A stretch of DNA of 64,000 nt from Algicola sp. (GTDB lineage: Bacteria > Bacteroidota > Bacteroidia > Flavobacteriales > Flavobacteriaceae), in assembly GCA_018222835.1 (NCBI GenBank), contig JAAEZN010000003.1:1472-65471 (forward strand). The letters are read 5' to 3'. The notes under the pieces are model-generated. The model made no database searches. It had not been told where the DNA came from and saw only the letters and a program-made list of their open reading frames with translations. A program made the position numbers and the translations under genes. Below, one piece after another: positions 1-64,000 of this stretch. How positions within the stretch are numbered: the first letter of the stretch is position 1; each line of letters begins with the position of its first letter.

Positions 1-1649
1 AAGGCCAACAATAGTCCAAAGGTGACCACCCTACGGTTTACGATCTTGTTCAATACCCCAACGTATCTTCCGGTAAGCTTTTCAAACTTACCGTTGAACC
101 AATCTATGAACCGGTTTACTGGCGATTTTTTTCTAGGTTGACCATGAGTGTTCTTCAACATCATGGCACAGAGTACCGGGGTCAACGTAAGGGCCACAAT
201 GGCGGAAATAACAATGGATCCTGCCATGGTGATCGAAAATTGTCGGTAAAATACCCCCACAGGTCCGGTCATGAACGAAATAGGTATAAATACCGAGGTC
301 ATTACCAAGGTTATGGCAATGATCGCTCCCCCGATTTCACCCAATACTTCATAGGAAGCCTTATAGGGCGTTAGGTTTTGTTCGTGCATTTTTACGTGGA
401 CCGCTTCTACCACAACAATGGCATTATCCACCACAATACCTATAGCCAGTACCAAGGCGAACAGGGTAATCAGGTTTATGGACAACCCGAACATTTGCAT
501 CACAAAGAATGCTCCGATCAGGGAAACCGGTACCGCAATGATTGGAATCAGCGTTGACCGCCAATCCCCCAAGAAAAGGAACACTACAATAGCTACAAGG
601 ATGAAGGCGTCCCTAAGGGTGTGCAATACCTGTTCTATGGATGCATCCAAGAAATTGGATACATCATAACTGATTTTATAATCGATTCCGGGAGGCATGT
701 AAGCCTCCAATTCCGTCAATTTTTCCTTAACGGCCCTGATCACGTCACTACCATTACTTCCAAAGGTCTGTTTCAGCACTATGGATGCCGAGGGTTTTCC
801 GTCCAAATTGGAATAAATGTCGAAGAATTCGCTTCCCAATTCCACATCGGCCACGTCACCCAAGGTCAATATCTCTCCTTCTTCATTGGCCTTTATTATA
901 ATGTCCTTGTATTGTTGGGGCTCGTTGTATCTGTTTTGGTACACCAAAACGTATTCCAAGGATTGGGCCTTTTTACCGGAACTCCTACCCAAACGCCCCG
1001 GTCTGGCCAGAATGCTCTGTTCTTCCATGGCCTCCAGTATTTCTTCAGCCGAAATATTATAGGCGCGCATACGGTCCGGTTTTAACCAAACCCGCATAGC
1101 AAATTTTCGGCTACCCAAGATTTGGGCACTTGCGATTCCATTGATCCGTTGTATTTCCGGAATCATTTTGGTGTATGCGTAATTGTACAGGAACTTTTCA
1201 TCATTGTTCTTGGCATCACTGTACAGGTTCACATACATCAACATACTGGGCTGCACGGGCGTAATCACCACCCCCTCCCTTTGCACCAGCTCTGGCAAAA
1301 GGGGCATTACTTGGTCTACCCGTGTCTTTACCCTTACCACGGCCTGGTTGGGATCTGTTCCCGGTTCAAAGATTACACGCAACGTGCCCTCACCGGCACT
1401 GGTCGCGTCCGAAGCAATATAGCGCATGCCCTGCACCCCATTAATAGAGGTTTCCAATGGAATCAGGGTCGAGTTCACCAACACGTCCGCACTTGCTCCC
1501 GGATAAGCGATAAAAATGTTTACCGTAGTAGGGGCAATTTGTGGGAACTGTGATATGGGCAACTGTTTTATGGCCAACATACCTGTAAAAACAATGATCA
1601 CGGAAATCACTATTGCCAATACAGGTCTGTGTATAAACTTTTTAAACAT
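1..1649 (-). CDS. RND efflux permease, HAE1/AcrB-like, N-terminal part (cut by window edge)
   Basis: Inner-membrane proton-driven drug/solute exporter that works as a trimer with an adaptor and an outer-membrane channel. I translated it from ATG at 1649 to the left edge, about 549 residues with no stop, roughly half of a normal 1,040-residue permease. It begins MFKKFIHRPVLAIVISVI (TM1 typical of RND pumps), then the periplasmic porter region, then TM2-TM4 with IGIVVDNAIVVVEAV. In AcrB the matching TM4 motif has two aspartates (D407, D408); here the second is Asn. Downstream of the adaptor gene by 23 bp, so one operon. The product is secure at family level; substrate unknown. Confidence 0.93.
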   Translation of the reverse strand, partial: MFKKFIHRPVLAIVISVIIVFTGMLAIKQLPISQFPQIAPTTVNIFIAYPGASADVLVNSTLIPLETSINGVQGMRYIASDATSAGEGTLRVIFEPGTDPNQAVVRVKTRVDQVMPLLPELVQREGVVITPVQPSMLMYVNLYSDAKNNDEKFLYNYAYTKMIPEIQRINGIASAQILGSRKFAMRVWLKPDRMRAYNISAEEILEAMEEQSILARPGRLGRSSGKKAQSLEYVLVYQNRYNEPQQYKDIIIKANEEGEILTLGDVADVELGSEFFDIYSNLDGKPSASIVLKQTFGSNGSDVIRAVKEKLTELEAYMPPGIDYKISYDVSNFLDASIEQVLHTLRDAFILVAIVVFLFLGDWRSTLIPIIAVPVSLIGAFFVMQMFGLSINLITLFALVLAIGIVVDNAIVVVEAVHVKMHEQNLTPYKASYEVLGEIGGAIIAITLVMTSVFIPISFMTGPVGVFYRQFSITMAGSIVISAIVALTLTPVLCAMMLKNTHGQPRKKSPVNRFIDWFNGKFEKLTGRYVGVLNKIVNRRVVTFGLLLA

Positions 1650-1672
1650 AATATTTTAGGATTATGGGGTTC

Positions 1673-2755
1673 CTACTCAGTGTACAATTCCAGATTGGCC
1701 AATACTTTTGAAGGTTTCTCGAAGTCGAAGTGGATTTTTTCCCCACTCTTCACCATTCGAATGCCCTCCAGAAGTACCTTGTCATTTTCGGACAACCCTT
1801 TTTCCACTACAAAAAGGTGCGGAAGTTCTGCGCCCACAACAATTTCACGTTGTTGTACCTTGTCATCCTTGTCCAATACAAAAACATATTTTTTGTCCAG
1901 GACCTCAAAAGTTGCCTTTTGAGGAATAAGTAGGGCTTTGGGAAGTGGAACCATCATTAGGATACTACCAGTCTCTCCATGGCGAAGAATGCCATCGGGG
2001 TTGTCAAAAGTTGCCCTAAAGGCAATGTTGCCGGTCTCGTGGTTAAATTCACCTTCAATGGTTTCCACTACACCTTGTTGGTTGAACTTTCGGTTGTTGG
2101 CCATTAAAAGTTCAACTTCTTGTTTCTGGTCCTTTTTTGCACTGGTGATATAATCCAGATACTCTGCTTCGGGAACATTAAAGTACACCCACATTTTACT
2201 ATTGTCCGATAGGGTGGTCAACAATTCCCCTTCATCCAAAAGACTGCCCTCCCGAACGTGCAAGTGGTCCATAATGCCATCAAATGGAGCACGGATATTG
2301 GTAAAGCTCAAATGGGTTTCGGCGAGGGAGACTTCGGCCTTCGCCTTATCAAACTCTGCTTTGGCCATTGCCAATTCATTGGCGGAAACCACATTTCCAT
2401 CGGCCAATAGTTGGGTGTTCTTGTATTCAATTTCGGCAACTTCAGCCTCTGCTTTTGCCTTTTGAAGGTCTGCCTCATACACATTGGGCATAATGTGGAA
2501 CATCTGTTGTCCTTTTTTTACTACTTGACCTTCATCTACATAGATATCTTGTAAATATCCTTTTTCCAAGGCTCTGAGTTCAATGTGCCTAATGGAGTGT
2601 ATTTGACAAACATAGTCCTTGGTTATTGAAGTGTCGCGTCGGATGGGACTTGAAACAAGGTACTTTGTTTCCTCTTTATTTTCATGCTTTTTGGATTCGC
2701 AGCTTGCATGGGTCAACAATACCAACAAGCCGATGAAGAACGGAATTTTCCTCAT
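1673..2755 (-). CDS. Efflux RND transporter periplasmic adaptor (membrane fusion lipoprotein)
   Basis: Periplasmic adaptor joining the RND permease to an outer-membrane factor. 360 residues, the usual size for HlyD/AcrA adaptors. An N-terminal hydrophobic segment ends in a Cys at residue 19 (LTHASC), suggesting a lipoprotein, though the lipobox is not canonical. A biotinyl-lipoyl-like half motif (GYLQDIYVDEGQVVKKGQ, about residues 65-82) is followed by an Ala/Glu/Lys-rich coiled-coil hairpin (about 95-145), a second lipoyl half (RAPFDGIMDHLHVREGSLL) and a beta-barrel. Start is ATG at 2755. It is transcribed just before the permease. Confidence 0.92.
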   Translation of the reverse strand: MRKIPFFIGLLVLLTHASCESKKHENKEETKYLVSSPIRRDTSITKDYVCQIHSIRHIELRALEKGYLQDIYVDEGQVVKKGQQMFHIMPNVYEADLQKAKAEAEVAEIEYKNTQLLADGNVVSANELAMAKAEFDKAKAEVSLAETHLSFTNIRAPFDGIMDHLHVREGSLLDEGELLTTLSDNSKMWVYFNVPEAEYLDYITSAKKDQKQEVELLMANNRKFNQQGVVETIEGEFNHETGNIAFRATFDNPDGILRHGETGSILMMVPLPKALLIPQKATFEVLDKKYVFVLDKDDKVQQREIVVGAELPHLFVVEKGLSENDKVLLEGIRMVKSGEKIHFDFEKPSKVLANLELYTE

Positions 2756-2849
2756 AGTTTTAACGGTTTAAAAATGATTAGGGGAAGTCTTAATGCTAGA
2801 ATTAATGGACCTGCCCTGATTATTGAATTTTACTCAAAGGTTTTAATGC

Positions 2850-2872
2850 GAAGTCATTAGAGATATGACTTC
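2850..2872 (-). terminator. 8-bp inverted repeat between small secreted protein and efflux adaptor
   Basis: GAAGTCAT (2850-2857) and ATGACTTC (2865-2872) are a perfect inverted repeat with a 7-base loop. It lies between the stop of the 2887-3291 gene and the start of the adaptor, 95 bp ahead of the ATG. There is no clear T run after it on the minus strand, so an attenuator or protein-binding site is as likely as a terminator. Confidence 0.4.
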
Positions 2873-2886
2873 TTAGGAGGAGAATT

Positions 2887-3291
2887 CTAAATACGAAAAA
2901 CTTGGAGCCTAATGTGTAGCTTTGTAGGTGTAGCGATTTCTTTGGAAGTGGGATACCTCTTGTCACTTTTAGGCCTAATGAGGGATTGTGCTATTAAACT
3001 GTAATGGGAATTAGCAGTTAAATAATCGCTGTCCGGTAAGTAATGGTCATGGGAGGCAACTTCTTCTTCACGTTCCTCCTGTTCCTCAACCTCAGTTTCG
3101 GCATAATGTCTGTGCTCTTCTGCTGTGGGCACGTGGTTGATGGAAGATGCATTGGTTGATTCCTCGTAACCTAATACATAACAGGCATTTGCGTCATCAA
3201 CATCTGTTTGCGAATAAGCATACAAATTGATGAAGCTTCCCAATAATAGGATCAATAACGGAAAGCTATATTTTTTAAATGCCTTTATCAT
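2887..3291 (-). CDS. Small secreted protein of unknown function
   Basis: 134 residues. Residues 1-28 (MIKAFKKYSF then a Leu/Ile stretch to YAYSQ) look like a signal peptide, so the product is exported. The mature part has one Cys, a very acidic stretch (ETEVEEQEEREEEVAS, about residues 66-81) with several His around it, and a basic C-terminus ending LHIRLQVFRI. I recognise no domain. It precedes the efflux operon in the same direction with a 131-bp gap holding an inverted repeat, so it may be co-expressed with the pump. The acidic/His-rich centre could bind metal; that is only a guess. Confidence 0.6.
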   Translation of the reverse strand: MIKAFKKYSFPLLILLLGSFINLYAYSQTDVDDANACYVLGYEESTNASSINHVPTAEEHRHYAETEVEEQEEREEEVASHDHYLPDSDYLTANSHYSLIAQSLIRPKSDKRYPTSKEIATPTKLHIRLQVFRI

Positions 3292-3480
3292 TTGATTTGC
3301 AAAGCTATATTACGTTATCATCGCATACAAACATTTTATTTAAAATAAGGCGGTTACAATTTTTTGATATAATACTTTTCTACTTTTTTTAAATGCATAG
3401 TTTTTTATGTAGAGCCTTTTGCATTTATATCTATCAAATATTAGGTGTCTGGTTTGCGGTAATCTCTAATAAATATAATG

Positions 3481-3684
3481 TTATGTTTGTTCGGTAGTAG
3501 CCATAAATTTGCCCTCTTTCACCCAGTACAATTCGTAAACACATCGAAAACATGCATTAAAACGCATACCCATAGCAAATTGGAAGCGGTGCAAAAAGCA
3601 AGGAGGCAGAATCTGCTGTAGGATAAAAAGGAGCATACTTCTCTCTCCTGATATTTTATTAATGCCATCATCAAAATATCTCAT
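3481..3684 (-). CDS. Possible small hypothetical protein
   Basis: A 67-residue frame starting MRYFDDGINKIS with a Cys pair in FNACFRCVYELYWV. I recognise no family. It is listed only because base composition rises locally against the surrounding AT-rich spacer and no other strand offers an explanation. It may be the remnant of a gene or not coding at all. Confidence 0.3.
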   Translation of the reverse strand: MRYFDDGINKISGERSMLLFILQQILPPCFLHRFQFAMGMRFNACFRCVYELYWVKEGKFMATTEQT

Positions 3685-3753
3685 TTTTGGTCGATTTTGT
3701 CATCCCAATTTTGACAACCCAAGTTTTTTTTTATAATTTTTCCATACAATCAC

Positions 3754-3779
3754 AATTGTTCGGTCTAAATCGAACAATT
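3754..3779. promoter_or_regulatory. Perfect 9-bp inverted repeat upstream of acidic protein
   Basis: AATTGTTCG (3754-3762), an 8-base spacer, then CGAACAATT (3771-3779), ending 16 bases before the ATG at 3796. The spacing and symmetry suit an operator for a dimeric regulator or a hairpin in the 5' leader. There is no T run to make it a terminator. Confidence 0.5.
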
Positions 3780-3795
3780 AATCAATCTTAAGACG

Positions 3796-4122
3796 ATGAA
3801 TAACCTCAAACGCGTAATAGTTGACTATAAAAAATTGACCTCTGAAGTACTGAAACTTTTGGTGGATAAATATCCCGATGGTTACGGGGACGATGATGTA
3901 ATCAACTTTAAAAACCTGAAAGGTGAAACCATAGAAGCCGTAGAGGTATCCACAGAAGACACCAAGTATTTAGTAAAGATCAGCTCAAAATTAGAGCGTA
4001 CCATGGCGGACTTCGATGAGGAAGACGACGATGACTATGATTCCGAGAATTATGAAAAAATTTCAGGAGATAACGATGAGTTCTCGGATTCCGATGAGGA
4101 TAACAGCGAAGAGGAGGACTAA
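3796..4122 (+). CDS. Conserved small protein with highly acidic C-terminal tail
   Basis: 108 residues. The N-terminal 70 form a compact mixed alpha/beta-looking region (RVIVDYKKLT, LLVDKYPDGYGDDDVI, ETIEAVEVSTEDTKYLVKIS); the last 35 are almost all Asp, Glu and Ser. No signal peptide, so cytoplasmic. Proteins like this are widespread in Flavobacteriaceae; from memory some are labelled DNA primase, but I see no primase motif here. An acidic tail could act as a DNA mimic or a protein contact. It ends convergently with the epimerase gene, overlapping by 4 bp, and has its own inverted-repeat leader. Confidence 0.75.
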   Translation: MNNLKRVIVDYKKLTSEVLKLLVDKYPDGYGDDDVINFKNLKGETIEAVEVSTEDTKYLVKISSKLERTMADFDEEDDDDYDSENYEKISGDNDEFSDSDEDNSEEED

Positions 4123-5066
4123 TCCCCGACCTTTAAATTATTGAGCATTTCTATGGTGGTCTGGTCTAGATTATACCTAGGTTCCCAGCCCCATTGTTCG
4201 CGAGCTTCGGTATCATCAATACTGCTGGGCCAGGAATCCGCAATTTCTTGTCTAAAATCAGGAGCATAACTTATGGTGAACCCGGGGATGTGCTTTGCAA
4301 TACTTTCGGCAATCTGTTCGGGGGTAAAGGTCATTCCCGCCAAGTTGTAAGAGGACCGTACTTTTATTTTTTCTGCCGGACTTTCCATTAAGCTAATGGT
4401 CGCTCTTATGGCGTCGTTCATATACATCATTGGCAGTTGGGTTCCGCTGCTTAAAAAACATTCATATCTGCCTTCTTTTAAGGCTTCGTGATAGATTTCC
4501 ACAGCATAGTCCGTGGTACCTCCGCCCGGCATGGTTTTCCAACTTATCAGGCCAGGGTACCGTACACTTCTAACATCGACTCCATACTTTTTGTGGTAAT
4601 ACTCGCACCAACGTTCCCCGGACTGCTTACTAATGCCATAAACCGTACTGGGCTCCATAATGGTGTTCTGCGGAGTGTCTTCCTTGGGAGTATTTGGTCC
4701 GAAAACGGCAATGCTCGAAGGCCAAAATATTTTGGAAATCTTCTTTTCCTTGGCCAAGTTAAGAACATGGAACAAAGAGTTCATGTTTAGGTTCCAAGCC
4801 CTCATCGGAAATTTTTCCGCTGTTGCACTGAGCATGGCGGCCATTAAATATACTTCTTCAATTTCGTAATGCATAACTACATCCTCCACAGCGGCATAGT
4901 CGGTAGCGTCCAATAGTTCAAAAGGCCCTGATTGCATCAAAGCATCTCCGCCTTCTCGGATATCGCTCGCAATAACATTGTCTGCTCCATATTTGTTGCG
5001 CAGCTCAAAGGTTAGTTCTGTTCCTATCTGACCGCAAGCGCCGATGATTAAAATAGGTTTGTGCAT
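4119..5066 (-). CDS. NAD-dependent epimerase-type L-threonine 3-dehydrogenase
   Basis: 315-residue extended SDR protein. The Rossmann motif GACGQIG lies at residues 8-14, an acidic residue ends beta-2 (ASDIR), a Ser is in WPSSIAVFG and the catalytic YGISK at about 143-147. The body (MPGGGTTDYAVEIYHEAL, MYMNDAIRATISLM) matches SDR-type L-threonine 3-dehydrogenases, which oxidise threonine to 2-amino-3-oxobutyrate with NAD+; glycine is then formed by KBL, which is not in this window. Cytoplasmic. A UDP-sugar epimerase is less likely given the MPGGGTTDY segment. Confidence 0.85.
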   Translation of the reverse strand: MHKPILIIGACGQIGTELTFELRNKYGADNVIASDIREGGDALMQSGPFELLDATDYAAVEDVVMHYEIEEVYLMAAMLSATAEKFPMRAWNLNMNSLFHVLNLAKEKKISKIFWPSSIAVFGPNTPKEDTPQNTIMEPSTVYGISKQSGERWCEYYHKKYGVDVRSVRYPGLISWKTMPGGGTTDYAVEIYHEALKEGRYECFLSSGTQLPMMYMNDAIRATISLMESPAEKIKVRSSYNLAGMTFTPEQIAESIAKHIPGFTISYAPDFRQEIADSWPSSIDDTEAREQWGWEPRYNLDQTTIEMLNNLKVGD

Positions 5067-5130
5067 GTAAATCGAAGTTAATTTAGTTTGATGTCAAAGA
5101 TACCCTTTCTTAAAATTTGTACATTCGCTT

Positions 5131-5628
5131 ATGCGAAAATTGTTAGGTGTTCTACTAGTAATCTCCATTTTGGGAGGATGTAAGAAGGCTGAAAAAGCCA
5201 CGGCGGAGGTTGAAACCCAGGATTTGGAGTTCGATTATCAGAAAATGCCGGATAAAATTGAAATTAACCAAGAAGCAACGGCCATAGTTGAACAGTGGCC
5301 GGAGTTTAAGGATTTGAATTCCAGTATAGATGTACTTCATAGAGCAACCAACAACGAGGATTTGGCACTTGCCATTGATGACCTGATCGAGAAGGAGAAA
5401 AAAATGGCCAATGGAAATTATCCCGAGCTTTTCAACACGTTTCAGGTGAAGAGCAGGCAAAGTGTGATGCGGACATTTTTGTACAAGGCAAAAGCAAGTA
5501 TATTGGAGAACCAACCAACTACCGAACCTATTGTTGAGGCGTTGGAAGCATACAACAATATGCGAAAACAACTAAATGTTATCATGAACAGCCAATTGGA
5601 TAAAAAACTGATCTTAGATGAAACATAA
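5131..5628 (+). CDS. Hypothetical lipoprotein
   Basis: 165 residues. Signal peptide MRKLLGVLLVISILGGC has a good lipobox (LGGC, Cys17), so a membrane-anchored lipoprotein is expected. The mature part looks all-helical and acidic (IVEQWPEFKDLNSSIDVLHRA, LIEKEKKMANGNYP, VEALEAYNNMRKQLN). No named domain recognised. Its last 11 bp overlap the following SnoaL-like gene, so the two are translationally coupled and likely act together in the envelope. Confidence 0.75.
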   Translation: MRKLLGVLLVISILGGCKKAEKATAEVETQDLEFDYQKMPDKIEINQEATAIVEQWPEFKDLNSSIDVLHRATNNEDLALAIDDLIEKEKKMANGNYPELFNTFQVKSRQSVMRTFLYKAKASILENQPTTEPIVEALEAYNNMRKQLNVIMNSQLDKKLILDET

Positions 5629-6121
5629 AATTTTAATTATTGGAGTATTGTTCGTAACCAATATCATTATTGCCCAAAGTACGGACGAGCAAAAAATAAA
5701 CAAGGTTTTGGACGATTGGCACTTGGCAGCGGCCAACGCAGACTTTGATGCTTATTTTGGCAACATGACCAAAGATGGGGTGTTTTTGGGCACAGATGCC
5801 ATGGAAAATTGGCAAAATATAGAGTTTAGGGAGTTTTCCAAGCCATATTTTGATAAAGGAAAGGCATGGAGCTTTACGTCGGTTCAAAGGAATGTGTATG
5901 TAGATAATTCGGGGAATCTGGCTTGGTTCGACGAACTTTTGGATACCCAGATGAAGATATGCCGTGGTTCAGGTGTGCTCAAAAAAGAAAATGGGCAATG
6001 GAAAATTGCCCATTATGTACTTTCAATCGCAGTGCCCAATGAATATGTGGACAAACTTGTCCAAATTAAACAAGAAAGGGACGATGCAATTCTAGAGGAG
6101 CTAGAGCGGAATAAACAATAA
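5618..6121 (+). CDS. Secreted SnoaL/NTF2-like (DUF4440-type) protein
   Basis: 167 residues with a signal peptide (MKHKILIIGVLFVTNIIIAQ). The mature protein has the NTF2/SnoaL cone fold pattern: a first helix (INKVLDDWHLAAANADFDAYFGNM), a central segment (GVFLGTDAMENW), and C-terminal strands (GSGVLKKENGQWKIAHYVLSIAVPNE). The W-K-I-A-H-Y ending is characteristic of this group. Such domains bind small ligands; no activity can be assigned. It overlaps the lipoprotein gene by 11 bp and ends 1 bp short of the convergent TPR gene. Confidence 0.8.
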   Translation: MKHKILIIGVLFVTNIIIAQSTDEQKINKVLDDWHLAAANADFDAYFGNMTKDGVFLGTDAMENWQNIEFREFSKPYFDKGKAWSFTSVQRNVYVDNSGNLAWFDELLDTQMKICRGSGVLKKENGQWKIAHYVLSIAVPNEYVDKLVQIKQERDDAILEELERNKQ

Positions 6122-6122
6122 T

Positions 6123-6824
6123 CTAGTTTTCTCCTCCTTCGGCAGCTTCTTTTTTTCTAGCTTCCAAAGCTTGTTTGCTCAAGCTCGCCAAATTAAAATT
6201 GGGGGCAATTTTAAGGGCTTCGTCTATCGAAGCAATGGCGGCATCAATATTTTCTTTGTCCAAATTAAAATCCGCTAAACCTTTTAAATGGAAAAATGCG
6301 GCTTTTAAAGAAACCTCGTAGGGTTGCTGGCGCTCGTAAAAAGCATACCTCATTTCGTCGGTCGCATTGGCAATGCCATACTCAATGTTCACTTTTGCAC
6401 TGCTAGTTTCACCGGTCTGTATTTTTAGGTCGGCCATCTCATACGCTAAATAAGGGGAGGGGTTTCTAGAGAAAAGTTCCTCGAAATGCTCCAATGCCCT
6501 TTTGGGTTGGTTCAATGCCTTCAGCGAAAAAGCTTTGATCTGTAAGCCAAGATCGGAATCGTTGGCATCTTTTTCCACGCCTATGGTATTTAAAGCCTGC
6601 ATGTGCTGCCCATTGTTCATATAAACAAAGGCCAAGGTGTCCCTTCTTTCCTTGGACGGTGCCAATACATTTAAATGTGTCAAAGCTCCGATAACACCGG
6701 TTACATCTCCTTGCAAACGCATTTCTTTGTAATACGCTTCATAATGTTTTAAAAGCTCGTTGCTAGTCTGCGAAATACCGCTAATGCCCGTTAAAAGGAG
6801 CAGTAAGAGTATAGTCTTTTTCAT
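6123..6824 (-). CDS. Secreted tetratricopeptide-repeat protein
   Basis: 233 residues with a signal peptide (MKKTILLLLLLTGISGISQ). The rest is helical with TPR-like pairs, for example PKRALEHFEELFSRNPSPYLAYEMADL and NIDAAIASIDEALKIAPNFNLASLSKQALEARK near the C-terminus. Probably a periplasmic scaffold. No enzymatic motif. Neighbours give no further clue. Confidence 0.78.
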   Translation of the reverse strand: MKKTILLLLLLTGISGISQTSNELLKHYEAYYKEMRLQGDVTGVIGALTHLNVLAPSKERRDTLAFVYMNNGQHMQALNTIGVEKDANDSDLGLQIKAFSLKALNQPKRALEHFEELFSRNPSPYLAYEMADLKIQTGETSSAKVNIEYGIANATDEMRYAFYERQQPYEVSLKAAFFHLKGLADFNLDKENIDAAIASIDEALKIAPNFNLASLSKQALEARKKEAAEGGEN

Positions 6825-6904
6825 TGATCTTCAATTTAGTGCGCCAAATCTAACAAAATAATCCCAACCAAGCTGTTAAGAATTGAATAAGTGATTAAAG
6901 GGGC

Positions 6905-7714
6905 TCAGGAAACAATCGATGTGGTGAAGCTATGGGATTTACTTAAAAAATTTTGGCTCAAGACTGTTTTTCCCATTTTTGTATGTGATGTTGCGCTATA
7001 TAATGGAGCGGGAATCCCTCTTTTTTGGGCTTCCTCAAAATAATACACCTGTTTTTTTGGATGATGTGGATATACACCGTTAAAAATTTCGCCCCAATAA
7101 CCTTCTTTCAATATGGTTTGAATCATATGAATACAGTCGTTCAAGTGAATCAAGTTGATGGCGTGGTTGCCATTACCGAGTTGTTCTTTTCCCGACAAAA
7201 TGGTAACAGGATGCCTATCCGGGCCAATTAGCCCGCCAAATCGGATTATGGTGGTGTTAAGGCCATCTTCTTTTTGGAACAAGTTTTCAGATTCAACCAA
7301 TTGTTTGCCCGACTCTGTCACGGGCTGTGTTGGGGAAGCCTCTGTAACTTCGCCTTCCAAATTTCCATAAACAGCGGTACTGCTTACAAACAAAACATTG
7401 GGAACCTTACTTTCTTTAATTTCCGATAGCAATTTCTTCATTTTATCAACAAAACTCTCTGGATGTTTACCCCGAAGTTTTGGAGGTACATTAACAATCA
7501 AGGTTTCAATATCGGAAAGAAAACTTTGAACATTGCCCTCAATTCCTGTTTCGGACAAACGTATTTCGAATGACTCGATACCCTCGTTCTGCAATTCCTC
7601 TAATTTACTGGCGGAAGTGGTAGTGCCTTTAACGTGATATCCTTTTTCTATCAATTTTTTGGCCAAGGGCAGTCCCAGCCAGCCGCAACCCAGAATTCCA
7701 ATTTGTTTACTCAA
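6905..7714 (-). CDS. NAD(P)-dependent SDR-family oxidoreductase/epimerase (YeeZ-like)
   Basis: 269 residues. Starts with the dinucleotide-binding motif GILGCGWLGLPLA (GxxGxxG, about residues 6-18), then the beta-2 turn (KGTTTS). FVSSTAVYGNLEGEV and TTIIRFGGLIGPDRHP are typical of extended SDR/NAD-epimerases. The YxxxK is not preserved in the usual form, so catalytic ability is unsure. The start is TTG, sharing 8 bp (TTGAGTAA) with the end of the M28 peptidase gene, which implies coupled translation. Substrate unknown. Confidence 0.8.
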   Translation of the reverse strand: MSKQIGILGCGWLGLPLAKKLIEKGYHVKGTTTSASKLEELQNEGIESFEIRLSETGIEGNVQSFLSDIETLIVNVPPKLRGKHPESFVDKMKKLLSEIKESKVPNVLFVSSTAVYGNLEGEVTEASPTQPVTESGKQLVESENLFQKEDGLNTTIIRFGGLIGPDRHPVTILSGKEQLGNGNHAINLIHLNDCIHMIQTILKEGYWGEIFNGVYPHHPKKQVYYFEEAQKRGIPAPLYSATSHTKMGKTVLSQNFLSKSHSFTTSIVS

Positions 7715-9977
7715 ATCGCAAAGTTTTTATGGTCAATATAGCATCATTTAATACAAAAGGCATGGGGATGCTATTTTTGGGTCTTTTAGGGATGCTGAAA
7801 TCTGGATGCGTCAACAAATCGTTGGATGCTTCGTATAAGGTAAGTTCTAAAACCGAATCCTTTGGGAATTCGAGTTGTAGTTCTGTAAAATCATTATTGG
7901 AAATATAATGAGTAACCAACCTGCTCTTCCTGTTTTCGAGGAAATAAGAGGATAATTCGATTTGGTTCACTTTTGCCTTCGATAAATTGATCGGATTGGT
8001 AAATACCTCCAGGCGGTTCACCGTTCTTTTCGGTGTGATGCAAAGTTCAATTACCCGATTTTCTCCTACAACGGTATCCATCACGGTATCGATGTAGGGG
8101 ATCTCCAGTTGTTTCTTTGGTGCATCTGTTACATAGCTCAAGTTTGTGCGATACTTGCTGGATATGGTCTCTGCCTTCGGCTTTCTTTTGTTTTCGCCTA
8201 AAAATTGTCCGTTCCAATCAATCAAAACGTTATCGTACGTTGCCCATAAGGTCGAATCGTTATCTGCATTATAAATATACAGTAGGCTACTGGGTTTTGG
8301 TCTTTCTTCGTTAAAATCGGATTGGATATGACTTGTAATTCCAAATGCAAAAAAGAGAAGTAAAAATAAATAGGCCAATCTTCCCTTGCTTTTTAACTGC
8401 CCTAAAAGTGGAAGTGCCAATAAAAACAGCAAGGTCGTGAAAAGGGTCGCGGCCACCATCATTTTTAATCCAAGGCCTACGGGAAACATTTTAATGAAAG
8501 GTGAATAAATAAGAACTGCGGGCAAGGCCAAAAACAGCATAAGGAACGGATTGGGTTTCTCTTGATCGATGGTTACGAGCAATCCTGCCAACAAGCCGAA
8601 CAAGGGAACGATAAAAAAACTAGCGCCTTTTAAGTATTGTGCTACCAAGCCGCAAATAATCAACCAAATAAAAATGGGGGCTACCAATAAACTTGGGGTA
8701 GGGGTTTTTCGGAATTTATGATAGGTATAAAAGCAGACGAACAAGGAGAACATAACGTACACGGTAATGTAGGTGTGGCCGTTGTAAGTAAATCCGTGGA
8801 GCATATCCTTATAACTGGGATACCACCAGGTAATTATGGTCCAGCAAAAATACCCAACTGCCCCGTTCACTATTAAAGTGACCAGAACCGGGACAAAACC
8901 TTTTAAAACATCGCTTGTTTTTAAGACTTGTTTTTTGAACCCTGAAAAAAGTAACAGGACAAAGGCAAAAACCGCTATGCCGAAAGTGGGCCAAATCCAC
9001 TCAAATGGATAGGAAATCAAATTAAAGATGGGGATATTGAAATACACATAATCATCCAGACTCTTTAAACTATCCAGATCGGTACTACTAAAATGTGCGA
9101 GCAACGGAATTAAATAACTGCCTTGGTGGGCTAGGGTCTTTCGGTCCAAACGCTCATAATTATCCAGAGCGGTGTGGTAATCAAAATGGTCATCTATAAA
9201 AGCAAAGTTGAACCCCTCTATATCACCATCTTCCCTAAAAACAGTAAGGTCAGTATCGTTGGGGAGCATTTTGTAAATGCTATAGGCCAAAGAGTTTGCA
9301 ACGGGATATTTGGGATTTGCTTTGGTGAACTCCTTGATCAAAGTGCCATTGCCTCGGTTGGTTTCGATAAGCATATAACTGGGTCCGCCACTACCGCGAG
9401 CTTCAAAATTTAGGGCCAACCCTACATCTTTTGCCCAAGGGTGCTTATTTACAAAAAGGTCGGCTCCGTTTAGTCCGAGTTCCTCGGCATCGGTAATAAG
9501 AATTATAATATCGTTCTCTGGAGTTTTATTGTCGCTCAAAAATGCTCGAATCCCTTCTAAAATGGTGGCAACCCCACTGCCTGCATCACTTGCTCCGTAT
9601 GAAGAATGGGGACTGCTGTCATAATGTGAGAGAACAAGCAATGCTTTTCCGTTGCCACTACCCTTTATTCTTGCCAAAATATTCGTGGCTTTGCTCAGAT
9701 TGCCCCAGTCTCCTGCGGTGTATCCCTGTTGTGTGGTGGTTTCCAGACCCATTTTTTTGAGTTCGGAAATAATATAGCTTCTGGCTCTTTGATGACCTGG
9801 AAAACCAACGGCATGCGGCTCTTTGGATAATTCTTTTACATGGGCCAAGGCTTTATCTGTGGAAAACGATCCCAACGGGATGTCCTGATGGGTTTTGTAC
9901 TGGGGCGTCAAGGATCTAAAACTCCAATACACGGCAAGAAAAAGAAGAATTAGGGCAAGGGTCCGGGAAAATTTCAT
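7707..9977 (-). CDS. Membrane M28-family metallopeptidase, ERMP1-like architecture
   Basis: 756 residues. One N-terminal membrane anchor (residues 5-20), then a zinc peptidase domain (about 45-290), then about eight further membrane segments (about 300-560) and a C-terminal beta-rich domain (about 570-756). Putative metal ligands are visible: H118 in LSHYD, D131 in ASDAGSG, catalytic E165 with E166 in ITDAEELG, E192 in LNFEARGSGG, H268 in DYHTALD. The Glu in place of the common Asp at the fourth ligand position resembles eukaryotic ERMP1/Fxna, which also has nine membrane segments. Likely an aminopeptidase facing the periplasm. It overlaps the next gene by 8 bp. Confidence 0.9.
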   Translation of the reverse strand: MKFSRTLALILLFLAVYWSFRSLTPQYKTHQDIPLGSFSTDKALAHVKELSKEPHAVGFPGHQRARSYIISELKKMGLETTTQQGYTAGDWGNLSKATNILARIKGSGNGKALLVLSHYDSSPHSSYGASDAGSGVATILEGIRAFLSDNKTPENDIIILITDAEELGLNGADLFVNKHPWAKDVGLALNFEARGSGGPSYMLIETNRGNGTLIKEFTKANPKYPVANSLAYSIYKMLPNDTDLTVFREDGDIEGFNFAFIDDHFDYHTALDNYERLDRKTLAHQGSYLIPLLAHFSSTDLDSLKSLDDYVYFNIPIFNLISYPFEWIWPTFGIAVFAFVLLLFSGFKKQVLKTSDVLKGFVPVLVTLIVNGAVGYFCWTIITWWYPSYKDMLHGFTYNGHTYITVYVMFSLFVCFYTYHKFRKTPTPSLLVAPIFIWLIICGLVAQYLKGASFFIVPLFGLLAGLLVTIDQEKPNPFLMLFLALPAVLIYSPFIKMFPVGLGLKMMVAATLFTTLLFLLALPLLGQLKSKGRLAYLFLLLFFAFGITSHIQSDFNEERPKPSSLLYIYNADNDSTLWATYDNVLIDWNGQFLGENKRKPKAETISSKYRTNLSYVTDAPKKQLEIPYIDTVMDTVVGENRVIELCITPKRTVNRLEVFTNPINLSKAKVNQIELSSYFLENRKSRLVTHYISNNDFTELQLEFPKDSVLELTLYEASNDLLTHPDFSIPKRPKNSIPMPFVLNDAILTIKTLRFE

Positions 9978-10099
9978 TACAAAGCGTTATTGATAATTTA
10001 AAACGTGAATATATGAAAGGTTCTCATCTTTAAGCTTTTAAAATTAGGTTATTCGCTAAAAAAAACTATATTTATTAATCAACTTTAAAATCTAACCTT

Positions 10100-10570
10100 A
10101 TGGCAATCAAAAGTTTTCAAGGCATACGGAGCAAGGAGGAGAATAAGAAAAAATACAATGCCCCAATTTTGGTGGAGGACTATATGACCAGTAATTTGAT
10201 CACATTTTCTCCAGACCAGTCCATTTTGGAAGTGATGGAGACATTTGCCAAGCACCATATTTCCGGTGGGCCCGTGGTGGACAACAATGGTTTTTTGGTA
10301 GGAATAATATCCGAGGCGGACTGTATGAAGCAGATATCGGAGAGTAGATATTTTAACCAGCCTATTTTGGATAAAAGTGTTGAACGGTTTATGACCAAAA
10401 ATGTGGAGACCATTCCACACGACATGTCCATTTTTGATGCGGCGGGTGTTTTTGATCGTCACAATAGGCGTAGATTGCCCGTAATGAAGAACGATATTCT
10501 TGTTGGACAGATAAGTCGAAAGGATATTGTGATTGCGGCTCTTAAACTAACGTCCCATAGCTGGAAGTGA
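10100..10570 (+). CDS. Tandem CBS-domain protein
   Basis: 156 residues consisting almost only of two CBS domains: VEDYMTSNLITFSPDQSILEV to about residue 80, and VERFMTKNVETIPHDMSIFDAA to about 150. CBS pairs bind adenine nucleotides (AMP, ATP, SAM) and act as energy or ligand sensors. No fused effector is present, so it probably regulates a partner. Cytoplasmic. Single gene, convergent with the next one (1-bp gap). Confidence 0.9.
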   Translation: MAIKSFQGIRSKEENKKKYNAPILVEDYMTSNLITFSPDQSILEVMETFAKHHISGGPVVDNNGFLVGIISEADCMKQISESRYFNQPILDKSVERFMTKNVETIPHDMSIFDAAGVFDRHNRRRLPVMKNDILVGQISRKDIVIAALKLTSHSWK

Positions 10571-10571
10571 G

Positions 10572-10925
10572 CTATTCCCTTTTAACTATCATAAAAAAAT
10601 CGTTGTCGAGCGGTAAATATCCAAGATCATATACAAAAAAGTAGGTGCTGCCCTTTTTGGTGGTATATAGGTTGGTTATGTACTCAAAATCAAAACCTTT
10701 GTCCAGCAAGCGCATTTTTGTGGTCTTTGTTTTTCCCTCTCGAAGTGTAAAACCATCGAGTATCCGATAGTTTTTGCGCAGTTTGTTATTAATGTTGCGT
10801 ACCAAGTTCTTGCTGTCTCGGTTGAGACGGTTGTTGTAAGCGTTCCTGCAATGGTCGGAACAGTATTTTTGGTCTATGCGGCCAAGCAATTTTTCTTCGC
10901 AGACCAAACAATTTCTTTCGGGCAT
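10572..10925 (-). CDS. Zinc-ribbon-like small protein of unknown function
   Basis: 117 residues. A four-Cys zinc site is clear at the N-terminus: C6 and C9 (CLVC), then C22 and C26 (YCSDHC), followed by RNAYNNRLNRDSKN, a basic segment often seen after such zinc ribbons. The C-terminal half is a mixed alpha/beta region (MRLLDKGFDFEYITNLYTTKKG). Possibly nucleic-acid binding; function unknown. It lies 10 bp downstream of the pentapeptide-repeat gene, in operon. Confidence 0.75.
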   Translation of the reverse strand: MPERNCLVCEEKLLGRIDQKYCSDHCRNAYNNRLNRDSKNLVRNINNKLRKNYRILDGFTLREGKTKTTKMRLLDKGFDFEYITNLYTTKKGSTYFFVYDLGYLPLDNDFFMIVKRE

Positions 10926-10935
10926 GTAATAAGAT

Positions 10936-11508
10936 TTAGGCTACCACAATATCATACTTTTTTAATAAACCTATCAAACCCTTCTTACTGAACCGGGTTT
11001 TTTTTATTTGGTTAATGGATGGATCTATGCCAAAGTTAAAAGCCGAGCTCAGATCGGCCCCGCTTAGATCTGTGTTTTCGAAAATAGCCTTATCGAGGTC
11101 ACAATTTGGAAATTTGGCCATTTTTAATTGGGTGTCTGTAAAGTCGGTTTGGTGCAGCCTGCAATCCAGAAACTGGATTTGGGGGAGGTTCATCCCAACA
11201 AATGAGGCCACGGACAAATTACAGTTCAAAAACTGTAAGGTCAATAAAAGTTGATTACAGGTCTCAAATTGAACCCCCACCATTTTACAGCCTTTAAAAG
11301 TTACACCATTAAAAATGGTATGGGCAATGTTGGCATTGGTAAGATCGCAACCTTCAAAAGTGCAGTCCACAAAATTTTGGTTGTCCAAAAAACCTTTGGA
11401 GAACAGGCAGTCCACAAAACGACATTCTTCATAATCGCCTTTGGGCAATTTTGTTTGGGTAAAATCTTGTTTTACGAACTCCTGTTCCAACCAAAAGTTA
11501 TCTGCCAT
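10936..11508 (-). CDS. Pentapeptide-repeat protein
   Basis: 190 residues with repeats of the A(D/N)LXX type, for example FVDCTFEGCDLTNANIAHTIF and CDLDKAIFENTDLSGADLSSAF, separated by a short break near the middle. This gives a right-handed quadrilateral beta-helix. Size and layout resemble Qnr/MfpA-like DNA-mimic proteins that protect gyrase, but repeat content alone cannot prove that role. Its ATG overlaps the stop of the upstream propeller gene (TAATG), so translation is coupled. Confidence 0.85.
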   Translation of the reverse strand: MADNFWLEQEFVKQDFTQTKLPKGDYEECRFVDCLFSKGFLDNQNFVDCTFEGCDLTNANIAHTIFNGVTFKGCKMVGVQFETCNQLLLTLQFLNCNLSVASFVGMNLPQIQFLDCRLHQTDFTDTQLKMAKFPNCDLDKAIFENTDLSGADLSSAFNFGIDPSINQIKKTRFSKKGLIGLLKKYDIVVA

Positions 11509-14500
11509 TACTCCTTGGTCAAGATTATGGCGGGCAGATCCAATGCTTTGAACATTTGGTTGTATGTTCCCATACCATCTACCACAATGGCATTTTTTTC
11601 ATCTTCATAAGTTTTCCATTGGGCCAAGAGATCTTGTAATCGTTCTTTGGCACCTTGGGTAACTTTGGGCTCTGCTACATCTACAAACCCTTTTAAATGC
11701 ATAAATTCTGCATTTAGCTGATTTTTAAAATTGATTACATCTTGGAAGGTTTTTTGGTTGGGTTGAATCAACTTTTCTTCCCAAGAGGTGATTCTTTCCA
11801 GCAATTTGTCACCATTCTCTAATAATGCCTTGGCGTTTTCATCCTCTTTTAGCAATTCTTTGTACTGCTTTAGCTGACTTTTTGCCTTGCGCATTTGGTT
11901 CACTGCATGGTGCATGCTAGCAACGGTTTCATCAATTTTATTGAGTACCGATTGCTGCTCTGCATAATCTGCGGTAGTGCCCGTAACCTTTGGGTCGGCA
12001 AGAACCTCGGCGTTGGTTTCCACGGAGCTATCACCAAACGTCAATCGTAAAGTGTATGTGCCAGGTGCTACACGTGCTCCTTTATAATTGCCATAAACAA
12101 AAACCTTGTCCACTGCAGGAACAGCTTCCTTGCTAAAATCCCATGTAAAACGGTTGTACCCTTTGGTAGAGGGCAATACATCCGGTTTTGGCGGGCCACC
12201 TGGCCAGCTTTTAAAACTTTTATTAGGTTGATTGGTCACTGTTTTAATCACTTTTCCTCCAGACAATACTTCAAGTTTAAGCTCTATCGTGTCCAGCTTT
12301 TTGGGTAGATAATAATCGAAAGTGACGCCGGACTTTGGGTTTTGGCCCAATCCTGCAACATTGCTATCGGTACTTCCATTAAAGATACGATAGGATGGTT
12401 TTGGACGTACAATTTGAAGCTCGGAAGCTGGGTTGATGCTATGTTGAATCGCTCCCAAATCGTCCAGAATCCAAAAGGAGCGACCGGCGGTGGCAGCTAC
12501 AAGGTCATTATCGTGAATCACCAAATCATTGATGGGTACCACAGGAAGGTTTAATTGCAATGGTTGCCAATGCGAGCCATTATCCAAAGAAACAAAAAGA
12601 CCAGTTTCGGTACCAGCATATAGTAACCCTTTTTGCTTTTTGTCCTCACGCACTACCCGGGTAAAGTTGTGCTCGCCATTTATTCCGTTGGTTATTTTGG
12701 TCCAGGTTTGCCCATAATCGGATGTTTTAAAAATATAGGAGTTCAAGTCCATGAACTTATAGCGCATCAATGTAATGTATGCTGTTCCTGGGTCGTGCGG
12801 GGATACTTCGATGCTATTGATAATACCTTCTTTATTATTGGGAGGGGTAATATTTTCCCAACTTTCACCGCCATTTTTGGTAATATGTACCAATCCATCA
12901 TCCGAACCGGCATACAAAACCCCTTTTTCATGAGGGGATTCTACCAAGTACATAATGGTATTGTAGTTTTCGCCACCAGCAGCTTCGTTGGTGTATGGGC
13001 CACCGCCAGGGCCTTGCTGGTCGGGGTTGTTTCGGGTAAGATCGGGGCTTACTACCTCCCAACTGTTTCCGCCATCGCGGGTTTTAAACACCACGTTTCC
13101 TGCGTGATAGATTGTGTTTCTGTCGTGCGGGGAACTGATAATGGGGGCGTTCCAGTTATACCGGAACTTAAAATCTTTAGGAACCTTGCTGAGCCCCAAT
13201 TCTGGATATTCTTTTATGGATTTTGATTCTCTTGAGGCCTTGACCCATTTTTCGATGATACCTTGGTAGCAGCCACCGTAAACCACTTCTGGATTGTCGG
13301 GGTCAAAAGCTAAATAAGCGCTTTCGCAGCCTGCTACGGAATACCAGTCTTTCCAGTCAATACCATAGTCATGGGTTCTACTTGCAATGGAAATGGCAGA
13401 GTTGTCCTGCTGTCCGCCATACACGTTGTAGGGAACCAGATTATCGGTTATTACACGATAAAATTGTGCTGTAGCTTGGTTTTGTTGTGTGCTCCAGCTT
13501 TTGCCTCCATTGTTGGATACATTTGCGCCTCCGTCGTTCGAGTTCACCATTATTTGGTTGTTTTCGGGGTGTATCCATAGATCATGGTTGTCGCCATGCG
13601 GTGTGGAAACGGTAGTGAAGGTTTTTCCACCATCAATGGATTTGGTGACCGGGGCATTCAGTACATATACGATGTTTTCATTCTGTGTATCGGCAAAAAT
13701 TTCCATGTAGTACCAGGATCGCGCAATATTGATACGATCCTTATTCGTTTGTCTCCATGTTTTACCGGCATCTGTAGTTTTATAGACACCTCCTTTTTCA
13801 CCCTCGGCTTCGATTACTGCATACACCACCTCGGCATTTGCCCTGGAAACGGAAATTCCTGATTTTCCGAACTCTTTTGGGAGTCCTTTTTCCATTTTTG
13901 TCCATGTGTCTCCGCCATCCGTTGATTTATAAAGGCCGGAAGAGGCTCCGCCAGATTCCATCGTCCAAGGATATCTGCGATGTTGCCACATGGCAGCATA
14001 AAGAATCAATGGGTTGTTCATGTCCATGCTCAAGGATGACGCTCCGGTATTTGGATCTATGTAGAGCATTTTTTTCCAAGTTTCACCTCCATTGGTAGAG
14101 CGATAGATGCCCCTGTCCTCGGAAGGACCATATTGGGCGCCTTGGGCGGCAATAAAAATTATATCTGGGTTTGTAGGATGGATAATTACATCGGAAATGT
14201 GGCGTGTATAGTCCAATCCGACATGTTTCCAGGTCTTCCCTGCATCGGTGGATTTGTAAACTCCATCTCCCATGGATGTCATAACACCACGAGCGGCATG
14301 TTCGCCCATTCCCGCGACAACCAAATTAGGGTTACTTTCTGCAACAGCAATATCGCCTACGGTTCCGGTTTTCAGAAATCCATCGGAGATGTTCTTCCAA
14401 TTGAGACCGTCGTCCGTAGTTTTCCAGATACCACCACCAGTGGTTCCCATATAGTAGGTGTAGGGTTGTCCCACTACACCAGTAGATGTAACGCTTCGAC

Positions 14501-14657
14501 CGCCACGAAACGGTCCAATATTACGCCATTTTAGACTAGGGAAAAGGGAGTCGTTGACTACAGTGGAAGGCTGGGTTGATTTTTTGTTTCTTCGTTGTGC
14601 ATCAACAGGGTAAAGAGCCAATAACATGGCACATAAAAGTAAAGGTTTTAGTTTCAC
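11508..14657 (-). CDS. Large secreted BNR/sortilin-like beta-propeller protein
   Basis: 1049 residues, signal peptide [21 protein letters not shown]. About 11 Asp-box/BNR motifs can be read ([54 protein letters not shown] and others) over about residues 45-700, forming one or two propellers like the Vps10/sortilin domain. The C-terminal 300 residues hold a beta-sandwich then helices. Often annotated as glycosyl hydrolase; I see no sialidase catalytic set, so binding or scaffolding in the periplasm or on the surface is as likely. The start is GTG at 14657. Coupled to the pentapeptide gene. Confidence 0.85.
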
Positions 14658-14810
14658 GAGAGTGTTGGATTAGTTAGTCCGTTAAAGATACTAATTCGGC
14701 CATTCCAATGAAACTAAAATACTTTACTCTTTTGTAGGGAAATTAATCTTCCTCCATGCTTCCATCGAACTGATCGGCAAGAAGAGGAAATGTGGGCCTA
14801 TGTTTGGCCG

Positions 14811-15509
14811 TTAATTGGACAAGGCAAATTTTACATTGACAGTGGTCTCCACATTAATTTTTTCAAAATGGATATCCAAGGGCTGTGCTTGACCCATATC
14901 GGCTGATACTGCTTTCATTTCCATCATGGGTGCTTGATTGTACCTAGGATAATAATTTGAGTTATCGGAAATATGGATGGCCATACCTACTTTTTGGCCT
15001 AATGGTTGGGTTAAGGCAGCGGCTTTTTGTTTGGCTCTCTTTACTGCTTTGGATTTTAGTTCGAGTTCCAGTTCGTCCATTTTGGAATATTCGGTTTTTT
15101 CGATACGGGTATTGGCAATGTCCAATTGCTCCAAGGCCATCATAACATCGCCGAGTTCTTTGCCGGAATAGACTAAAAGAGAATATTGTTTGCTTTTCAG
15201 GACTTCTTTTTGACGCAAAAAGTATTTTTTAAAGTTGCTGCCCATATCCTTTATTACCAATTGCTTGGTTAGATCAATGCCCATGGCCTTAAATCGTTTT
15301 GCCATTTGGTTTTCTTGTTCCTCTATCGAAACACGTCCCTTGGTATCTTTTTCTTGGATAATTATATTTAGGTATATTCTATCCGGGGTAACCAAAGTGT
15401 CCACTCTGGCCTGTGTTTCCAAATAAGGGGTATCCAAAAAGTTTTTGGATTGGGCAAAAATTACAGAAGAGAACAGAACTGAGGCTGCTAAAAAAATCGT
15501 TTTTTTCAT
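14811..15509 (-). CDS. SIMPL (DUF541) domain periplasmic protein
   Basis: 232 residues with a signal peptide (MKKTIFLAASVLFSSVIFAQ). The mature part matches SIMPL/DUF541 proteins: ARVDTLVTPDRIYLNIIIQEKD near the N-terminus, the helical ELKSKAVKRAKQKAAALTQPLGQKVG, and the final strand VETTVNVKFALSN. Family members assemble into periplasmic oligomers; in E. coli the homologue YggE is linked to stress resistance. Monocistronic as far as seen. Confidence 0.85.
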   Translation of the reverse strand: MKKTIFLAASVLFSSVIFAQSKNFLDTPYLETQARVDTLVTPDRIYLNIIIQEKDTKGRVSIEEQENQMAKRFKAMGIDLTKQLVIKDMGSNFKKYFLRQKEVLKSKQYSLLVYSGKELGDVMMALEQLDIANTRIEKTEYSKMDELELELKSKAVKRAKQKAAALTQPLGQKVGMAIHISDNSNYYPRYNQAPMMEMKAVSADMGQAQPLDIHFEKINVETTVNVKFALSN

Positions 15510-15633
15510 GATATATTTTTATTAAAGGTATATTACTTTGCCTCTATATTCAAAACACGTGCCGAAGTCTTATGGATAAGACGATTCATAAAAATGTATG
15601 GCTTAACTCGATTAACTTGAGTACATTGTGGGT

Positions 15634-16770
15634 ATGAAATTTATTTTGGCACCCGATAAATATAAAGGCTCCCTTACTGGATGGGAATTTTGTGAAATCG
15701 TTGCCCGCGGCATAAAAAAAATTTTTCCGGATGCAGAAATAGTTTATCGTCCTTTGGCCGATGGAGGAGATGGTACTATAGATGTAGTTGCGGATTACCT
15801 GAAGGCATCAAAAGAGAGCGTTATTGTAAGGGATCCGCTTTTTAGGAGAATTACATCATATTACCTCCTTTCTAAAGATAGACAAACGGCTTTCATCGAA
15901 ATGTCCGAAGCTTCTGGATATAAATTGTTGAAAAAATCCGAAATGAACTGCATGGACACTACGACCATCGGCACCGGTGAGATGATGGTCGATGCCCTTG
16001 AAAAAGGGGCTAAAAACATTGTGTTGGGTATTGGAGGGAGTGCTACCAACGATGGAGGAATGGGTATGGCCAAAGCTCTTGGGTATGTTTTTTTAGATGC
16101 AGAGAGCAATGAACTGAAACCTATTGGGCGGAATCTAGGTAAGGTAAGAGAAATCCAAAAAAATAATGTACACTCCAAATTAAAGGGCGCTAAAATCCAA
16201 GTTGCTTGTGATGTTAACAACCCATTTTATGGAGAGCACGGAGCAGCCAAGATTTACGGGGCACAAAAAGGGGCAACTGAAGAGGAAATTGTGTTTTTGG
16301 ACGATGGGTTAAAACATTTTGCAAGGATTTTACAATCTACTTTTAATGTTGATGTTCAGGATATTGAAGGCGCTGGTGCTGCCGGGGGAGTAGGTGGGGG
16401 AGCTGTAGTGTTTTTAAATGCTGAACTGGCTTCTGGAGTTGAATTAGTGATGCAAATTGCTGATTTTGAAAAGACGATACAATATGCCGATTGGATAATT
16501 ACTGGTGAAGGAAAGTTGGATGCCCAAACCTTTGCCGGGAAAACCATTAACGGAGTGGTGAGATCGGCCAAAAAACAGAATGTACTCGTTGCGGCACTCT
16601 GTGGTTCGGTAGAGGTGTCGATAGAAGAAATACAGGAAATGGGTCTGGACTATGCAGTATCCATTCTTAATCAAGTAGGGAATTTGGACGATGCCAAGGC
16701 AAATTCCAAAGAGAACTTGGAACTGGCCAGCTATAATTTTGCAAATATGCTGAAACTGGGTAAAAGCTAA
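15634..16770 (+). CDS. Glycerate kinase, type 1
   Basis: Phosphorylates D-glycerate with ATP, feeding glyoxylate/serine carbon into glycolysis. I place the start at ATG 15634 (MKFILAPDKYKGSL), which matches the family; a GTG two codons upstream (15628) is also in frame. 378 residues, normal length. Motifs: ADGGDGT at 41-47, GIGGSATNDGGMGMAKALG at about 132-150, AGAAGGVGGG in the second half and ITGEGKLDAQTFAGKT. Cytoplasmic. It is convergent with the GNAT gene; their stop codons overlap. Confidence 0.93.
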   Translation: MKFILAPDKYKGSLTGWEFCEIVARGIKKIFPDAEIVYRPLADGGDGTIDVVADYLKASKESVIVRDPLFRRITSYYLLSKDRQTAFIEMSEASGYKLLKKSEMNCMDTTTIGTGEMMVDALEKGAKNIVLGIGGSATNDGGMGMAKALGYVFLDAESNELKPIGRNLGKVREIQKNNVHSKLKGAKIQVACDVNNPFYGEHGAAKIYGAQKGATEEEIVFLDDGLKHFARILQSTFNVDVQDIEGAGAAGGVGGGAVVFLNAELASGVELVMQIADFEKTIQYADWIITGEGKLDAQTFAGKTINGVVRSAKKQNVLVAALCGSVEVSIEEIQEMGLDYAVSILNQVGNLDDAKANSKENLELASYNFANMLKLGKS

Positions 16771-17369
16771 CTTATAGGTCTTTTGCCCATCTTAAATTCC
16801 AAAGAAGTTTTTACGGTTTTCCATTCGCTGTTCAAAATGGAAAATACAACGGTATCCCTTAGGTTTCCGGAACCATCTATTCGATGGTTTCTTAAAATAC
16901 CATCTTGCTTTGCTCCTAGTCGAAGAATGGCATTTCTTGAGGGATGGTTATGAAAGTGCGTCCGAACTTCTACGGCGATACAGTCTAAATTTTCAAATGC
17001 GTATTTTAATAAAAGATATTTGGTCTCGGTATTGATTCCTGTGCGCTGCATTTTTTTGGCATACCAAGTTGAGCCAATTTCCAATCGTTTACTTTTTGCA
17101 TCCAAATTCATGTAACGGGTACTGCCCACAATGGAGTTGGTTTTTTTGTTGATTATGGCAAAGGGCAATGCGGTTCCTTTATCTTGTTCTGCAAGCGCAA
17201 TATCCAAGTAGGTATCTATAGTCTTGGGGGATGGGACCGAGGTGTACCAAAGTTCCCAAAGCTTGCCGTCCGATGCGGCAAAGGCCAAATCCACTTTTTG
17301 TGATTTTTGCAGAGGTACTAGCTTAACCGATTCGCCTTCCAGCTGTGTAGGACGTAACCAAGTTTCCAT
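16767..17369 (-). CDS. GNAT acetyltransferase (RimJ/RimL-like)
   Basis: The likely start is ATG 17369 (METWLRPTQLEGESVKLVPL), giving 200 residues; an upstream ATG at 17453 would read through a terminator hairpin and is rejected. The fold matches RimJ/L-type acetyltransferases: LVPLQKS at the N-terminus, SIVGSTRYMNLDAKSKRLEIGSTW, TEAK-like KYLLLKYAFENL, and VEVRTHFHNHPSRNAILRLGAKQDGILRNH, where acetyl-CoA would bind. Transfers acetyl groups to a protein N-terminus or a small molecule; substrate unknown. Confidence 0.87.
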   Translation of the reverse strand: METWLRPTQLEGESVKLVPLQKSQKVDLAFAASDGKLWELWYTSVPSPKTIDTYLDIALAEQDKGTALPFAIINKKTNSIVGSTRYMNLDAKSKRLEIGSTWYAKKMQRTGINTETKYLLLKYAFENLDCIAVEVRTHFHNHPSRNAILRLGAKQDGILRNHRIDGSGNLRDTVVFSILNSEWKTVKTSLEFKMGKRPIS

Positions 17370-17422
17370 AGGTTGAATTTTAGCCCAAATATAGGCTTTA
17401 TACGGGCATATTAAATTGAAAA

Positions 17423-17443
17423 GGCCGGAGATTATCTCCGGCC
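17423..17443 (-). terminator. Rho-independent terminator
   Basis: GGCCGGAGAT and ATCTCCGGCC form a 10-bp perfect GC-rich stem around a single central base (in practice an 8-bp stem with a short loop), followed on the minus strand by TTTT. It ends the transcript of the secreted-protein gene at 17474-17944 and separates it from the acetyltransferase. Confidence 0.85.
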
Positions 17444-17473
17444 CACTCATCAATCAAAAAAACGAAATTAAAT

Positions 17474-17944
17474 TTATTTCGACTCAAATTCTTCGATAAT
17501 AAAGAAGTTTTTACTTTTCTTATCAACGAGATAATTGTTCTCCAGAATATCGTAGTGCATGGATTTATTACCTACAATAATATCAAAGCCCTTGTCTGTC
17601 TGTATTACTTCAAAATCGTTGTTTTGGGTACCCTTATATTTCAATACCATGTAATCATCATAACTATCGTCAGAATCGCTATCGATGGCAACTAGTTTTG
17701 TAACATAGGCAGACGATGCTTTTCTGTCTTGGTTTACCATGCCTTTGTCCTTGCTATCCAGTTCCATGGTATATTTTCTTCGTTCCATCACTTTTACACT
17801 GTATTGTTTTTCCTTGCCATCTTCCGAAACGGTAAAGGTTTTTAATTGTATGGTCGCTTTCATAACCCCGGAAGTTTTGCTTTGTCCATATCCGGAAAAA
17901 GCGGTCAGGGTTGCAATTGATAGTATAGTTAATAGCTTTTTCAT
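17474..17944 (-). CDS. Secreted protein of unknown function
   Basis: 156 residues with a signal peptide (MKKLLTILSIATLTAFSGYGQ). The mature region is beta-rich and polar (VMKATIQLKTFTVSEDGKEKQYSVKVMERR, YDDYMVLKYKGTQNNDFEVIQ, DYLENNY-like end then FFIIEEFESK). I recognise no named family. Followed by a strong terminator. Lies 49 bp downstream of dps in the same direction, so it might be read from the dps promoter as well. Confidence 0.7.
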   Translation of the reverse strand: MKKLLTILSIATLTAFSGYGQSKTSGVMKATIQLKTFTVSEDGKEKQYSVKVMERRKYTMELDSKDKGMVNQDRKASSAYVTKLVAIDSDSDDSYDDYMVLKYKGTQNNDFEVIQTDKGFDIIVGNKSMHYDILENNYLVDKKSKNFFIIEEFESK

Positions 17945-17993
17945 AGAATTTTTTAAGGTTAATATTTTGTTTTTAGATGTGCGGTATTCCTTT

Positions 17994-18488
17994 CTATTTT
18001 AAGAAAGAGGTAAACATCCAGTGTCTTTTCTCCAATTCGGTCATGAAACCGGTAATCATGTTTTCGGTGACCACATCGCCAGTTTCAAGGGATGCATTTA
18101 CCGCATCCAACATGCTATCGTGCAATATTTCGTAATCATGGAGCACTTCCCTTACCATTTCCAATGCGGAAATTTCTTTTTCTTGTTCTTTGATTTTGGA
18201 AAGCTCCAATGTTTTCTTAAAAGTAAAATTGCTCTTTACCCCGAACACACGGATTCTCTCCGCAACGATATCGATGTTTTCCTTTACCGTATTGTATTCG
18301 TTTTCGAATTCCTCGTGGAGCTCAAAAAAGTCTGGTCCCTCAATGTTCCAGTGAAAATTTCTCAGTTTGTTGTAGAATACCTGATAGTTGGCCAATAAAG
18401 TGTTTAGACTGACAACTATTTCGGCAGTCTCTAAATATGTGAATCCTAATTTTTTAAATGTTTTATTTTTTGCCTTAACAGCTTCCAT
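17994..18488 (-). CDS. dps: Dps-family ferroxidase / DNA-protection protein
   Basis: Ferritin-like dodecameric mini-ferritin that oxidises Fe(II) and limits peroxide damage during stress. 164 residues. The inter-subunit ferroxidase ligands fit: H46 (NFHWNIEGP), H58 (FFELHEEFENEY), D73 and E77 (NIDIVAERI), with spacings 12, 15 and 4 as in characterised Dps proteins. The N-terminus is short and Lys-rich (EAVKAKNKTFKK), which may help DNA contact. Start ATG 18488. Confidence 0.92.
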   Translation of the reverse strand: MEAVKAKNKTFKKLGFTYLETAEIVVSLNTLLANYQVFYNKLRNFHWNIEGPDFFELHEEFENEYNTVKENIDIVAERIRVFGVKSNFTFKKTLELSKIKEQEKEISALEMVREVLHDYEILHDSMLDAVNASLETGDVVTENMITGFMTELEKRHWMFTSFLK

Positions 18489-18707
18489 ATAATAGATTTT
18501 TTATTTGTTTAGTGTAAAAGTACAGGTGATTGTCCGTGAGGATTGATTGTAATCATTTAATTGTTGATCCAATAGGTTTTTGGACCTGGATTGAGAGGTA
18601 AACAGGCCTGTTTCTACTTAATTATGAAGATTTTACCAGTAAATATTGATATGGAAATTTTTGTGTAAGTAATATAAAATCAGAATTTTATAAAACTTTA
18701 ACAAACA
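18489..18707. other. Intergenic region upstream of dps
   Basis: 219 bp, AT-rich, lying upstream of dps (minus) and downstream of the doubtful 18708-18950 gene. It should contain the dps promoter. On the minus strand TACTTTTA (18516-18525 region) approaches the TAnnTTTG consensus. I see no RNA gene. Confidence 0.4.
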
Positions 18708-18950
18708 TTAAGGCCTATTTTGGTTGGATGGTTGGTGCTCATCGGGAACAATGAAGCCTTTTAGGAGAGAGATGTACACCTCTAAGGATATATCGGTGAG
18801 ATATTCCTTGGTTTCGCTGAATACTTTTTGAGGGTCTTCGTGAACAGAATCTCTTTCTTGAATATATAAGGTTTCGTTGATATCGTATAACTTTTTACAA
18901 AGACTGAATCGTTGGATGACTTTGTATTTGTTTATAGTTCTGATGTGCAT
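18708..18950 (-). CDS. Small hypothetical protein
   Basis: 80 residues from ATG 18950 (MHIRTINKYKVIQRFSLC); the frame can be extended to 19004 with a hydrophobic leader (MTYLFFWCLIWS). Predicted helical (CKKLYDINETLYIQERDS, KVFSETKEYLTDISLEVYISLLKGF). No family recognised. Composition is compatible with coding but support is weak. Divergent from ssb. Confidence 0.45.
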   Translation of the reverse strand: MHIRTINKYKVIQRFSLCKKLYDINETLYIQERDSVHEDPQKVFSETKEYLTDISLEVYISLLKGFIVPDEHQPSNQNRP

Positions 18951-19085
18951 TGGGGCTATAGACTTGATTGACCATATAAGACACCAAAAAAATAAATAAG
19001 TCACTTTTAATTAATTACAACCATTTACATGCGTTTACAAACGAAAGCAATTAATTACAATTCGAATACGATTTTTAAGTGGATA

Positions 19086-19093
19086 TAAGTTTG
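19086..19093 (+). promoter_or_regulatory. Bacteroidota -7 element upstream of ssb
   Basis: TAAGTTTG fits the TAnnTTTG -7 box of Bacteroidota sigma-A promoters and lies 57 bp before the ssb ATG at 19150. No clean -33 TTG is found at the expected distance, so the call is moderate. Confidence 0.45.
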
Positions 19094-19149
19094 CCCTGTC
19101 GGACCGTAAGAGTTCGATGATTGAATTTTTAAACTTAAATCTTACTATT

Positions 19150-19482
19150 ATGAATTCACTTAGAAACAAAGTACAGTTAATAGGCAACTTGGGAAACGAC
19201 CCTGAAATCATCATTTTGGAAAACGGAACAAAATTGGCCAAGTTTTCCATAGCAACCAACGAAACTTACAAAAACACCAAAGGTGAAAAAGTAACAGATA
19301 CACAATGGCACAATTGTGTTGCTTGGGGCAAATTGGCCGAAATATTCGAGGACTTTCTCAGCAAGGGGAAAGAGGTGGCGATAGAAGGCAAGCTCGTAAA
19401 CCGTTCTTATGAAACCAGTGAAGGTGAGAAACGATACATTACGGAAATAAAATGCAACGAGTTATTGATGTTGGGCAAGTAA
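19150..19482 (+). CDS. ssb: Single-stranded DNA-binding protein, short form without acidic tail
   Basis: OB-fold protein that coats single-stranded DNA. I start it at ATG 19150 (MNSLRNKVQLIGNLGNDPEI), giving 110 residues; the longer frame from 19117 adds an unlikely leader. Core motifs: LIGNLGNDPE, KLAKFSIATNE, TQWHNCVAWGKLAEIFEDFLSKGKEVAIEGKL, YITEIKCNELLMLG. It stops right after the OB fold, lacking the Gln/Gly-rich linker and the acidic DDDIPF-like tip that recruits repair and replication proteins. A full-length housekeeping SSB presumably lies elsewhere. Confidence 0.92.
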   Translation: MNSLRNKVQLIGNLGNDPEIIILENGTKLAKFSIATNETYKNTKGEKVTDTQWHNCVAWGKLAEIFEDFLSKGKEVAIEGKLVNRSYETSEGEKRYITEIKCNELLMLGK

Positions 19483-19625
19483 GTAAAGCAGCCTATCAGC
19501 GACAAAAAATACGAGAATAACGATTTTTTTGGCTTTTACATTAGGGTAAATGTATATTAAGTTGTTATAGAGGCAAACGCCAGAACTTTAGATAATGAAC
19601 GAGATATTTAGAAAAACTCTGACAG

Positions 19626-20030
19626 ATGAGATTAAAAGTTCACATCACGGTAATTTTAACTCTAGGGCTGGCGACCATTGCTTCGGCACAAGAAAGTGAC
19701 GCTTCTTTTTATGAAAAACAAGCCCGAAAAGACGCACATCAAGAACAAACCATCATATTTTCCAGTACAGAAGATGAAAAAGATTTTTGGAAAGATCAAA
19801 TCAGATATGAAGAAGAGCTAAAGACCAAAAATCTTATTGCGTACCAAGTATATATGAACGAGAAACGGGAAGCTTACTCCAAGCATGCCCATTCTTGTAA
19901 CAATCAGTGTACGCATAGCGATTATTTCTACGAACAAGCAAGTATATACTTTGCATATAAAAACAACAAAAATTTCTCCAAAGAAGCCATTGGGGCAATC
20001 GTTCAAGTAGCTTCTCCACGAATTTTTTGA
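19626..20030 (+). CDS. Small secreted protein of unknown function
   Basis: 134 residues, signal peptide MRLKVHITVILTLGLATIASAQ. The mature part is helical and charged (FYEKQARKDAHQEQ, DEKDFWKDQIRYEEELKTKNLIAYQVYMNEKREAYSKH) with a small Cys/His cluster (HAHSCNNQCTHSDYF) that could bind a metal or form a disulfide. No family recognised. It is followed by a strong terminator. Confidence 0.7.
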   Translation: MRLKVHITVILTLGLATIASAQESDASFYEKQARKDAHQEQTIIFSSTEDEKDFWKDQIRYEEELKTKNLIAYQVYMNEKREAYSKHAHSCNNQCTHSDYFYEQASIYFAYKNNKNFSKEAIGAIVQVASPRIF

Positions 20031-20056
20031 TTGTACATTTTAGTTGGTTAATAAGT

Positions 20057-20083
20057 AAACGCCCCGAAAGTTGGGGCGTTTTT
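20057..20083 (+). terminator. Rho-independent terminator
   Basis: AAACGCCCC (20057-20065), a 7-base loop, then GGGGCGTTT (20073-20081) continuing into further T residues. A textbook terminator for the secreted-protein gene ending at 20030. Confidence 0.92.
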
Positions 20084-20212
20084 AATACAAGTAAATCTTA
20101 GACTGTAACTATATAGCTTAGCTCAACATTCAATGGAGTATGCACGAATACTGTATTTATGTAGGAGAAATATTTTTTAGGAACTTTTAGTTATGTAGAA
20201 GGGTAAAACTAT

Positions 20213-20374
20213 CTAAGCAACTTTTTTCAGAAGATCAAAACAAGGGCATTTTTTACAGCGCTTGCTCTCACTCTTTTTATATTTTTTACAACACTTGGAT
20301 TTTACTTTACCCGTTGGCGGTAATTCTCTGAGCTGCGCTTTTTTGAATTTCTTTTTGTCCTTTTTCTTTCCCAT
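20213..20374 (-). CDS. 53-residue Lys/Cys-rich small protein
   Basis: A short gene found by reading the minus strand. It starts at ATG 20374 (MGKKKDKKKFKKAQLRELPP) and ends with TAG at 20213-20215. The sequence continues TGKVKSKCCKKYKKSESKRC and ends KKCPCFDLLKKVA. Five Cys (C28, C29, C40, C43, C45) and 20 Lys suggest a zinc-binding, nucleic-acid- or ribosome-associated protein. I believe close relatives exist across Flavobacteriaceae, but I cannot run the search. 82 bp upstream of it lies the PAP2 gene end, so it may follow that operon. Confidence 0.75.
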   Translation of the reverse strand: MGKKKDKKKFKKAQLRELPPTGKVKSKCCKKYKKSESKRCKKCPCFDLLKKVA

Positions 20375-20456
20375 AGATAGAAACAAAATACGCGGACAAA
20401 AGTAATTATTTTAAATAAATCTAAATAAAATTTAACAATATTTCGTTTACAACAAT

Positions 20457-21299
20457 CTAAAAGTTAACGGAAACACCAAGAGTATTGGGTCCAAAAGAAA
20501 GATTCCAGCTTACATCTTTTGGCTTTTTGTTATTGTACTTTTCATCGTATTTGGAATCAAGATAACGATCAATGGATTCTACAATAAAAATGCTCAGTAC
20601 GGTACTAAAAGCTACATCGGAGACCCAATGGAAGTCATCCATTACACGTACTAGTCCAGGAATCATACCGATGGTGTATAACCCTCCTTTTATCCATGGA
20701 CTTTTAAATTGCTTGGCAATGGCATAAGCGTTGCTAAATGCAAGCATGGCATGACCGGAAGGAAATGAATCATAATTATACACCCTATCCAAATGCAGAG
20801 GATCGAATGTTGCCGATCCCTTACCACTTTTAGGTCGAGCCCTACCAATAATACGTTTGCTCACCTGCTGAAAAAAACCTCCAGCAGTAGCGGAAGAGAT
20901 TAAAAGTACCCCGGTTCTGCGAAGCTTTTCATTCTTGGTAAATAGTCCGGCAAGATAAACACCTCCCGTTAACATATAATTGTTTTCCGGACTACCATAT
21001 TCATGGCCATAATCCATAACAAAATCGGGGATATCCTGTGCAAAACCATTTTTCCATTTGTTAAGTTCATCATCAACCGTAAACAGTAACAAAGTACCTC
21101 CCGTTAGATAGCCAAAATTGGCCCAGTCGTTACCTTTCCAGTGCAGTGGACGTGAATATGCGTAGCCAACACCGCCAAACATATTACCAATGTCATATGT
21201 GAAGTTGTTCCAAAGGTTCTTCTCTTTTTTTGGCTGAAGTTCTTGACCGGATAAAGTGGTTGCGAATAGAACTAGGAAAAGGAACTTTAGAGGCTTCAT
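20457..21299 (-). CDS. PAP2-superfamily phosphatase
   Basis: Membrane-associated acid phosphatase of the type acting on lipid phosphates (phosphatidate, undecaprenyl-PP or similar). 280 residues with a signal peptide (MKPLKFLFLVLFATTLSGQ). The three motifs are present: KRIIGRARP (about residues 146-156), FPSGH (about 180-184) and RVMDDFHWVSDV near 220. The SRxxxxxH of motif 3 appears as RVMDDFH. Last gene of the tex-HDAC-PAP2 run; a 20-bp gap separates it from the deacetylase gene. Confidence 0.88.
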   Translation of the reverse strand: MKPLKFLFLVLFATTLSGQELQPKKEKNLWNNFTYDIGNMFGGVGYAYSRPLHWKGNDWANFGYLTGGTLLLFTVDDELNKWKNGFAQDIPDFVMDYGHEYGSPENNYMLTGGVYLAGLFTKNEKLRRTGVLLISSATAGGFFQQVSKRIIGRARPKSGKGSATFDPLHLDRVYNYDSFPSGHAMLAFSNAYAIAKQFKSPWIKGGLYTIGMIPGLVRVMDDFHWVSDVAFSTVLSIFIVESIDRYLDSKYDEKYNNKKPKDVSWNLSFGPNTLGVSVNF

Positions 21300-21319
21300 G
21301 ATGATGGATTTACGCTATC

Positions 21320-22228
21320 TCAAAAATAATTATAAATATCTTGTGCCAACCGAAAAGTGTTGGCATGTGCCTCAACAATGGTCTTAATATCTGGAGAATA
21401 ACCTCCGCCCATGCTGCACTGAACCGGAATATTTGCATCAAAGCAAGTTTCGATCACAAATCGGTCCCGCTCCTTGCACCCTTCAGAAGTCAAGGATAAA
21501 GTACCCAATTTATCGGAATCCAATACGTCCACACCACAGAGATAGAAAATAAAGTCAGGCTGTACTTGTTTCAATAGCTCTGGCAATGTTTTTTTTAGTA
21601 GGGAAAGATATTCACGGTCGGTAGTCCCTTTTTCAAGGGCAATGTCCAAGTCCGATTTCTCCTTTTTAAAGGGGTAATTACCTTTCCCGTGCATCGAAAA
21701 AGTAAATACAGAATGGTCTGTCTTAAAAATTTCAGCTGTCCCGTTGCCTTGGTGCACATCCAAGTCAACAATCAGAATCTTTTTTGCCAGATTGTTTTGT
21801 AGCAGGTAACGCGCTCCGATTGCTTGATCATTGAGCATACAAAAAGCTTCGCCTCTATCGGAATAAGCATGGTGTGTTCCGCCTGCAATATTCATGGCAA
21901 TACCATATTCCAATGCAAATCCACATCCTTTTATGGTGCCATCAGCAATGATCCGCTCCCGCAGAACAAGTTCATTGCTAAGTGGGAAACCAATTTTACG
22001 GGCAGCACTTTTAGATAGGTTTAAGCCCATTAGATCATTGTAGTATGTTTCGTTGTGGACAGCTAAAATATGATGGTCCTTTGGTAACGAGGGTTCAAAA
22101 AAATTCTCCTCGGTACAAGTGCCTTCATACAATAATTGTTGTGGCAACAAATCATACTTGATCATTGGAAAACGATGTTTCTCGGGCAATGGATGTTTGT
22201 AAATGGAGTGGTAAGCTATTTTTAGCAT
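21320..22228 (-). CDS. Histone-deacetylase-family hydrolase
   Basis: Zn-dependent amidohydrolase of the arginase/deacetylase fold that removes acyl groups from amines or protein lysines. 302 residues. The active site is visible: GGTHHAYSDRGEAFCMLND (tandem His) and VDLDVHQGNGTAEIF (metal-binding D-x-H), then GVDVLDSDKLGTLSLT and the GGGYS glycine loop. Bacterial members include acetoin-utilisation proteins and polyamine deacetylases; the substrate here is unknown. Its ATG directly abuts the tex stop codon. Confidence 0.9.
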   Translation of the reverse strand: MLKIAYHSIYKHPLPEKHRFPMIKYDLLPQQLLYEGTCTEENFFEPSLPKDHHILAVHNETYYNDLMGLNLSKSAARKIGFPLSNELVLRERIIADGTIKGCGFALEYGIAMNIAGGTHHAYSDRGEAFCMLNDQAIGARYLLQNNLAKKILIVDLDVHQGNGTAEIFKTDHSVFTFSMHGKGNYPFKKEKSDLDIALEKGTTDREYLSLLKKTLPELLKQVQPDFIFYLCGVDVLDSDKLGTLSLTSEGCKERDRFVIETCFDANIPVQCSMGGGYSPDIKTIVEAHANTFRLAQDIYNYF

Positions 22229-24361
22229 TTAAGCATCCTTTTTGTGCAATGCCAGTTGGATCCGTTTTCTTGGTACATCTACATCCAATACCTTAACTAC
22301 AACTTGCTGGTGAAGGCTTACATGTTCGTTTACATCTTTCACAAAAGTATCGGCAAGATTGGAAATATGAATCAATCCACTTTCTTTGATGCCGATATCC
22401 ACAAAGCATCCAAAATTGGTAATGTTGTTTACAATTCCGGGCAATAGTTGGCCCTGCCGCAAGTCGGTGATCTCCCTCACGTTTTGATTAAATGTGAAGA
22501 CCTTTGCTTTCTCCCTAAGATCTAACCCCGGCTTTTCCAGCTCCTTCACAATATCTTCCAGGGTAGGCATCCCGATCGTATCTGTACAATAGGATTTTAG
22601 ATCGATGTCCTTAAGAGCAGATTTGTTTCCAACAATTTCTCTGAGGGAAATGCCCCGATCTTTGGCCATTTTCGAGACCAAACTGTAGCTTTCGGGGTGA
22701 ACGGAGGAATCATCCAAAGGATTATCACCATTTTTGATGCGTAAAAACCCGGCACTTTGTTCAAAGGCCTTACCACCCAAACGAGCCACTTTTTTGATGT
22801 CCTCTCTATTTTTAAAGCCCCCGTTCTCGTTACGGTGGGCAACAATGTTCTCTGCGAGTTTAGGTCCAATGCCCGATACATAACTCAATAGCGGTACACT
22901 TGCAGTGTTAATATTTACACCAACCGAGTTTACACAACTTTCCACAACCGTGTCCAAAGATGTTTTTAATTGGGTCTGGTCCACATCGTGTTGGTATTGT
23001 CCGACCCCAATGGATTTGGCGTCTATTTTTACCAATTCGGCCAAAGGATCGGCCAATCGTCTGCCAATGGAAACTGCACCTCTCACGGTAACATCGTAAT
23101 TTGGGAATTCCTCACGGGCAATTTTGGAAGCAGAATAAATAGACGCACCTGCTTCGCTCACCACAAATACTTCGATGGGTTTTTTAAAGGCAATGCGTTT
23201 TACCAATTGCTCGGTTTCGCGGGAAGCGGTTCCGTTGCCAATGGCAATGGCCTCTATTTTATAGGCGTCCACTAAAGAACTTATTTTTTTAATGGCTCCA
23301 GAACTGTCCCGTTGTGGAGGGTGGGGATAAATAGTTTCGTTGTGCTTTAGGTCGCCCTGTTCATCCAAACAGACTACTTTACAACCTGTTCTAAAACCAG
23401 GGTCAATAGCTAAGATCCGCTTTTCACCAAGAGGGGCACCGAGCAATAACTGTTTCAAGTTTTTGGAGAACACTTGTATCGCAGAAGCATCGGCTTTTTC
23501 CTTGGCGATTTTTAAAAGTTCGTTGGATAGAGAGGGGAACAAAAGTCTTTTGTAGGCATCTGCAATGGCCATTTCAATCTGTTCGGCACATGTATTATTG
23601 GTCTTTATTACCCGTCTTTCTATGTTTTCCAGTGCCCTTTCATTATCTATTTCGATTTTTATTCGGATAAAGCCTTCCTTTTCGGCGCGCATAATGGCCA
23701 AAAACCGGTGCGATGGACATCGGTTCAACGGTTCGCTCCAATCAAAATAGTCACGGAATTTTTGTGCTTGTTCATCATCCTTTTTGGTCTTTACTACTTT
23801 GGTGGTAATCAGTGCATAACGTTCCAACTGACCTCGCAATTGATTTCTTATATCGGTACGCTCATTGATCCATTCGGCAATAATATGTCTAGCACCTTCT
23901 AAGGCGTCATCCTCATTGGCAACCTCCTTATTAAGATATTTGGAAGCAATGAATTCGATTTCATCGCTGCGCTGCGCCATTATAATTTTTGCCAAAGGTT
24001 CCAGTCCATTTTTACGGGCGGTCTCGGCCTTTGTCTTTTTACTTTTTTTGAAAGGCAAATACAGGTCTTCCAGACTTGTCGGGTCCTCGCTCTCTAAAAA
24101 CTTTGACCTTAGTTCCGGTGTAAGCGCTCCCTGCTCCTCAACAGCTTTTATAATGGCTGCTTTTCTCTTTTCCAGTGTTTCGAACTGGTTTTTGAACTCT
24201 ACAATGGAGCCGATTTGGACTTCATCTAGATTGCCCGTGAGCTCCTTTCTGTAACGAGAAATAAATGGAACTGTACAATCTTGGTTTAAAAGGGCCACAG
24301 TGTTTTCCACACTCTTTTCTGGCAGATTGGTATAGCGGACAATATAGGGGACTAGTTGCAT
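22229..24361 (-). CDS. tex: Tex-family RNA-binding transcription accessory protein
   Basis: 710 residues, the standard Tex length. Domain order: helical N-terminal region (VENTVALLNQDCTVPFISRYRKE), YqgF/RNase H-like domain (ILAIDPGFRTGCKVVCLDEQG, about residue 325), helix-hairpin-helix (LLSYVSGIGPKLAENIVAHR, about 490), and C-terminal S1 domain (LLPGIVNNITNFGCFVDIGI, about 635-705). Tex binds RNA and interacts with the transcription machinery; the homologue in eukaryotes is Spt6. Cytoplasmic. First gene of the tex-HDAC-PAP2 run. Confidence 0.95.
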   Translation of the reverse strand: MQLVPYIVRYTNLPEKSVENTVALLNQDCTVPFISRYRKELTGNLDEVQIGSIVEFKNQFETLEKRKAAIIKAVEEQGALTPELRSKFLESEDPTSLEDLYLPFKKSKKTKAETARKNGLEPLAKIIMAQRSDEIEFIASKYLNKEVANEDDALEGARHIIAEWINERTDIRNQLRGQLERYALITTKVVKTKKDDEQAQKFRDYFDWSEPLNRCPSHRFLAIMRAEKEGFIRIKIEIDNERALENIERRVIKTNNTCAEQIEMAIADAYKRLLFPSLSNELLKIAKEKADASAIQVFSKNLKQLLLGAPLGEKRILAIDPGFRTGCKVVCLDEQGDLKHNETIYPHPPQRDSSGAIKKISSLVDAYKIEAIAIGNGTASRETEQLVKRIAFKKPIEVFVVSEAGASIYSASKIAREEFPNYDVTVRGAVSIGRRLADPLAELVKIDAKSIGVGQYQHDVDQTQLKTSLDTVVESCVNSVGVNINTASVPLLSYVSGIGPKLAENIVAHRNENGGFKNREDIKKVARLGGKAFEQSAGFLRIKNGDNPLDDSSVHPESYSLVSKMAKDRGISLREIVGNKSALKDIDLKSYCTDTIGMPTLEDIVKELEKPGLDLREKAKVFTFNQNVREITDLRQGQLLPGIVNNITNFGCFVDIGIKESGLIHISNLADTFVKDVNEHVSLHQQVVVKVLDVDVPRKRIQLALHKKDA

Positions 24362-24383
24362 AATGTTTGTTTAGTAGTTGTCA

Positions 24384-24449
24384 CTTCGAGCGCAGTCGAG
24401 AAGTCTTACTATCCAAAATTTTTTAAAGTGGGTCTCGACTGCGCTCGAC
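24384..24449. repeat. Palindromic repeat element, tex-metG intergenic
   Basis: Arms TCGAGCGCAGTCGAGA (24386-24401) and TCTCGACTGCGCTCGA (24433-24448) are perfect 16-bp reverse complements with a 31-base loop. It lies between the end of metG and the start of tex, both minus strand. The right arm, extended to 24432-24449, recurs in metG at 24998-25015 with one mismatch in 18. Confidence 0.85.
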
Positions 24450-24471
24450 CGGACAGTTTCTAGGATATAAA

Positions 24472-26568
24472 TTAACTTATAACTTCTCCATTGTTAACCC
24501 CATCCTCATCAGGATTAATAAAAACCAATTTCCCATCTTTGTTCTCCGTCATCAAAATCATCCCTTGGCTTTCCACACCACGTAGCTTTCTTGGGGCCAA
24601 GTTCACCAAAACGGTCACTTTTTTGCCTACAATATCTTCCGGCTTAAAGCTTTTGGCAATGCCCGATACAATAGTTCGCGTATCTAGGCCGGTATTCACC
24701 TTTAACACCAATAGTTTGTCAGCTTTTGGCATTTTTTCAGCTTCGATAATGGTTCCGACTCGCATATCCAATTTAGAGAAATCATCGTAAGTGATAGTGT
24801 CTTTTTGTGGAGTTACTTCCTTGTCCATTGCACTTGTGCTGAGCGTAGTCGAAGCATTGATTTTTTTAGTGGCTTCCAATTTCTGTAGTTGATGTTCAAT
24901 TTCGGCATCCTCAATTTTTCTGAAGAGCAGTTCGCTTTTGTTGATGGTGTGTCCAGCAGGAAGCAATGTATCTTCAGAAGCTACACTTTCCCATGAAGTC
25001 TCGACTGCGCTGGACTTGATATTAAGTATGCCTTTCAATTTTTCAGAAGTAAACGGCAAAAATGGTTCACTCAAAATAGCCAATCCTGTGGCAATCTGAA
25101 GAGCTACGTACATAATGGTCTTGACCCGTTCCTCGTCGGTTTTGATCAACTTCCATGGTTCGGCGTCTGCCAAATATTTATTGCCTAAACGTGCCAAGTT
25201 CATCAACTCTTGACTGCCTTCACGGAAACGATAGCGTTCCAGTGAGCTGGAGAGCAGTTTCGGATACCCTTTTAGGGCGTTCAAGGTTTCCACATCGGTT
25301 TCGGTAAGTTCCCCGGGAGCTGGAATGGTACCATCATAATATTTATGGGTCAAAACGGCTACACGGTTTACAAAATTGCCAAAAATAGCTACCAGTTCGT
25401 TGTTGTTTCTGGCCTGAAAATCTTTCCAAGTAAAATCATTGTCCTTGGTTTCCGGGGCGTTTGCGGTTAAGGTATAGCGTAGAACATCTTGCATATCCGG
25501 AAATTCCTCCAAATATTCGTGCAACCAGACGGCCCAATTTTTAGAGGTGGACAGCTTATTCCCTTCCAAGTTCAGGAATTCGTTGGCGGGCACATTTTCC
25601 GGCAGAATATAATCGCCATTGGCTTGTAACATACTTGGGAAGATGATGCAATGGAACACAATGTTGTCCTTGCCTATAAAGTGAACCAATTTGGTGTTTT
25701 CGTCCTTCCAATAAGGTTCCCAATCCTTGCCTTCGCGCTCGGCCCACTCTTTGGTAGATGAAATATAGCCGATAGGGGCATCGAACCAAACATAAAGTAC
25801 TTTGCCTTCGCCTCCATCAACAGGAACAGGTATTCCCCAATCCAGATCACGGGTTACGGCCCTTGGTTTTAAGCCTTCGTCTATCCAAGATTTGCATTGT
25901 CCATAAACGTTGGGTTTCCAGTCAGATTTGTGACCTTCCAAAATCCAATTTTTCAAGAAACCCTCATATCGGTCCAAAGGCAAAAACCAATGCTTGGTCT
26001 TTTTTAGAGTTGGAACCGTTCCTGTGATGGTCGATTTTGGGTCGATCAAATCCGTGGCATTGAGAGATGATCCACAATTTTCGCATTGATCGCCATAGGC
26101 TTCGTGGTGACCGCATCGAGGACAGGTTCCGATAACAAATCTATCGGCCAAAAACTGTTTGGCCTCATCATCGTACAATTGTTCGGTTTCTTCTTCTATA
26201 AAATCACCTTGCTCGTACATTTTTTTGAAGAATTCCGAAGCGGTTTTATGATGGATCTCTGCGGAAGTTCTGGAATAGTTGTCAAACGAAATTCCAAAAT
26301 CAGCAAAAGATTTTTTAATGATACCGTGGTATTTATCAATAATTTCTTTGGGGGTAACACCTTCTTTTTTGGCCTTCATGGAAATGGCTACACCATGCTC
26401 GTCGCTACCGCAAACAAAGGCCACATCGTTGCCTTTTAATCGCAAATAACGAGAGTAAATATCCGCGGGAACATAGACGCCGGCCAAGTGCCCAATATGA
26501 ATGGGGCCATTGGTGTAGGGCAGTGCGGCAGTAATGGTGTATCTGGAAGGTGATGTATTCTGAGCCAT
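24472..26568 (-). CDS. metG: Methionyl-tRNA synthetase
   Basis: Charges tRNA-Met. 698 residues, class I. Motifs: HIGH-equivalent [15 protein letters not shown] (residue about 21), zinc knuckle [18 protein letters not shown] (about 144-161), KMSKS-equivalent NKLSTSKNW (about 342), anticodon-binding helical domain, and a C-terminal dimerising tRNA-binding domain ([18 protein letters not shown] to the end). Oddity: two fragments of a dispersed palindromic repeat are in frame, at residues about 518-524 (KSSAVETS) and 571-578 (STTLSTSA), both in the linker between the anticodon and C-terminal domains. Confidence 0.97.
24837..24856. repeat. Repeat fragment inside metG
   Basis: TGCTGAGCGTAGTCGAAGCA, ends self-complementary (TGCT/AGCA). 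The core CTGAGCGTAGTCGAAG matches the arms of the mfd element (37156-37221) with one or two mismatches and the intergenic copies at 34622 and 39182. It is translated as part of the metG linker. Confidence 0.8.
24998..25015. repeat. Repeat arm inside metG
   Basis: GTCTCGACTGCGCTGGAC is identical in 17 of 18 bases to the right arm of the tex-metG intergenic palindrome (24432-24449), about 560 bp away, and lies in frame within metG. Confidence 0.8.
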
Positions 26569-26624
26569 GTAAAATTCTAATTAGGCCCCAAAAATACTGA
26601 TTTTAACGGGATAGACATAAAAAA

Positions 26625-26682
26625 GGAACCTCCCGAAAATGCTACCCTATTTGGGGTGAGGGGTGCATTCCCGAAAGGTTCC
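26625..26682 (-). terminator. Long imperfect hairpin terminator of the DUF1501 operon
   Basis: Read on the minus strand, GGAACCT pairs with AGGTTCC at the base, TTCGGG faces TTCGGG (C-G plus G-U pairs), AATGC pairs with GCATT, with an ACCCC/GGGGT region inside, and a run of six T follows. It lies after the DUF1501 gene and before metG. Long stem and wobble pairs are unusual for a simple terminator. Confidence 0.75.
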
Positions 26683-26713
26683 GAAAAAATAGATAACAAA
26701 GTGTCCCGCTTCT

Positions 26714-28432
26714 TTAGGTAATCATTACTGATTTACTCATTTTTTTATCTCCTACAGAAATTCTATAAATATATTTTCCTGTGGATAAACTATCGCGCAT
26801 GCGCTCACGAATGTTTATATCCACGGCGCCTTCCATTAGCATTTCATTGAATAGGGTCCCTACGCGTTGTCCCAAAATATTAAAGAGTTCAATGTCCACA
26901 TGGGCGGATATTGGCATTTCCAAATGGATATACGGGTCTCTTGGCGATGTAGCAGGATATATAGCGGCATGTTCTATGGTATCCAATATATCGATATTAG
27001 GATCCATTGGGTCTTGCCCGGGTGGAGTTTCGGGTAAAATTGGTGGATCGTTGTCCATGGCAATATCCTCCAAAGTTTCACCACTACAATTAAATCCTAG
27101 ATCAATAGCTCGATAGGGGTGGCCCAAAAGATGTTGTTCCACTAAATTTCTGGGAACGCATAGCCATTCAGCCAATACGGTTCCATATAAATCCCTAAAG
27201 TCCATGGTATATTCCAAATTTCCTCGATTGTTGGGCTCATCTAATGATGGATGGTCGCCCACAAAGGCACTTCCGTTCAATCCAGAGCCAAAAAACAGAG
27301 TAGGAGCGGCTTTTCCGTGATCGGTACCGTTGGAACCATTTTCAAAAATTCGTCGTCCGAATTCTGAGAAGGTCATGCTCAATACCTTATCGTCCTGTTG
27401 TGTAAAAGCAAGGTCCTCATAAAAATTGTTGATGGCCACGGAAAGGTTGGACATTAAGCGTTCATGAACTTCGGGCTGATTACCGTGGGTATCAAAACCT
27501 CCCATGGAGATCATATATACTTTGGTCCCTAAATTTCCCTTGATCAAACGGGCCAACAAGGCCAATTGTCTTGCAAAACCATTGTCTTGGTACTCCACTT
27601 GGTTTTGCCCAGCCATATAGGCATCGTGAATAGTGCCGGCATACTCGTATGTGGTATTGGCCACTCCACGTAAAAACCTAAGTTGGTCGCCGTACATACA
27701 GTCATCAAAAGGAGCATTTTCAATATCGTAAAAGGTACCGGTCTCTGCGATTTGTTCCAGCTGATCTACATTGTTGGTCACAAAAGCGTAATTGGTTTCC
27801 TCTCCCTGAAACACCAAGTTGGCCAAGTTTCCAATCTGAATGGCAGCTGGTGCTGGTGGTGGCGAAATCAGATAATCGGGATACAATTGTTCAAAATGTC
27901 TGCCCATCCATCCTGTATTTTCACCGGAAAAACCAGTAGTGGTCAAGTCGGTGTTGGCAAAAATATCGGAACCTGTAAAGTGGGATAGACTTTGGTTTTG
28001 GTAGCCTACGCCGTGCACTGCTTTAAACTGTCCGTCTCCCCAAAGGGATTCTAGTGCACTCATGTATGTGGGCACCCCAAAATCGTCGGTAAGTTTTAAG
28101 ACCTTACTTTCTGGGATATAAATATTGGGCCTTGCATTTGCATAAGTATCATATTGTTGAACGGGAATTACGGTACTAAGGCCATCGTTTCCTCCAGATA
28201 ACCGAATCAGGATCAAAATATTGTCGGTTTCCGCTGCAGCAACAGCGGCAGTCAACGGTGATGGCGCCGAGGCAGAGATAAAATGGCTGCCCAAAAAAAT
28301 GGACCCTGAACCTGCAATCCCTAAAGCTTGTAAAAAGGAACGACGGCTCCATTTGGTATGCTCCATATCGTGGCCTTCATGTTCCAAGCCTTTGTATGGA
28401 GATGTATCGTGGTTGTGGTGATTATCGCACAT
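26714..28432 (-). CDS. DUF1501 protein with Tat signal and T9SS-like C-terminal domain
   Basis: 572 residues. A His-rich leader (MCDNHHNHDTSPY, residues 1-13) is followed by a twin-arginine signal (WSRRSFLQALGIAGSGSIF, about 28-46), so export is by Tat in a folded state. The central part is the DUF1501 (alkaline-phosphatase-like) domain: LIRLSGGNDGLSTVIPV, MISMGGFDTHGNQ, FSEFGRRIFENGSNGTDHGKAAPTLFFG. The last 80 residues (HVDIELFNILGQRV, GKYIYRISVGDKKMSKSVMIT) resemble a type-A T9SS sorting domain, though the usual YPNP start is degenerate. Second gene of the DUF1800-DUF1501 pair, 9 bp apart. Confidence 0.88.
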   Translation of the reverse strand: MCDNHHNHDTSPYKGLEHEGHDMEHTKWSRRSFLQALGIAGSGSIFLGSHFISASAPSPLTAAVAAAETDNILILIRLSGGNDGLSTVIPVQQYDTYANARPNIYIPESKVLKLTDDFGVPTYMSALESLWGDGQFKAVHGVGYQNQSLSHFTGSDIFANTDLTTTGFSGENTGWMGRHFEQLYPDYLISPPPAPAAIQIGNLANLVFQGEETNYAFVTNNVDQLEQIAETGTFYDIENAPFDDCMYGDQLRFLRGVANTTYEYAGTIHDAYMAGQNQVEYQDNGFARQLALLARLIKGNLGTKVYMISMGGFDTHGNQPEVHERLMSNLSVAINNFYEDLAFTQQDDKVLSMTFSEFGRRIFENGSNGTDHGKAAPTLFFGSGLNGSAFVGDHPSLDEPNNRGNLEYTMDFRDLYGTVLAEWLCVPRNLVEQHLLGHPYRAIDLGFNCSGETLEDIAMDNDPPILPETPPGQDPMDPNIDILDTIEHAAIYPATSPRDPYIHLEMPISAHVDIELFNILGQRVGTLFNEMLMEGAVDINIRERMRDSLSTGKYIYRISVGDKKMSKSVMIT

Positions 28433-28441
28433 GGGTTGAGG

Positions 28442-29938
28442 TTATTTAAGTTGAAACTCGGGCTCGCGAGATAGGTGACGTAATAAAAGATAAACTTGCG
28501 ATGGTCCAGTTTCCCACCCAAGTAAAGTCCATGAAGGAGTTGTGCCTCCTTCATAATAATTAATGTCCACATCGCTCCTAAATGCGAGATATGCTCTATC
28601 GTAGTCAGCATTGGTCAGCAACCCTTTGGGTAAAAATTTATCGATGATGGGTCTGGCCACTTCGTCGGGGTTGTTACTTGTGAGCCCAGCATTACCAGAA
28701 AGCGATAGACCTAAATCCCTGAATTGTCCGGGATTGTTTTGATAAAATCGTTGTAAGAGCATCTCAACGGTCAACCATCTTCCAATAATAAAGTTGGTGT
28801 TTATCCATGTTCGGTCGCGCTGCCAGCCCTCTACCTCGGGTGGTTGAAAAAAGCGTTGTCCGATCAAGGAGCAGGCATCGATCATGTTTATAACGGTTCC
28901 ATCGTCATAGGTGAATCCTGTTTCCTTTAAGAGGTTAAAGTAAAGGTCGGCCGGACTTTTTATGATTACACCTATTGCTGTTTCGTCGAAAAAATGCTGG
29001 CTTTTAAAGAGTTGACGTAGCACAGGGGCAATTTCAAAACCACTATTTATAAAGGTCTGTGCCAAACCATCAATAATTTGTGGAGCGATTCCTCCATCAT
29101 CTCCGGTTGAATCGGGGTGGATAAAAAATTCGTAAAGTTTTTTACAGATAAACCAACCGATCTCGTTAGGTCTTTGGTTAAATAGGATGTCGATTACATC
29201 ATCGTAATCCCAGTTTCCTGTTTGTCCGAATATGGTCTTGTTCTCTGTATTGAACTCCGAAGGGTCGAACGTAACTTGGGTACATCCTTCCTCACCTCTT
29301 TCGGTATAACCGGACAAAGCCTTGGAGGTTTCTATTATATCTTCTTCGGTGTAATTATTTCCTTCTCCCAAAGTAAAAAGCTCATAAAGCTCACGGGCAT
29401 AGTTCTCGTTCGGATTGTTCCCTCGGTTTCTTACACCGTCCAAATAATAGAGCATGGCACTGGTTAGACCAACTTCACTGGTGAAGGTTTTAAAATTGCC
29501 CAAGGCATTTCGTTGTAAACAGTTGATGTAGTAATAAAGAAACTGTGGACAATCATAAGTTTCCAATTGTGTCACAAAGTGATTGCTCCAAAAGAAACTC
29601 AATCTATCGAGCAGTTCATTGTTCACCATGGCGTTTCCGTAGGCTGTGGTAAGCTCTTCAATATGGGCTCTACGCATTTGCCTTGCCAAATCGTCATCAT
29701 TTGGGTAATTGGCATTGTTCCAATCGGCCCATTGGGGGGCGGGGAGCGGAAGAACGGCAAGTGCTTGGTTTACCAAGGTATCTACTAGAGAGCTGGCCGA
29801 TTCTCCAACAGCAGCAGAAATGGTTTGTACTGAGGCACTAAAACCTAACCTTCGGTACAAGTGGGCCGCACGCAATTCATCCAATGGAGTATTGTACGGC
29901 GCCAAAGTTGAGGAATTACAATTGATAAAGTATTCCAT
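28442..29938 (-). CDS. DUF1800-domain protein
   Basis: 498 residues. Typical DUF1800 layout: AAHLYRRLGFSAS at the start (about residue 24), the helix FFWSNHFV, the acid-rich GVRNRGNNPNENYARELYELFTLG, WDYDDVIDILFNQRP, and PPEVEGWQRDRTWINTNFIIGRW. The function of DUF1800 is unknown; it is commonly paired with DUF1501, as here, suggesting a joint extracytoplasmic role. I see no clear signal peptide on this one, which leaves the export route open. Followed 9 bp later by the DUF1501 gene. Confidence 0.9.
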   Translation of the reverse strand: MEYFINCNSSTLAPYNTPLDELRAAHLYRRLGFSASVQTISAAVGESASSLVDTLVNQALAVLPLPAPQWADWNNANYPNDDDLARQMRRAHIEELTTAYGNAMVNNELLDRLSFFWSNHFVTQLETYDCPQFLYYYINCLQRNALGNFKTFTSEVGLTSAMLYYLDGVRNRGNNPNENYARELYELFTLGEGNNYTEEDIIETSKALSGYTERGEEGCTQVTFDPSEFNTENKTIFGQTGNWDYDDVIDILFNQRPNEIGWFICKKLYEFFIHPDSTGDDGGIAPQIIDGLAQTFINSGFEIAPVLRQLFKSQHFFDETAIGVIIKSPADLYFNLLKETGFTYDDGTVINMIDACSLIGQRFFQPPEVEGWQRDRTWINTNFIIGRWLTVEMLLQRFYQNNPGQFRDLGLSLSGNAGLTSNNPDEVARPIIDKFLPKGLLTNADYDRAYLAFRSDVDINYYEGGTTPSWTLLGWETGPSQVYLLLRHLSREPEFQLK

Positions 29939-30108
29939 AGCAATGTCTGGCGTTAAATAAGTACATAGTTTTGGGGCAACTATATGTTTATGCTAATGTT
30001 GGGTGTGGTTCAATTGAGCCAACAAATTACAATCTTAACGTTCTAATGTCCATGAACGACCAAATTTTTCGACGAAATGCACAAAAAAATTAGATCTTTA
30101 TAAAATAT
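29939..30108. other. Divergent promoter region between DUF1800 and YraN
   Basis: 170 bp, AT-rich, must hold promoters for both directions. GGTTCAATTGAGCC (about 30008-30021) is a near-perfect 14-bp palindrome with one G-T position, a possible operator. No RNA gene seen. Confidence 0.4.
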
Positions 30109-30468
30109 ATGGCCCATCACAACACATTTGGAAAGCTCGGCGAGCAAAAAGCGGTTGCTTTTTTAGAGAGTAAGGGATACAAAATATGTCATCGTAACTA
30201 CCGGTATCTCAATGCTGAAATCGACATTGTGGCCGAAAAGGAAGGGATTTTGGCCATAGTAGAGGTGAAGTCCCGAAATACTAGGTTTTTGGAAGATATT
30301 TCCACGGTGATATCCTCTAAAAAAATTAAACTTTTGACCATGGCGGCAAATCATTTTATCGAAAAAAACAATATAGATGTTGAGGTTAGATTTGATGTGA
30401 TTACGGTGGTAAAAAAGGGTCAGGAGTTTGAAATAGAACACTTTGTAGATGCGTTCTATCATTTTTAA
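30109..30468 (+). CDS. YraN family (UPF0102) endonuclease-like protein
   Basis: 119 residues, the normal size. A PD-(D/E)xK-type nuclease pattern is visible: GEQKAVAFLESKGYKICHRNYR, then NAEIDIVAEKEGILAIVEVKSRNT with the E-x-D...E-V-K catalytic arrangement (about residues 39-60). YraN proteins are related to Holliday-junction resolvases, but their role is not firmly known. First of a short plus-strand run with the ACT-like gene. Confidence 0.92.
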   Translation: MAHHNTFGKLGEQKAVAFLESKGYKICHRNYRYLNAEIDIVAEKEGILAIVEVKSRNTRFLEDISTVISSKKIKLLTMAANHFIEKNNIDVEVRFDVITVVKKGQEFEIEHFVDAFYHF

Positions 30469-30521
30469 CCATTTGTTTGTTTTATAACAATGTGTTATTT
30501 TTGGATAAATTCTCGCCGAAA

Positions 30522-31181
30522 ATGAAAACAATATCTGCCGTAGTTGAGCACTACATAAAGAAAAAGCCTTTTTTGCAAACTGCTTTGGCACAAGGGATTA
30601 TAAACCTAACTTCCCTGTCTAGGCAAATAAAGCCAGAGATTGCCGAAGAACTCGGTAAAGATGTAAAAGATGGCGCTATTGTAATGGCACTTAAACGCCT
30701 TTCGGATGATCTGGAGTTTAGGGCAACCCACAAGATTGTAAAAGTGCTCAAAAATATTGGTGAAATTACCGTTAGGTCCAATTTGTCCGATTACACTTTC
30801 CTGGCCTCCGATACTATTTTGCAACAACAGGCTAGATTACTGGAAGAGGTAAACGCTAATCAAGATGTATTTTATACCTCCTCTCGGGGGGTGAACGAAA
30901 TCAATATTGTTATCAGTAATGTGATGGACAGTGTTGTGGAGAAGTACTTTAAAATGGAGCGGTGTACCCAAAAGGCGGAGGGGCTCTCTTCCATTACCGT
31001 AAAACTACCTTCCGATAACGTAGCGGTACCAGGTATTTATTACTTTATCTTTCAACGATTGGCATGGGAGGGCATTATACTTTATGAAGTGATTTCTACT
31101 ACAAACGAGTTCACGATTTTGGTGAACGAAGAACAAGTAGATGTTGCCTTTAAGACCATTAAGGATCTAAAATCATTATAA
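30522..31181 (+). CDS. ACT-like regulatory protein (often mislabelled aspartate kinase)
   Basis: I start it at ATG 30522 (MKTISAVVEHYIKKKPFLQ), 219 residues; an upstream in-frame start at 30477 adds an atypical leader. The N-terminal half is helical (LQTALAQGIINLTSLSRQIKPEIAEEL, KDGAIVMALKRLSDDLEFR); the C-terminal half has two ACT-like repeats (INIVISNVMDSVVEKYF and GIILYEVISTTNEFTILVNEEQVDVAFKTIKDL), as in the regulatory part of aspartokinases. No kinase domain is present. It may bind an amino acid and regulate transcription or an enzyme; function unknown. Confidence 0.75.
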   Translation: MKTISAVVEHYIKKKPFLQTALAQGIINLTSLSRQIKPEIAEELGKDVKDGAIVMALKRLSDDLEFRATHKIVKVLKNIGEITVRSNLSDYTFLASDTILQQQARLLEEVNANQDVFYTSSRGVNEINIVISNVMDSVVEKYFKMERCTQKAEGLSSITVKLPSDNVAVPGIYYFIFQRLAWEGIILYEVISTTNEFTILVNEEQVDVAFKTIKDLKSL

Positions 31182-31254
31182 CCTGAGATAACTTTTAGTG
31201 GCCTAAACTAAAATAGGTTCTTCTTCGTTTTAGAAAAAGACACTTTTTGGAAAA

Positions 31255-33237
31255 ATGACCAAGAAAAGGATTCTTTATGGTTTTCTGGGCCTAATTGTAC
31301 TGTACTTGTGCTATTTGGTCTATATTTTTGTGCTATCCCCCAAAACAAATCTTCAATCCATTTACCTTATCCCAAAGGATGCGGTTTTCGTTATTGAATC
31401 GGAACGGCCTGTGGAGGGTTGGGAGCAGATCAGTAAAAGTAAAGCTTGGCACCACCTTAAAAAGAACGACTACTTTTCCGAACTCACGGAAAGCATCCAA
31501 AGGGTAGATACAGTTTTTAACAACAATCATAAACTATTCGAGTTTTTTGATGATCGCTCCCTGTTTATTTCCATTCATATGACTTCTCCCAAGGACTATG
31601 GGATTTTTTATGTACTCGATTTAAAACGGATTGCCAAATTACAATTGCTCAAAACCTATTTGAATACTTTGCTGGACGATGGTTATGTGCTGAGCAAACG
31701 TACCTATCACGAACACGAGATCTTGGAAGTGCACGATCGGGAGAGCAAGGAGACCATGTATTTGTCCTTTATCAAAAATCAATTGGTAGCCTCCTATACC
31801 CACACCTTGGTGGAAGCTTCCATAGATCAGTATGCGGAGCCAGTATTGGGCCGCAACCTCAACTTTTTGGAGATCAATCAAAAAGTAGGGCACGAGGACT
31901 TGTTCCGATTATATGTGCAATATCATTTTTTTGACGATTACATTAAAATGTATTCGGATCAGCCTTCCAACTGGGTAAAACGCGTAAGCGAAAACTTTTT
32001 GTTTTCCGGATTCTATTTTGATTTGGACAAGAACAGCACACTTACTGCCAACGGATACACCAACATTAGCGCAGTTAACGAGTATTATCTGGAAGCACTT
32101 CAAAAATCGGGAAAAGCAAAACGTTCCATTCCCGAAGTGGCGCCTAACAGCACAGCACTTTATGTAAGTTATGGGTTTGATAGCTTTTCCGAATTCTACA
32201 AAAATTTTGAAAAAGTCCAACAAAGTGACCCCGAACAATTTGAAAGCTATCAAGAAGGCATTACCAAAGTAGAGAAGTTTCTAAAAATTGATGTAAAGGA
32301 GAATTTTGTGAGTTGGATAGGGAACGAAATCGCCGTGCTTCAAATCCAATCCCACATTACCAAAGGTAAAAACGATGTTGCGCTCGTCCTCAAAGCGAAT
32401 AATGCCGAGGATGCCAAGACCAATTTGAATTTTGTGGTGGAACAGATCCGTAAAAAGACACCCGTAAAGTTTAAAGCGGTAAATTATAAGGATTACGAAA
32501 TAAATTTCTTGTCCATCAAAGGTTTCTTTAAGATGTTGTTGGGCGGCAGGTTCGATGAATTCGATAAGCCTTATTTTACCCAAATAGATGATTATGTAAT
32601 CTTTAGTGATAATCCAAACACCCTAAAGGGTATAATTGATAAGGTATCGGAGGGTGATATCCTTGCGAGTTCGGAGGAGTTCAAGAATTTTGATGAAAAA
32701 TTTGATTCAGAATCCACAGTGTTCGTTTACAGTAATGTGCCTTTGCTGTTTGATAACATGTATGCCTTGGCAGATGCGCCGACCAAACAGAAAATGTACA
32801 AGAACAAGGATTTTATTATTTGCTTCCCTCAAGTAGGATTGCAATTGACCCCAGAAGATGATTTGTTCGAAAGTCGTTTGGTGCTCAACTATAAGGATGT
32901 GGAAGAAGTAAAGAAAGCGACCAATCCGTCAAAAAACATTAACACAACGACTCCGAAAAATCAAAATATAACATCAACCGAGATAACCGATGCCGTTTTT
33001 AATCTTAAACCTATTTACCCGAACGACTTAAATGCGAAGTCGTTCACCAAAAAATACGCCAACGGGGACGTCAGGTTTCAAGTAGAACTTAAGGATGGAT
33101 TAAAACACGGTCGTTACGAAGCGTTTTATCCAAACGGTATCCGAAAAATACGAGGTCGCTTTAGGGATGATGAGCAGGTGGGCACATGGCGGTATTACAA
33201 TGAAGATGGGGAGCAAGTCCATAAAAAACGGTTCTAG
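31255..33237 (+). CDS. DUF3352-like membrane-anchored protein with MORN-like C-terminus
   Basis: 660 residues. One N-terminal membrane segment (ILYGFLGLIVLYLCYLVYIFVL, residues 5-27) anchors a large extracytoplasmic domain (about 30-560) resembling DUF3352 (IPKDAVFVIESERP, KNFVSW-like VKENFVSWIGNEIAVLQIQ). After a Thr/Asn-rich linker the last 60 residues form MORN-like repeats (NGDVRFQVELKDGLKHGRYEAFYPNGIRKIRGRF, DDEQVGTWRYYNEDGEQ), as in YwqK-type proteins. Probably envelope-associated. Function unknown. Confidence 0.75.
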   Translation: MTKKRILYGFLGLIVLYLCYLVYIFVLSPKTNLQSIYLIPKDAVFVIESERPVEGWEQISKSKAWHHLKKNDYFSELTESIQRVDTVFNNNHKLFEFFDDRSLFISIHMTSPKDYGIFYVLDLKRIAKLQLLKTYLNTLLDDGYVLSKRTYHEHEILEVHDRESKETMYLSFIKNQLVASYTHTLVEASIDQYAEPVLGRNLNFLEINQKVGHEDLFRLYVQYHFFDDYIKMYSDQPSNWVKRVSENFLFSGFYFDLDKNSTLTANGYTNISAVNEYYLEALQKSGKAKRSIPEVAPNSTALYVSYGFDSFSEFYKNFEKVQQSDPEQFESYQEGITKVEKFLKIDVKENFVSWIGNEIAVLQIQSHITKGKNDVALVLKANNAEDAKTNLNFVVEQIRKKTPVKFKAVNYKDYEINFLSIKGFFKMLLGGRFDEFDKPYFTQIDDYVIFSDNPNTLKGIIDKVSEGDILASSEEFKNFDEKFDSESTVFVYSNVPLLFDNMYALADAPTKQKMYKNKDFIICFPQVGLQLTPEDDLFESRLVLNYKDVEEVKKATNPSKNINTTTPKNQNITSTEITDAVFNLKPIYPNDLNAKSFTKKYANGDVRFQVELKDGLKHGRYEAFYPNGIRKIRGRFRDDEQVGTWRYYNEDGEQVHKKRF

Positions 33238-33310
33238 ATTTCTCGTCGCATTGCTCCATCGAAATGACTTTGGGGCACCCTATGTCATTTCGAACGAATG
33301 TGAGAAATCT
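33236..33310. repeat. 75-bp palindromic repeat element, copy 1
   Basis: Left arm 33236-33268 begins AGATTTCTC and ends CGAAATGAC; right arm 33284-33310 begins GTCATTTCG and ends GAGAAATCT, so both tips pair perfectly over 9 bp. It starts inside the stop codon of the DUF3352-like gene. The left arm is identical over 33 bases to copy 2 at 34668-34700. Confidence 0.9.
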
Positions 33311-33332
33311 AATTTGTTGTTCCGAGCTGCTA

Positions 33333-33350
33333 CCTTAGCGAAGTCGAAGG
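33333..33350. repeat. Repeat fragment upstream of serine hydrolase
   Basis: CCTTAGCGAAGTCGAAGG has the AGCGAAGTCGAAG core shared with the mfd element and self-complementary ends (CCTT/AAGG). Confidence 0.6.
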
Positions 33351-33441
33351 AGAGTGAAGAATCCCTATAAATATCTCATTGGTTGGTTGGAGCAATTCCC
33401 AACAATTGTTACCTTTCTTGTCCAATCCAAACCTCTGTAAA

Positions 33442-34599
33442 ATGAAAAACAGCATAGTTGCGGTTATACTTCTTGCCGCATTTACCACTACTTTTAATGT
33501 CAACTCCCAACAAATCAATTTTCCAAAACGCTACGAAACTTGGAAAACAGCAGAAAAGGGTCAATTCAAGTTCAACAAAACAGTGCTGGACAAAGCAGTG
33601 GGGTTTGCTAATGCCAATGAATATTCAGGGTCTAGGGATTTAAGGGTTGCTATTTTGGAAGGCTTTAAGCACGAACCTTTTCATCAAATACTGGGTCCGA
33701 CCAAAAAGCGCGGAGGCCCAGCTGGTATGGTTATGAAGAACGGCTATGTTTTGGCCTCTTGGGGCGATACCAAACGTGTTGATATGACCTTTAGTGTAAC
33801 CAAGAGTTTTTTGTCCACCGTTGCCGGATTGGCCAAAGACCGTGGATTGATCCAAGATACCAAGGATAAGGTAGGCAATTACATTTGGGATGGCACTTTT
33901 GCTGGTGAGCATAATTCCAAAATAACATGGGAACATTTACTACAACAAAATTCCGATTGGTCGGGTGAGCTTTGGGGCGGTAAAGACTGGGCAGACCGTC
34001 CACCAAGTGAAGGTGGTCTGGACGATTGGAAGTTTAGAACCTTAAACGAACCGGGCAAAGTAATGGAATATAATGATGTTAGGGTGAATGTACTTGCCTA
34101 TTCATTGACCCATGTATGGAGAAAGCCCGTTCCCATGGTGCTCAAAGAAGAGCTAATGGATAAAATCGGAGCTACTACGTCTTGGAGATGGTTCGGTTAC
34201 GAAAATGCTTGGACCGTTATTGATGGTATAAAAATGAAATCCGTGACCGGAGGCGGACATTCAGGAGCGGGACTTTTTATTTCTACAGAAGATATGGCCC
34301 GTTTTGGAACCTTGTTCTTGAACAATGGTAAATGGGAAGATGAGCAAATCATCAGTGAGGATTGGATCAAGGAAGCGACTACGCCTTCTGTACCTAACGT
34401 GAATTATGGTTACATGTGGTGGCTGAACCAACAAGGTGGCCGACATTGGGATGGTGTGCCCGAGCATGTGTTCTACGCTGCTGGTTTTGGAGGTAATTTT
34501 ATTGTGGTAGACCAAAAAAGCGGATTGGTCATCGTGACCCGTTGGTTGGAACCTTCCAAAATAGGAGAATTTGTGAAGCAGGTGTACGAGGCTTTTTAA
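33442..34599 (+). CDS. Serine hydrolase, beta-lactamase (class C) family
   Basis: I start it at ATG 33442 (MKNSIVAVILLAAFTTTFNVNSQ, a signal peptide), 385 residues; the longer frame from 33379 runs into the repeat region. Catalytic SxxK is in FSVTKSFLSTVAGLAKDRG, the YxN-like tyrosine in VMEYNDVRVNVLAYSL, and a C-terminal GGG-type box follows (VYAAGFGGNFIVVD-like region). Related to esterases, D-amino-acid peptidases and class C beta-lactamases; substrate unknown. The gene is flanked by two 75-bp palindromic repeats as direct repeats. Confidence 0.88.
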   Translation: MKNSIVAVILLAAFTTTFNVNSQQINFPKRYETWKTAEKGQFKFNKTVLDKAVGFANANEYSGSRDLRVAILEGFKHEPFHQILGPTKKRGGPAGMVMKNGYVLASWGDTKRVDMTFSVTKSFLSTVAGLAKDRGLIQDTKDKVGNYIWDGTFAGEHNSKITWEHLLQQNSDWSGELWGGKDWADRPPSEGGLDDWKFRTLNEPGKVMEYNDVRVNVLAYSLTHVWRKPVPMVLKEELMDKIGATTSWRWFGYENAWTVIDGIKMKSVTGGGHSGAGLFISTEDMARFGTLFLNNGKWEDEQIISEDWIKEATTPSVPNVNYGYMWWLNQQGGRHWDGVPEHVFYAAGFGGNFIVVDQKSGLVIVTRWLEPSKIGEFVKQVYEAF

Positions 34600-34621
34600 A
34601 GTTGAGTGTTATTCCTTGTGG

Positions 34622-34643
34622 ATGCTGAGCGTAGCCGGAGCAT
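34622..34643. repeat. Repeat fragment downstream of serine hydrolase
   Basis: ATGCTGAGCGTAGCC then GGAGCAT: self-complementary ends around the CTGAGCGnAGnCGnAG core seen in mfd and metG. 22 bp downstream of the serine hydrolase stop. Confidence 0.75.
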
Positions 34644-34667
34644 TACACGAAAGCTTTTATCGGTTAT

Positions 34668-34742
34668 AGATTTCTCGTCGCATTGCTCCATCGAAATGAC
34701 TCTGAAAATATAGTTGTCATTTCGAACTAAGGTGAAAAATCT
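34668..34742. repeat. 75-bp palindromic repeat element, copy 2
   Basis: Same length and order as 33236-33310: left arm 34668-34700 identical over 33 bases, a different 15-base centre, and right arm 34716-34742 differing at a few positions. It sits between the convergent ends of the serine hydrolase and mfd genes. Confidence 0.9.
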
Positions 34743-34746
34743 TATG

Positions 34747-37700
34747 CTATGCAGAAACATTCTCTTTTTGAGGAGTAAAAGGCTGGAGCATCTTCAACGC
34801 TTTTTCTACATTGGTAATTCTGTCGAATGTAAGCAATAAACGGAGTCCATTTCGAGTCTCTTTTTCCTTAAGTTTCACCAATTGTGGATGTGTTTGGGCA
34901 TATTGAAGCACTTTGGTAAATGCAGGGCTTTGATAAAAACTAGATTGTTGGTCAGCGATAAAATAACCGATAAACTTACCTTTTTTCATGATGACCTTTT
35001 CCAGACCAATGTGGGTGGCGATCCATTTAATGCGGACAGAGTTCATTAAATCCACAGCTTGTTCTGGTAATTCTCCGAAGCGATCTACGAGTTGTGCCTC
35101 AAATTTTTGCAGACCTTCTTCGTCTTCAATACCATTTAATTGAGTGTACAGGTTCAGTCGCTCGGTAATATTATTGATGTAATCATCAGGGAAAAGCAAT
35201 TCAAAATCGGTGTCGAGCTGTAATTCTTTTACATAGACCTTTTCCTTATCACCCTCAACTTCTTCATATAACTCCTTGAACTCATTTTCCTTTAGTTCAT
35301 CAATCGCTTCGGACAGTATTTTTTGGTACGTCTCGAATCCAATTTCATTAATGAAGCCACTCTGCTCACCTCCCAAAAGGTCACCTGCGCCACGGATTTC
35401 CAAATCTTTCATGGCAATGTTGAAACCGCTACCTAAATCTGTGAATTGTTCCAACGCTTCGATACGTTTGCGTGCTTCTGGTGTCATCACTTCGTATGGA
35501 GGGGTTATAAAGTAACAGAAGGCCTTTTTGTTGCTTCGGCCTACGCGTCCCCGCATTTGGTGAAGGTCGCTCAACCCAAAATTGTTGGCATTGTGAATAA
35601 ATATGGTGTTCGCATTGGTCACGTCCAATCCACTTTCAATAATGGTGGTTGAAACCAATACATCAAACTCGCCATTCATAAACGAAAGCATTAACGATTC
35701 CAGTTTTTTGCCCTCCATTTGTCCATGTCCGATTCCGATTTTCGCATCAGGAACCAAACGTTGGATCATGCCTGCCACTTCCTTAATGTTCTCAATTCGG
35801 TTGTGGATAAAGAATACCTGTCCTCCCCGTTGGATTTCGTAAGACACAGCATCTCGGATAATTTCCTCGTTCAATCGAATTACTTGACTCTCGATCGGGT
35901 AACGGTTCGGTGGTGGTGTATTGATGACGGAAAGATCCCGGGCAGCCATCAAACTAAATTGAAGCGTTCGTGGTATTGGAGTGGCCGTTAAGGTAAGCAC
36001 ATCCACATTTTCTTTGATGGAACGTAATTTTTCCTTGACCGAAACCCCAAATTTTTGCTCCTCATCTACAATCAACAAGCCTAAATCTTTGAACTGTACA
36101 TTTTTGTTCACCAGTTGATGGGTGCCGATAATAATATCAACTTTACCAGCGGCCAAGCGCTCCAGAACATCCTTTTTTTCCTTGGCGGTACGGAAACGAT
36201 TCAGGTAATCCACTGTAACGGGCATTTCTTTCAAGCGTTCCTTGAATGTTCTGCTATGTTGAAATGCCAAAATAGTGGTGGGTACCAAAATAGCCACTTG
36301 CTTGCCATTATCCACCGCTTTAAATGCTGCACGTATGGCAACTTCCGTTTTCCCAAAACCTACATCGCCGCAGATTAGGCGATCCATAGGTCGTTCGCTC
36401 TCCATGTCCTTCTTTACGTCTTGGGTGCTCTTTTCCTGGTCAGGTGTATCCTCGTAGATGAATGATGCTTCCAGTTCGTGTTGCAGATAGCTGTCGGGAG
36501 CATATTGAAAACCTTTTTCCAATCTACGTTTGGCATAAACCTTTATAAGGTCGAAGGCAATCTTTTTAACCCTTGCCTTGGTTTTTTGCTTTAGTTTTTT
36601 CCAAGCAGCGGAACCAAGTTTGAAAATCTTTGGAGGCGCACCGTCCTTGCCATTGTATTTGGATATTTTGTGCAGTGAGTGGATACTGACGTAGAGAATA
36701 TCTCGATCGCCATATATTAATTTGATGGCTTCCTGTTTTTTGCCCTCCACGTCTATTTTTTGTAATCCGCCGAACTTGCCGATACCATGATCAATATGGG
36801 TCACATAATCACCAATTTCCAGTTTGTTAAGTTCTTTTAGTGTAATGGCCTGCTTTTTGGCATAGCCATTTTTTAGATGGAACTTATGGTAACGTTCAAA
36901 AATTTGATGGTCGGTATAGCAAGCAATCTTCAAATCTTGATCAACAAAACCTTGGAACAACGGAAATATTATAGTTTGATAATGGACAGTTTGGTCAACT
37001 TCATCAAAAATATCATGAAAACGTTTGGCCTGTTGTTCGGTAGAACAGAAAATATAGTTGTTGAAACCTGCATCTCGATTGGCGTTGAGATTTTCAATGA
37101 GCAGGTCGAACTTTTTATTGAAGGAGGGTTGTGGTTTGGTATGAAAGACGATTTCGTCACTTCGACTTCGCTCAGTGACCGTGTTGTCTGAACTTTGTGG
37201 GCTGAGCGGAGCCGAAGCTCCAATCTCAATACATAAATATTCCTGCAACTGCTCTTTCAGCAAAGCTGAATCCAAAAAAAGCTCTTTAGGTTGAGCGTGT
37301 TTGATATCCTTGCTCAACTTAGCAAAACTTTCTTCCGCTTTTTCAAAAAAGGAATCGATCCGGTCGTAGATCAAAGCAGGGTTCTTCGCAAAGACCACCG
37401 TGTAGGCTGAAATATATTTTAAGAAACTTTCCCGTATTTCCTCAGTGAACTTATTTTCCACATTCGGAATAATAGAGATTTTCTTCACTTTGTCCGTTGA
37501 AAGCTGTGTTTCCACATCAAAAGTTCGGATACTGTCCACTTCATCTCCAAAAAACTCGATACGGTAGGGTTCGTCGTGCGAGAATGAAAATACATCCACA
37601 ATACCTCCTCGAACCGAAAACTCTCCGGGTTCAGTAACAAAATCAACTCTTTTAAACTGATACTCAAAAAGCACTTCGTTTAAAAAATCCAACGAAATCT

Positions 37701-38169
37701 CATCTCCAATTTTGATCTTTTGGGTGTTCTTGTCCAGCTCCTTCCGCGTAACGACCTTTTCAAAAAGGGCATCGGGATAGGTGACGATGATGGCCGGCTT
37801 TTTTCTGGAGTTGATTCGGTTGAGCACTTCGGCGCGGAGCAATACGTTCGCATTGTCCGTTTCCTCTATTTGATAGGGCCTTCGGTAGCTGCCTGGATAA
37901 AAAAGCACATCTTTTTCTCCCAAGAGTTGCTCCAAATCATTCAAATGATAGGCCGCTTCCTCTTTATCGTTCAAAATCAACAAAAATGGAGATTCAGTTG
38001 ACTTGAAAGCTTCCGAAAGGACAAAGGATAACGAGGAACCCACTAGCCCTTTTAAATTGATTTTTCGTGAAGATCCTAAAGGGTTGTCTTGAGTTTGGGA
38101 AATAGTATCCCTCAGTTTCCCGAGTTGGGGAGACTGCTCAAAGAGTTGCGAAATCGGGGTTTTGGTCAA
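34747..38169 (-). CDS. mfd: Transcription-repair coupling factor Mfd
   Basis: Removes stalled RNA polymerase at DNA lesions and recruits UvrA. 1140 residues. UvrB-homology region at the N-terminus (about 50-300), RNA polymerase-interaction domain (YVTHIDHGIGKFGGLQKID, about 460-520), helicase domains with Walker A GDVGFGKTEVA (about 600), DEEQ box (LLIVDEEQKFG), TATPIPRTL, and the C-terminal TRCF domain. No ATG is available near the start: TTG 38169 fits, 12 nt after a likely transcription start. A 66-bp palindromic repeat is inserted in frame at residues about 317-338. Confidence 0.96.
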   Translation of the reverse strand: MTKTPISQLFEQSPQLGKLRDTISQTQDNPLGSSRKINLKGLVGSSLSFVLSEAFKSTESPFLLILNDKEEAAYHLNDLEQLLGEKDVLFYPGSYRRPYQIEETDNANVLLRAEVLNRINSRKKPAIIVTYPDALFEKVVTRKELDKNTQKIKIGDEISLDFLNEVLFEYQFKRVDFVTEPGEFSVRGGIVDVFSFSHDEPYRIEFFGDEVDSIRTFDVETQLSTDKVKKISIIPNVENKFTEEIRESFLKYISAYTVVFAKNPALIYDRIDSFFEKAEESFAKLSKDIKHAQPKELFLDSALLKEQLQEYLCIEIGASAPLSPQSSDNTVTERSRSDEIVFHTKPQPSFNKKFDLLIENLNANRDAGFNNYIFCSTEQQAKRFHDIFDEVDQTVHYQTIIFPLFQGFVDQDLKIACYTDHQIFERYHKFHLKNGYAKKQAITLKELNKLEIGDYVTHIDHGIGKFGGLQKIDVEGKKQEAIKLIYGDRDILYVSIHSLHKISKYNGKDGAPPKIFKLGSAAWKKLKQKTKARVKKIAFDLIKVYAKRRLEKGFQYAPDSYLQHELEASFIYEDTPDQEKSTQDVKKDMESERPMDRLICGDVGFGKTEVAIRAAFKAVDNGKQVAILVPTTILAFQHSRTFKERLKEMPVTVDYLNRFRTAKEKKDVLERLAAGKVDIIIGTHQLVNKNVQFKDLGLLIVDEEQKFGVSVKEKLRSIKENVDVLTLTATPIPRTLQFSLMAARDLSVINTPPPNRYPIESQVIRLNEEIIRDAVSYEIQRGGQVFFIHNRIENIKEVAGMIQRLVPDAKIGIGHGQMEGKKLESLMLSFMNGEFDVLVSTTIIESGLDVTNANTIFIHNANNFGLSDLHQMRGRVGRSNKKAFCYFITPPYEVMTPEARKRIEALEQFTDLGSGFNIAMKDLEIRGAGDLLGGEQSGFINEIGFETYQKILSEAIDELKENEFKELYEEVEGDKEKVYVKELQLDTDFELLFPDDYINNITERLNLYTQLNGIEDEEGLQKFEAQLVDRFGELPEQAVDLMNSVRIKWIATHIGLEKVIMKKGKFIGYFIADQQSSFYQSPAFTKVLQYAQTHPQLVKLKEKETRNGLRLLLTFDRITNVEKALKMLQPFTPQKENVSA
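37156..37221. repeat. Palindromic repeat element inside the mfd reading frame
   Basis: Arms CTTCGACTTCGCTCAG (37160-37175) and CTGAGCGGAGCCGAAG (37202-37217) pair at 14 of 16 positions; the left arm is itself flanked by GTCAC/GTGAC. The 66 bp equal 22 codons, so the frame is kept. The encoded linker reads SAPLSPQSSDNTVTERSRSD. Confidence 0.85.
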
Positions 38170-38186
38170 TCCAAAAAACTTTGTGG

Positions 38187-38194
38187 CAAAGATA
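38187..38194 (-). promoter_or_regulatory. Bacteroidota -7 element of mfd
   Basis: On the minus strand TATCTTTG matches TAnnTTTG exactly, 17 bp upstream of the TTG start at 38169. This implies a very short leader and supports the TTG start. No clear -33 TTG. Confidence 0.55.
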
Positions 38195-38298
38195 AACCGC
38201 TGAAACTTTTACTAAAAATGTTTTTTTTGGTTTCTTGCCATTTTGTTGTTTGATAATTTTTTGACCCTAATGGCACCAATTACCTCGAATTATTCTTT

Positions 38299-38325
38299 GC
38301 CATTTCGTACTGAGTCGAGAAATCT
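38299..38325. repeat. Half copy of the palindromic repeat
   Basis: GCCATTTCGTACTGAGTC followed by GAGAAATCT matches the right arm of the 75-bp elements (GTCATTTCG...GAGAAATCT). No left arm is present. Intergenic between mfd and pdeM. Confidence 0.7.
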
Positions 38326-38346
38326 TGTAATCTATTTACGATGAGA

Positions 38347-38365
38347 TGCTGAATCAAGTTCAGCA
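38347..38365. terminator. Small hairpin downstream of pdeM
   Basis: TGCTGAA (38347-38353), 5-base loop, TTCAGCA (38359-38365): perfect 7-bp stem, 14 bp past the pdeM stop on the minus strand. No T run follows, so termination is uncertain; it may be part of the repeat family. Confidence 0.4.
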
Positions 38366-38378
38366 TAACGTACATTAT

Positions 38379-39011
38379 CTAAACTTTAAAAATACTATCC
38401 TCTGCGATGGCATATACTTCATCCGATTTTTTTGGATCAAGGGAGTGGGTTCCCGTGAATTGCCCAAAAGCAGGTAATATCATTTGATTCTCAGATTTAA
38501 AAAAGCAGGGCAATTTTAAACGGTCTTTTCCAATTCCTTTGAGTTTAATAGAGGGGTGAACGTGCCCACAAAAGGTAAAATGACTCTCTCGTTCCTCGGG
38601 ATGATGGGTCAAAAGAAAAGAATCGATAATCAACTCTGGGAATATGGAAATCTTCAGTTTTTCGAATTTTTCTGGAGCAATAATGTCGTGGTTGCCTGTA
38701 ACCAAAAGTATTTCTGTTGGGGTTTTAGCGACCCAATTCTCGAACAATTCCCATTCCTTGTTGAGCGATGAATGAAAGAGGTCGCCCAAAAAACAGATTT
38801 GAAAAGGTTGAAAATCGGACACGATTTTATCCAGTAGTAAAAAGTTTTGGTGAATGGCCTTTCTCGGAACGGCTGCCCCAAACTTTCTAAAGTGGGATAC
38901 CTTGCCCAAATGCACATCACTGATCAGCAAGAGTGATTTCTCTTCCCAAAATAATCCACCCAAAGGGTGTAGATGAAATTCTTGATTTTGTATTTTAATT
39001 TTTTGAATCAT
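38379..39011 (-). CDS. pdeM: Ligase-associated DNA-damage-response metallophosphoesterase PdeM
   Basis: Calcineurin-like phosphoesterase/endonuclease. I start it at ATG 39011 (MIQKIKIQNQEFHLHPLGG), 210 residues; the frame from 39047 would begin inside a repeat. Metal-binding motifs: SDVHLGK, GDLFHS, TGNHD, LLTHHPE and CGHVHP. PdeM genes normally sit with an ATP-dependent DNA ligase, a nuclease and an Lhr-like helicase; here only the helicase is present, just upstream, separated by a palindromic repeat block. Confidence 0.9.
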   Translation of the reverse strand: MIQKIKIQNQEFHLHPLGGLFWEEKSLLLISDVHLGKVSHFRKFGAAVPRKAIHQNFLLLDKIVSDFQPFQICFLGDLFHSSLNKEWELFENWVAKTPTEILLVTGNHDIIAPEKFEKLKISIFPELIIDSFLLTHHPEERESHFTFCGHVHPSIKLKGIGKDRLKLPCFFKSENQMILPAFGQFTGTHSLDPKKSDEVYAIAEDSIFKV

Positions 39012-39042
39012 TTGTGTCAGATTCTTCAAATGTACTTTAATT

Positions 39043-39126
39043 GTCATTTCGAACCGAGATAAGCAAGTGTGAGAAATCTATTTTTAGATTTCTCAATCGT
39101 CGTTGCACTTCTCATTTCGAAATGAC
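39043..39126. repeat. 84-bp palindromic repeat element between pdeM and helicase
   Basis: Left part 39043-39079 starts GTCATTTCGAA and ends GAGAAATCT; after six bases, right part 39086-39126 starts AGATTTCTC and ends TTCGAAATGAC. The arms are in the opposite order to the 75-bp elements, with the GAGAAATCT/AGATTTCTC pair next to the loop. Confidence 0.88.
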
Positions 39127-39181
39127 CCCATGGCGTTATGTTGAATTTGTTTCAGTATCTCAAACAGATGCGGTTCTATGC

Positions 39182-39205
39182 GATGCTTCGACTACGCTCA
39201 ACATC
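39182..39205. repeat. Repeat fragment upstream of pdeM block
   Basis: GATGCTTCGACTACGCTCA then ACATC: GATG/CATC ends around the CTTCGACTACGCTCA core that also occurs in metG and mfd. Confidence 0.75.
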
Positions 39206-39240
39206 CGAACGATACTTCTTGCATGCATGTTTTTTGGAAG

Positions 39241-41688
39241 TTATTTGGTTAATTTATCAACCATTCGCTTAATACGGTCCGCCAATTTTTCGTTAGACAG
39301 TTTTTCCCGTAACCGGTCCGTAACAATCGGGAAGGAGAGGGGCGTGGGTTGAGAACACTTTTTCCAAACAATTTCCTGTTGGGCAATGCGCTCCAATGCC
39401 AATCGTAAACGACCTTCCTCCAATTGGTGCTCAAAGGTTTCGGTATAGGCTTGTTGATACAGCAAATTATCATCTTCAAAATCTCGGAAAACATCAAATA
39501 GCAATTCCGAACTGCTTTGCAGGTGTTTCATTTTGATGCCTTTTTCGGGATAGCCCGTAAAAACCATACCGCTGATAACGGCAATGTCGCGGAACTTTCT
39601 ACGTGCCATTTCGTTGGAATTCAAGCTTTTTTGTAGGTCGGACAACATGTAATCTGGGGTAAATAGGTTGTTGTCCAGAATTTCCTGAACGTCAATTTCC
39701 CGATCGGACAACAATTCAAAACCATAGTCGTTGAAAGCGAGCGAACAGGTAATTGGGTTCAATAAACTAATGCGATATGCCAGCAGACTGCTCATTCCCT
39801 CGTGGATGGCCCTTCCTTCAAATGGGTAGAACATATGATGGTAGCCATCACGGGTTTGGAAGGTTTCAATCAAGAATTGATGGGGTTGTGGAACAATACT
39901 TTCCTCTCGTTGTTTGGAGAACATTTGTTCTAATGCCTGTATTTCTTGGGATTGTTCTGAAAACTCCAATTTAGCTGTGTAGAGTTCTTGACGCAGCAAC
40001 TCTGACATTTTTGCGGAAAAACTTAATCGCCCTCCCATCCAACTGGGTACTTTGTTGGTTCTTTTTTGGGAATTGCGAACGTGTGCCGACATTCCTTTGA
40101 TTCTAATAAACTCCAAATTTCGGCCAGCGAAGGTAAAAACATCGCCCGGGCTCAATTTGGAGATAAAGTACTCTTCAATTGTTCCAATATATCCTCCCTT
40201 TTGATAACGAACAGAAATAGAGGCATCCCCGACAATGGTTCCGATTTGAAAACGGTGCCGCATGGCCACAGCTCTACTGTTCACTTTAAATTTCCCATCT
40301 TCTTCAATTTCCACTTTTTTGTATTCGTCGTAGCTCTTCAGGCTTTGACTTCCCATCACTAAAAAATTAAGTAACCATTGCCATTGTTCTTTCGAAACGG
40401 CCTGATAGCAAAATGTCTGTTTTATCTCGGGATAAATCTCATCAGGATAAAATCCATCAGAAACAGCTAAAGTGGTCAAATATTGAATAAGGACATCGAA
40501 ACTGTTCAGGTAGGGGATACGGTCTTCAACAGCACTGTTCAGTACGGCCTTCTGCATTGCTGAAGCTTCGACCAGTTCTATGGCATGCGTAGGTAAAAAA
40601 TGGATAACACTTTCCTTTCCTGGTCGATGGCCACTGCGCCCAGCGCGCTGCAAAAAACGGGCAACTCCCTTCGGGCCGCCAATCTGTACAACAGTTTCCA
40701 CAGGGGCAAAATCCACTCCAAGGTCTAAGCTCGACGTGCAGACGACGGCTTTGAGACTTTCGTTACGGATGGCCTGTTCCACCCATAATCGGGTTTCTTT
40801 GTTGATACTGCCATGGTGCATGGCCATTTCCCCCGCGAATTCAGGATATTTTTCCAAGATTTTTTGGAACCAGATTTCGCATTGGCTCCGGGTGTTGGTG
40901 AATAGCAAGGTGGTTTTGCTGCCGTTGATAATGGGCACTACTTGGTCTAAAAGATGCAATCCCAAATGCCCGCGCCAAGGAAAAGTTTCCATTTCCTTTG
41001 GAATAATACTTTTTACGGTAATCTTTTTATTGAGGTCGGACTTTACCAATATAGAATTGCCCAGTTCGGGTGTGGTGGGCCCCAACAGTACTTCCCGAGC
41101 CTGTTCCAAATTGCCTATGGTAGCCGATATGCCCCAAATACGTAATTCTTTACAGATGGTTTTTAACCTAGAAAGCCCCAATTCCATTTGTACGCCTCGT
41201 TTGGTGCCTAAAAGCTCGTGCCATTCGTCAACCACAATGGCAGAGCAGTTTTTAAAAGTTTTTGCATAACCTTTGGAGGATAGTAATAATTGTAAGCTTT
41301 CCGGTGTGGTGATCAACAGGTCGGGCATGTTGGTTCGCATTTTTGCCCGTTCCTTTGCAGATGTGTCCCCGGTGCGGATACCAACCGTCATTTGTGTGCC
41401 TAAATCTTGGGTGATACGTTCTGCCGATTGTTTGATTTCTTGCGAAAGTGCTCGGAGGGGGGTGATCCAAATGGCTTTTAGTCCTTTTTTGTGATTGGTT
41501 TTATACTCCGGATTGTTTTTGATGTAGTTGAGTACAATCGGAAACCAAAGTGCATAGGTTTTACCACTTCCGGTCGGGGCATTTAAAAGACCGTGCTTGC
41601 CGTTCAAAAAAGCTTTCCAAGTTTCTTTTTGAAAGGGGAATGGTTGCCATTTTTGCTCTTGGAACCATTTTTCAGCGATATGGTACAA
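39241..41688 (-). CDS. Ligase-associated DNA-damage-response DExH helicase (Lhr-like)
   Basis: 815-residue superfamily 2 helicase. Walker A in LLNAPTGSGKTYALWFP (about residues 33-49), DEWH box in IVVDEWHELLGTKRG, motif III SATIGN, motifs V-VI in CTSSLDLGVDFAPV and FLQRAGRSGHRPG, then the winged-helix and Lhr core. Works with PdeM and a DNA ligase in a Bacteroidota repair pathway inferred from gene neighbourhoods. No ATG precedes MYHIAEKWF-like residues; the start is TTG 41688 and an in-frame stop lies 54 bp upstream. Confidence 0.92.
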   Translation of the reverse strand: MYHIAEKWFQEQKWQPFPFQKETWKAFLNGKHGLLNAPTGSGKTYALWFPIVLNYIKNNPEYKTNHKKGLKAIWITPLRALSQEIKQSAERITQDLGTQMTVGIRTGDTSAKERAKMRTNMPDLLITTPESLQLLLSSKGYAKTFKNCSAIVVDEWHELLGTKRGVQMELGLSRLKTICKELRIWGISATIGNLEQAREVLLGPTTPELGNSILVKSDLNKKITVKSIIPKEMETFPWRGHLGLHLLDQVVPIINGSKTTLLFTNTRSQCEIWFQKILEKYPEFAGEMAMHHGSINKETRLWVEQAIRNESLKAVVCTSSLDLGVDFAPVETVVQIGGPKGVARFLQRAGRSGHRPGKESVIHFLPTHAIELVEASAMQKAVLNSAVEDRIPYLNSFDVLIQYLTTLAVSDGFYPDEIYPEIKQTFCYQAVSKEQWQWLLNFLVMGSQSLKSYDEYKKVEIEEDGKFKVNSRAVAMRHRFQIGTIVGDASISVRYQKGGYIGTIEEYFISKLSPGDVFTFAGRNLEFIRIKGMSAHVRNSQKRTNKVPSWMGGRLSFSAKMSELLRQELYTAKLEFSEQSQEIQALEQMFSKQREESIVPQPHQFLIETFQTRDGYHHMFYPFEGRAIHEGMSSLLAYRISLLNPITCSLAFNDYGFELLSDREIDVQEILDNNLFTPDYMLSDLQKSLNSNEMARRKFRDIAVISGMVFTGYPEKGIKMKHLQSSSELLFDVFRDFEDDNLLYQQAYTETFEHQLEEGRLRLALERIAQQEIVWKKCSQPTPLSFPIVTDRLREKLSNEKLADRIKRMVDKLTK

Positions 41689-41748
41689 ATCGGATTCTTG
41701 CAGGTGTACGGTGCTTTGGATTGAAAAATACGAATTTCTTTAATGGGT

Positions 41749-41783
41749 TTGTGCCTTCAATTTTGTGATAAGATTTATATTTG
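41749..41783 (+). promoter_or_regulatory. Bacteroidota promoter of the TerB-like gene
   Basis: -33-type TTG at 41749-41751 and -7 box TATATTTG at 41776-41783 (exact TAnnTTTG), 24 bp apart, slightly more than the usual 17-23. The -7 box ends 18 bp before the ATG at 41802. It overlaps the divergent helicase start. Confidence 0.6.
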
Positions 41784-41801
41784 TGCCACAAAAATTAATA
41801 T

Positions 41802-42230
41802 ATGCCAATTTTAGACCTTTACGAGCACGGAGACCATAGGAAAAACATGGCACATTTTGCCACATTGGCGAGTTTGGCTGCTGTTGATGGAGAAATCAAT
41901 GAGAAGGAGATGGAAGTCCTTAAAAAGTTTGCCTTTAAGCTAAATATCAGTGATGAGGAGTTTAAGGAGGTAATGAGAAAGGAAAACAAATATCCTATTG
42001 AAACTCCGCACAGTGGCGAGAAGAGGTACAAAAGGCTATTTGAATTTTTCCAGATTATTTTCTCCGATCATGATATTGATGATGAGGAGCGCAGAATTGT
42101 AGAAAAGTATGCCGTAGGTTTGGGCTTTTCTCCAAAGACCGCTGCTAACATCATCGATAAGTCCATCAATATCTTTACAGGAAGAATCCCATTTGAGGAT
42201 TATCACGAATTGGTAAAGAGAAATAGCTAG
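41802..42230 (+). CDS. TerB-like (tellurite resistance TerB domain) protein
   Basis: 142 residues, all-helical with paired acidic, EF-hand-like turns: [19 protein letters not shown] and [18 protein letters not shown], characteristic of the TerB fold (D-G-x-I/D-D-x-E-R). TerB domains are linked to metal sensing and stress; as a single-domain protein its role is unknown. Cytoplasmic. Convergent with fbp, overlapping by 4 bp. Confidence 0.82.
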
Positions 42231-43234
42231 TATTTAGCCATAAATTCTTCAGCCTTTTTAACCATTTTTTTGCTTCCGCAGAAAAAGGGCACTCTTTCGT
42301 GCAACTCAGTAGGTTGTATGTCCATAATGCGTCTAAAGCCATCACTTGCTTTGCCATTGGCTTGTTCTGCCAAGAACGCCATAGGGTTACATTCGTACAG
42401 CAAGCGTAGTTTTCCGTTATGGGCTTTACTACTTTTAGGGTACATATAGATTCCCCCTTTGATCATGTTCCTATGGAAATCGGAAACCAATGAACCAATA
42501 TACCTCGAGGTATAAGGGCGGTCCCCTTCTTCCATTTGGCAATATTTAATGTAGTCTTTGACTCCTTGTGGAAAATGGATATAGTTTCCCTCGTTCACAG
42601 AATAAATCTGACCTGTTTCTGGAAATTGCATATTGGGATGGGAGAGGTAAAAGGTTCCTAGAGCAGGATTCAAGGTAAATCCATTAACCCCATGCCCGGT
42701 AGTGTACACGTACATGGTTGAGGTGCCATAAATAATGTATCCTGCTGCAATTTGATTTCTTCCGGGCTGGAGAAAATCTTCCAGGGTAACCGGAGTACCC
42801 ACTGGTGTGACCCTTCTGTAAATGGAAAAAATGGTTCCAACAGATACATTTACATCAATATTGGAAGAACCATCCAAAGGATCTATAAGAACCACATATT
42901 TATTCTTGTGTTGTTTGTCAAAACTATTTATGCTGATAAAGTCATCTTCTTCCTCCGACGCTATACCACAAACGATTTCTCTATTTTTTAGCGTTTCAAT
43001 AAATTTTTCGTTGGCCAGCACATCCAATTTTTGTTGATTTTCCCCTTGGATGTTGGTGTCTCCCGCAGCACCGATTATGTCCACGAGACCGGCTTTGTTT
43101 ACTTCGTGATTAACTACTTTCGCGGCTAAACGGATACCGTTGAGCAGTCTTGATAATTCCCCAGAAGTGTATTGAAATGATTCTTGATTGGCGATAATGA
43201 ACTCACCCATCGTGAGCCGCTGTTTGTCAAACAT
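42227..43234 (-). CDS. fbp: Fructose-1,6-bisphosphatase, class I
   Basis: Gluconeogenic phosphatase converting fructose-1,6-bisphosphate to fructose-6-phosphate. I start it at ATG 43234 ([13 protein letters not shown]), 335 residues; a TTG at 43261 is also in frame. Motifs: [13 protein letters not shown] (acidic metal site), [40 protein letters not shown], and [35 protein letters not shown] near the C-terminus. Cytoplasmic. Confidence 0.95.
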
Positions 43235-43318
43235 AGGAAAGGATGTTTTATTTAAGGACAAATATCGGGCATTTTGTGAAACTACAACGTTTTCGCGAAC
43301 CTTTAATTATGTATTTTT

Positions 43319-43326
43319 ATAACTTT
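43319..43326 (+). promoter_or_regulatory. Bacteroidota -7 element of acetyltransferase/aspartokinase operon
   Basis: TAACTTTG matches TAnnTTTG exactly and lies 20 bp before the ATG at 43347. No clear -33 TTG is visible. Confidence 0.5.
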
Positions 43327-43346
43327 GAGTTTTATTTGTAACAATT

Positions 43347-43829
43347 ATGGAATATACAATAAGAAAGGCTCGTATCGAGGATATGGAGCAGGTACTGAAT
43401 TTGGTGCAGGAACTGGCTGATTTTGAGAAAGAACCAAATGCTGTAGAAGTGACCAAAGACGATTTGGTAAAAGATGGCTTTGGTGAGCAAAAAATGTTTC
43501 AATGTTTTGTGGCAGAAACCGAGAAAGGAATTGTTGGCATAGCATTAGTGTACCCAAGATATTCTACTTGGAAAGGTCCCGTTATCCATTTAGAGGATTT
43601 AATCGTTTCCGAAAAAATGAGAGGAAGTGGATTGGGAACTGCTTTATTGGACCAAGTGGTAAAATATGGTGCCGACCTCGGGGTTAAACGGATTAGCTGG
43701 GAAGTTTTGGATTGGAACGAACCGGCCATAGATTTTTACGAGAAAAAAGGAGCCAATGTGCTACGGGATTGGGATGTAGTGCAATTGGATGAAAAAGGAA
43801 TAAAAAAATATTTGGAACGTCTGGATTAG
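43347..43829 (+). CDS. GNAT acetyltransferase, diamine-acetyltransferase-like
   Basis: 160 residues with the SAT/diamine-acetyltransferase pattern: YTIRKARIEDMEQVLNLVQELADFEKEP at the start, YPRYSTWKGPVIHLEDLIVSEKMRGSGLGTALLDQV with the acetyl-CoA-binding R-G-x-G-x-G, and SWEVLDWNEPAIDFYEKKGA. Acetylates a small amine, perhaps a polyamine or amino acid. 24 bp upstream of the aspartokinase, same strand, so one transcript. Confidence 0.88.
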   Translation: MEYTIRKARIEDMEQVLNLVQELADFEKEPNAVEVTKDDLVKDGFGEQKMFQCFVAETEKGIVGIALVYPRYSTWKGPVIHLEDLIVSEKMRGSGLGTALLDQVVKYGADLGVKRISWEVLDWNEPAIDFYEKKGANVLRDWDVVQLDEKGIKKYLERLD

Positions 43830-43853
43830 ATAAGAAAACTAGGAGATAAATAG

Positions 43854-45104
43854 ATGAGGATATTTAAGTTTGGAGGGGCATCCGTTAAAGATGCTGATGC
43901 GGTTAAAAACTTGGTCAACGTACTACAAGAGGTGGGCCATAAAGATACCTTGGTAGTGGTATCGGCCATGGGAAAAATGACCAATGCCATGGAAAAGGTT
44001 GTAGAATCCTATTTTAACGATAAAAATAAAGTACAGGAATCCGTTCAAGAAGTTGTTGAGTATCACCACAAAATAGTTTCGGAGCTATTTAAAAGTTCCG
44101 ATCATCCAGTATATGAAAAATTGAAAGGGCTATTTGACGAGGTCAAAGGTTTCTTGGCTTGGAACAAGTCCCCCAAATATGCTTTTGTTTACGATCAGGT
44201 TGTTTGTTATGGCGAACTGTTATCCACAACAATTGTAAGTGCTTATTTAAACGAGATAGGTATTGCCAATACATGGTTGGATGTTCGTACTTTGATAAAG
44301 ACCGATGCCAATTACAGGGACGCCCAAGTAAACTGGGAGCGAACCCAACAGCAAGTGGATTCACTTATAGATGTGTCCAAACTGAACATTACCCAAGGTT
44401 TTTTAGGCAGTGACGACAATAATTTTACTACCACATTAGGTAGGGAAGGTTCGGATTATTCGGCAGCAATTTTGGCATATTGCCTCAATGCCGAATCGGT
44501 GACTATTTGGAAAGATGTGCCCGGGGTTTTGAATGCCGATCCTCGGAATTTTGAGGAAACACATTTGTTGGAAAAAATCTCGTACCGCGAAGCCATTGAG
44601 CTGGCTTTTTACGGAGCATCTGTAATTCACCCTAAAACCTTACAACCTTTACAACGGAAAGAGATACCCTTACAAGTTAAATCGTTTGTAAAGCCCAAGG
44701 ATAAAGGGACCATAGTTGGAAAAGGAAATGGCATAGAACCAAAAATCCCATGTTTCATTGTAAAAAGGAATCAGGTTTTGTTAAAACTGTCGTCGCTCGA
44801 CTTTTCTTTTATTGTCGAGGATAACATCAGTGAAATCTTTAAGCTCTTCCACGATCATCGACTTAAGGTAGATCTTATCCAAAATTCGGCAATCAGTTTT
44901 TCGGTTTGTTTGGACAACAAGTTCCGTGGGCTTAAGCCATTGTTGGAAGAATTAAAACGTAAGTTCAAAGTGGTGTGCCACGAGGATGTTTCACTATATA
45001 CCATACGTCATTTTAACAGCGATTCGGTCAAATCGTTACAAAATGGGAAATCGGTTTTGGTGGAGCAAAGAGGCAAGGAAACGGTTCAACTTGTTGTTAA
45101 ATAA
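43854..45104 (+). CDS. Aspartate kinase
   Basis: First step of the lysine/threonine/methionine/diaminopimelate pathway: phosphorylates aspartate. 416 residues, monofunctional. Motifs: FKFGGASVKDADAVKNL (Ala replaces the common Thr of KFGGTSV), VVVSAMGKMTNAME, TTTLGREGSDYSAAILAYCL, WKDVPGVLNADPRNF, FYGASVIHPKTLQPL, then a C-terminal ACT-like regulatory region (QVLLKLSSLDFSFIVEDNI, LIQNSAISFSVCLDNKF). Feedback control by lysine or threonine cannot be read from the sequence. Confidence 0.92.
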   Translation: MRIFKFGGASVKDADAVKNLVNVLQEVGHKDTLVVVSAMGKMTNAMEKVVESYFNDKNKVQESVQEVVEYHHKIVSELFKSSDHPVYEKLKGLFDEVKGFLAWNKSPKYAFVYDQVVCYGELLSTTIVSAYLNEIGIANTWLDVRTLIKTDANYRDAQVNWERTQQQVDSLIDVSKLNITQGFLGSDDNNFTTTLGREGSDYSAAILAYCLNAESVTIWKDVPGVLNADPRNFEETHLLEKISYREAIELAFYGASVIHPKTLQPLQRKEIPLQVKSFVKPKDKGTIVGKGNGIEPKIPCFIVKRNQVLLKLSSLDFSFIVEDNISEIFKLFHDHRLKVDLIQNSAISFSVCLDNKFRGLKPLLEELKRKFKVVCHEDVSLYTIRHFNSDSVKSLQNGKSVLVEQRGKETVQLVVK

Positions 45105-45182
45105 GAATTTGGGGATAATATTGGGTCAAAAAGGGCAATAGGCTTAATTTTCTATCTTTACCGTACCTAAATATTATTTTTT

Positions 45183-47003
45183 ATGGGCTTGGTTTCTGCT
45201 AAAGAGGTGGCAAAAGTTATCCATCTGGACAAATATGGCTTTCTGGGCACATTTGTAGGATGGCTTTTAATGGTGGCCACAAAGATTAGCACCATCAATA
45301 GATTTTATGATAAAAACAAGAATCTTTCGGGACCCGAGTTTCTTGATGCTATTTTGGAACATTACGAAATCGATTTTGAGATTCCGGAAGAGGATATAAA
45401 ACGATTGCCCAAGTCCGGTCCTTACATTACCATTAGCAACCATCCGTTGGGAGGTGTAGATGGGGTGCTATTACTAAAACTACTTTTGAAAGAAAGACCC
45501 GATTTTAAGATAATCGCCAACTTTTTGTTGCACCGAATCGAGCCCTTGAAACCTTATATTATGCCAGTGAACCCTTTTGAAAATCATAAGGAGGCCAAGA
45601 GCAGTATTATAGGTTTTAAAAATGCGCTGAAACATTTAAGGGATGGTCATCCATTGGGTATTTTTCCGGCTGGGGAGGTCTCTACCTATCGCGATGGCCG
45701 TTTGGTGGTGGACAGGCCGTGGGAGGAAGCTGCCATAAAACTCATCAGAAAAGCAGAAGTCCCCGTAGTTCCCATATATTTTCATGCCAGGAACAGTCAT
45801 TTGTTTTATCGTTTGTCCAAAATTGACGATGTATTCCGAACAGCCAAATTGCCTTCGGAGCTAACATCGCAAAGCAGGCGGCCCATTAAAGTCAGAATAG
45901 GCCAGCCCATATCCGTAAGCACGCAAAATGAAGAGGAAACCTTGGAGGACTTTGCTGAGTTGTTGCGAAAAAAAACCTATTTGTTGGCCAACGTTTTTGA
46001 AAAAGAACGGTTCTTGGACAAAGTCCCCACATCTTTAAAAATTCCGAAACCGCCAAAAAAGATAGCAACTGCGATAAATGCCAAAGTACTGGAAGGTGAA
46101 ATCGACAAATTACGGAAAAAGGACTGCCGTATGCTCGAGAGTAAAAATTATGAGGTGTTTTTGGCCCAGGCCAAGGACATGCCTTTTTGTTTAAATGAAA
46201 TCGGTCGTCAGCGCGAGGTAACCTTTAGAGAAGTAGGTGAGGGCACTAACAATGCCATTGATTTGGATAAGTTTGATTCATATTACCATCATTTGTTTTT
46301 GTGGGACAATGATAATAAGACCATAGTTGGGGCCTACAGAATGGGTTTGGGCTCCGATATTTTTAAAACATATGGGATAGATGGTTTTTATCTTCAAGAC
46401 CTTTTTCGCTTTGAACCGGAACTGTACGGTATGATGGAGAAATCCATTGAAATGGGAAGGGCTTATATCGTAAAAGAGTATCAGCAAAAGCCCATGCCGC
46501 TATTTTTACTTTGGAAAGGAATCGTGCATACGACCTTAAGACACCCAGAACACAAATATTTAATTGGCGGGGTCAGCATTAGCAATCAGTTTTCCAATTT
46601 TTCCAAATCCCTGATGATAGAGTTCATGAAATCCAACTACTGGGATCCTTATGTGGCACAGTACATCAGACCTAAAAAAGAGTTCAAGGTAAAACTGAAT
46701 GATGCCGACAAGGAGTTTGTGTTCGATGAGACCCAGGCCGATTTGAACAAGTTTGACAAATTGATCAGCGAAGTGGAGCCGGGCAGTTTAAGGTTGCCGG
46801 TTTTAATAAAAAAATATATAAAGCAAAACGCAAAAGTGGTTGCCTTTAATGTGGATCCCTTGTTCAATAACTCGGTGGATGGACTAATGTACATCCGAAT
46901 TGCGGATTTGCCGGAGAGTACGGTAAAACCGGTAATGGAGGAATTTCAAGCTGAGTTGGAGCGAAAAGTGGCAGAAGGTAACGGAAATGTAGAAGTAAAT
47001 TAG
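45183..47003 (+). CDS. OlsF-like bifunctional acyltransferase for aminolipids
   Basis: 606 residues with two acyltransferase domains. N-terminal PlsC/OlsA-like domain (about 60-280): ISNHPLGGVDGVLLLKLL (acyl-transfer His and Asp), GIFPAGEVSTYRDGRL and VPVVPIYFHARNS. C-terminal OlsB/GNAT-like domain (about 310-510): FREVGEGTNNAIDLDKFD, GAYRMGLGSDIF, EMGRAYIVKEYQQ, WKGIVHTTLRHPEHKYLIGGVSIS. This matches OlsF, described in Flavobacterium johnsoniae and Serratia as making ornithine lipids alone: N-acylation by the C-terminal, O-acylation by the N-terminal half. Glycine lipids are an alternative product. Peripheral membrane. Confidence 0.88.
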   Translation: MGLVSAKEVAKVIHLDKYGFLGTFVGWLLMVATKISTINRFYDKNKNLSGPEFLDAILEHYEIDFEIPEEDIKRLPKSGPYITISNHPLGGVDGVLLLKLLLKERPDFKIIANFLLHRIEPLKPYIMPVNPFENHKEAKSSIIGFKNALKHLRDGHPLGIFPAGEVSTYRDGRLVVDRPWEEAAIKLIRKAEVPVVPIYFHARNSHLFYRLSKIDDVFRTAKLPSELTSQSRRPIKVRIGQPISVSTQNEEETLEDFAELLRKKTYLLANVFEKERFLDKVPTSLKIPKPPKKIATAINAKVLEGEIDKLRKKDCRMLESKNYEVFLAQAKDMPFCLNEIGRQREVTFREVGEGTNNAIDLDKFDSYYHHLFLWDNDNKTIVGAYRMGLGSDIFKTYGIDGFYLQDLFRFEPELYGMMEKSIEMGRAYIVKEYQQKPMPLFLLWKGIVHTTLRHPEHKYLIGGVSISNQFSNFSKSLMIEFMKSNYWDPYVAQYIRPKKEFKVKLNDADKEFVFDETQADLNKFDKLISEVEPGSLRLPVLIKKYIKQNAKVVAFNVDPLFNNSVDGLMYIRIADLPESTVKPVMEEFQAELERKVAEGNGNVEVN

Positions 47004-47491
47004 TCCTTGCCTACAGAATTACTGCGTTTTTCGAACAACAGGTTGTCTTTCCAAACACCATTGACCTTGCCTATTCGTTCACGTTTACCTATATAGCGAA
47101 AGCCGACTTTTTCGTGCAGTTTTATACTTGCCGTATTCTCAGGAAATATTCCAGATTGAATGGTCCAAAATCCTGCTTTTTCACTTTCAGTGATTAATTG
47201 TAGCATCAATAATTTGCCAACGCCCTTTCCACGACTTAAATGGGCAATATAAACACTGACTTCGCCGACCCCTCCGTACACACACCTACTGGAGACCGGT
47301 GAAAGCGCTGCCCAACCCATAATTATGCCATCTTGTTCGGCGACTAAACGACATTCTTTTATATGCGCTTTGTTCCATTGCTCATGGGAAGGTGATTGCG
47401 TTTCAAAAGTGGCAAATCCTGTGGAAATTCCTTCCAGATATATTCGGGATACATCGCTCCAATCCGAGGGTTGCATGTTTCGCACTTTCAT
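47000..47491 (-). CDS. GNAT acetyltransferase, PAT/phosphinothricin-acetyltransferase-like
   Basis: 163 residues. PAT-type features: VRNMQPSDWSDVSRIYLEGISTGFATFETQSPSHEQWNKAH at the N-terminus, GEVSVYIAHLSRGKGVGKLLMLQLITESEKAGFWTIQSGIFPENTASIKLHEKVGF. R-G-x-G-x-G equivalent binds acetyl-CoA. Homologues N-acetylate methionine sulfoximine, phosphinothricin or amino acids; the native substrate here is unknown. The stop overlaps the end of the OlsF-like gene by 4 bp. Confidence 0.9.
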   Translation of the reverse strand: MKVRNMQPSDWSDVSRIYLEGISTGFATFETQSPSHEQWNKAHIKECRLVAEQDGIIMGWAALSPVSSRCVYGGVGEVSVYIAHLSRGKGVGKLLMLQLITESEKAGFWTIQSGIFPENTASIKLHEKVGFRYIGKRERIGKVNGVWKDNLLFEKRSNSVGKD

Positions 47492-47540
47492 GAATGTAAT
47501 AGTTTATCCATTGTAATATTACGATTAACAGCACTATAAA

Positions 47541-47566
47541 AAAAGCCAGATACTTCTCTGGCTTTT
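47541..47566 (-). terminator. Rho-independent terminator
   Basis: AAAAGCCAGA (47541-47550), 6-base loop, TCTGGCTTTT (47557-47566). On either strand the stem runs into A/T, so it can act in both directions; its position fits the end of the 47576-47962 gene. Confidence 0.88.
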
Positions 47567-47575
47567 ACAAAAATA

Positions 47576-47962
47576 TTATAGGCTTTTGAACCAGTTCTGG
47601 AAATATTCGCCTACAAGGAATACAGGTTTTTGGTTACCATTGATGGCACCGATCAAACTCATGATCCAAAAAACAAAGACGATAAGAATTCCAATAATAT
47701 TGATGATAGGTATAATGCCCAATACAAAACCGATTAGGAAAATACCCAAGGTCTGCCTAACATAAAAAGAACCTAGCTCTGTTTTGTTGCTACTGTTCAT
47801 TATTATGGCAATGATCCATCCAATCAAGGTTAAGTGGGCAACAATTGCCACCGTTTTACCACTTTCAGGGTTAGCTGGGTCAAACGCTTCTTTTACATCT
47901 TCTTTAAATTCTTTGGCAGCTTCTTCTGCTTTGTCTCCAAAGTCCTTTTTTTCTTCTGACAT
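47576..47962 (-). CDS. Tic20/DUF4870-like small membrane protein
   Basis: 128 residues. Acidic, Lys-rich N-terminal helix (MSEEKKDFGDKAEEAAKEFK) followed by three membrane segments (about residues 37-60, 70-90, 92-110). VAIVAHLTLIGWIIAIIMN and FYVRQTLGIFLIGFV resemble the Tic20-like/DUF4870 import-component group. Function in bacteria unknown. Ended by a strong terminator. Confidence 0.8.
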   Translation of the reverse strand: MSEEKKDFGDKAEEAAKEFKEDVKEAFDPANPESGKTVAIVAHLTLIGWIIAIIMNSSNKTELGSFYVRQTLGIFLIGFVLGIIPIINIIGILIVFVFWIMSLIGAINGNQKPVFLVGEYFQNWFKSL

Positions 47963-48015
47963 GTTTATTTAATGTGTTGGTTAATGAGGGTTAAAAGTAG
48001 CAAATAAATCAATAC

Positions 48016-48402
48016 CTATTGAAAAGCTTTATCAAAAGGTTCCCATAGTTCCAACTTGTTTCCTTCCGGATCCAATATCCAACCAAATTTCCCGTATTCG
48101 TATTCCTCTATTTCACCTACCACGGTAACACCTTCTTCCTTTAGGATCTTGAGCAGTTCTTCTAAATTTTCAACCCTAAAGTTCATCATAAACTGCTTTT
48201 CACTAGGCTTGAAATATTCGGTTTTTTCATCCATAGGGCTCCATTGCGTGGAGCAATCATTTCCTTCCTTGTCCTTCCACCAGAACGTACAACCGTATTG
48301 GTCGGTATTTAGTCCCAGATGGTTTTTATACCAATCCTTGATTTTGTTGGGGTCCTTGCTTTTAAAGAAAAAGCCACCCAGCCCGGTTACTCTATTTTTC
48401 AT
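48016..48402 (-). CDS. VOC-superfamily (glyoxalase-like) protein
   Basis: 128 residues from ATG 48402 (MKNRVTGLGGFFFKSKDP). I prefer this start to 48462 because ATG overlaps the stop of the upstream DUF1801 gene as ATGA, a sign of coupled translation. VOC features: one beta-alpha-beta-beta-beta module with FFFKSKDPNKIKDWYKNHLGL, then MNFRVENLEELLKILKEEGV and the ending FGWILDPEGNKLELWEP. Metal-dependent lyase or binding protein; substrate unknown. Confidence 0.88.
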   Translation of the reverse strand: MKNRVTGLGGFFFKSKDPNKIKDWYKNHLGLNTDQYGCTFWWKDKEGNDCSTQWSPMDEKTEYFKPSEKQFMMNFRVENLEELLKILKEEGVTVVGEIEEYEYGKFGWILDPEGNKLELWEPFDKAFQ

Positions 48403-48857
48403 GATTTCCTGATGTTTTTTTCGTACAGTGCGATCCATTGCTCCGGAGTTATTTTTTGACAAAGCTCAGCAATAAGATCATAAGGTATTTTGTTAATGTT
48501 CTTAAATCGGATACAGCTTTTACCCATGTCCAATTTGGTGTCCACATGTTTGGGATATTGGGCAACAAACCAATTATGCAACTTTTTGTCCGCATAGATT
48601 CCGGAATGGTAAAGCGCTACAAAGTTTTTTTGTGATGCAATATTGATAAAGGGCAAGGGCAATTTTGGATCTACATGATATCCATTTGGATATATGGAAT
48701 GGGGCACTACATACCCGATCATCTTATAATTGATGCATTCCTCGAAGCCCGAAGGGAGATTACTCTTTATGGATTCTCGGAGTCGGGAGAGTGCCTGTTT
48801 TCGTTCTTTGGGCAGTTTTTCAATGTATTTGTCCGGTGTTTTGGCATCTATGGTCAT
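48399..48857 (-). CDS. DUF1801-domain protein
   Basis: 152 residues with the DUF1801/YdhG-like pattern: TPDKYIEKLPKERKQALSRLRESIKSNLPSGFEECINYKMIGYVVP, then FINIASQKNFVALYHSGIYAD and LDMGKSCIRFKNINKIPYDLI. Small cytoplasmic protein; family function unknown. Coupled by a 4-bp ATGA overlap to the VOC gene. Confidence 0.88.
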   Translation of the reverse strand: MTIDAKTPDKYIEKLPKERKQALSRLRESIKSNLPSGFEECINYKMIGYVVPHSIYPNGYHVDPKLPLPFINIASQKNFVALYHSGIYADKKLHNWFVAQYPKHVDTKLDMGKSCIRFKNINKIPYDLIAELCQKITPEQWIALYEKNIRKS

Positions 48858-48914
48858 ATCTTATCAATTTTAAGAATTGCCAGAGCCAAAAGTGTATGGA
48901 AAAGGCTTATAAAG

Positions 48915-49847
48915 TTAACAAAATCTCTTTTTGATTTTGTCAACAATGGTCTGAGCCAATTTTTCCTTGCTTTCCACCGTCCATCCTGCAACATGCGGAG
49001 TCAGTAGAACATTGTTTGCCTTGCGCAGGTATTTGAATGCTTTGGGTTTTTGGGCAAACATGTTTTCAAAGGACTTTTTCTCGTATTCCAATACATCCAG
49101 TCCAGCGCCAAGTACTTTGCCCGATTTCAGGCCATCGACCAAATCCTTGGTCACTACACATTTGCCACGAGCAGTATTCAATAGCCAAAATGGTTTGTGG
49201 AATGCCTCGATAAATGTCGAATTTACCATGCCAGTGGTTTCCTCGGTCTGTGGAACGTGTAAGCTGACCACATCTGAGCGTTGCTGAAACTCCATGATTC
49301 CGACCTGACGCGCATTTTCATCTCCAACTCCTCCAATAATATCGTAGCAGATAACCTCAACATCGAAACCCTTTAATTTTTCAGCAAACGCCTTGCCCAT
49401 ATTGCCATAGCCAATAATACCAATGGTTTTCCCTTCCAGTTCAAAGCCCCTGTTTTGTTCGCGTTTCCATTTGCCTTTTCGGACTTGACGGTCGGCCTTG
49501 CACATTTGGTTCATTAAAGAGAGCAACATCCCCAAGGTGTGTTCGCCCACAGCATTGCGGTTCCCTTCTGGGGCAGAAGCCATAAAAATACCTTTGAACT
49601 TGGCATGCTCCGTGTCAATATTTTCTAATCCGGCACCGACCCTGCCAATAAATTTGAGGTTGGTGGCCTTATCTAAAAATTGCTGGTCTATGGTAAACCT
49701 ACTTCGGATAATGATTCCATCGTATAAATGGATTTTTTTTTCGACTTCTTCTTTGGTCGATGTGTAATCTTCATCATTTTGAAATCCGAGCTCGGCAAAT
49801 TGTTCAATTAGCAGCTCATGGTTGGTGTCTAGGTGGAGAACTTTCAT
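48915..49847 (-). CDS. D-2-hydroxyacid dehydrogenase, phosphoglycerate-dehydrogenase-like
   Basis: 310 residues. NAD-binding motif GIIGYGNMGKAFAEKL (about 143-158). Catalytic Arg in LNTARGKCVV, Glu in GLDVLEYE, and His in LLTPHVAGWTVES. VGAGLENIDTEHAKFKGI and EGNRNAVGEHTLGML are typical. It resembles 3-phosphoglycerate dehydrogenase (serine synthesis) but lacks a C-terminal ACT/ASB regulatory domain. In Flavobacteriaceae this gene commonly sits near mgtE and rsmA, as here. Confidence 0.88.
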   Translation of the reverse strand: MKVLHLDTNHELLIEQFAELGFQNDEDYTSTKEEVEKKIHLYDGIIIRSRFTIDQQFLDKATNLKFIGRVGAGLENIDTEHAKFKGIFMASAPEGNRNAVGEHTLGMLLSLMNQMCKADRQVRKGKWKREQNRGFELEGKTIGIIGYGNMGKAFAEKLKGFDVEVICYDIIGGVGDENARQVGIMEFQQRSDVVSLHVPQTEETTGMVNSTFIEAFHKPFWLLNTARGKCVVTKDLVDGLKSGKVLGAGLDVLEYEKKSFENMFAQKPKAFKYLRKANNVLLTPHVAGWTVESKEKLAQTIVDKIKKRFC

Positions 49848-49865
49848 GAATCAAATATAAAATTC

Positions 49866-50231
49866 CTAGATTTTTGGATAGTGGGTTTGTGTTTTTTCGT
49901 GCTGGACATTTCCAGTATGGGCGGTGCTCAATTTTTCAAAAAGGAGCACTTGTACCTCTTCGCCGTTTTTTGTCTTGGGATTATGTTCCACTCCTTTGGG
50001 AACTACAATAATTTCCCCTTCGTTCACTACTTCGGTCCTATCACGAAATTGCATGTAGAGTGTTCCCTTGATTACTTGGAACAATTCATCTTCATTTTCG
50101 TGGGCATGCCAAACAAACTCACCTTGTAATTTGGCCAAAAGTACCTGCATGTCGTCCACAATGGCAATTTGGTGAGGATGCCATTGTTTAGTGAATTCTG
50201 CGTGCTTTTCTTTTAGGTTGATTGATGTCAT
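49866..50231 (-). CDS. Cupin-domain protein
   Basis: 121 residues forming one cupin barrel. Motif 1: GEFVWHAHENEDELFQVIKGTLYMQF (H-x-H...E, metal ligands); motif 2: GEIIVVPKGVEHNPKTKNGEE with the second His. Probably a small sugar/organic-acid isomerase, dioxygenase-like or binding protein; no specific function. It lies 9 bp downstream of mgtE. Confidence 0.88.
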   Translation of the reverse strand: MTSINLKEKHAEFTKQWHPHQIAIVDDMQVLLAKLQGEFVWHAHENEDELFQVIKGTLYMQFRDRTEVVNEGEIIVVPKGVEHNPKTKNGEEVQVLLFEKLSTAHTGNVQHEKTQTHYPKI

Positions 50232-50240
50232 AAGAAGGTT

Positions 50241-51593
50241 TTAAATCCCCAAAATCAGTTTTGCTATCCAAAAATAGATCAAGATCCCAAAGATATCGTT
50301 GCTTGTGGTAATAAACGGACCGGTAGCGATTGCCGGGTCTATATTTCTTTTATGAAGGAACAAAGGAATAAATGTGCCGATCAATCCGGCTACCACTATT
50401 ACAACAACAAGTGATAGGGAAATGGCCAAAGCGGTGGTAAAGGCATCTTTCCAGATCCAAGTAAACAGTAAAAGTAAAATCGCAAGTATAAATCCATTGA
50501 GCAAGGCCAAAAGCATTTCTTTTAAAAGATGGTTTCTCATGCTTCCTTTTAGATCGTCGTTTGCGAGACCTTGCACTACTATGGCGCTGGACTGTACCCC
50601 GACATTTCCGGCCATCGCAGCAATTAGTGGAGTAAAAAAGAAAAGAATGGCATGATTTCTAATCATATCTTCAAAAGTTCCCATAATGGCTGCTGCGCCA
50701 AGGCCTCCAAAAAGGCCCAATATTAACCATGGGAGCCTAGCCCGTGTGAGTACCCAAATGCTATCGCTTACTTCAACACCTTGCGAAATACCTGCCGCCA
50801 TTTGGTAATCCTTATCGGCTTCTTCACGTATCACATCTACAATATCATCGATGGTAATGCGCCCGACCAAACGCCCGATTTCATCAACCACTGGTATGGC
50901 CTCCAAATCGTATTTGGACATAATCCTGGCAACTTCCTCACCCTTTTCGTTCACATTTACGGAATCCACTTTTGGTATATAAATACCTTTTATATGACTT
51001 TTGGCAGGGGCGGTGAGCAAATCTTTTAGGGATAATCTTCCTTTTAGCTTGCCTTCGTCGTCCACAACATAAATGGAATGTACGCGGGTAACGTTTTCTG
51101 CTTGTGCTCGCATTTCCTTAACGCAGGAGGTTACGGTCCAATTCTCGTTTACCTTTACCAACTCCTTGGCCATAAGTCCACCGGCAGAGTCTTCCTCGTA
51201 ACGCAAAAGGTCCACAATGTCCTTGGCGTGTTCCCGGTCTTCTATCTCGGAGATGACTTCTTGTACGATCTCTTTGGGAAGCTCGTTGATAATATCTGCG
51301 GCATCGTCCGTATCCAACTCCGATAACTCTCCGGCAATTTCCTTGGCAGTCAGGTTTTTAAGTACGGCTTCTCGAATATCCTCGTGCATTTCGGCAAGGA
51401 TGTCCGATGTTTTTTCACTGTCAAGAAGTTTTATCAGGTAGGTGGCCTCATCAACCTCGAGCTCGTCCGCTATTTCCGCAATATCGGCATAGTGGAACTC
51501 CTTCATTATGGTTTGGAGCTCGCCATTGTTTTTGTTGGCGATCAGTTCCCTGATTCCATCTAAAAGGTCGTCTGTAAGTTTAAACGGGGTCAT
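50241..51593 (-). CDS. mgtE: Magnesium transporter MgtE
   Basis: Mg2+-gated Mg2+ channel, homodimeric inner-membrane protein. 450 residues: MgtE N domain (about 20-130; [17 protein letters not shown]), two CBS domains (about 138-190 and 200-255) and five C-terminal membrane segments (about 285-450) with [14 protein letters not shown] and [19 protein letters not shown]. Its first 14 bp overlap the end of rsmA, indicating coupled expression. Confidence 0.95.
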
Positions 51594-52452
51594 TGGCTAT
51601 CTTCTGTGTCAACGTTATAAAATCGGCCACACTAAGCTGTTCCGGGCGTTGGTCAAAGATAGTATTCTCTTTTAGATTATCGGAAAGGTTAAAGATTTTA
51701 AGACTGTTGCGGATTGTTTTTCGCCTTTGGTTAAAAGCTGTTTTTACCACTTTAAAGAAAAGACGCTCGTCGCAGGGGAGGTTCAATTCTTTTTTTCTGG
51801 TCAACCTCAACACACCAGAATCCACCTTTGGTGGAGGGTCAAAAACCCCGGGAGGAACAGTAAATAGATATTCGGCATCGTAATAAGCTTGTACCAATAC
51901 GGATAAGATACCGTAGGTTTTACTGCCTGGTGTTTCACAGATTCGTTTGGCGACTTCTTTTTGGAACATACCGGAAAACTCGGGAATTTGCTGTCGCATT
52001 TCCAGCATCTTAAAAACTATCTGACTGGAAATATTGTATGGAAAATTTCCGGTAATGGCAAATTGCTCATCTCCGTACAGTTGTGTTAGGTCGAACTTGA
52101 GAAAATCCGCCTCGATAATATTGAGGCGATTGTTGTTTTTTAAAATCGAAGCGTACTCCAATGGGAAACTGTGGTTTAGGTAAACAACGGATTCCTCATC
52201 AAGGTCCATGGCCACAAGATCCAAATCCCTTTGAAGCAAATATTTGGTCAGTACACCCATGCCCGGGCCTATTTCCAGTACATTTTTGTAGCCATCCAAC
52301 GATAGTGTTTCAGCAATTTTTTTTGCAACGGACTCATCTTTTAAAAAATGTTGTCCTAAGTGCTTTTTTGCTTTTACTGCACCATCTATTTGTTCATGCT
52401 TTTGAGAATGATGGTTTCCGTTGGCGTATTTTTTTCTTTTCTTTTTGGACAC
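51580..52452 (-). CDS. rsmA: 16S rRNA dimethyladenosine transferase RsmA (KsgA)
   Basis: Dimethylates the two adjacent adenosines at the 3' end of 16S rRNA during 30S assembly, using SAM. 290 residues. Motifs: [17 protein letters not shown] site [16 protein letters not shown], and [12 protein letters not shown]. The start is GTG 52452; there is no other start codon before the core. This gives a 27-residue basic N-terminal extension ([18 protein letters not shown]) not seen in E. coli KsgA. It overlaps mgtE by 14 bp. Confidence 0.94.
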
Positions 52453-52470
52453 TACGGGTTTTTTTGCAAG

Positions 52471-52779
52471 TTAGTTGGAATTTTCGATATACATCCAAGC
52501 TCGAAGCCCGGATTCCAAAGAGAACTTTTCTCGTTTGTAGGCACTGGTTTCATAAATGTCCGCTTTTTTTAGGTCAGATTCATTAACCTTATAAACCATA
52601 CCTATTACTTTATCTTTTGGATCGTCGGTTGCAATTACCAGTGGATAACGACCGTAAATGGCATTTTCAATTTTCTTGAAGCCTAACAGAGCATTCTTTT
52701 TGCCCGGTAACAAACGGCCAAAAACATACTTCTGCACCTGTGGGTCTTGCAGGGTTCCATAGGAAAAGAGGTATTCCAA
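52471..52779 (-). CDS. Gamma-glutamylcyclotransferase-family (AIG2-like) protein
   Basis: 102 residues with the GGCT fold: LFSYGTLQDPQVQKYVFGR (Y-G-T-L substrate loop), VIGMVYKVNESDLKKADIYE with the catalytic Glu region (E of IYE), then YKREKFSLESGLRAWMYI. May cyclise gamma-glutamyl-amine compounds. The start is TTG 52779, three bases after the stop codon of the DUF4286 gene; no ATG is available. Confidence 0.85.
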   Translation of the reverse strand: MEYLFSYGTLQDPQVQKYVFGRLLPGKKNALLGFKKIENAIYGRYPLVIATDDPKDKVIGMVYKVNESDLKKADIYETSAYKREKFSLESGLRAWMYIENSN

Positions 52780-52782
52780 TGG

Positions 52783-53100
52783 TTAAGGTGTTTGTTGGCT
52801 TACAACCTCCAGCTCGGTTCTAAAAGCAACAAATTTATTGGGAAACATTTTCTGCGCTTCGGCTCGTAAACGATCGGCATCCTCTTTGTAATAGGCTTCC
52901 AAAGTGGTTCTGTCCTGTGTGGTATATTGTATGGAATAGGTTATGCCTCCCATGTCCTCCTCTACCAATACTTTTACCATTTTAGCATGCGAAAATTTGC
53001 CCGTTGCCAACATATTCGGAACGTGTTTGTCCTTCATCCAGTCCAACCATTGGTCGTGCACACTATCATCTATATTTATGGTAACATTGTATATGAGCAT
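52783..53100 (-). CDS. DUF4286-family protein
   Basis: 105 residues with a dimeric alpha+beta barrel-like pattern: LIYNVTINIDDSVHDQWLDWMKDKHVPNMLATGKFSHAKM, then ITYSIQYTTQDRTTLEAYYKEDADRLRAEAQKMFPNKFVAFRTELEVV. Widespread in Bacteroidota next to rsmA. Function unknown. Expressed in the TPR-DUF4286-GGCT-rsmA-mgtE run. Confidence 0.9.
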   Translation of the reverse strand: MLIYNVTINIDDSVHDQWLDWMKDKHVPNMLATGKFSHAKMVKVLVEEDMGGITYSIQYTTQDRTTLEAYYKEDADRLRAEAQKMFPNKFVAFRTELEVVSQQTP

Positions 53101-53191
53101 TTGCTTTTTTGATTTCTTTTTGGGTGAAATTACTGTAATTTTTGAGAAATTTACTGTAAGATTCGGGCTTTCACTGGAATCACAAGATCAA

Positions 53192-54988
53192 TTAGTTGAT
53201 GGCATCCCCGCGCAATCTTCTAAAATTCTTTCGGGCCTGTGGAAAATAGTAACTGTCCTGGTAATTGTAAATAATTTTCTCGTAATGGGTTTTGGCCTTT
53301 TCAGGTTCGTTTAAAATGTTCTCGTAGAGCTCACCTAGGGAAAAATGTGCATCATCTGCCAAAATACCATCTCCGTAAAACTCTACTATTTTTTGAAGGT
53401 TGAACTTAGCGGTTTCGTAGTTCTTTCCTTCCATTAATAGTTCGGCCTGTTTAAGAAGGGCCTCATCTTCAATTTTTTCGCCTTTATGATTTTGTAAAAT
53501 ATCTTCAAGCACTTCAATGGCTTCCTTATTTTTATTTTGATAGGCCAATAGATCTGCTCTTGCATATTTTTTTAACGCGGTCTGGGTGGAATCTTCAAGA
53601 GAATTGTCAGAAATAAGTAGGCTTAATTGCATGGCATCATTGGCAATGAGCTGGGATGTTGAGCTTCGCAAGACCTTTAATTGGGTGAGCGCCCAATCAA
53701 AATCACCTTTGTAAAAGCTGGTCTGTGCCACTTTAAATCGGGCATTTTGTCCTAGTACATCATTTTTAACGCTCTTTTGTACTTGGGTAAATAGAATCAG
53801 GGCTTCATTGAATCTCTGATCAAACACTAAAATATCGCCAAGTGCCAGTTTTACGTAGGCCATTGTCATTCTGCCCATAGGTAGTTCCAAACTTTGTTTG
53901 AGCATGGTAATGGCGGGTTCGGGTTCTTCTTTTTTAAAAGTAAGAAAGTTGGCGTAGGCGATCTGTAGTTGTAAAGTGGTACCTTGATTACCGTATTCCT
54001 CTACTAGAGCATTGAACTTCTTTTCTACGTTTTCCAACACTTTTTTTGTTGGATTTTCCAAAGCGATATCGATTAGGTTGAGTTCCGCATTTAGCTTGGT
54101 TCTGGGATTCTCCGAATTGTCCACGATGTACTGGTAAATGGAAGTGGCGGTTTCAAAATCTTTGTCCTCCAAAGCTATATCGCCCAAGTTCTCCAATCGA
54201 TCAACTGATTGTCCTTCGCTACGTTTGTAAATGGCCTTTTCTTGACCTAAGGCACTATTGTATTGTTTTTGCTGAACAAATAGCCAACTTAATAGTTCGT
54301 TCCATAGAATGTCCGGTGTTTTTTGCGCATTTTGTAACAGGACTTTGCGCAATAGTACATTGTTTTCATCGGACGGGTCTTCCGAAATAAAATCATCGAT
54401 GTTTCTTAGTACGTTTGAGCGGCTTGTCCGTCCTTCCCAAATTAGGTTGAGGTAGGATTGGTACATTTTGGCAATATCGCCTTGCTCTCCATAAATGCGC
54501 GCCAATTGAAAGTCGTAATTAAGGTCGGGCTTTAGCTCCATGGCCTTGGTGTATGCCTGGATGGCATAATCCAACAAAGCGTATTTCTGAAAACGATAGC
54601 CCACACTATAACCAAAATTGGGATTGTCCTCTATTTTGTTGATAGCACTATCGTAATAGGTATTTGCTTTTCCAGCTTCATTTTTTAGGGTGAAATTATA
54701 CCCCAGTTCTATATAAAATGTGGGAAAGGCATGACTATCCTCAATTTTTTTAAGTAAGAATGTCTCAGCTTCATCGTAGCGTTCCAATTGTTGATAACAG
54801 GCTACCAGTCCCTCGGCATAATCGGTGCGCCTTGGGTTGGTTTCTACTAATTTTTCGTAAAACACCACAGCTTTCTCATAATCGCCATCCTGAAAGTATT
54901 GTTTGGCCAAGAAATCTTCTTGGGCCCATCCAATAGCAGAGGATACCATCAATAGGAGAAATAAAAGACGTTGCAATGGCATGTTCAT
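53192..54988 (-). CDS. Secreted tetratricopeptide-repeat protein
   Basis: 598 residues with a signal peptide (MNMPLQRLLFLLLMVSSAIGWAQ). TPR units run through the whole chain, for example YFQDGDYEKAVVFYEKLVETNP, DYAIQAYTKAMELKPDLNYDFQLARIYGEQGD and YETAKFNLQKIVEFYGDGILADDAHFSLGELYENILNEPEKAKTHYEKIIYNYQDSYY. Probably a periplasmic scaffold. Typical of the serS-rsmA neighbourhood in Flavobacteriaceae. Confidence 0.88.
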   Translation of the reverse strand: MNMPLQRLLFLLLMVSSAIGWAQEDFLAKQYFQDGDYEKAVVFYEKLVETNPRRTDYAEGLVACYQQLERYDEAETFLLKKIEDSHAFPTFYIELGYNFTLKNEAGKANTYYDSAINKIEDNPNFGYSVGYRFQKYALLDYAIQAYTKAMELKPDLNYDFQLARIYGEQGDIAKMYQSYLNLIWEGRTSRSNVLRNIDDFISEDPSDENNVLLRKVLLQNAQKTPDILWNELLSWLFVQQKQYNSALGQEKAIYKRSEGQSVDRLENLGDIALEDKDFETATSIYQYIVDNSENPRTKLNAELNLIDIALENPTKKVLENVEKKFNALVEEYGNQGTTLQLQIAYANFLTFKKEEPEPAITMLKQSLELPMGRMTMAYVKLALGDILVFDQRFNEALILFTQVQKSVKNDVLGQNARFKVAQTSFYKGDFDWALTQLKVLRSSTSQLIANDAMQLSLLISDNSLEDSTQTALKKYARADLLAYQNKNKEAIEVLEDILQNHKGEKIEDEALLKQAELLMEGKNYETAKFNLQKIVEFYGDGILADDAHFSLGELYENILNEPEKAKTHYEKIIYNYQDSYYFPQARKNFRRLRGDAIN

Positions 54989-55203
54989 TATTCGTAATCA
55001 ATAAGAGTGTCCTGTCCTTTCGAACCTATTGGAATCTCATTTCAATTTCAAAATCATGAGATTCCTCGTTGCTTAACTCTGCCGGAATGACAATCGTACT
55101 CAAAATTAACACCTTGGATTTTAACCCAGTGTGGTTTATTTCAAATATAACGCAGAAATGTGGGGGATTCTGTTAAGCGAATCCAAATAATTAGTGCAAA
55201 GCC
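54989..55203. other. Intergenic region between serS and TPR gene
   Basis: 215 bp downstream of serS and upstream of the TPR gene (both minus). It contains the repeat element 55014-55090 and otherwise AT-rich sequence with nothing recognisable. Confidence 0.5.
55014..55090. repeat. Diverged palindromic repeat element
   Basis: GGAATCTCAT (55031-55040) and ATGAGATTCC (55056-55065) pair perfectly with a 15-base loop. The outer ends GTCCTTTCGAAC and CGGAATGAC recall the GTCATTTCG/CGAAATGAC tips of the other elements. The core sequence differs, so this is an old or separate subfamily. Confidence 0.75.
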
Positions 55204-56475
55204 TTAATCGATAGTGTCAAATCCACAATACGGGACCAAGACTTCGGGGATTTTTATGCCCTCATCGGTCTGATAGTTCTCCAAGATTCCGGCGAGTACC
55301 CTTGGCAATGCCAGGGAGCTTCCGTTCAAGGTGTGGGCCAATTGGCTTTTTCCATTTTCGTCCTTGTAGCGCAGTTTTAATCGATTGGCCTGGAAGGTCT
55401 CGAAATTGGATACAGAACTAATTTCCAACCAACGGTCTTGTGCCGTGGAGAATACTTCAAAATCGTAGGTTAGCGCAGATGTGAAACCTAAATCACCACC
55501 GCACAAACGTAAAATGCGATAAGGCAGTTTAAGTTCTCGAAGAATATTTTTTACATGTTCCACCATCTCATCCAGCGCTTGGTACGAATTATCGGGGTGC
55601 TCCATTCTCACAATCTCGACTTTGTCGAATTGGTGCAAACGGTTCAAGCCACGAACGTGGGCACCGTAACTCCCGGCTTCGCGACGGAAACAAGGGGTGT
55701 ATCCGGTATATTTTATAGGAAAATCACTTTCTGCTAAAATATCACCTCTGTGCAAATTGGTCACGGGGACTTCTGCTGTTGGAATAAGATAAAGGTCGTC
55801 TGCTTGAACATGGTACATTTGCCCTTCTTTATCGGGCAACTGTCCCGTTCCATATCCGGAATCTTCGTTGACCATGAGCGGAACTTGCATTTCCGTATAT
55901 CCTGCTTCGGTATTTTTGTCCAAGAAATAGGCAATCAAAGCACGTTGTAAACGGGCGCCTTTTCCTTTGTACACAGGAAAACCTGCTCCGGTAATTTTAA
56001 CACCAAGCTCAAAATCTATGATATCGTACTTTTTTGCCAATTCCCAATGTGGAAGTGCTCCTTCGGACAAGGTCGGGACGTCCCCTTCCTTGAAAACCTC
56101 TTCGTTGTCCTCATCGGAATTCCCAGCAGGAACAGATTCATGGGGTACGTTGGGGATCAAATACAGTTGCTGCTGAAGTTCTTCTGCAGCAGTGTTTAAG
56201 TCGTCCCCTAATTTTTTCGATGCTTCTTTGAGTCCAGCGGTTTTTTCTTTTATAACATTGGCTTCTTGTGCTTTTCCTGTTTTAAAAAGCATGCCGATCT
56301 CTTTGGAAAGTTTATTGGATTCGGCCAAGGTCGCATCCAGTTCCGTTTGTATGGAACGTCTTTTTTCATCGAGTCCCAATACCTTCGATAGCATTGGTTC
56401 AGCATCGATGTTTCGCTTTTTTAAAGCGGTAATAATACTTTCCTTGTTTTCCCGGATGTTCTGTATTTGAAGCAT
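55204..56475 (-). CDS. serS: Seryl-tRNA synthetase
   Basis: Class II synthetase charging tRNA-Ser and tRNA-Sec. 423 residues. N-terminal long coiled-coil arm for tRNA binding (about 30-110; DEKRRSIQTELDATLAESNKL), then motif 1, motif 2 (PCFRREAGSYGAHVRGLNRLHQFDKVE) and motif 3 (NGSSLALPRVLAGILENYQ). TAEVPVTN is the TXE loop. ATG 56475. Next gene upstream is HTTM after 50 bp. Confidence 0.96.
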   Translation of the reverse strand: MLQIQNIRENKESIITALKKRNIDAEPMLSKVLGLDEKRRSIQTELDATLAESNKLSKEIGMLFKTGKAQEANVIKEKTAGLKEASKKLGDDLNTAAEELQQQLYLIPNVPHESVPAGNSDEDNEEVFKEGDVPTLSEGALPHWELAKKYDIIDFELGVKITGAGFPVYKGKGARLQRALIAYFLDKNTEAGYTEMQVPLMVNEDSGYGTGQLPDKEGQMYHVQADDLYLIPTAEVPVTNLHRGDILAESDFPIKYTGYTPCFRREAGSYGAHVRGLNRLHQFDKVEIVRMEHPDNSYQALDEMVEHVKNILRELKLPYRILRLCGGDLGFTSALTYDFEVFSTAQDRWLEISSVSNFETFQANRLKLRYKDENGKSQLAHTLNGSSLALPRVLAGILENYQTDEGIKIPEVLVPYCGFDTID

Positions 56476-56525
56476 GGCCTTGTTTTGAGCGGCAAATTTA
56501 ATTTAATCTGAAGAAGTGCCCAACT

Positions 56526-57842
56526 TTATTCCTTTGGAGATGGCAGAATCCAATCGTTATGGGCAAAATGTTTCCATGGAACGTTGGCCAAATCCACTTT
56601 TGGGTCTATAAATTGTTTGTAGCTCCCTTGATTCACTTTAACCTTGTTGTCCACAAACACTTGAATGTCCTCTCCTTTTTTTACATACTCCTTTTTAAGG
56701 TGTTGGGCAAACTGCCAAATAAAATCGGGATAGCAGGCAACCCTGCGACGTTGTTTTTTTGTGAGATACTTATCCAAATCGATTTTGAGGGTATCGTTGG
56801 TTTTTGGATTTACAACCTTATAGGTAATGTTTCCACCGCGACTGCGCAGCATCATGCGCCAGCTTAAGCGATGACCTTCTTCTGTCCAGAGCACATCATC
56901 TTTAAAAAAATGATGCCGAAGAGGCAGCGCTAATTGTACTAGAAAATAAATGCCCAAAACCGATAATATCATGTTTTTGGTTTTTGGTATGATGATTTTG
57001 GCCTCCGTGGCAAATGTTTTGGTTTTTAAAAAGATGTTTCGAATAGTCTGTGGTTCAAAAAAGAAAACGGTAAATGCTAAGGACAGGTATGGGAAAATCC
57101 CAATTTGAAACACGATACTATTGAACAGATGAAAGAAAATGGAAAGCAGAAACGCAATTTTACGGGTTGGTTTCCAAAGGAGGGCGGGTACGATCAAAAG
57201 GTCAAAACTTATTCCGAATATAGCGATGATCTTGTGTATCCATTTTTGTTGAAGAAGTTCTCCTATTATATAATAATCTTTTTTGGAGCTCATCAAAACG
57301 TCTATCATGCTAAAATCCAACCAATCCGCATATAATTTGGCTACAGATGCATAGGTGTAAACAATGAACAGTTGCAGGATTATGGTCCATCGGACCCAGT
57401 TGTACATGGTCTGGGAACGTAAACTCGGATTCAACTTCATATCTAAAGATGTATCCCGGTTTGCTGGTAAGAACGCCATAATATAGGCAAGGAGCATCAA
57501 TAAATAGTAATGGTTGTTGTACGATGATTTTTGCATTAAATACACGCCCGACCAGAGAATTGCGAAGGCCAGCGCACTGAACCGATACTTATAACCCAGG
57601 GCAATCAGTAGTCCTAATGTGCCCATCACTGCAAAGTAAATGTACATGCCATTGCCCGGGAGGGGCTGTAACCATTCAAAACCGATAAAGGAGAAAGTGA
57701 ACTGGGGCTCCACCAAAGTTCGTCTGACCCAGCCAGTTGCTATGGCGCCATAACATTCTGCGCTCACCAATAAGCCGTAGAACACCCGGAATACAACAAG
57801 TTGGGCGTTATCAATTTTTTTAAATAGAAACTGATTGAGCAT
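56526..57842 (-). CDS. HTTM-domain membrane protein (vitamin K-dependent carboxylase-like)
   Basis: 438 residues with about eight membrane segments. The N-terminal segments match the HTTM domain of gamma-glutamyl carboxylase homologues (VFRVFYGLLVSAECY, PLPGNGMYIYFAVMGTLGLLIALGYKYR, YNNHYYLLMLLAYIMAF), followed by a C-terminal extracytoplasmic domain (HRLSWRMMLRSRGGNITYKVV). Function in bacteria unproven; most have lost the eukaryotic carboxylase activity. Its ATG lies directly after the ribF stop. Confidence 0.88.
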   Translation of the reverse strand: MLNQFLFKKIDNAQLVVFRVFYGLLVSAECYGAIATGWVRRTLVEPQFTFSFIGFEWLQPLPGNGMYIYFAVMGTLGLLIALGYKYRFSALAFAILWSGVYLMQKSSYNNHYYLLMLLAYIMAFLPANRDTSLDMKLNPSLRSQTMYNWVRWTIILQLFIVYTYASVAKLYADWLDFSMIDVLMSSKKDYYIIGELLQQKWIHKIIAIFGISFDLLIVPALLWKPTRKIAFLLSIFFHLFNSIVFQIGIFPYLSLAFTVFFFEPQTIRNIFLKTKTFATEAKIIIPKTKNMILSVLGIYFLVQLALPLRHHFFKDDVLWTEEGHRLSWRMMLRSRGGNITYKVVNPKTNDTLKIDLDKYLTKKQRRRVACYPDFIWQFAQHLKKEYVKKGEDIQVFVDNKVKVNQGSYKQFIDPKVDLANVPWKHFAHNDWILPSPKE

Positions 57843-58772
57843 TTATTTGGAAATTAAATCCAAAGAGTGGCTTTTATCCTTCTTTAATTGTTCCTTGAGT
57901 TCTTCAACCGAGTTGAACTTATGTTCATCCCTAATGCGATGAAGCAATTGAACTTGTATTTTTTTATCGTAAAGATTTCCTTCGAACTCAAAAAAATTGA
58001 CTTCTATACTTTTTCGTGAACCATCTACGGTAGGGTTGAACCCAATGTTCATCATGCCATAATATTCTTTGCCTTGAATTTGGCTCTTGACCACGTAGGC
58101 CCCATTTTTGGGAATAAGCTTGTATTCTTCGGCAATATGAAGGTTGGCCGTTGGAAAACCAAAATCCCTGCCCAGTCCTTTGCCTTTGCTTACGGTTCCT
58201 GTGAGCATGTAGGCATAGTTGAGGTAACTGTTGGCCGTTTCCACATCGCCTTCCAAAAGCGCCTTACGTATTTTAGTGGAGCTTACCGATACATCATCGA
58301 TCTCTTGCGCGGGAATTTCCTCTACTTCAAAATCAAAGGTGTTCCCAAAGGAGATCAAATCCTGTATGTTGGCATTTCGATTGCGTCCGAATCTATGGTC
58401 GTACCCAATAATTATTTTTTTTGATTTAATGCTGTTCACAAGAATGTTGCGAACAAAATCAATCGAGGAAAGTCTTGAAAATTGTTTGGTAAAAGGATGT
58501 ATGATCAAATAATCCAGCCCAAGCGTTTCCAATATTTGCTTTTTCTCATCAAGGGTGTTCAGCAGCTTTATGTCCACATCTTTTTGGAGAACCATACGCG
58601 GATGTGGGAAAAAAGTGAGTACTGTGGACTTTAAACCTGTGTTTTTGGCATTGTTTGTGAGGCGTTCCAATATCTTACGGTGGCCTAAATGTACTCCATC
58701 AAAAGTACCGATGGTGACCACTGTCTTGTGTGGAATGTTCTTAAAATCAGAAATGTTGTGGATTGTTTCCAA
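57843..58772 (-). CDS. ribF: Bifunctional riboflavin kinase / FMN adenylyltransferase
   Basis: Makes FMN from riboflavin and then FAD. 309 residues. N-terminal adenylyltransferase domain: VTIGTFDGVHLGHRKIL (HxGH-like, about 19-35) and IIGYDHRFGRNRNANIQDL; C-terminal flavokinase domain (about 190-309): GTVSKGKGLGRDFGFPTANL, GMMNIGFNPTVDGSRKSIEVNFFEF. The start is TTG 58772 (METIHNI-); an ATG is not available. HTTM abuts it. Confidence 0.95.
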   Translation of the reverse strand: METIHNISDFKNIPHKTVVTIGTFDGVHLGHRKILERLTNNAKNTGLKSTVLTFFPHPRMVLQKDVDIKLLNTLDEKKQILETLGLDYLIIHPFTKQFSRLSSIDFVRNILVNSIKSKKIIIGYDHRFGRNRNANIQDLISFGNTFDFEVEEIPAQEIDDVSVSSTKIRKALLEGDVETANSYLNYAYMLTGTVSKGKGLGRDFGFPTANLHIAEEYKLIPKNGAYVVKSQIQGKEYYGMMNIGFNPTVDGSRKSIEVNFFEFEGNLYDKKIQVQLLHRIRDEHKFNSVEELKEQLKKDKSHSLDLISK

Positions 58773-58796
58773 CGTAATAAAGAAATAAAAAAGGCT

Positions 58797-58804
58797 TACA
58801 TTTG
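58797..58804 (+). promoter_or_regulatory. Bacteroidota -7 element of the T9SS metalloprotease gene
   Basis: TACATTTG matches TAnnTTTG exactly, 25 bp before the ATG at 58830, in the 57-bp gap that separates it from the divergent ribF. No -33 TTG at standard spacing. Confidence 0.5.
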
Positions 58805-58829
58805 AAATTATACTATGCCCTAACCGTGT

Positions 58830-61800
58830 ATGAAAGCTAAGTTACATCTTGTTTTCTCAATAACCATATTTTTTAGTTGCTTTTCCATGTATGGACAACA
58901 AAGTTATTGGAAAACTATTCCCAAAAAAGCAAATCTAAAAAGTGCTTCGTTAACCGATATTTCGGACGTAAAACTAGTGTTGACCTTGGATAAAGAAGGT
59001 TTTTCCAAAGAAATGAAACCTTTTCTTGCCGCAAAAAGTGGTCAGCAAGTGGTCCATTTACCAAATAATGATGGAAATATAGTGCCTTTTAAGGTCAAGG
59101 AAACTTCTGTTCTGCACCCAGATTTAGCGAAAAAATATCCAAATATTAAATCCTATACCGGAGTAAGTTCCGATGGTAGGTACAAGGTAAAATTGAGCAA
59201 TTCTCACAAAGGTGTGCAGACCATGGTGGTGGATTTGCAAAATAACAGGACTACGTTTCTGGAGCCTGCTTCCAACGAAACAGATACCTATGTTTTGTAT
59301 GATAAGGAAAATGGGCTTTCATCAAAAATTGCTTTTATCTGCGGAACGGATAAAAACATGTTGGGTTTAGTGAATAAATCACTGGGCCACACAGCAAAGA
59401 CCATTGTTCCTTTGGTAGATGGTCAAGAACTCCGAAAATATAGAATTGCAGTTTCGGCTTCTGGGGAATATACCCAAGAAATGGGAGGTACTATTGCCGA
59501 TGCACTCGCAGGCATCAATGCGACATTAACCCGGGTGAACGAAGTGTTCGAAACAGATTTAGGAGTAACATTGGAACTGATTCCAAATAATGATCAAATT
59601 ATTTATACCAATGCAAGTACAGACCCTTATAGTGACTCCTTAAACTCCCAAGTACAGTCAACGATAACTTCTGTTATCGGTGAGGGCAACTACGATGTAG
59701 GCCACCTTTTTCATAAAGTAGGAGAAGGAGAGGATAATGGAAATGCAGGGTTTATTGGTGCAGTTTGTGCGGATAATAAGAAGGGAAGTGCCTTTTCGGC
59801 AGCAAACGTACCTCAAGGCGATGTGTTCGATTTGGATTACGTGGCACACGAACTTGGGCATCAATTTGGAGCAAACCATACATGGTCTTTCGAGTCCGAG
59901 GGTACAGGGGTGCAAGCAGAACCAGGTAGTGGAACTTCTATTATGGGGTATGCCGGGATAGTTGGGGCGAACAATGTTGCCCCAAATGGAGATGATTATT
60001 TCCATTACAATAGTATTCTTCAAATTTCCACCTATTTGGAAACCACCACCTGTGCCCAGACCACAGCTTTGGTAAATTCACCGCCAGTTCTTAGCCCAGT
60101 GGATGACTTTACCATTCCTAAAGGAACAGCATTTGTTTTGGAGGGTATGGCCACTGATCCCGATTTAGGAGATGTACTTACTTATACTTGGGAGCAGATA
60201 AACGATGGACTTGTGACCGTGAACTCATTTGGCCCTACCAATCCTAGTGGGGCAAATTTTAGGTCGATGCCACCAAGTAACGAACCACGGAGATATTTTC
60301 CCAGGTTATCCGAAGTGGCCCAAGGCAATTTGACCCAGACCAATCCAACCATTAACAATACTTGGGAAACAGTGTCCGAGATTGAAAGGACCCTGAGCTT
60401 TGCATTTACAGTTCGGGATAATGCGATAGGAGGAGGGCAGGTCGTTTCAGACATTCTTGATGTAAATGTAATCAAAGCGGCAGGACCATTTAGAATAACC
60501 TCTCAAGAGAGTAGCCAAACTTATCTGGCCGGTTCCATTCAGGAAATAACATGGGATGTAGCCAACACCGACGTGGCACCTGTAAACGCACAAACCGTAG
60601 ATGTTTTCCTTTCTTTGGACGGGGGTCTTACCTTCCCGATCACACTTTTGGAAAACACACTCAATGATGGTTCCGAAAAAGTACTTCTCCCAGGAGATGT
60701 CTCTACAACGGCACGTATTATGGTAAAGGCCAGTGATAATATTTTCTTTGCGGTGAACAGTTCCAATTTTACCATTGAAGCGACTGAAGTAGTGTTGAGT
60801 TTTGAGAAACTGGATTTTGAAGTTTGTCAGCCAGATGATATTGTTGTCCCTTTTGTATATGAGACCTTTGGTGGGTTTAATGAAAACTCCACCTTTTCTG
60901 CCGATGTGCCAGCAGGATTGTCCGCTAATTTTTCTCCCGTGGGTGCAAGTGCAAACAACACTGCGGTAGATTTAACCTTGTCCAATACCAATGGAATTGC
61001 CTCGGGAGTGTACGATATTACGGTTACCGCCACTTCGGCCTCGGTGACAAAAAGTGTGGTCTTCTCACTTCAGGTTCAAGATGGTACTTTTTCGGATGTA
61101 ACCTTGCTTGCGCCCACAAATGGAGAAGTAGGAGTTTCTTTGGATGCTGAACTTAATTGGGAAGAGAACCCTTTGTATTCGAGTTATGACGTAGAGATTG
61201 CAACGGATGCCGGCTTCTTGAATATTATTGAATCTGCAACGATTCCATTTTCAAAATACAAAGTATCATCCGGGTTAGTTGCCGAAACGCAATATTTTTG
61301 GAGAGTAAGGCCAAGCAATGGATGTGCAAGTGGTGCTTTTGGAACAGCATTCAGTTTTATTACAACTCAAGTAGATTGTAAAAATAGGGAGTCCACTAAC
61401 CTGCCTATTTCTATATCATCTGGCGTTGCCACCACCATATCAACATCGGTTCTTTTTCTGGAAGATTTACCTATATCGGATGTGAACGTGAACTTGGAAT
61501 TGGATCATACTTATTTGGAAGATTTGATCATTACGCTGATTTCTCCCGAAGGAACCGAAGTCACCCTGATTTCCAACACGTGCGGATCACTAAATAACCT
61601 CAATGCAGTTTTTGATGATGAAGGAACCCCGATCTATTGCTCCACAAATACGGATCCAGCCATTTCTGGAACAGTAACGCCCTTGGGGTCGTTGGCTTCC
61701 TTAAAGGGAGAATCAATTTTGGGGGAATGGATATTGGAAATAACGGACACTGCTTCGGGTGATGGAGGGTCTCTTATCGGTTTTTCGTTGGATGTTTGTA

Positions 61801-62633
61801 TTGAGGGCGCGTACAGGCCGGATGAAGATGAAGATGGTGTTTTTGATGATGGAGATGATCTTTGTTTGGGTACTCCAAAAGGTGTGGAGGTAGATACCGA
61901 CGGCTGTGCAATTTATAGGTTTGCAGCGAATAATTTTGAAGTTGAATTGGAAAGTGAAACTTGTAGGGCAAATAATGATGGGGCCATCACAATAACACCT
62001 TTTGACACCTCGATATCCTACACAGCGGAATTAGGGGGTGCCGCAGGAACCATGTCTGTTGATTTTACCGACGGACAAACATTCAACAATTTGGCAGCCG
62101 GGGAATACTCACTCTGCATAACCGGTACAAATGGACTGATCAATTACGAAGAGACTTGCTACAATTTGGTGATTACCCAGCCGGATATTCTGGATGTCGA
62201 TGCATTGATAAATTCTGGAATGGTAACTGTAGAATTGAGAGGTTCTACATTTTATAACGTGGAGTTAAATGGATTGGTGTCGCAAACCGAGGATTCTAAA
62301 ATTCAGCTTCCATTAAAAGATGGAAACAATGTGTTAAAGGTAAGTTCCAATTTACCATGCCAAGGCATTGTGGAGAAAAACTTATTCTATTCATCTCGAC
62401 CAATACTATCTCCAAACCCGGTAGAGGCAGTAACGGAAGTTTATCTTGGGGGCTACGAGGGAGAGTTGGGAATCAAAATATTTACATCTAACGGTAGATT
62501 GGTGCAGACCGAGCGTAGGATTGTTTTTGGGGAAAACCTACAACTGGATTTATCCAATCTTGCGAAAGGAATTTACTATTTGGGACTTGAAAAAGAAGGG
62601 ATGAACGAAATGTTTAAATTTATAAAAAGATGA
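58830..62633 (+). CDS. Large secreted reprolysin-like metalloprotease with T9SS sorting domain
   Basis: 1267 residues. Signal peptide (1-23), a propeptide-like region (about 24-200), zinc peptidase (about 205-410) with HELGHQFGANH at 340-350 (zinc ligands H340, H344, H350; catalytic E341) and a Met-turn in TSIMGYAG. Then Ig/cadherin/FnIII-like modules (about 415-850), a proprotein-convertase P domain (about 850-990), a calcium-binding DEDEDGVFDDGDDLC repeat (about 995-1025) and a C-terminal type-A T9SS domain beginning LSPNP. Secreted across the outer membrane, surface-attached. Coupled (ATGA overlap) to the lipoprotein gene. Confidence 0.93.
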   Translation: MKAKLHLVFSITIFFSCFSMYGQQSYWKTIPKKANLKSASLTDISDVKLVLTLDKEGFSKEMKPFLAAKSGQQVVHLPNNDGNIVPFKVKETSVLHPDLAKKYPNIKSYTGVSSDGRYKVKLSNSHKGVQTMVVDLQNNRTTFLEPASNETDTYVLYDKENGLSSKIAFICGTDKNMLGLVNKSLGHTAKTIVPLVDGQELRKYRIAVSASGEYTQEMGGTIADALAGINATLTRVNEVFETDLGVTLELIPNNDQIIYTNASTDPYSDSLNSQVQSTITSVIGEGNYDVGHLFHKVGEGEDNGNAGFIGAVCADNKKGSAFSAANVPQGDVFDLDYVAHELGHQFGANHTWSFESEGTGVQAEPGSGTSIMGYAGIVGANNVAPNGDDYFHYNSILQISTYLETTTCAQTTALVNSPPVLSPVDDFTIPKGTAFVLEGMATDPDLGDVLTYTWEQINDGLVTVNSFGPTNPSGANFRSMPPSNEPRRYFPRLSEVAQGNLTQTNPTINNTWETVSEIERTLSFAFTVRDNAIGGGQVVSDILDVNVIKAAGPFRITSQESSQTYLAGSIQEITWDVANTDVAPVNAQTVDVFLSLDGGLTFPITLLENTLNDGSEKVLLPGDVSTTARIMVKASDNIFFAVNSSNFTIEATEVVLSFEKLDFEVCQPDDIVVPFVYETFGGFNENSTFSADVPAGLSANFSPVGASANNTAVDLTLSNTNGIASGVYDITVTATSASVTKSVVFSLQVQDGTFSDVTLLAPTNGEVGVSLDAELNWEENPLYSSYDVEIATDAGFLNIIESATIPFSKYKVSSGLVAETQYFWRVRPSNGCASGAFGTAFSFITTQVDCKNRESTNLPISISSGVATTISTSVLFLEDLPISDVNVNLELDHTYLEDLIITLISPEGTEVTLISNTCGSLNNLNAVFDDEGTPIYCSTNTDPAISGTVTPLGSLASLKGESILGEWILEITDTASGDGGSLIGFSLDVCIEGAYRPDEDEDGVFDDGDDLCLGTPKGVEVDTDGCAIYRFAANNFEVELESETCRANNDGAITITPFDTSISYTAELGGAAGTMSVDFTDGQTFNNLAAGEYSLCITGTNGLINYEETCYNLVITQPDILDVDALINSGMVTVELRGSTFYNVELNGLVSQTEDSKIQLPLKDGNNVLKVSSNLPCQGIVEKNLFYSSRPILSPNPVEAVTEVYLGGYEGELGIKIFTSNGRLVQTERRIVFGENLQLDLSNLAKGIYYLGLEKEGMNEMFKFIKR

Positions 62634-63316
62634 TTCGGAACTTAATTGGACTTTTTGTTTTGACTGTTATGGTTTCATGTGGGGGAGATGATGGTCCGCC
62701 ACCAGCTCCAGAAGGTGCAGCTTTAGTTTTTCCCGAAGAAAACTCTGAGTGTACCACCGGGACCGAAATCAACCAAACATCTACGCAGGTTACTTTTAGA
62801 TGGACGGCTTCCAACAATACGGACCGCTATACTTTAACCGTAGTGAACCTGGAAACCAATGTTCCCCAAAACTTATCGACTGTTTCTACTTCGGCCAGCC
62901 TTACTTTATCCAAAGGAACTCCCTATTCATGGTCGGTTACTTCGCAGAATTTATCCTCCGACCAAGTAGCTACTAGTAAAACCTGGTTGTTTTACAATGC
63001 AGGGGCGCAAATCACTTATGCCCCGTTTCCAGTACAAATAGTGCATCCGCTCTCAGGCTCTACCGTGCTCAGGAATTTGGCCAACGAAATATTATTGGAA
63101 TGGTCCGGCGCAGATGTGGACAACGATATAGATTCTTTTGAGGTGTTTTTGTCCACTACAAATCCTCCAACAACTTCGGTAGGCATTACCAGTGCAACAA
63201 ACATGGAGCTCGCTGTGGGTGTAGAATCCGGAACAGTTTACTATTGGAGGGTTATTACAAAGGATCTTGAGGGGAATACCTCGGACTCTGGGGTGTTTGA
63301 TTTTAAAACCCTCTGA
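62630..63316 (+). CDS. FnIII-like surface lipoprotein
   Basis: 228 residues. Lipobox in VMVSCGGDDG (Cys17) with a CGGDD stretch typical of surface-exported Bacteroidota lipoproteins. Two FnIII-like domains: YTLTVVNLETN to about 120 and FPVQIVHPLSGSTVLRN to the end, the latter ending in YYWRVITKDLEGNTSDSG. No catalytic motif, so an adhesive or protease partner role is likely. The ATG overlaps the protease stop by 4 bp. Confidence 0.85.
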   Translation: MIRNLIGLFVLTVMVSCGGDDGPPPAPEGAALVFPEENSECTTGTEINQTSTQVTFRWTASNNTDRYTLTVVNLETNVPQNLSTVSTSASLTLSKGTPYSWSVTSQNLSSDQVATSKTWLFYNAGAQITYAPFPVQIVHPLSGSTVLRNLANEILLEWSGADVDNDIDSFEVFLSTTNPPTTSVGITSATNMELAVGVESGTVYYWRVITKDLEGNTSDSGVFDFKTL

Positions 63317-63322
63317 TTCTTA

Positions 63323-63952
63323 CTATTTACCGTTAAATTGGTTCATGGTATTTTTGGTTCCTGCGAACACAAAGGAGCGAATAAGGTCAATGGATTTTTT
63401 TAAGCGTTCCGGCATGGTCTGTAGTTGTTCCTCGTTCCATTGGCCCAAAACATAATCTACTTGTTTGCCTTTGCTAAAGTCGGCGCCCACACCAAATCGG
63501 AAACGATTATAATTGGTGGTTTGCAATACATTTTGAATATCTTTTAACCCATTATGCCCCCCGTCGCTGCCTTTACTTTTTAGTCGCAACGATCCAAAAG
63601 GTAGGTTTAGGTCGTCCGTAATGACCAAAACATTGTCCAAAGGAATACTTTCTTTGTCCATCCAATATTTTACGGCCTTACCGCTCAAGTTCATGTACGT
63701 GGATGGTTTTAAGCAAACCACACTTTTACCTTTATGTTTAAAGGAGGCCACGGCGCCCAATTTGGCATTTTCAAAAATAAAGTCCTCTTGCTCGGCTAAA
63801 AAATCAAGAATTTTAAATCCGATATTATGACGGGTTTCATCGTAGTCAGGTCCAATATTTCCTAGACCAACAATCAAAAATTTTTTCATGGGGTCGGTTT
63901 CTTGTAGTAGTTGTTTTGGTGAGCCAAAAAGCTTATTGATAAAGTTGAACAT
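63323..63952 (-). CDS. pth: Peptidyl-tRNA hydrolase
   Basis: Releases tRNA from prematurely dropped peptidyl-tRNA. 209 residues from ATG 63952; a second ATG at 63889 (MKKFLIVGLGNIG) starts the conserved core. The longer form is kept because flavobacterial Pth proteins commonly carry a short hydrophobic N-terminal stretch (FNFINKLFG). Catalytic His in GLGNIGPDYDETRHNIGFK, Asn in STYMNLSG, Asp in ITDDLNLPFGSLRLK, and the GSDGGHNGLKDI loop. Convergent with the lipoprotein gene (6-bp gap). Confidence 0.94.
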   Translation of the reverse strand: MFNFINKLFGSPKQLLQETDPMKKFLIVGLGNIGPDYDETRHNIGFKILDFLAEQEDFIFENAKLGAVASFKHKGKSVVCLKPSTYMNLSGKAVKYWMDKESIPLDNVLVITDDLNLPFGSLRLKSKGSDGGHNGLKDIQNVLQTTNYNRFRFGVGADFSKGKQVDYVLGQWNEEQLQTMPERLKKSIDLIRSFVFAGTKNTMNQFNGK

Positions 63953-64000
63953 CGGCCTTGATAGAATGGCTTAAAAATACAAAAGCATCCCAAATTACTA

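Follow-up and report, generated by a model that had tools for sequence, protein, structure and literature searches.

A 66-nt stretch at 37156-37221 (minus strand) of the window (the whole 64,000-nucleotide stretch of DNA that was analysed) encodes residues 317-338 of Mfd, GASAPLSPQSSDNTVTERSRSD, and differs among the species compared here. Judged by sequence comparison, this segment was inserted into a linker that is not conserved; most probably it is a head-to-head copy, of type A, of a REP-like hairpin element dispersed in marine flavobacteria. The turnover of hairpin types at this one linker of Mfd is new. About 70 species of one genus form a natural series in which the linker is empty, variously filled or nested, to which purL adds both orientations and RecG a nuclease-bearing insert or an apparent in-frame scar; with this series, mechanism and tolerance become testable. 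Odd recurring peptides (VTERSRS, ETLKQVQGD and VTSSAVEKQ) are explained by in-frame translation of hairpin DNA, a point that bears on annotation and on the analysis of linkers.

The insert lies in a linker of Mfd

The host gene, mfd (34747..38169, minus strand), was assigned by Pfam and by solved relatives; counted from the TTG listed as its start, it encodes 1140 aa. Pfam placed UvrB_inter at residues 151-236 and CarD_TRCF_RID at 450-505, and the best solved-structure match was E. coli Mfd, with residues 249-402 unaligned in that match. The insert falls in this unaligned region, which separates the RID domain from the UvrB-like part. As originally predicted, the repeat adds 22 residues within an intact frame of 1140 aa. 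The same prediction spoke of essential genes; mfd is dispensable in E. coli, and the word is too strong for this gene. Names of genes other than mfd, such as metG, are putative and were assigned from characteristic motifs.

Among named Mfd proteins, those of [Muricauda] lutisoli and Flagellimonas oceanensis are the closest, at 93% identity, and the window was therefore placed in the Allomuricauda/Flagellimonas/Muricauda group. The set of genomes called the genus below comprises 71, including that of the window itself.

Each end of the insert is a small hairpin

The element consists of two hairpin units on the minus strand: unit 1, GGTCACTGAGCGAAGTCGAAGTGAC (37156..37180), with an outer stem of 6 bp, and unit 2 (37196..37221) in inverted orientation, with its core at 37202-37216 carrying one mismatch. 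The two ends are inverted copies of each other at 16 of 26 positions, a value reached by 8 of 10,000 letter shuffles. No inverted pair was picked up at 37156-37221 by a search for inverted repeats that used a 9-nt seed. With a stem of its own in each arm and no pair in that search, a single large palindrome was ruled out; the inverted pair that had been described stands, as two head-to-head hairpins instead of one 66-bp palindrome. The folded-DNA energy of the element was mildly better than that of shuffled sequences (z = -1.74, with 10 of 200 shuffles as good), and folding energies were weak across seven sequences (z from -1.09 to -3.42).

The copies have in common a 12-nt core, GAGCGNAGTCGA; the flanking bases vary yet pair with each other. 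For 31 copies in the window's own genome, the outer stem averaged 4.29 bp, compared to 1.68 bp when right flanks were re-dealt among copies (highest of 1000 re-deals, 2.29 bp). Similarly, the mean in other genomes (82 copies, 59 loci) was 4.05 bp versus 1.83 bp (best re-deal, 2.15 bp). The cores had been collected by exact match, and in most copies the first two stem pairs were set by the search pattern; pairs 3 and 4, which are the real test, formed in 88% and 93% of the 82 copies versus 29% and 32% in the control. At named loci around mfd, picked without regard to repeats, 37 copies had a mean stem of 4.46 bp, a figure without a shuffle control. The outer stem is thus about 4-5 bp around the 12-nt core, and extends further only when G.A pairs within the core are included. 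By the rules of pairing, two G.A pairs in the core, with a T bulged out, could close a GNA mini-loop; the energy model showed the outer stem alone. Hairpins of types B, C and D, as found at the Mfd linker, have other sequences with the same outline, a variable stem around a small core. A known RNA family was rejected as an identity for the element, with no Rfam match up to an E value of 1 in the window region 24300-39300.

Copies are dispersed and depleted in genes

With up to 3 mismatches, TTCGACTNCGCTCAG, the 15-nt form of the core, matched the window at 11 places, versus a mean of 2.23 (sd 1.37) in shuffled sequences, and none of 100 shuffles reached 11. Two of these matches are the ends of the Mfd element. 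The predicted sharing of the core with metG and with intergenic DNA was borne out. Besides mfd, metG (24472..26568, minus strand) also has an in-frame hairpin in this window, a single one, and holds an exact type-A core at 24839..24853 (minus strand); relatives without this core are 21 nt shorter here. Intergenic type-A cores are found at 39187..39201 (plus strand) and 33334..33348 (minus strand), each with one mismatch, and at 34625..34639 (minus strand) with two. Other types also lie between genes: a type-B hairpin pair just past metG (24372..24462) and a type-C hairpin just upstream of mfd (38349..38363, plus strand). Downstream of the type-C copy, at 39043-39126, there is a further intergenic palindrome with GTCA...TGAC ends.

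The window's own genome contains 24 exact copies of the 15-nt core and none of the reversed control. In the genus, 63 of 71 genomes carry the core (0-50 copies each), the reversed control being absent from all 71; in the phylum it is present in 62 of 171 genera (105 of 395 genomes), and 3 genomes have reversed matches. Five of the 24 exact cores are inside conserved genes, namely mfd, metG, leuS (twice) and purL, whereas about 21 would be expected in genes at a rough coding share of 89% (binomial p = 1.5e-14). That share came from a simple ORF rule applied to 457,096 sampled bases and ranged from 0.72 to 0.99 per stretch; one of the 24 cores sits 4 bases from a contig end, and its setting cannot be judged. 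The count of genome copies proposed at the outset thus gave many, with a share in conserved genes far below expectation.

At least three frames are used to read the copies, giving TERSRS, STPLS and FDSAQ, and the peptide is therefore not the part that is preserved. It had been suggested that the element itself inserts in multiples of three; copies in three or more frames, with only 5 of 24 in conserved genes, speak against such a property. For the same reasons, the in-frame state looks like the outcome of selection after insertion, and the copies within genes look like survivors. That the insert is instead a selected functional part of Mfd is highly improbable. The type-A peptide VTERSRSD does recur in many species of the genus, which favours such a role, but at that place other species lack a peptide or have an unrelated one, the arms of one copy are translated in different frames, and the recurrence of the peptide is accounted for by the DNA core together with common descent.

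Hairpins in metG, purL and leuS

MetG, PurL and LeuS each have a single linker with in-frame hairpins. The exact junction that had been proposed as a check was clean in metG. Among 30 relatives, 11 were empty (NAQ-M or NEQ-M) and 19 were longer by 21 nt, junctions being read by eye only; 6 of the 19 filled forms retained the exact core, and the others had decayed. For mfd the same check was unclear, its linker being hypervariable in every genus examined.

The purL linker of 30 relatives held A in 11, B in 7, no hairpin in 5, a derived form in 1 and another hairpin class in 1. In 4 of the 30, including the window's own genome, the loop of an older A holds a further A, and in 1 of 30 A is reversed. 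At the same purL linker, the core has opposite orientations in loci L457 (genome G042) and L456 (G001). In the linker of the LeuS editing region, A, B, C-like or nested hairpins occur in many of 50 loci, and the linker is short in others.

Hairpin types turn over at the Mfd linker

The Mfd site was read in 69 genomes of the genus; G048 and G059 gave no mfd match. We typed the site with eight arm motifs, allowing up to 25% mismatch, the motifs having themselves been named from these Mfd sites. Hairpin-repeat sequence of types A-D was found at the linker in 59 of the 69 genomes and was absent from 10. The same motifs were found in 3 of 28 rows of other genera, in which the linker is 24-49 residues long and unconserved in sequence, and letter shuffles of 97 sites passed in 0 of 1940 cases. 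G042 was left out of the tree and of the neighbour test below because its mfd frame is broken; the break (locus L090) is just before a second insertion site and is either a real loss or a sequencing error.

In the remaining 68 rows, the site held A in 20, C in 14, no hairpin in 10, B in 9, the right half of B in 7, D in 4, the left half of B in 3 and an A/B chimera in 1. That other hairpin types occupy this linker in relatives is an observation the original prediction does not mention. On an Mfd tree built without the site, these types require at least 35 changes. Close sisters are unlike each other: C in G028 versus B in G062, A in G057 versus B in G070, and B in G034 versus A in G068. At the second Mfd site, five genomes (G049, G068, G039, G047 and G020) carry an in-frame type-A pair. 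Hairpins are also nested: a CCTGCCG-type palindrome lies within the A-hairpin core in mfd of G026 and in leuS of G057, G058 and G011. Type D is rare away from Mfd, with no core copy in the sample of the window's own genome and 1 in 80 named loci.

Outside the genus, 7 of 59 named rows had a motif with up to 3 mismatches, a count that excludes matches with 5-6 mismatches and is accompanied by 4 of 80 named loci without an anchor. The seven are an Aquimarina, Psychroserpens mesophilus (B, then C), three Salinimicrobium species (C forward in two and reversed in one), a Maribacter assembly and an unnamed Bacteroidetes. At the same threshold, 22 of 76 named loci matched in the 135-nt stretch taken as the site and 4 elsewhere in about 3.3 kb. 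Protein-level conservation of the segment across distant Flavobacteriaceae, which had been named in advance as the outcome that would speak against an insertion, did not occur.

Some of the turnover may reflect exchange of DNA between species. G062 and G069 are identical over the 60 nt left of the Mfd site and about 12% different elsewhere, and G062 differs from its sister G028 by 13.3% left of the site against a mean of about 5.5%, one distant block also reaching 13.3%. Over all rows, agreement of type between nearest neighbours was 31.8 of 68 when neighbours were chosen by the nearest 20 codons on the left, the best of ten blocks, versus 18.5-26.7 for the nine other 20-codon blocks and 29.5 for the rest of the gene. 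Exchange beside the site is clear in this one pair (G062/G069) and weak over all rows, and homologous exchange as the whole account was rejected.

A broader alternative is that nothing now moves: exchange of mfd by homologous recombination would have spread old hairpins among species, and mutation or template switching in place would have produced new types. The identical stretch of G062 and G069 is in its favour, as is the fact that the best type-predicting block adjoins the site. We consider it unlikely, since exchange alone does not create types, the same cores occur at many unrelated places, B and C are also found between genes, and A is present at one purL linker in both orientations and nested in itself.

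Search for a mover

Under the preferred reading, insertion of a dispersed hairpin element, the unit needs an outside mover because it has no gene of its own. One candidate is a RAYT (Y1 transposase), perhaps since lost, with the unit being a classic REP. The size, hairpin form and head-to-head pairs are REP-like, and Y1_Tnp matches occur in 13 of the 71 genomes of the genus. However, there was no Y1_Tnp match in the window's own genome, the identical search being positive in 5 of 14 control genomes, and none of 8 Y1_Tnp loci of the genus (L122-L129) contained an A-D core. GTAG was found within 12 nt before the core in just 4 of 31 own-genome and 2 of 82 other-genome copies, in none at a fixed spacing. 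Mobilisation by a RAYT was therefore not supported, and we regard it as quite unlikely. Three of the eight loci (L127, L128 and L129) are RAYT-like by length and score, and the palindromes that adjoin them are unrelated to A-D.

Another protein domain was found at linkers of this kind. In leuS, the linker gap exceeded 350 nt in 5 of 69 genomes with a LeuS match, and all five contained an in-frame DUF559-like domain; the one insert run against Pfam gave DUF559 with an E value of 1.1e-36. These five loci (L269-L273; G036, G043, G056, G038 and G047) have the domain at the linker where others have A/B hairpins. RecG of the window's own genome (L313; G000:C61, about 6696-7802) has an in-frame DUF559 nuclease domain between helicase motifs, bordered by CTCCC/GGGAG hairpins. 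Six genomes of the genus, including this one, have such a RecG, with frames of 881 aa. Among the remaining 65, RecG was of empty length in 56 (29 read, 27 by length only), had a short in-frame insert at that point in 6, was partial in 1 and gave no match in 2; the short insert of G025 still has the two ends of the larger insert. In G020 and G047 (L291, L304 and L438), a MetH-like protein (1042-1044 aa) also has an in-frame DUF559 between hairpins, and a type I restriction subunit-like protein in G042 and G049 (L439 and L440) has an in-frame DUF559-like segment.

The hairpins at the ends of DUF559 inserts are of a class other than A-D, and no A-D core was found within about 400 nt of DUF559 in the loci placed by script, nor in the printed flanks of eleven others. 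The number of strong DUF559 matches per genome correlated with that of A cores (Spearman 0.53, p = 2e-6, among the matches listed and ignoring descent). DUF559 is, by hypothesis, a candidate mobiliser of the Mfd repeat. Extending this, we suggest as a possible but doubtful scheme a selfish class of in-frame elements whose full form, DUF559 between hairpin ends, lies in tolerant linkers of RecG, LeuS and MetH and is translated with the host protein, and whose reduced forms are hairpin-only linkers. DUF559 activity would move transposase-less CGTC-type REPs, including that of Mfd; one place to land would be the loop of a resident hairpin, and linkers would thus be refilled repeatedly.

Whatever moves it, the history of the element may be pictured as follows. 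Units would land across the whole genome; most landings in genes would be purged, and those that survived would lie in tolerant linkers and have a net length that keeps the frame. There, resident hairpins would decay into ordinary peptide or be swapped between species by homologous recombination, and further hairpins would arrive, some of them in the loop of a resident one, taking one site through many types. The unit would be moved in trans, most likely by a nuclease or strand-handling activity on hairpins and not by a RAYT transposase. No fresh insertion was seen in the genomes compared, which we count against this explanation.

Comparison with known systems

The original prediction likened the repeat to Rickettsia palindromic elements (RPEs), reportedly described by Ogata in 2000 and 2002. 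The concept of a dispersed, mobile-type repeat read in frame fits, copies being carried by metG, leuS (twice) and purL as well; in both systems, palindromic repeats are translated in frame as added residues of unrelated housekeeping proteins, here in mfd, metG, leuS and purL. The Mfd repeat works like an RPE. RPEs are described as about 150 bp long (PMC10969869), whereas the repeats here are 21-66 nt, comprise several unrelated sequence types at one site and lie mostly outside genes.

Homing-endonuclease elements and inteins resemble only the DUF559 inserts, in having a nuclease domain at defined sites in conserved genes; for the LeuS and RecG segments Pfam gave DUF559 and no intein domain. 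In contrast, the 66-nt Mfd element encodes 22 linker residues and no gene. In the open-licence PMC literature, no match was found to the core strings and, among the top matches listed, no paper on such Flavobacteriaceae repeats or on in-frame DUF559 inserts.

REPs have been divided into GTAG and CGTC classes (PMC3733652, in the text available). GTAG REPs and BIMEs are likewise inverted hairpin pairs scattered between genes, but the repeats here lack GTAG at a fixed spacing, and their own genome lacks a RAYT.

CGTC REPs, as described by Di Nocera 2013 (PMC3733652), are not tied to transposase genes and occur in repair genes and tRNA synthetases; in recB, two Xanthomonas species carry them at nearly the same position. 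Two CGTC families of R. conorii are equated there with RPE-4 and RPE-6. They share with the present repeats small hairpins with heterogeneous stems, head-to-head pairs, presence in Bacteroidetes and positions inside repair genes and tRNA synthetases. Many copies here may also bear the CGTC/TGTC tag, and a dedicated transposase is probably lacking here too, none of the eight Y1_Tnp loci examined having a core. The tag stands 5 nt before the core in 10 of 12 type-C copies at named loci (some of them at the Mfd site) and 2 of 3 in the window's own genome. For A/B, two sets of copies from other genomes had it in 35 of 82 and 13 of 37 cases, and the own genome in 3 of 31; the A/B units of the own genome are thus mostly untagged, unlike CGTC REPs, and their core pairs via G.A mismatches, if at all. 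The CGTC class is defined by a stem of 8-9 bp and a loop of 4-5 nt, compared to an outer stem of about 4-5 bp and a 12-nt core here. The available text of that paper (PMC3733652) does not describe, for CGTC REPs, a turnover of types among some 70 species at a single linker, nesting in loops, or nuclease inserts at the same linkers. Among known systems, the Mfd repeat comes closest to the CGTC REPs, of which it may be a member.
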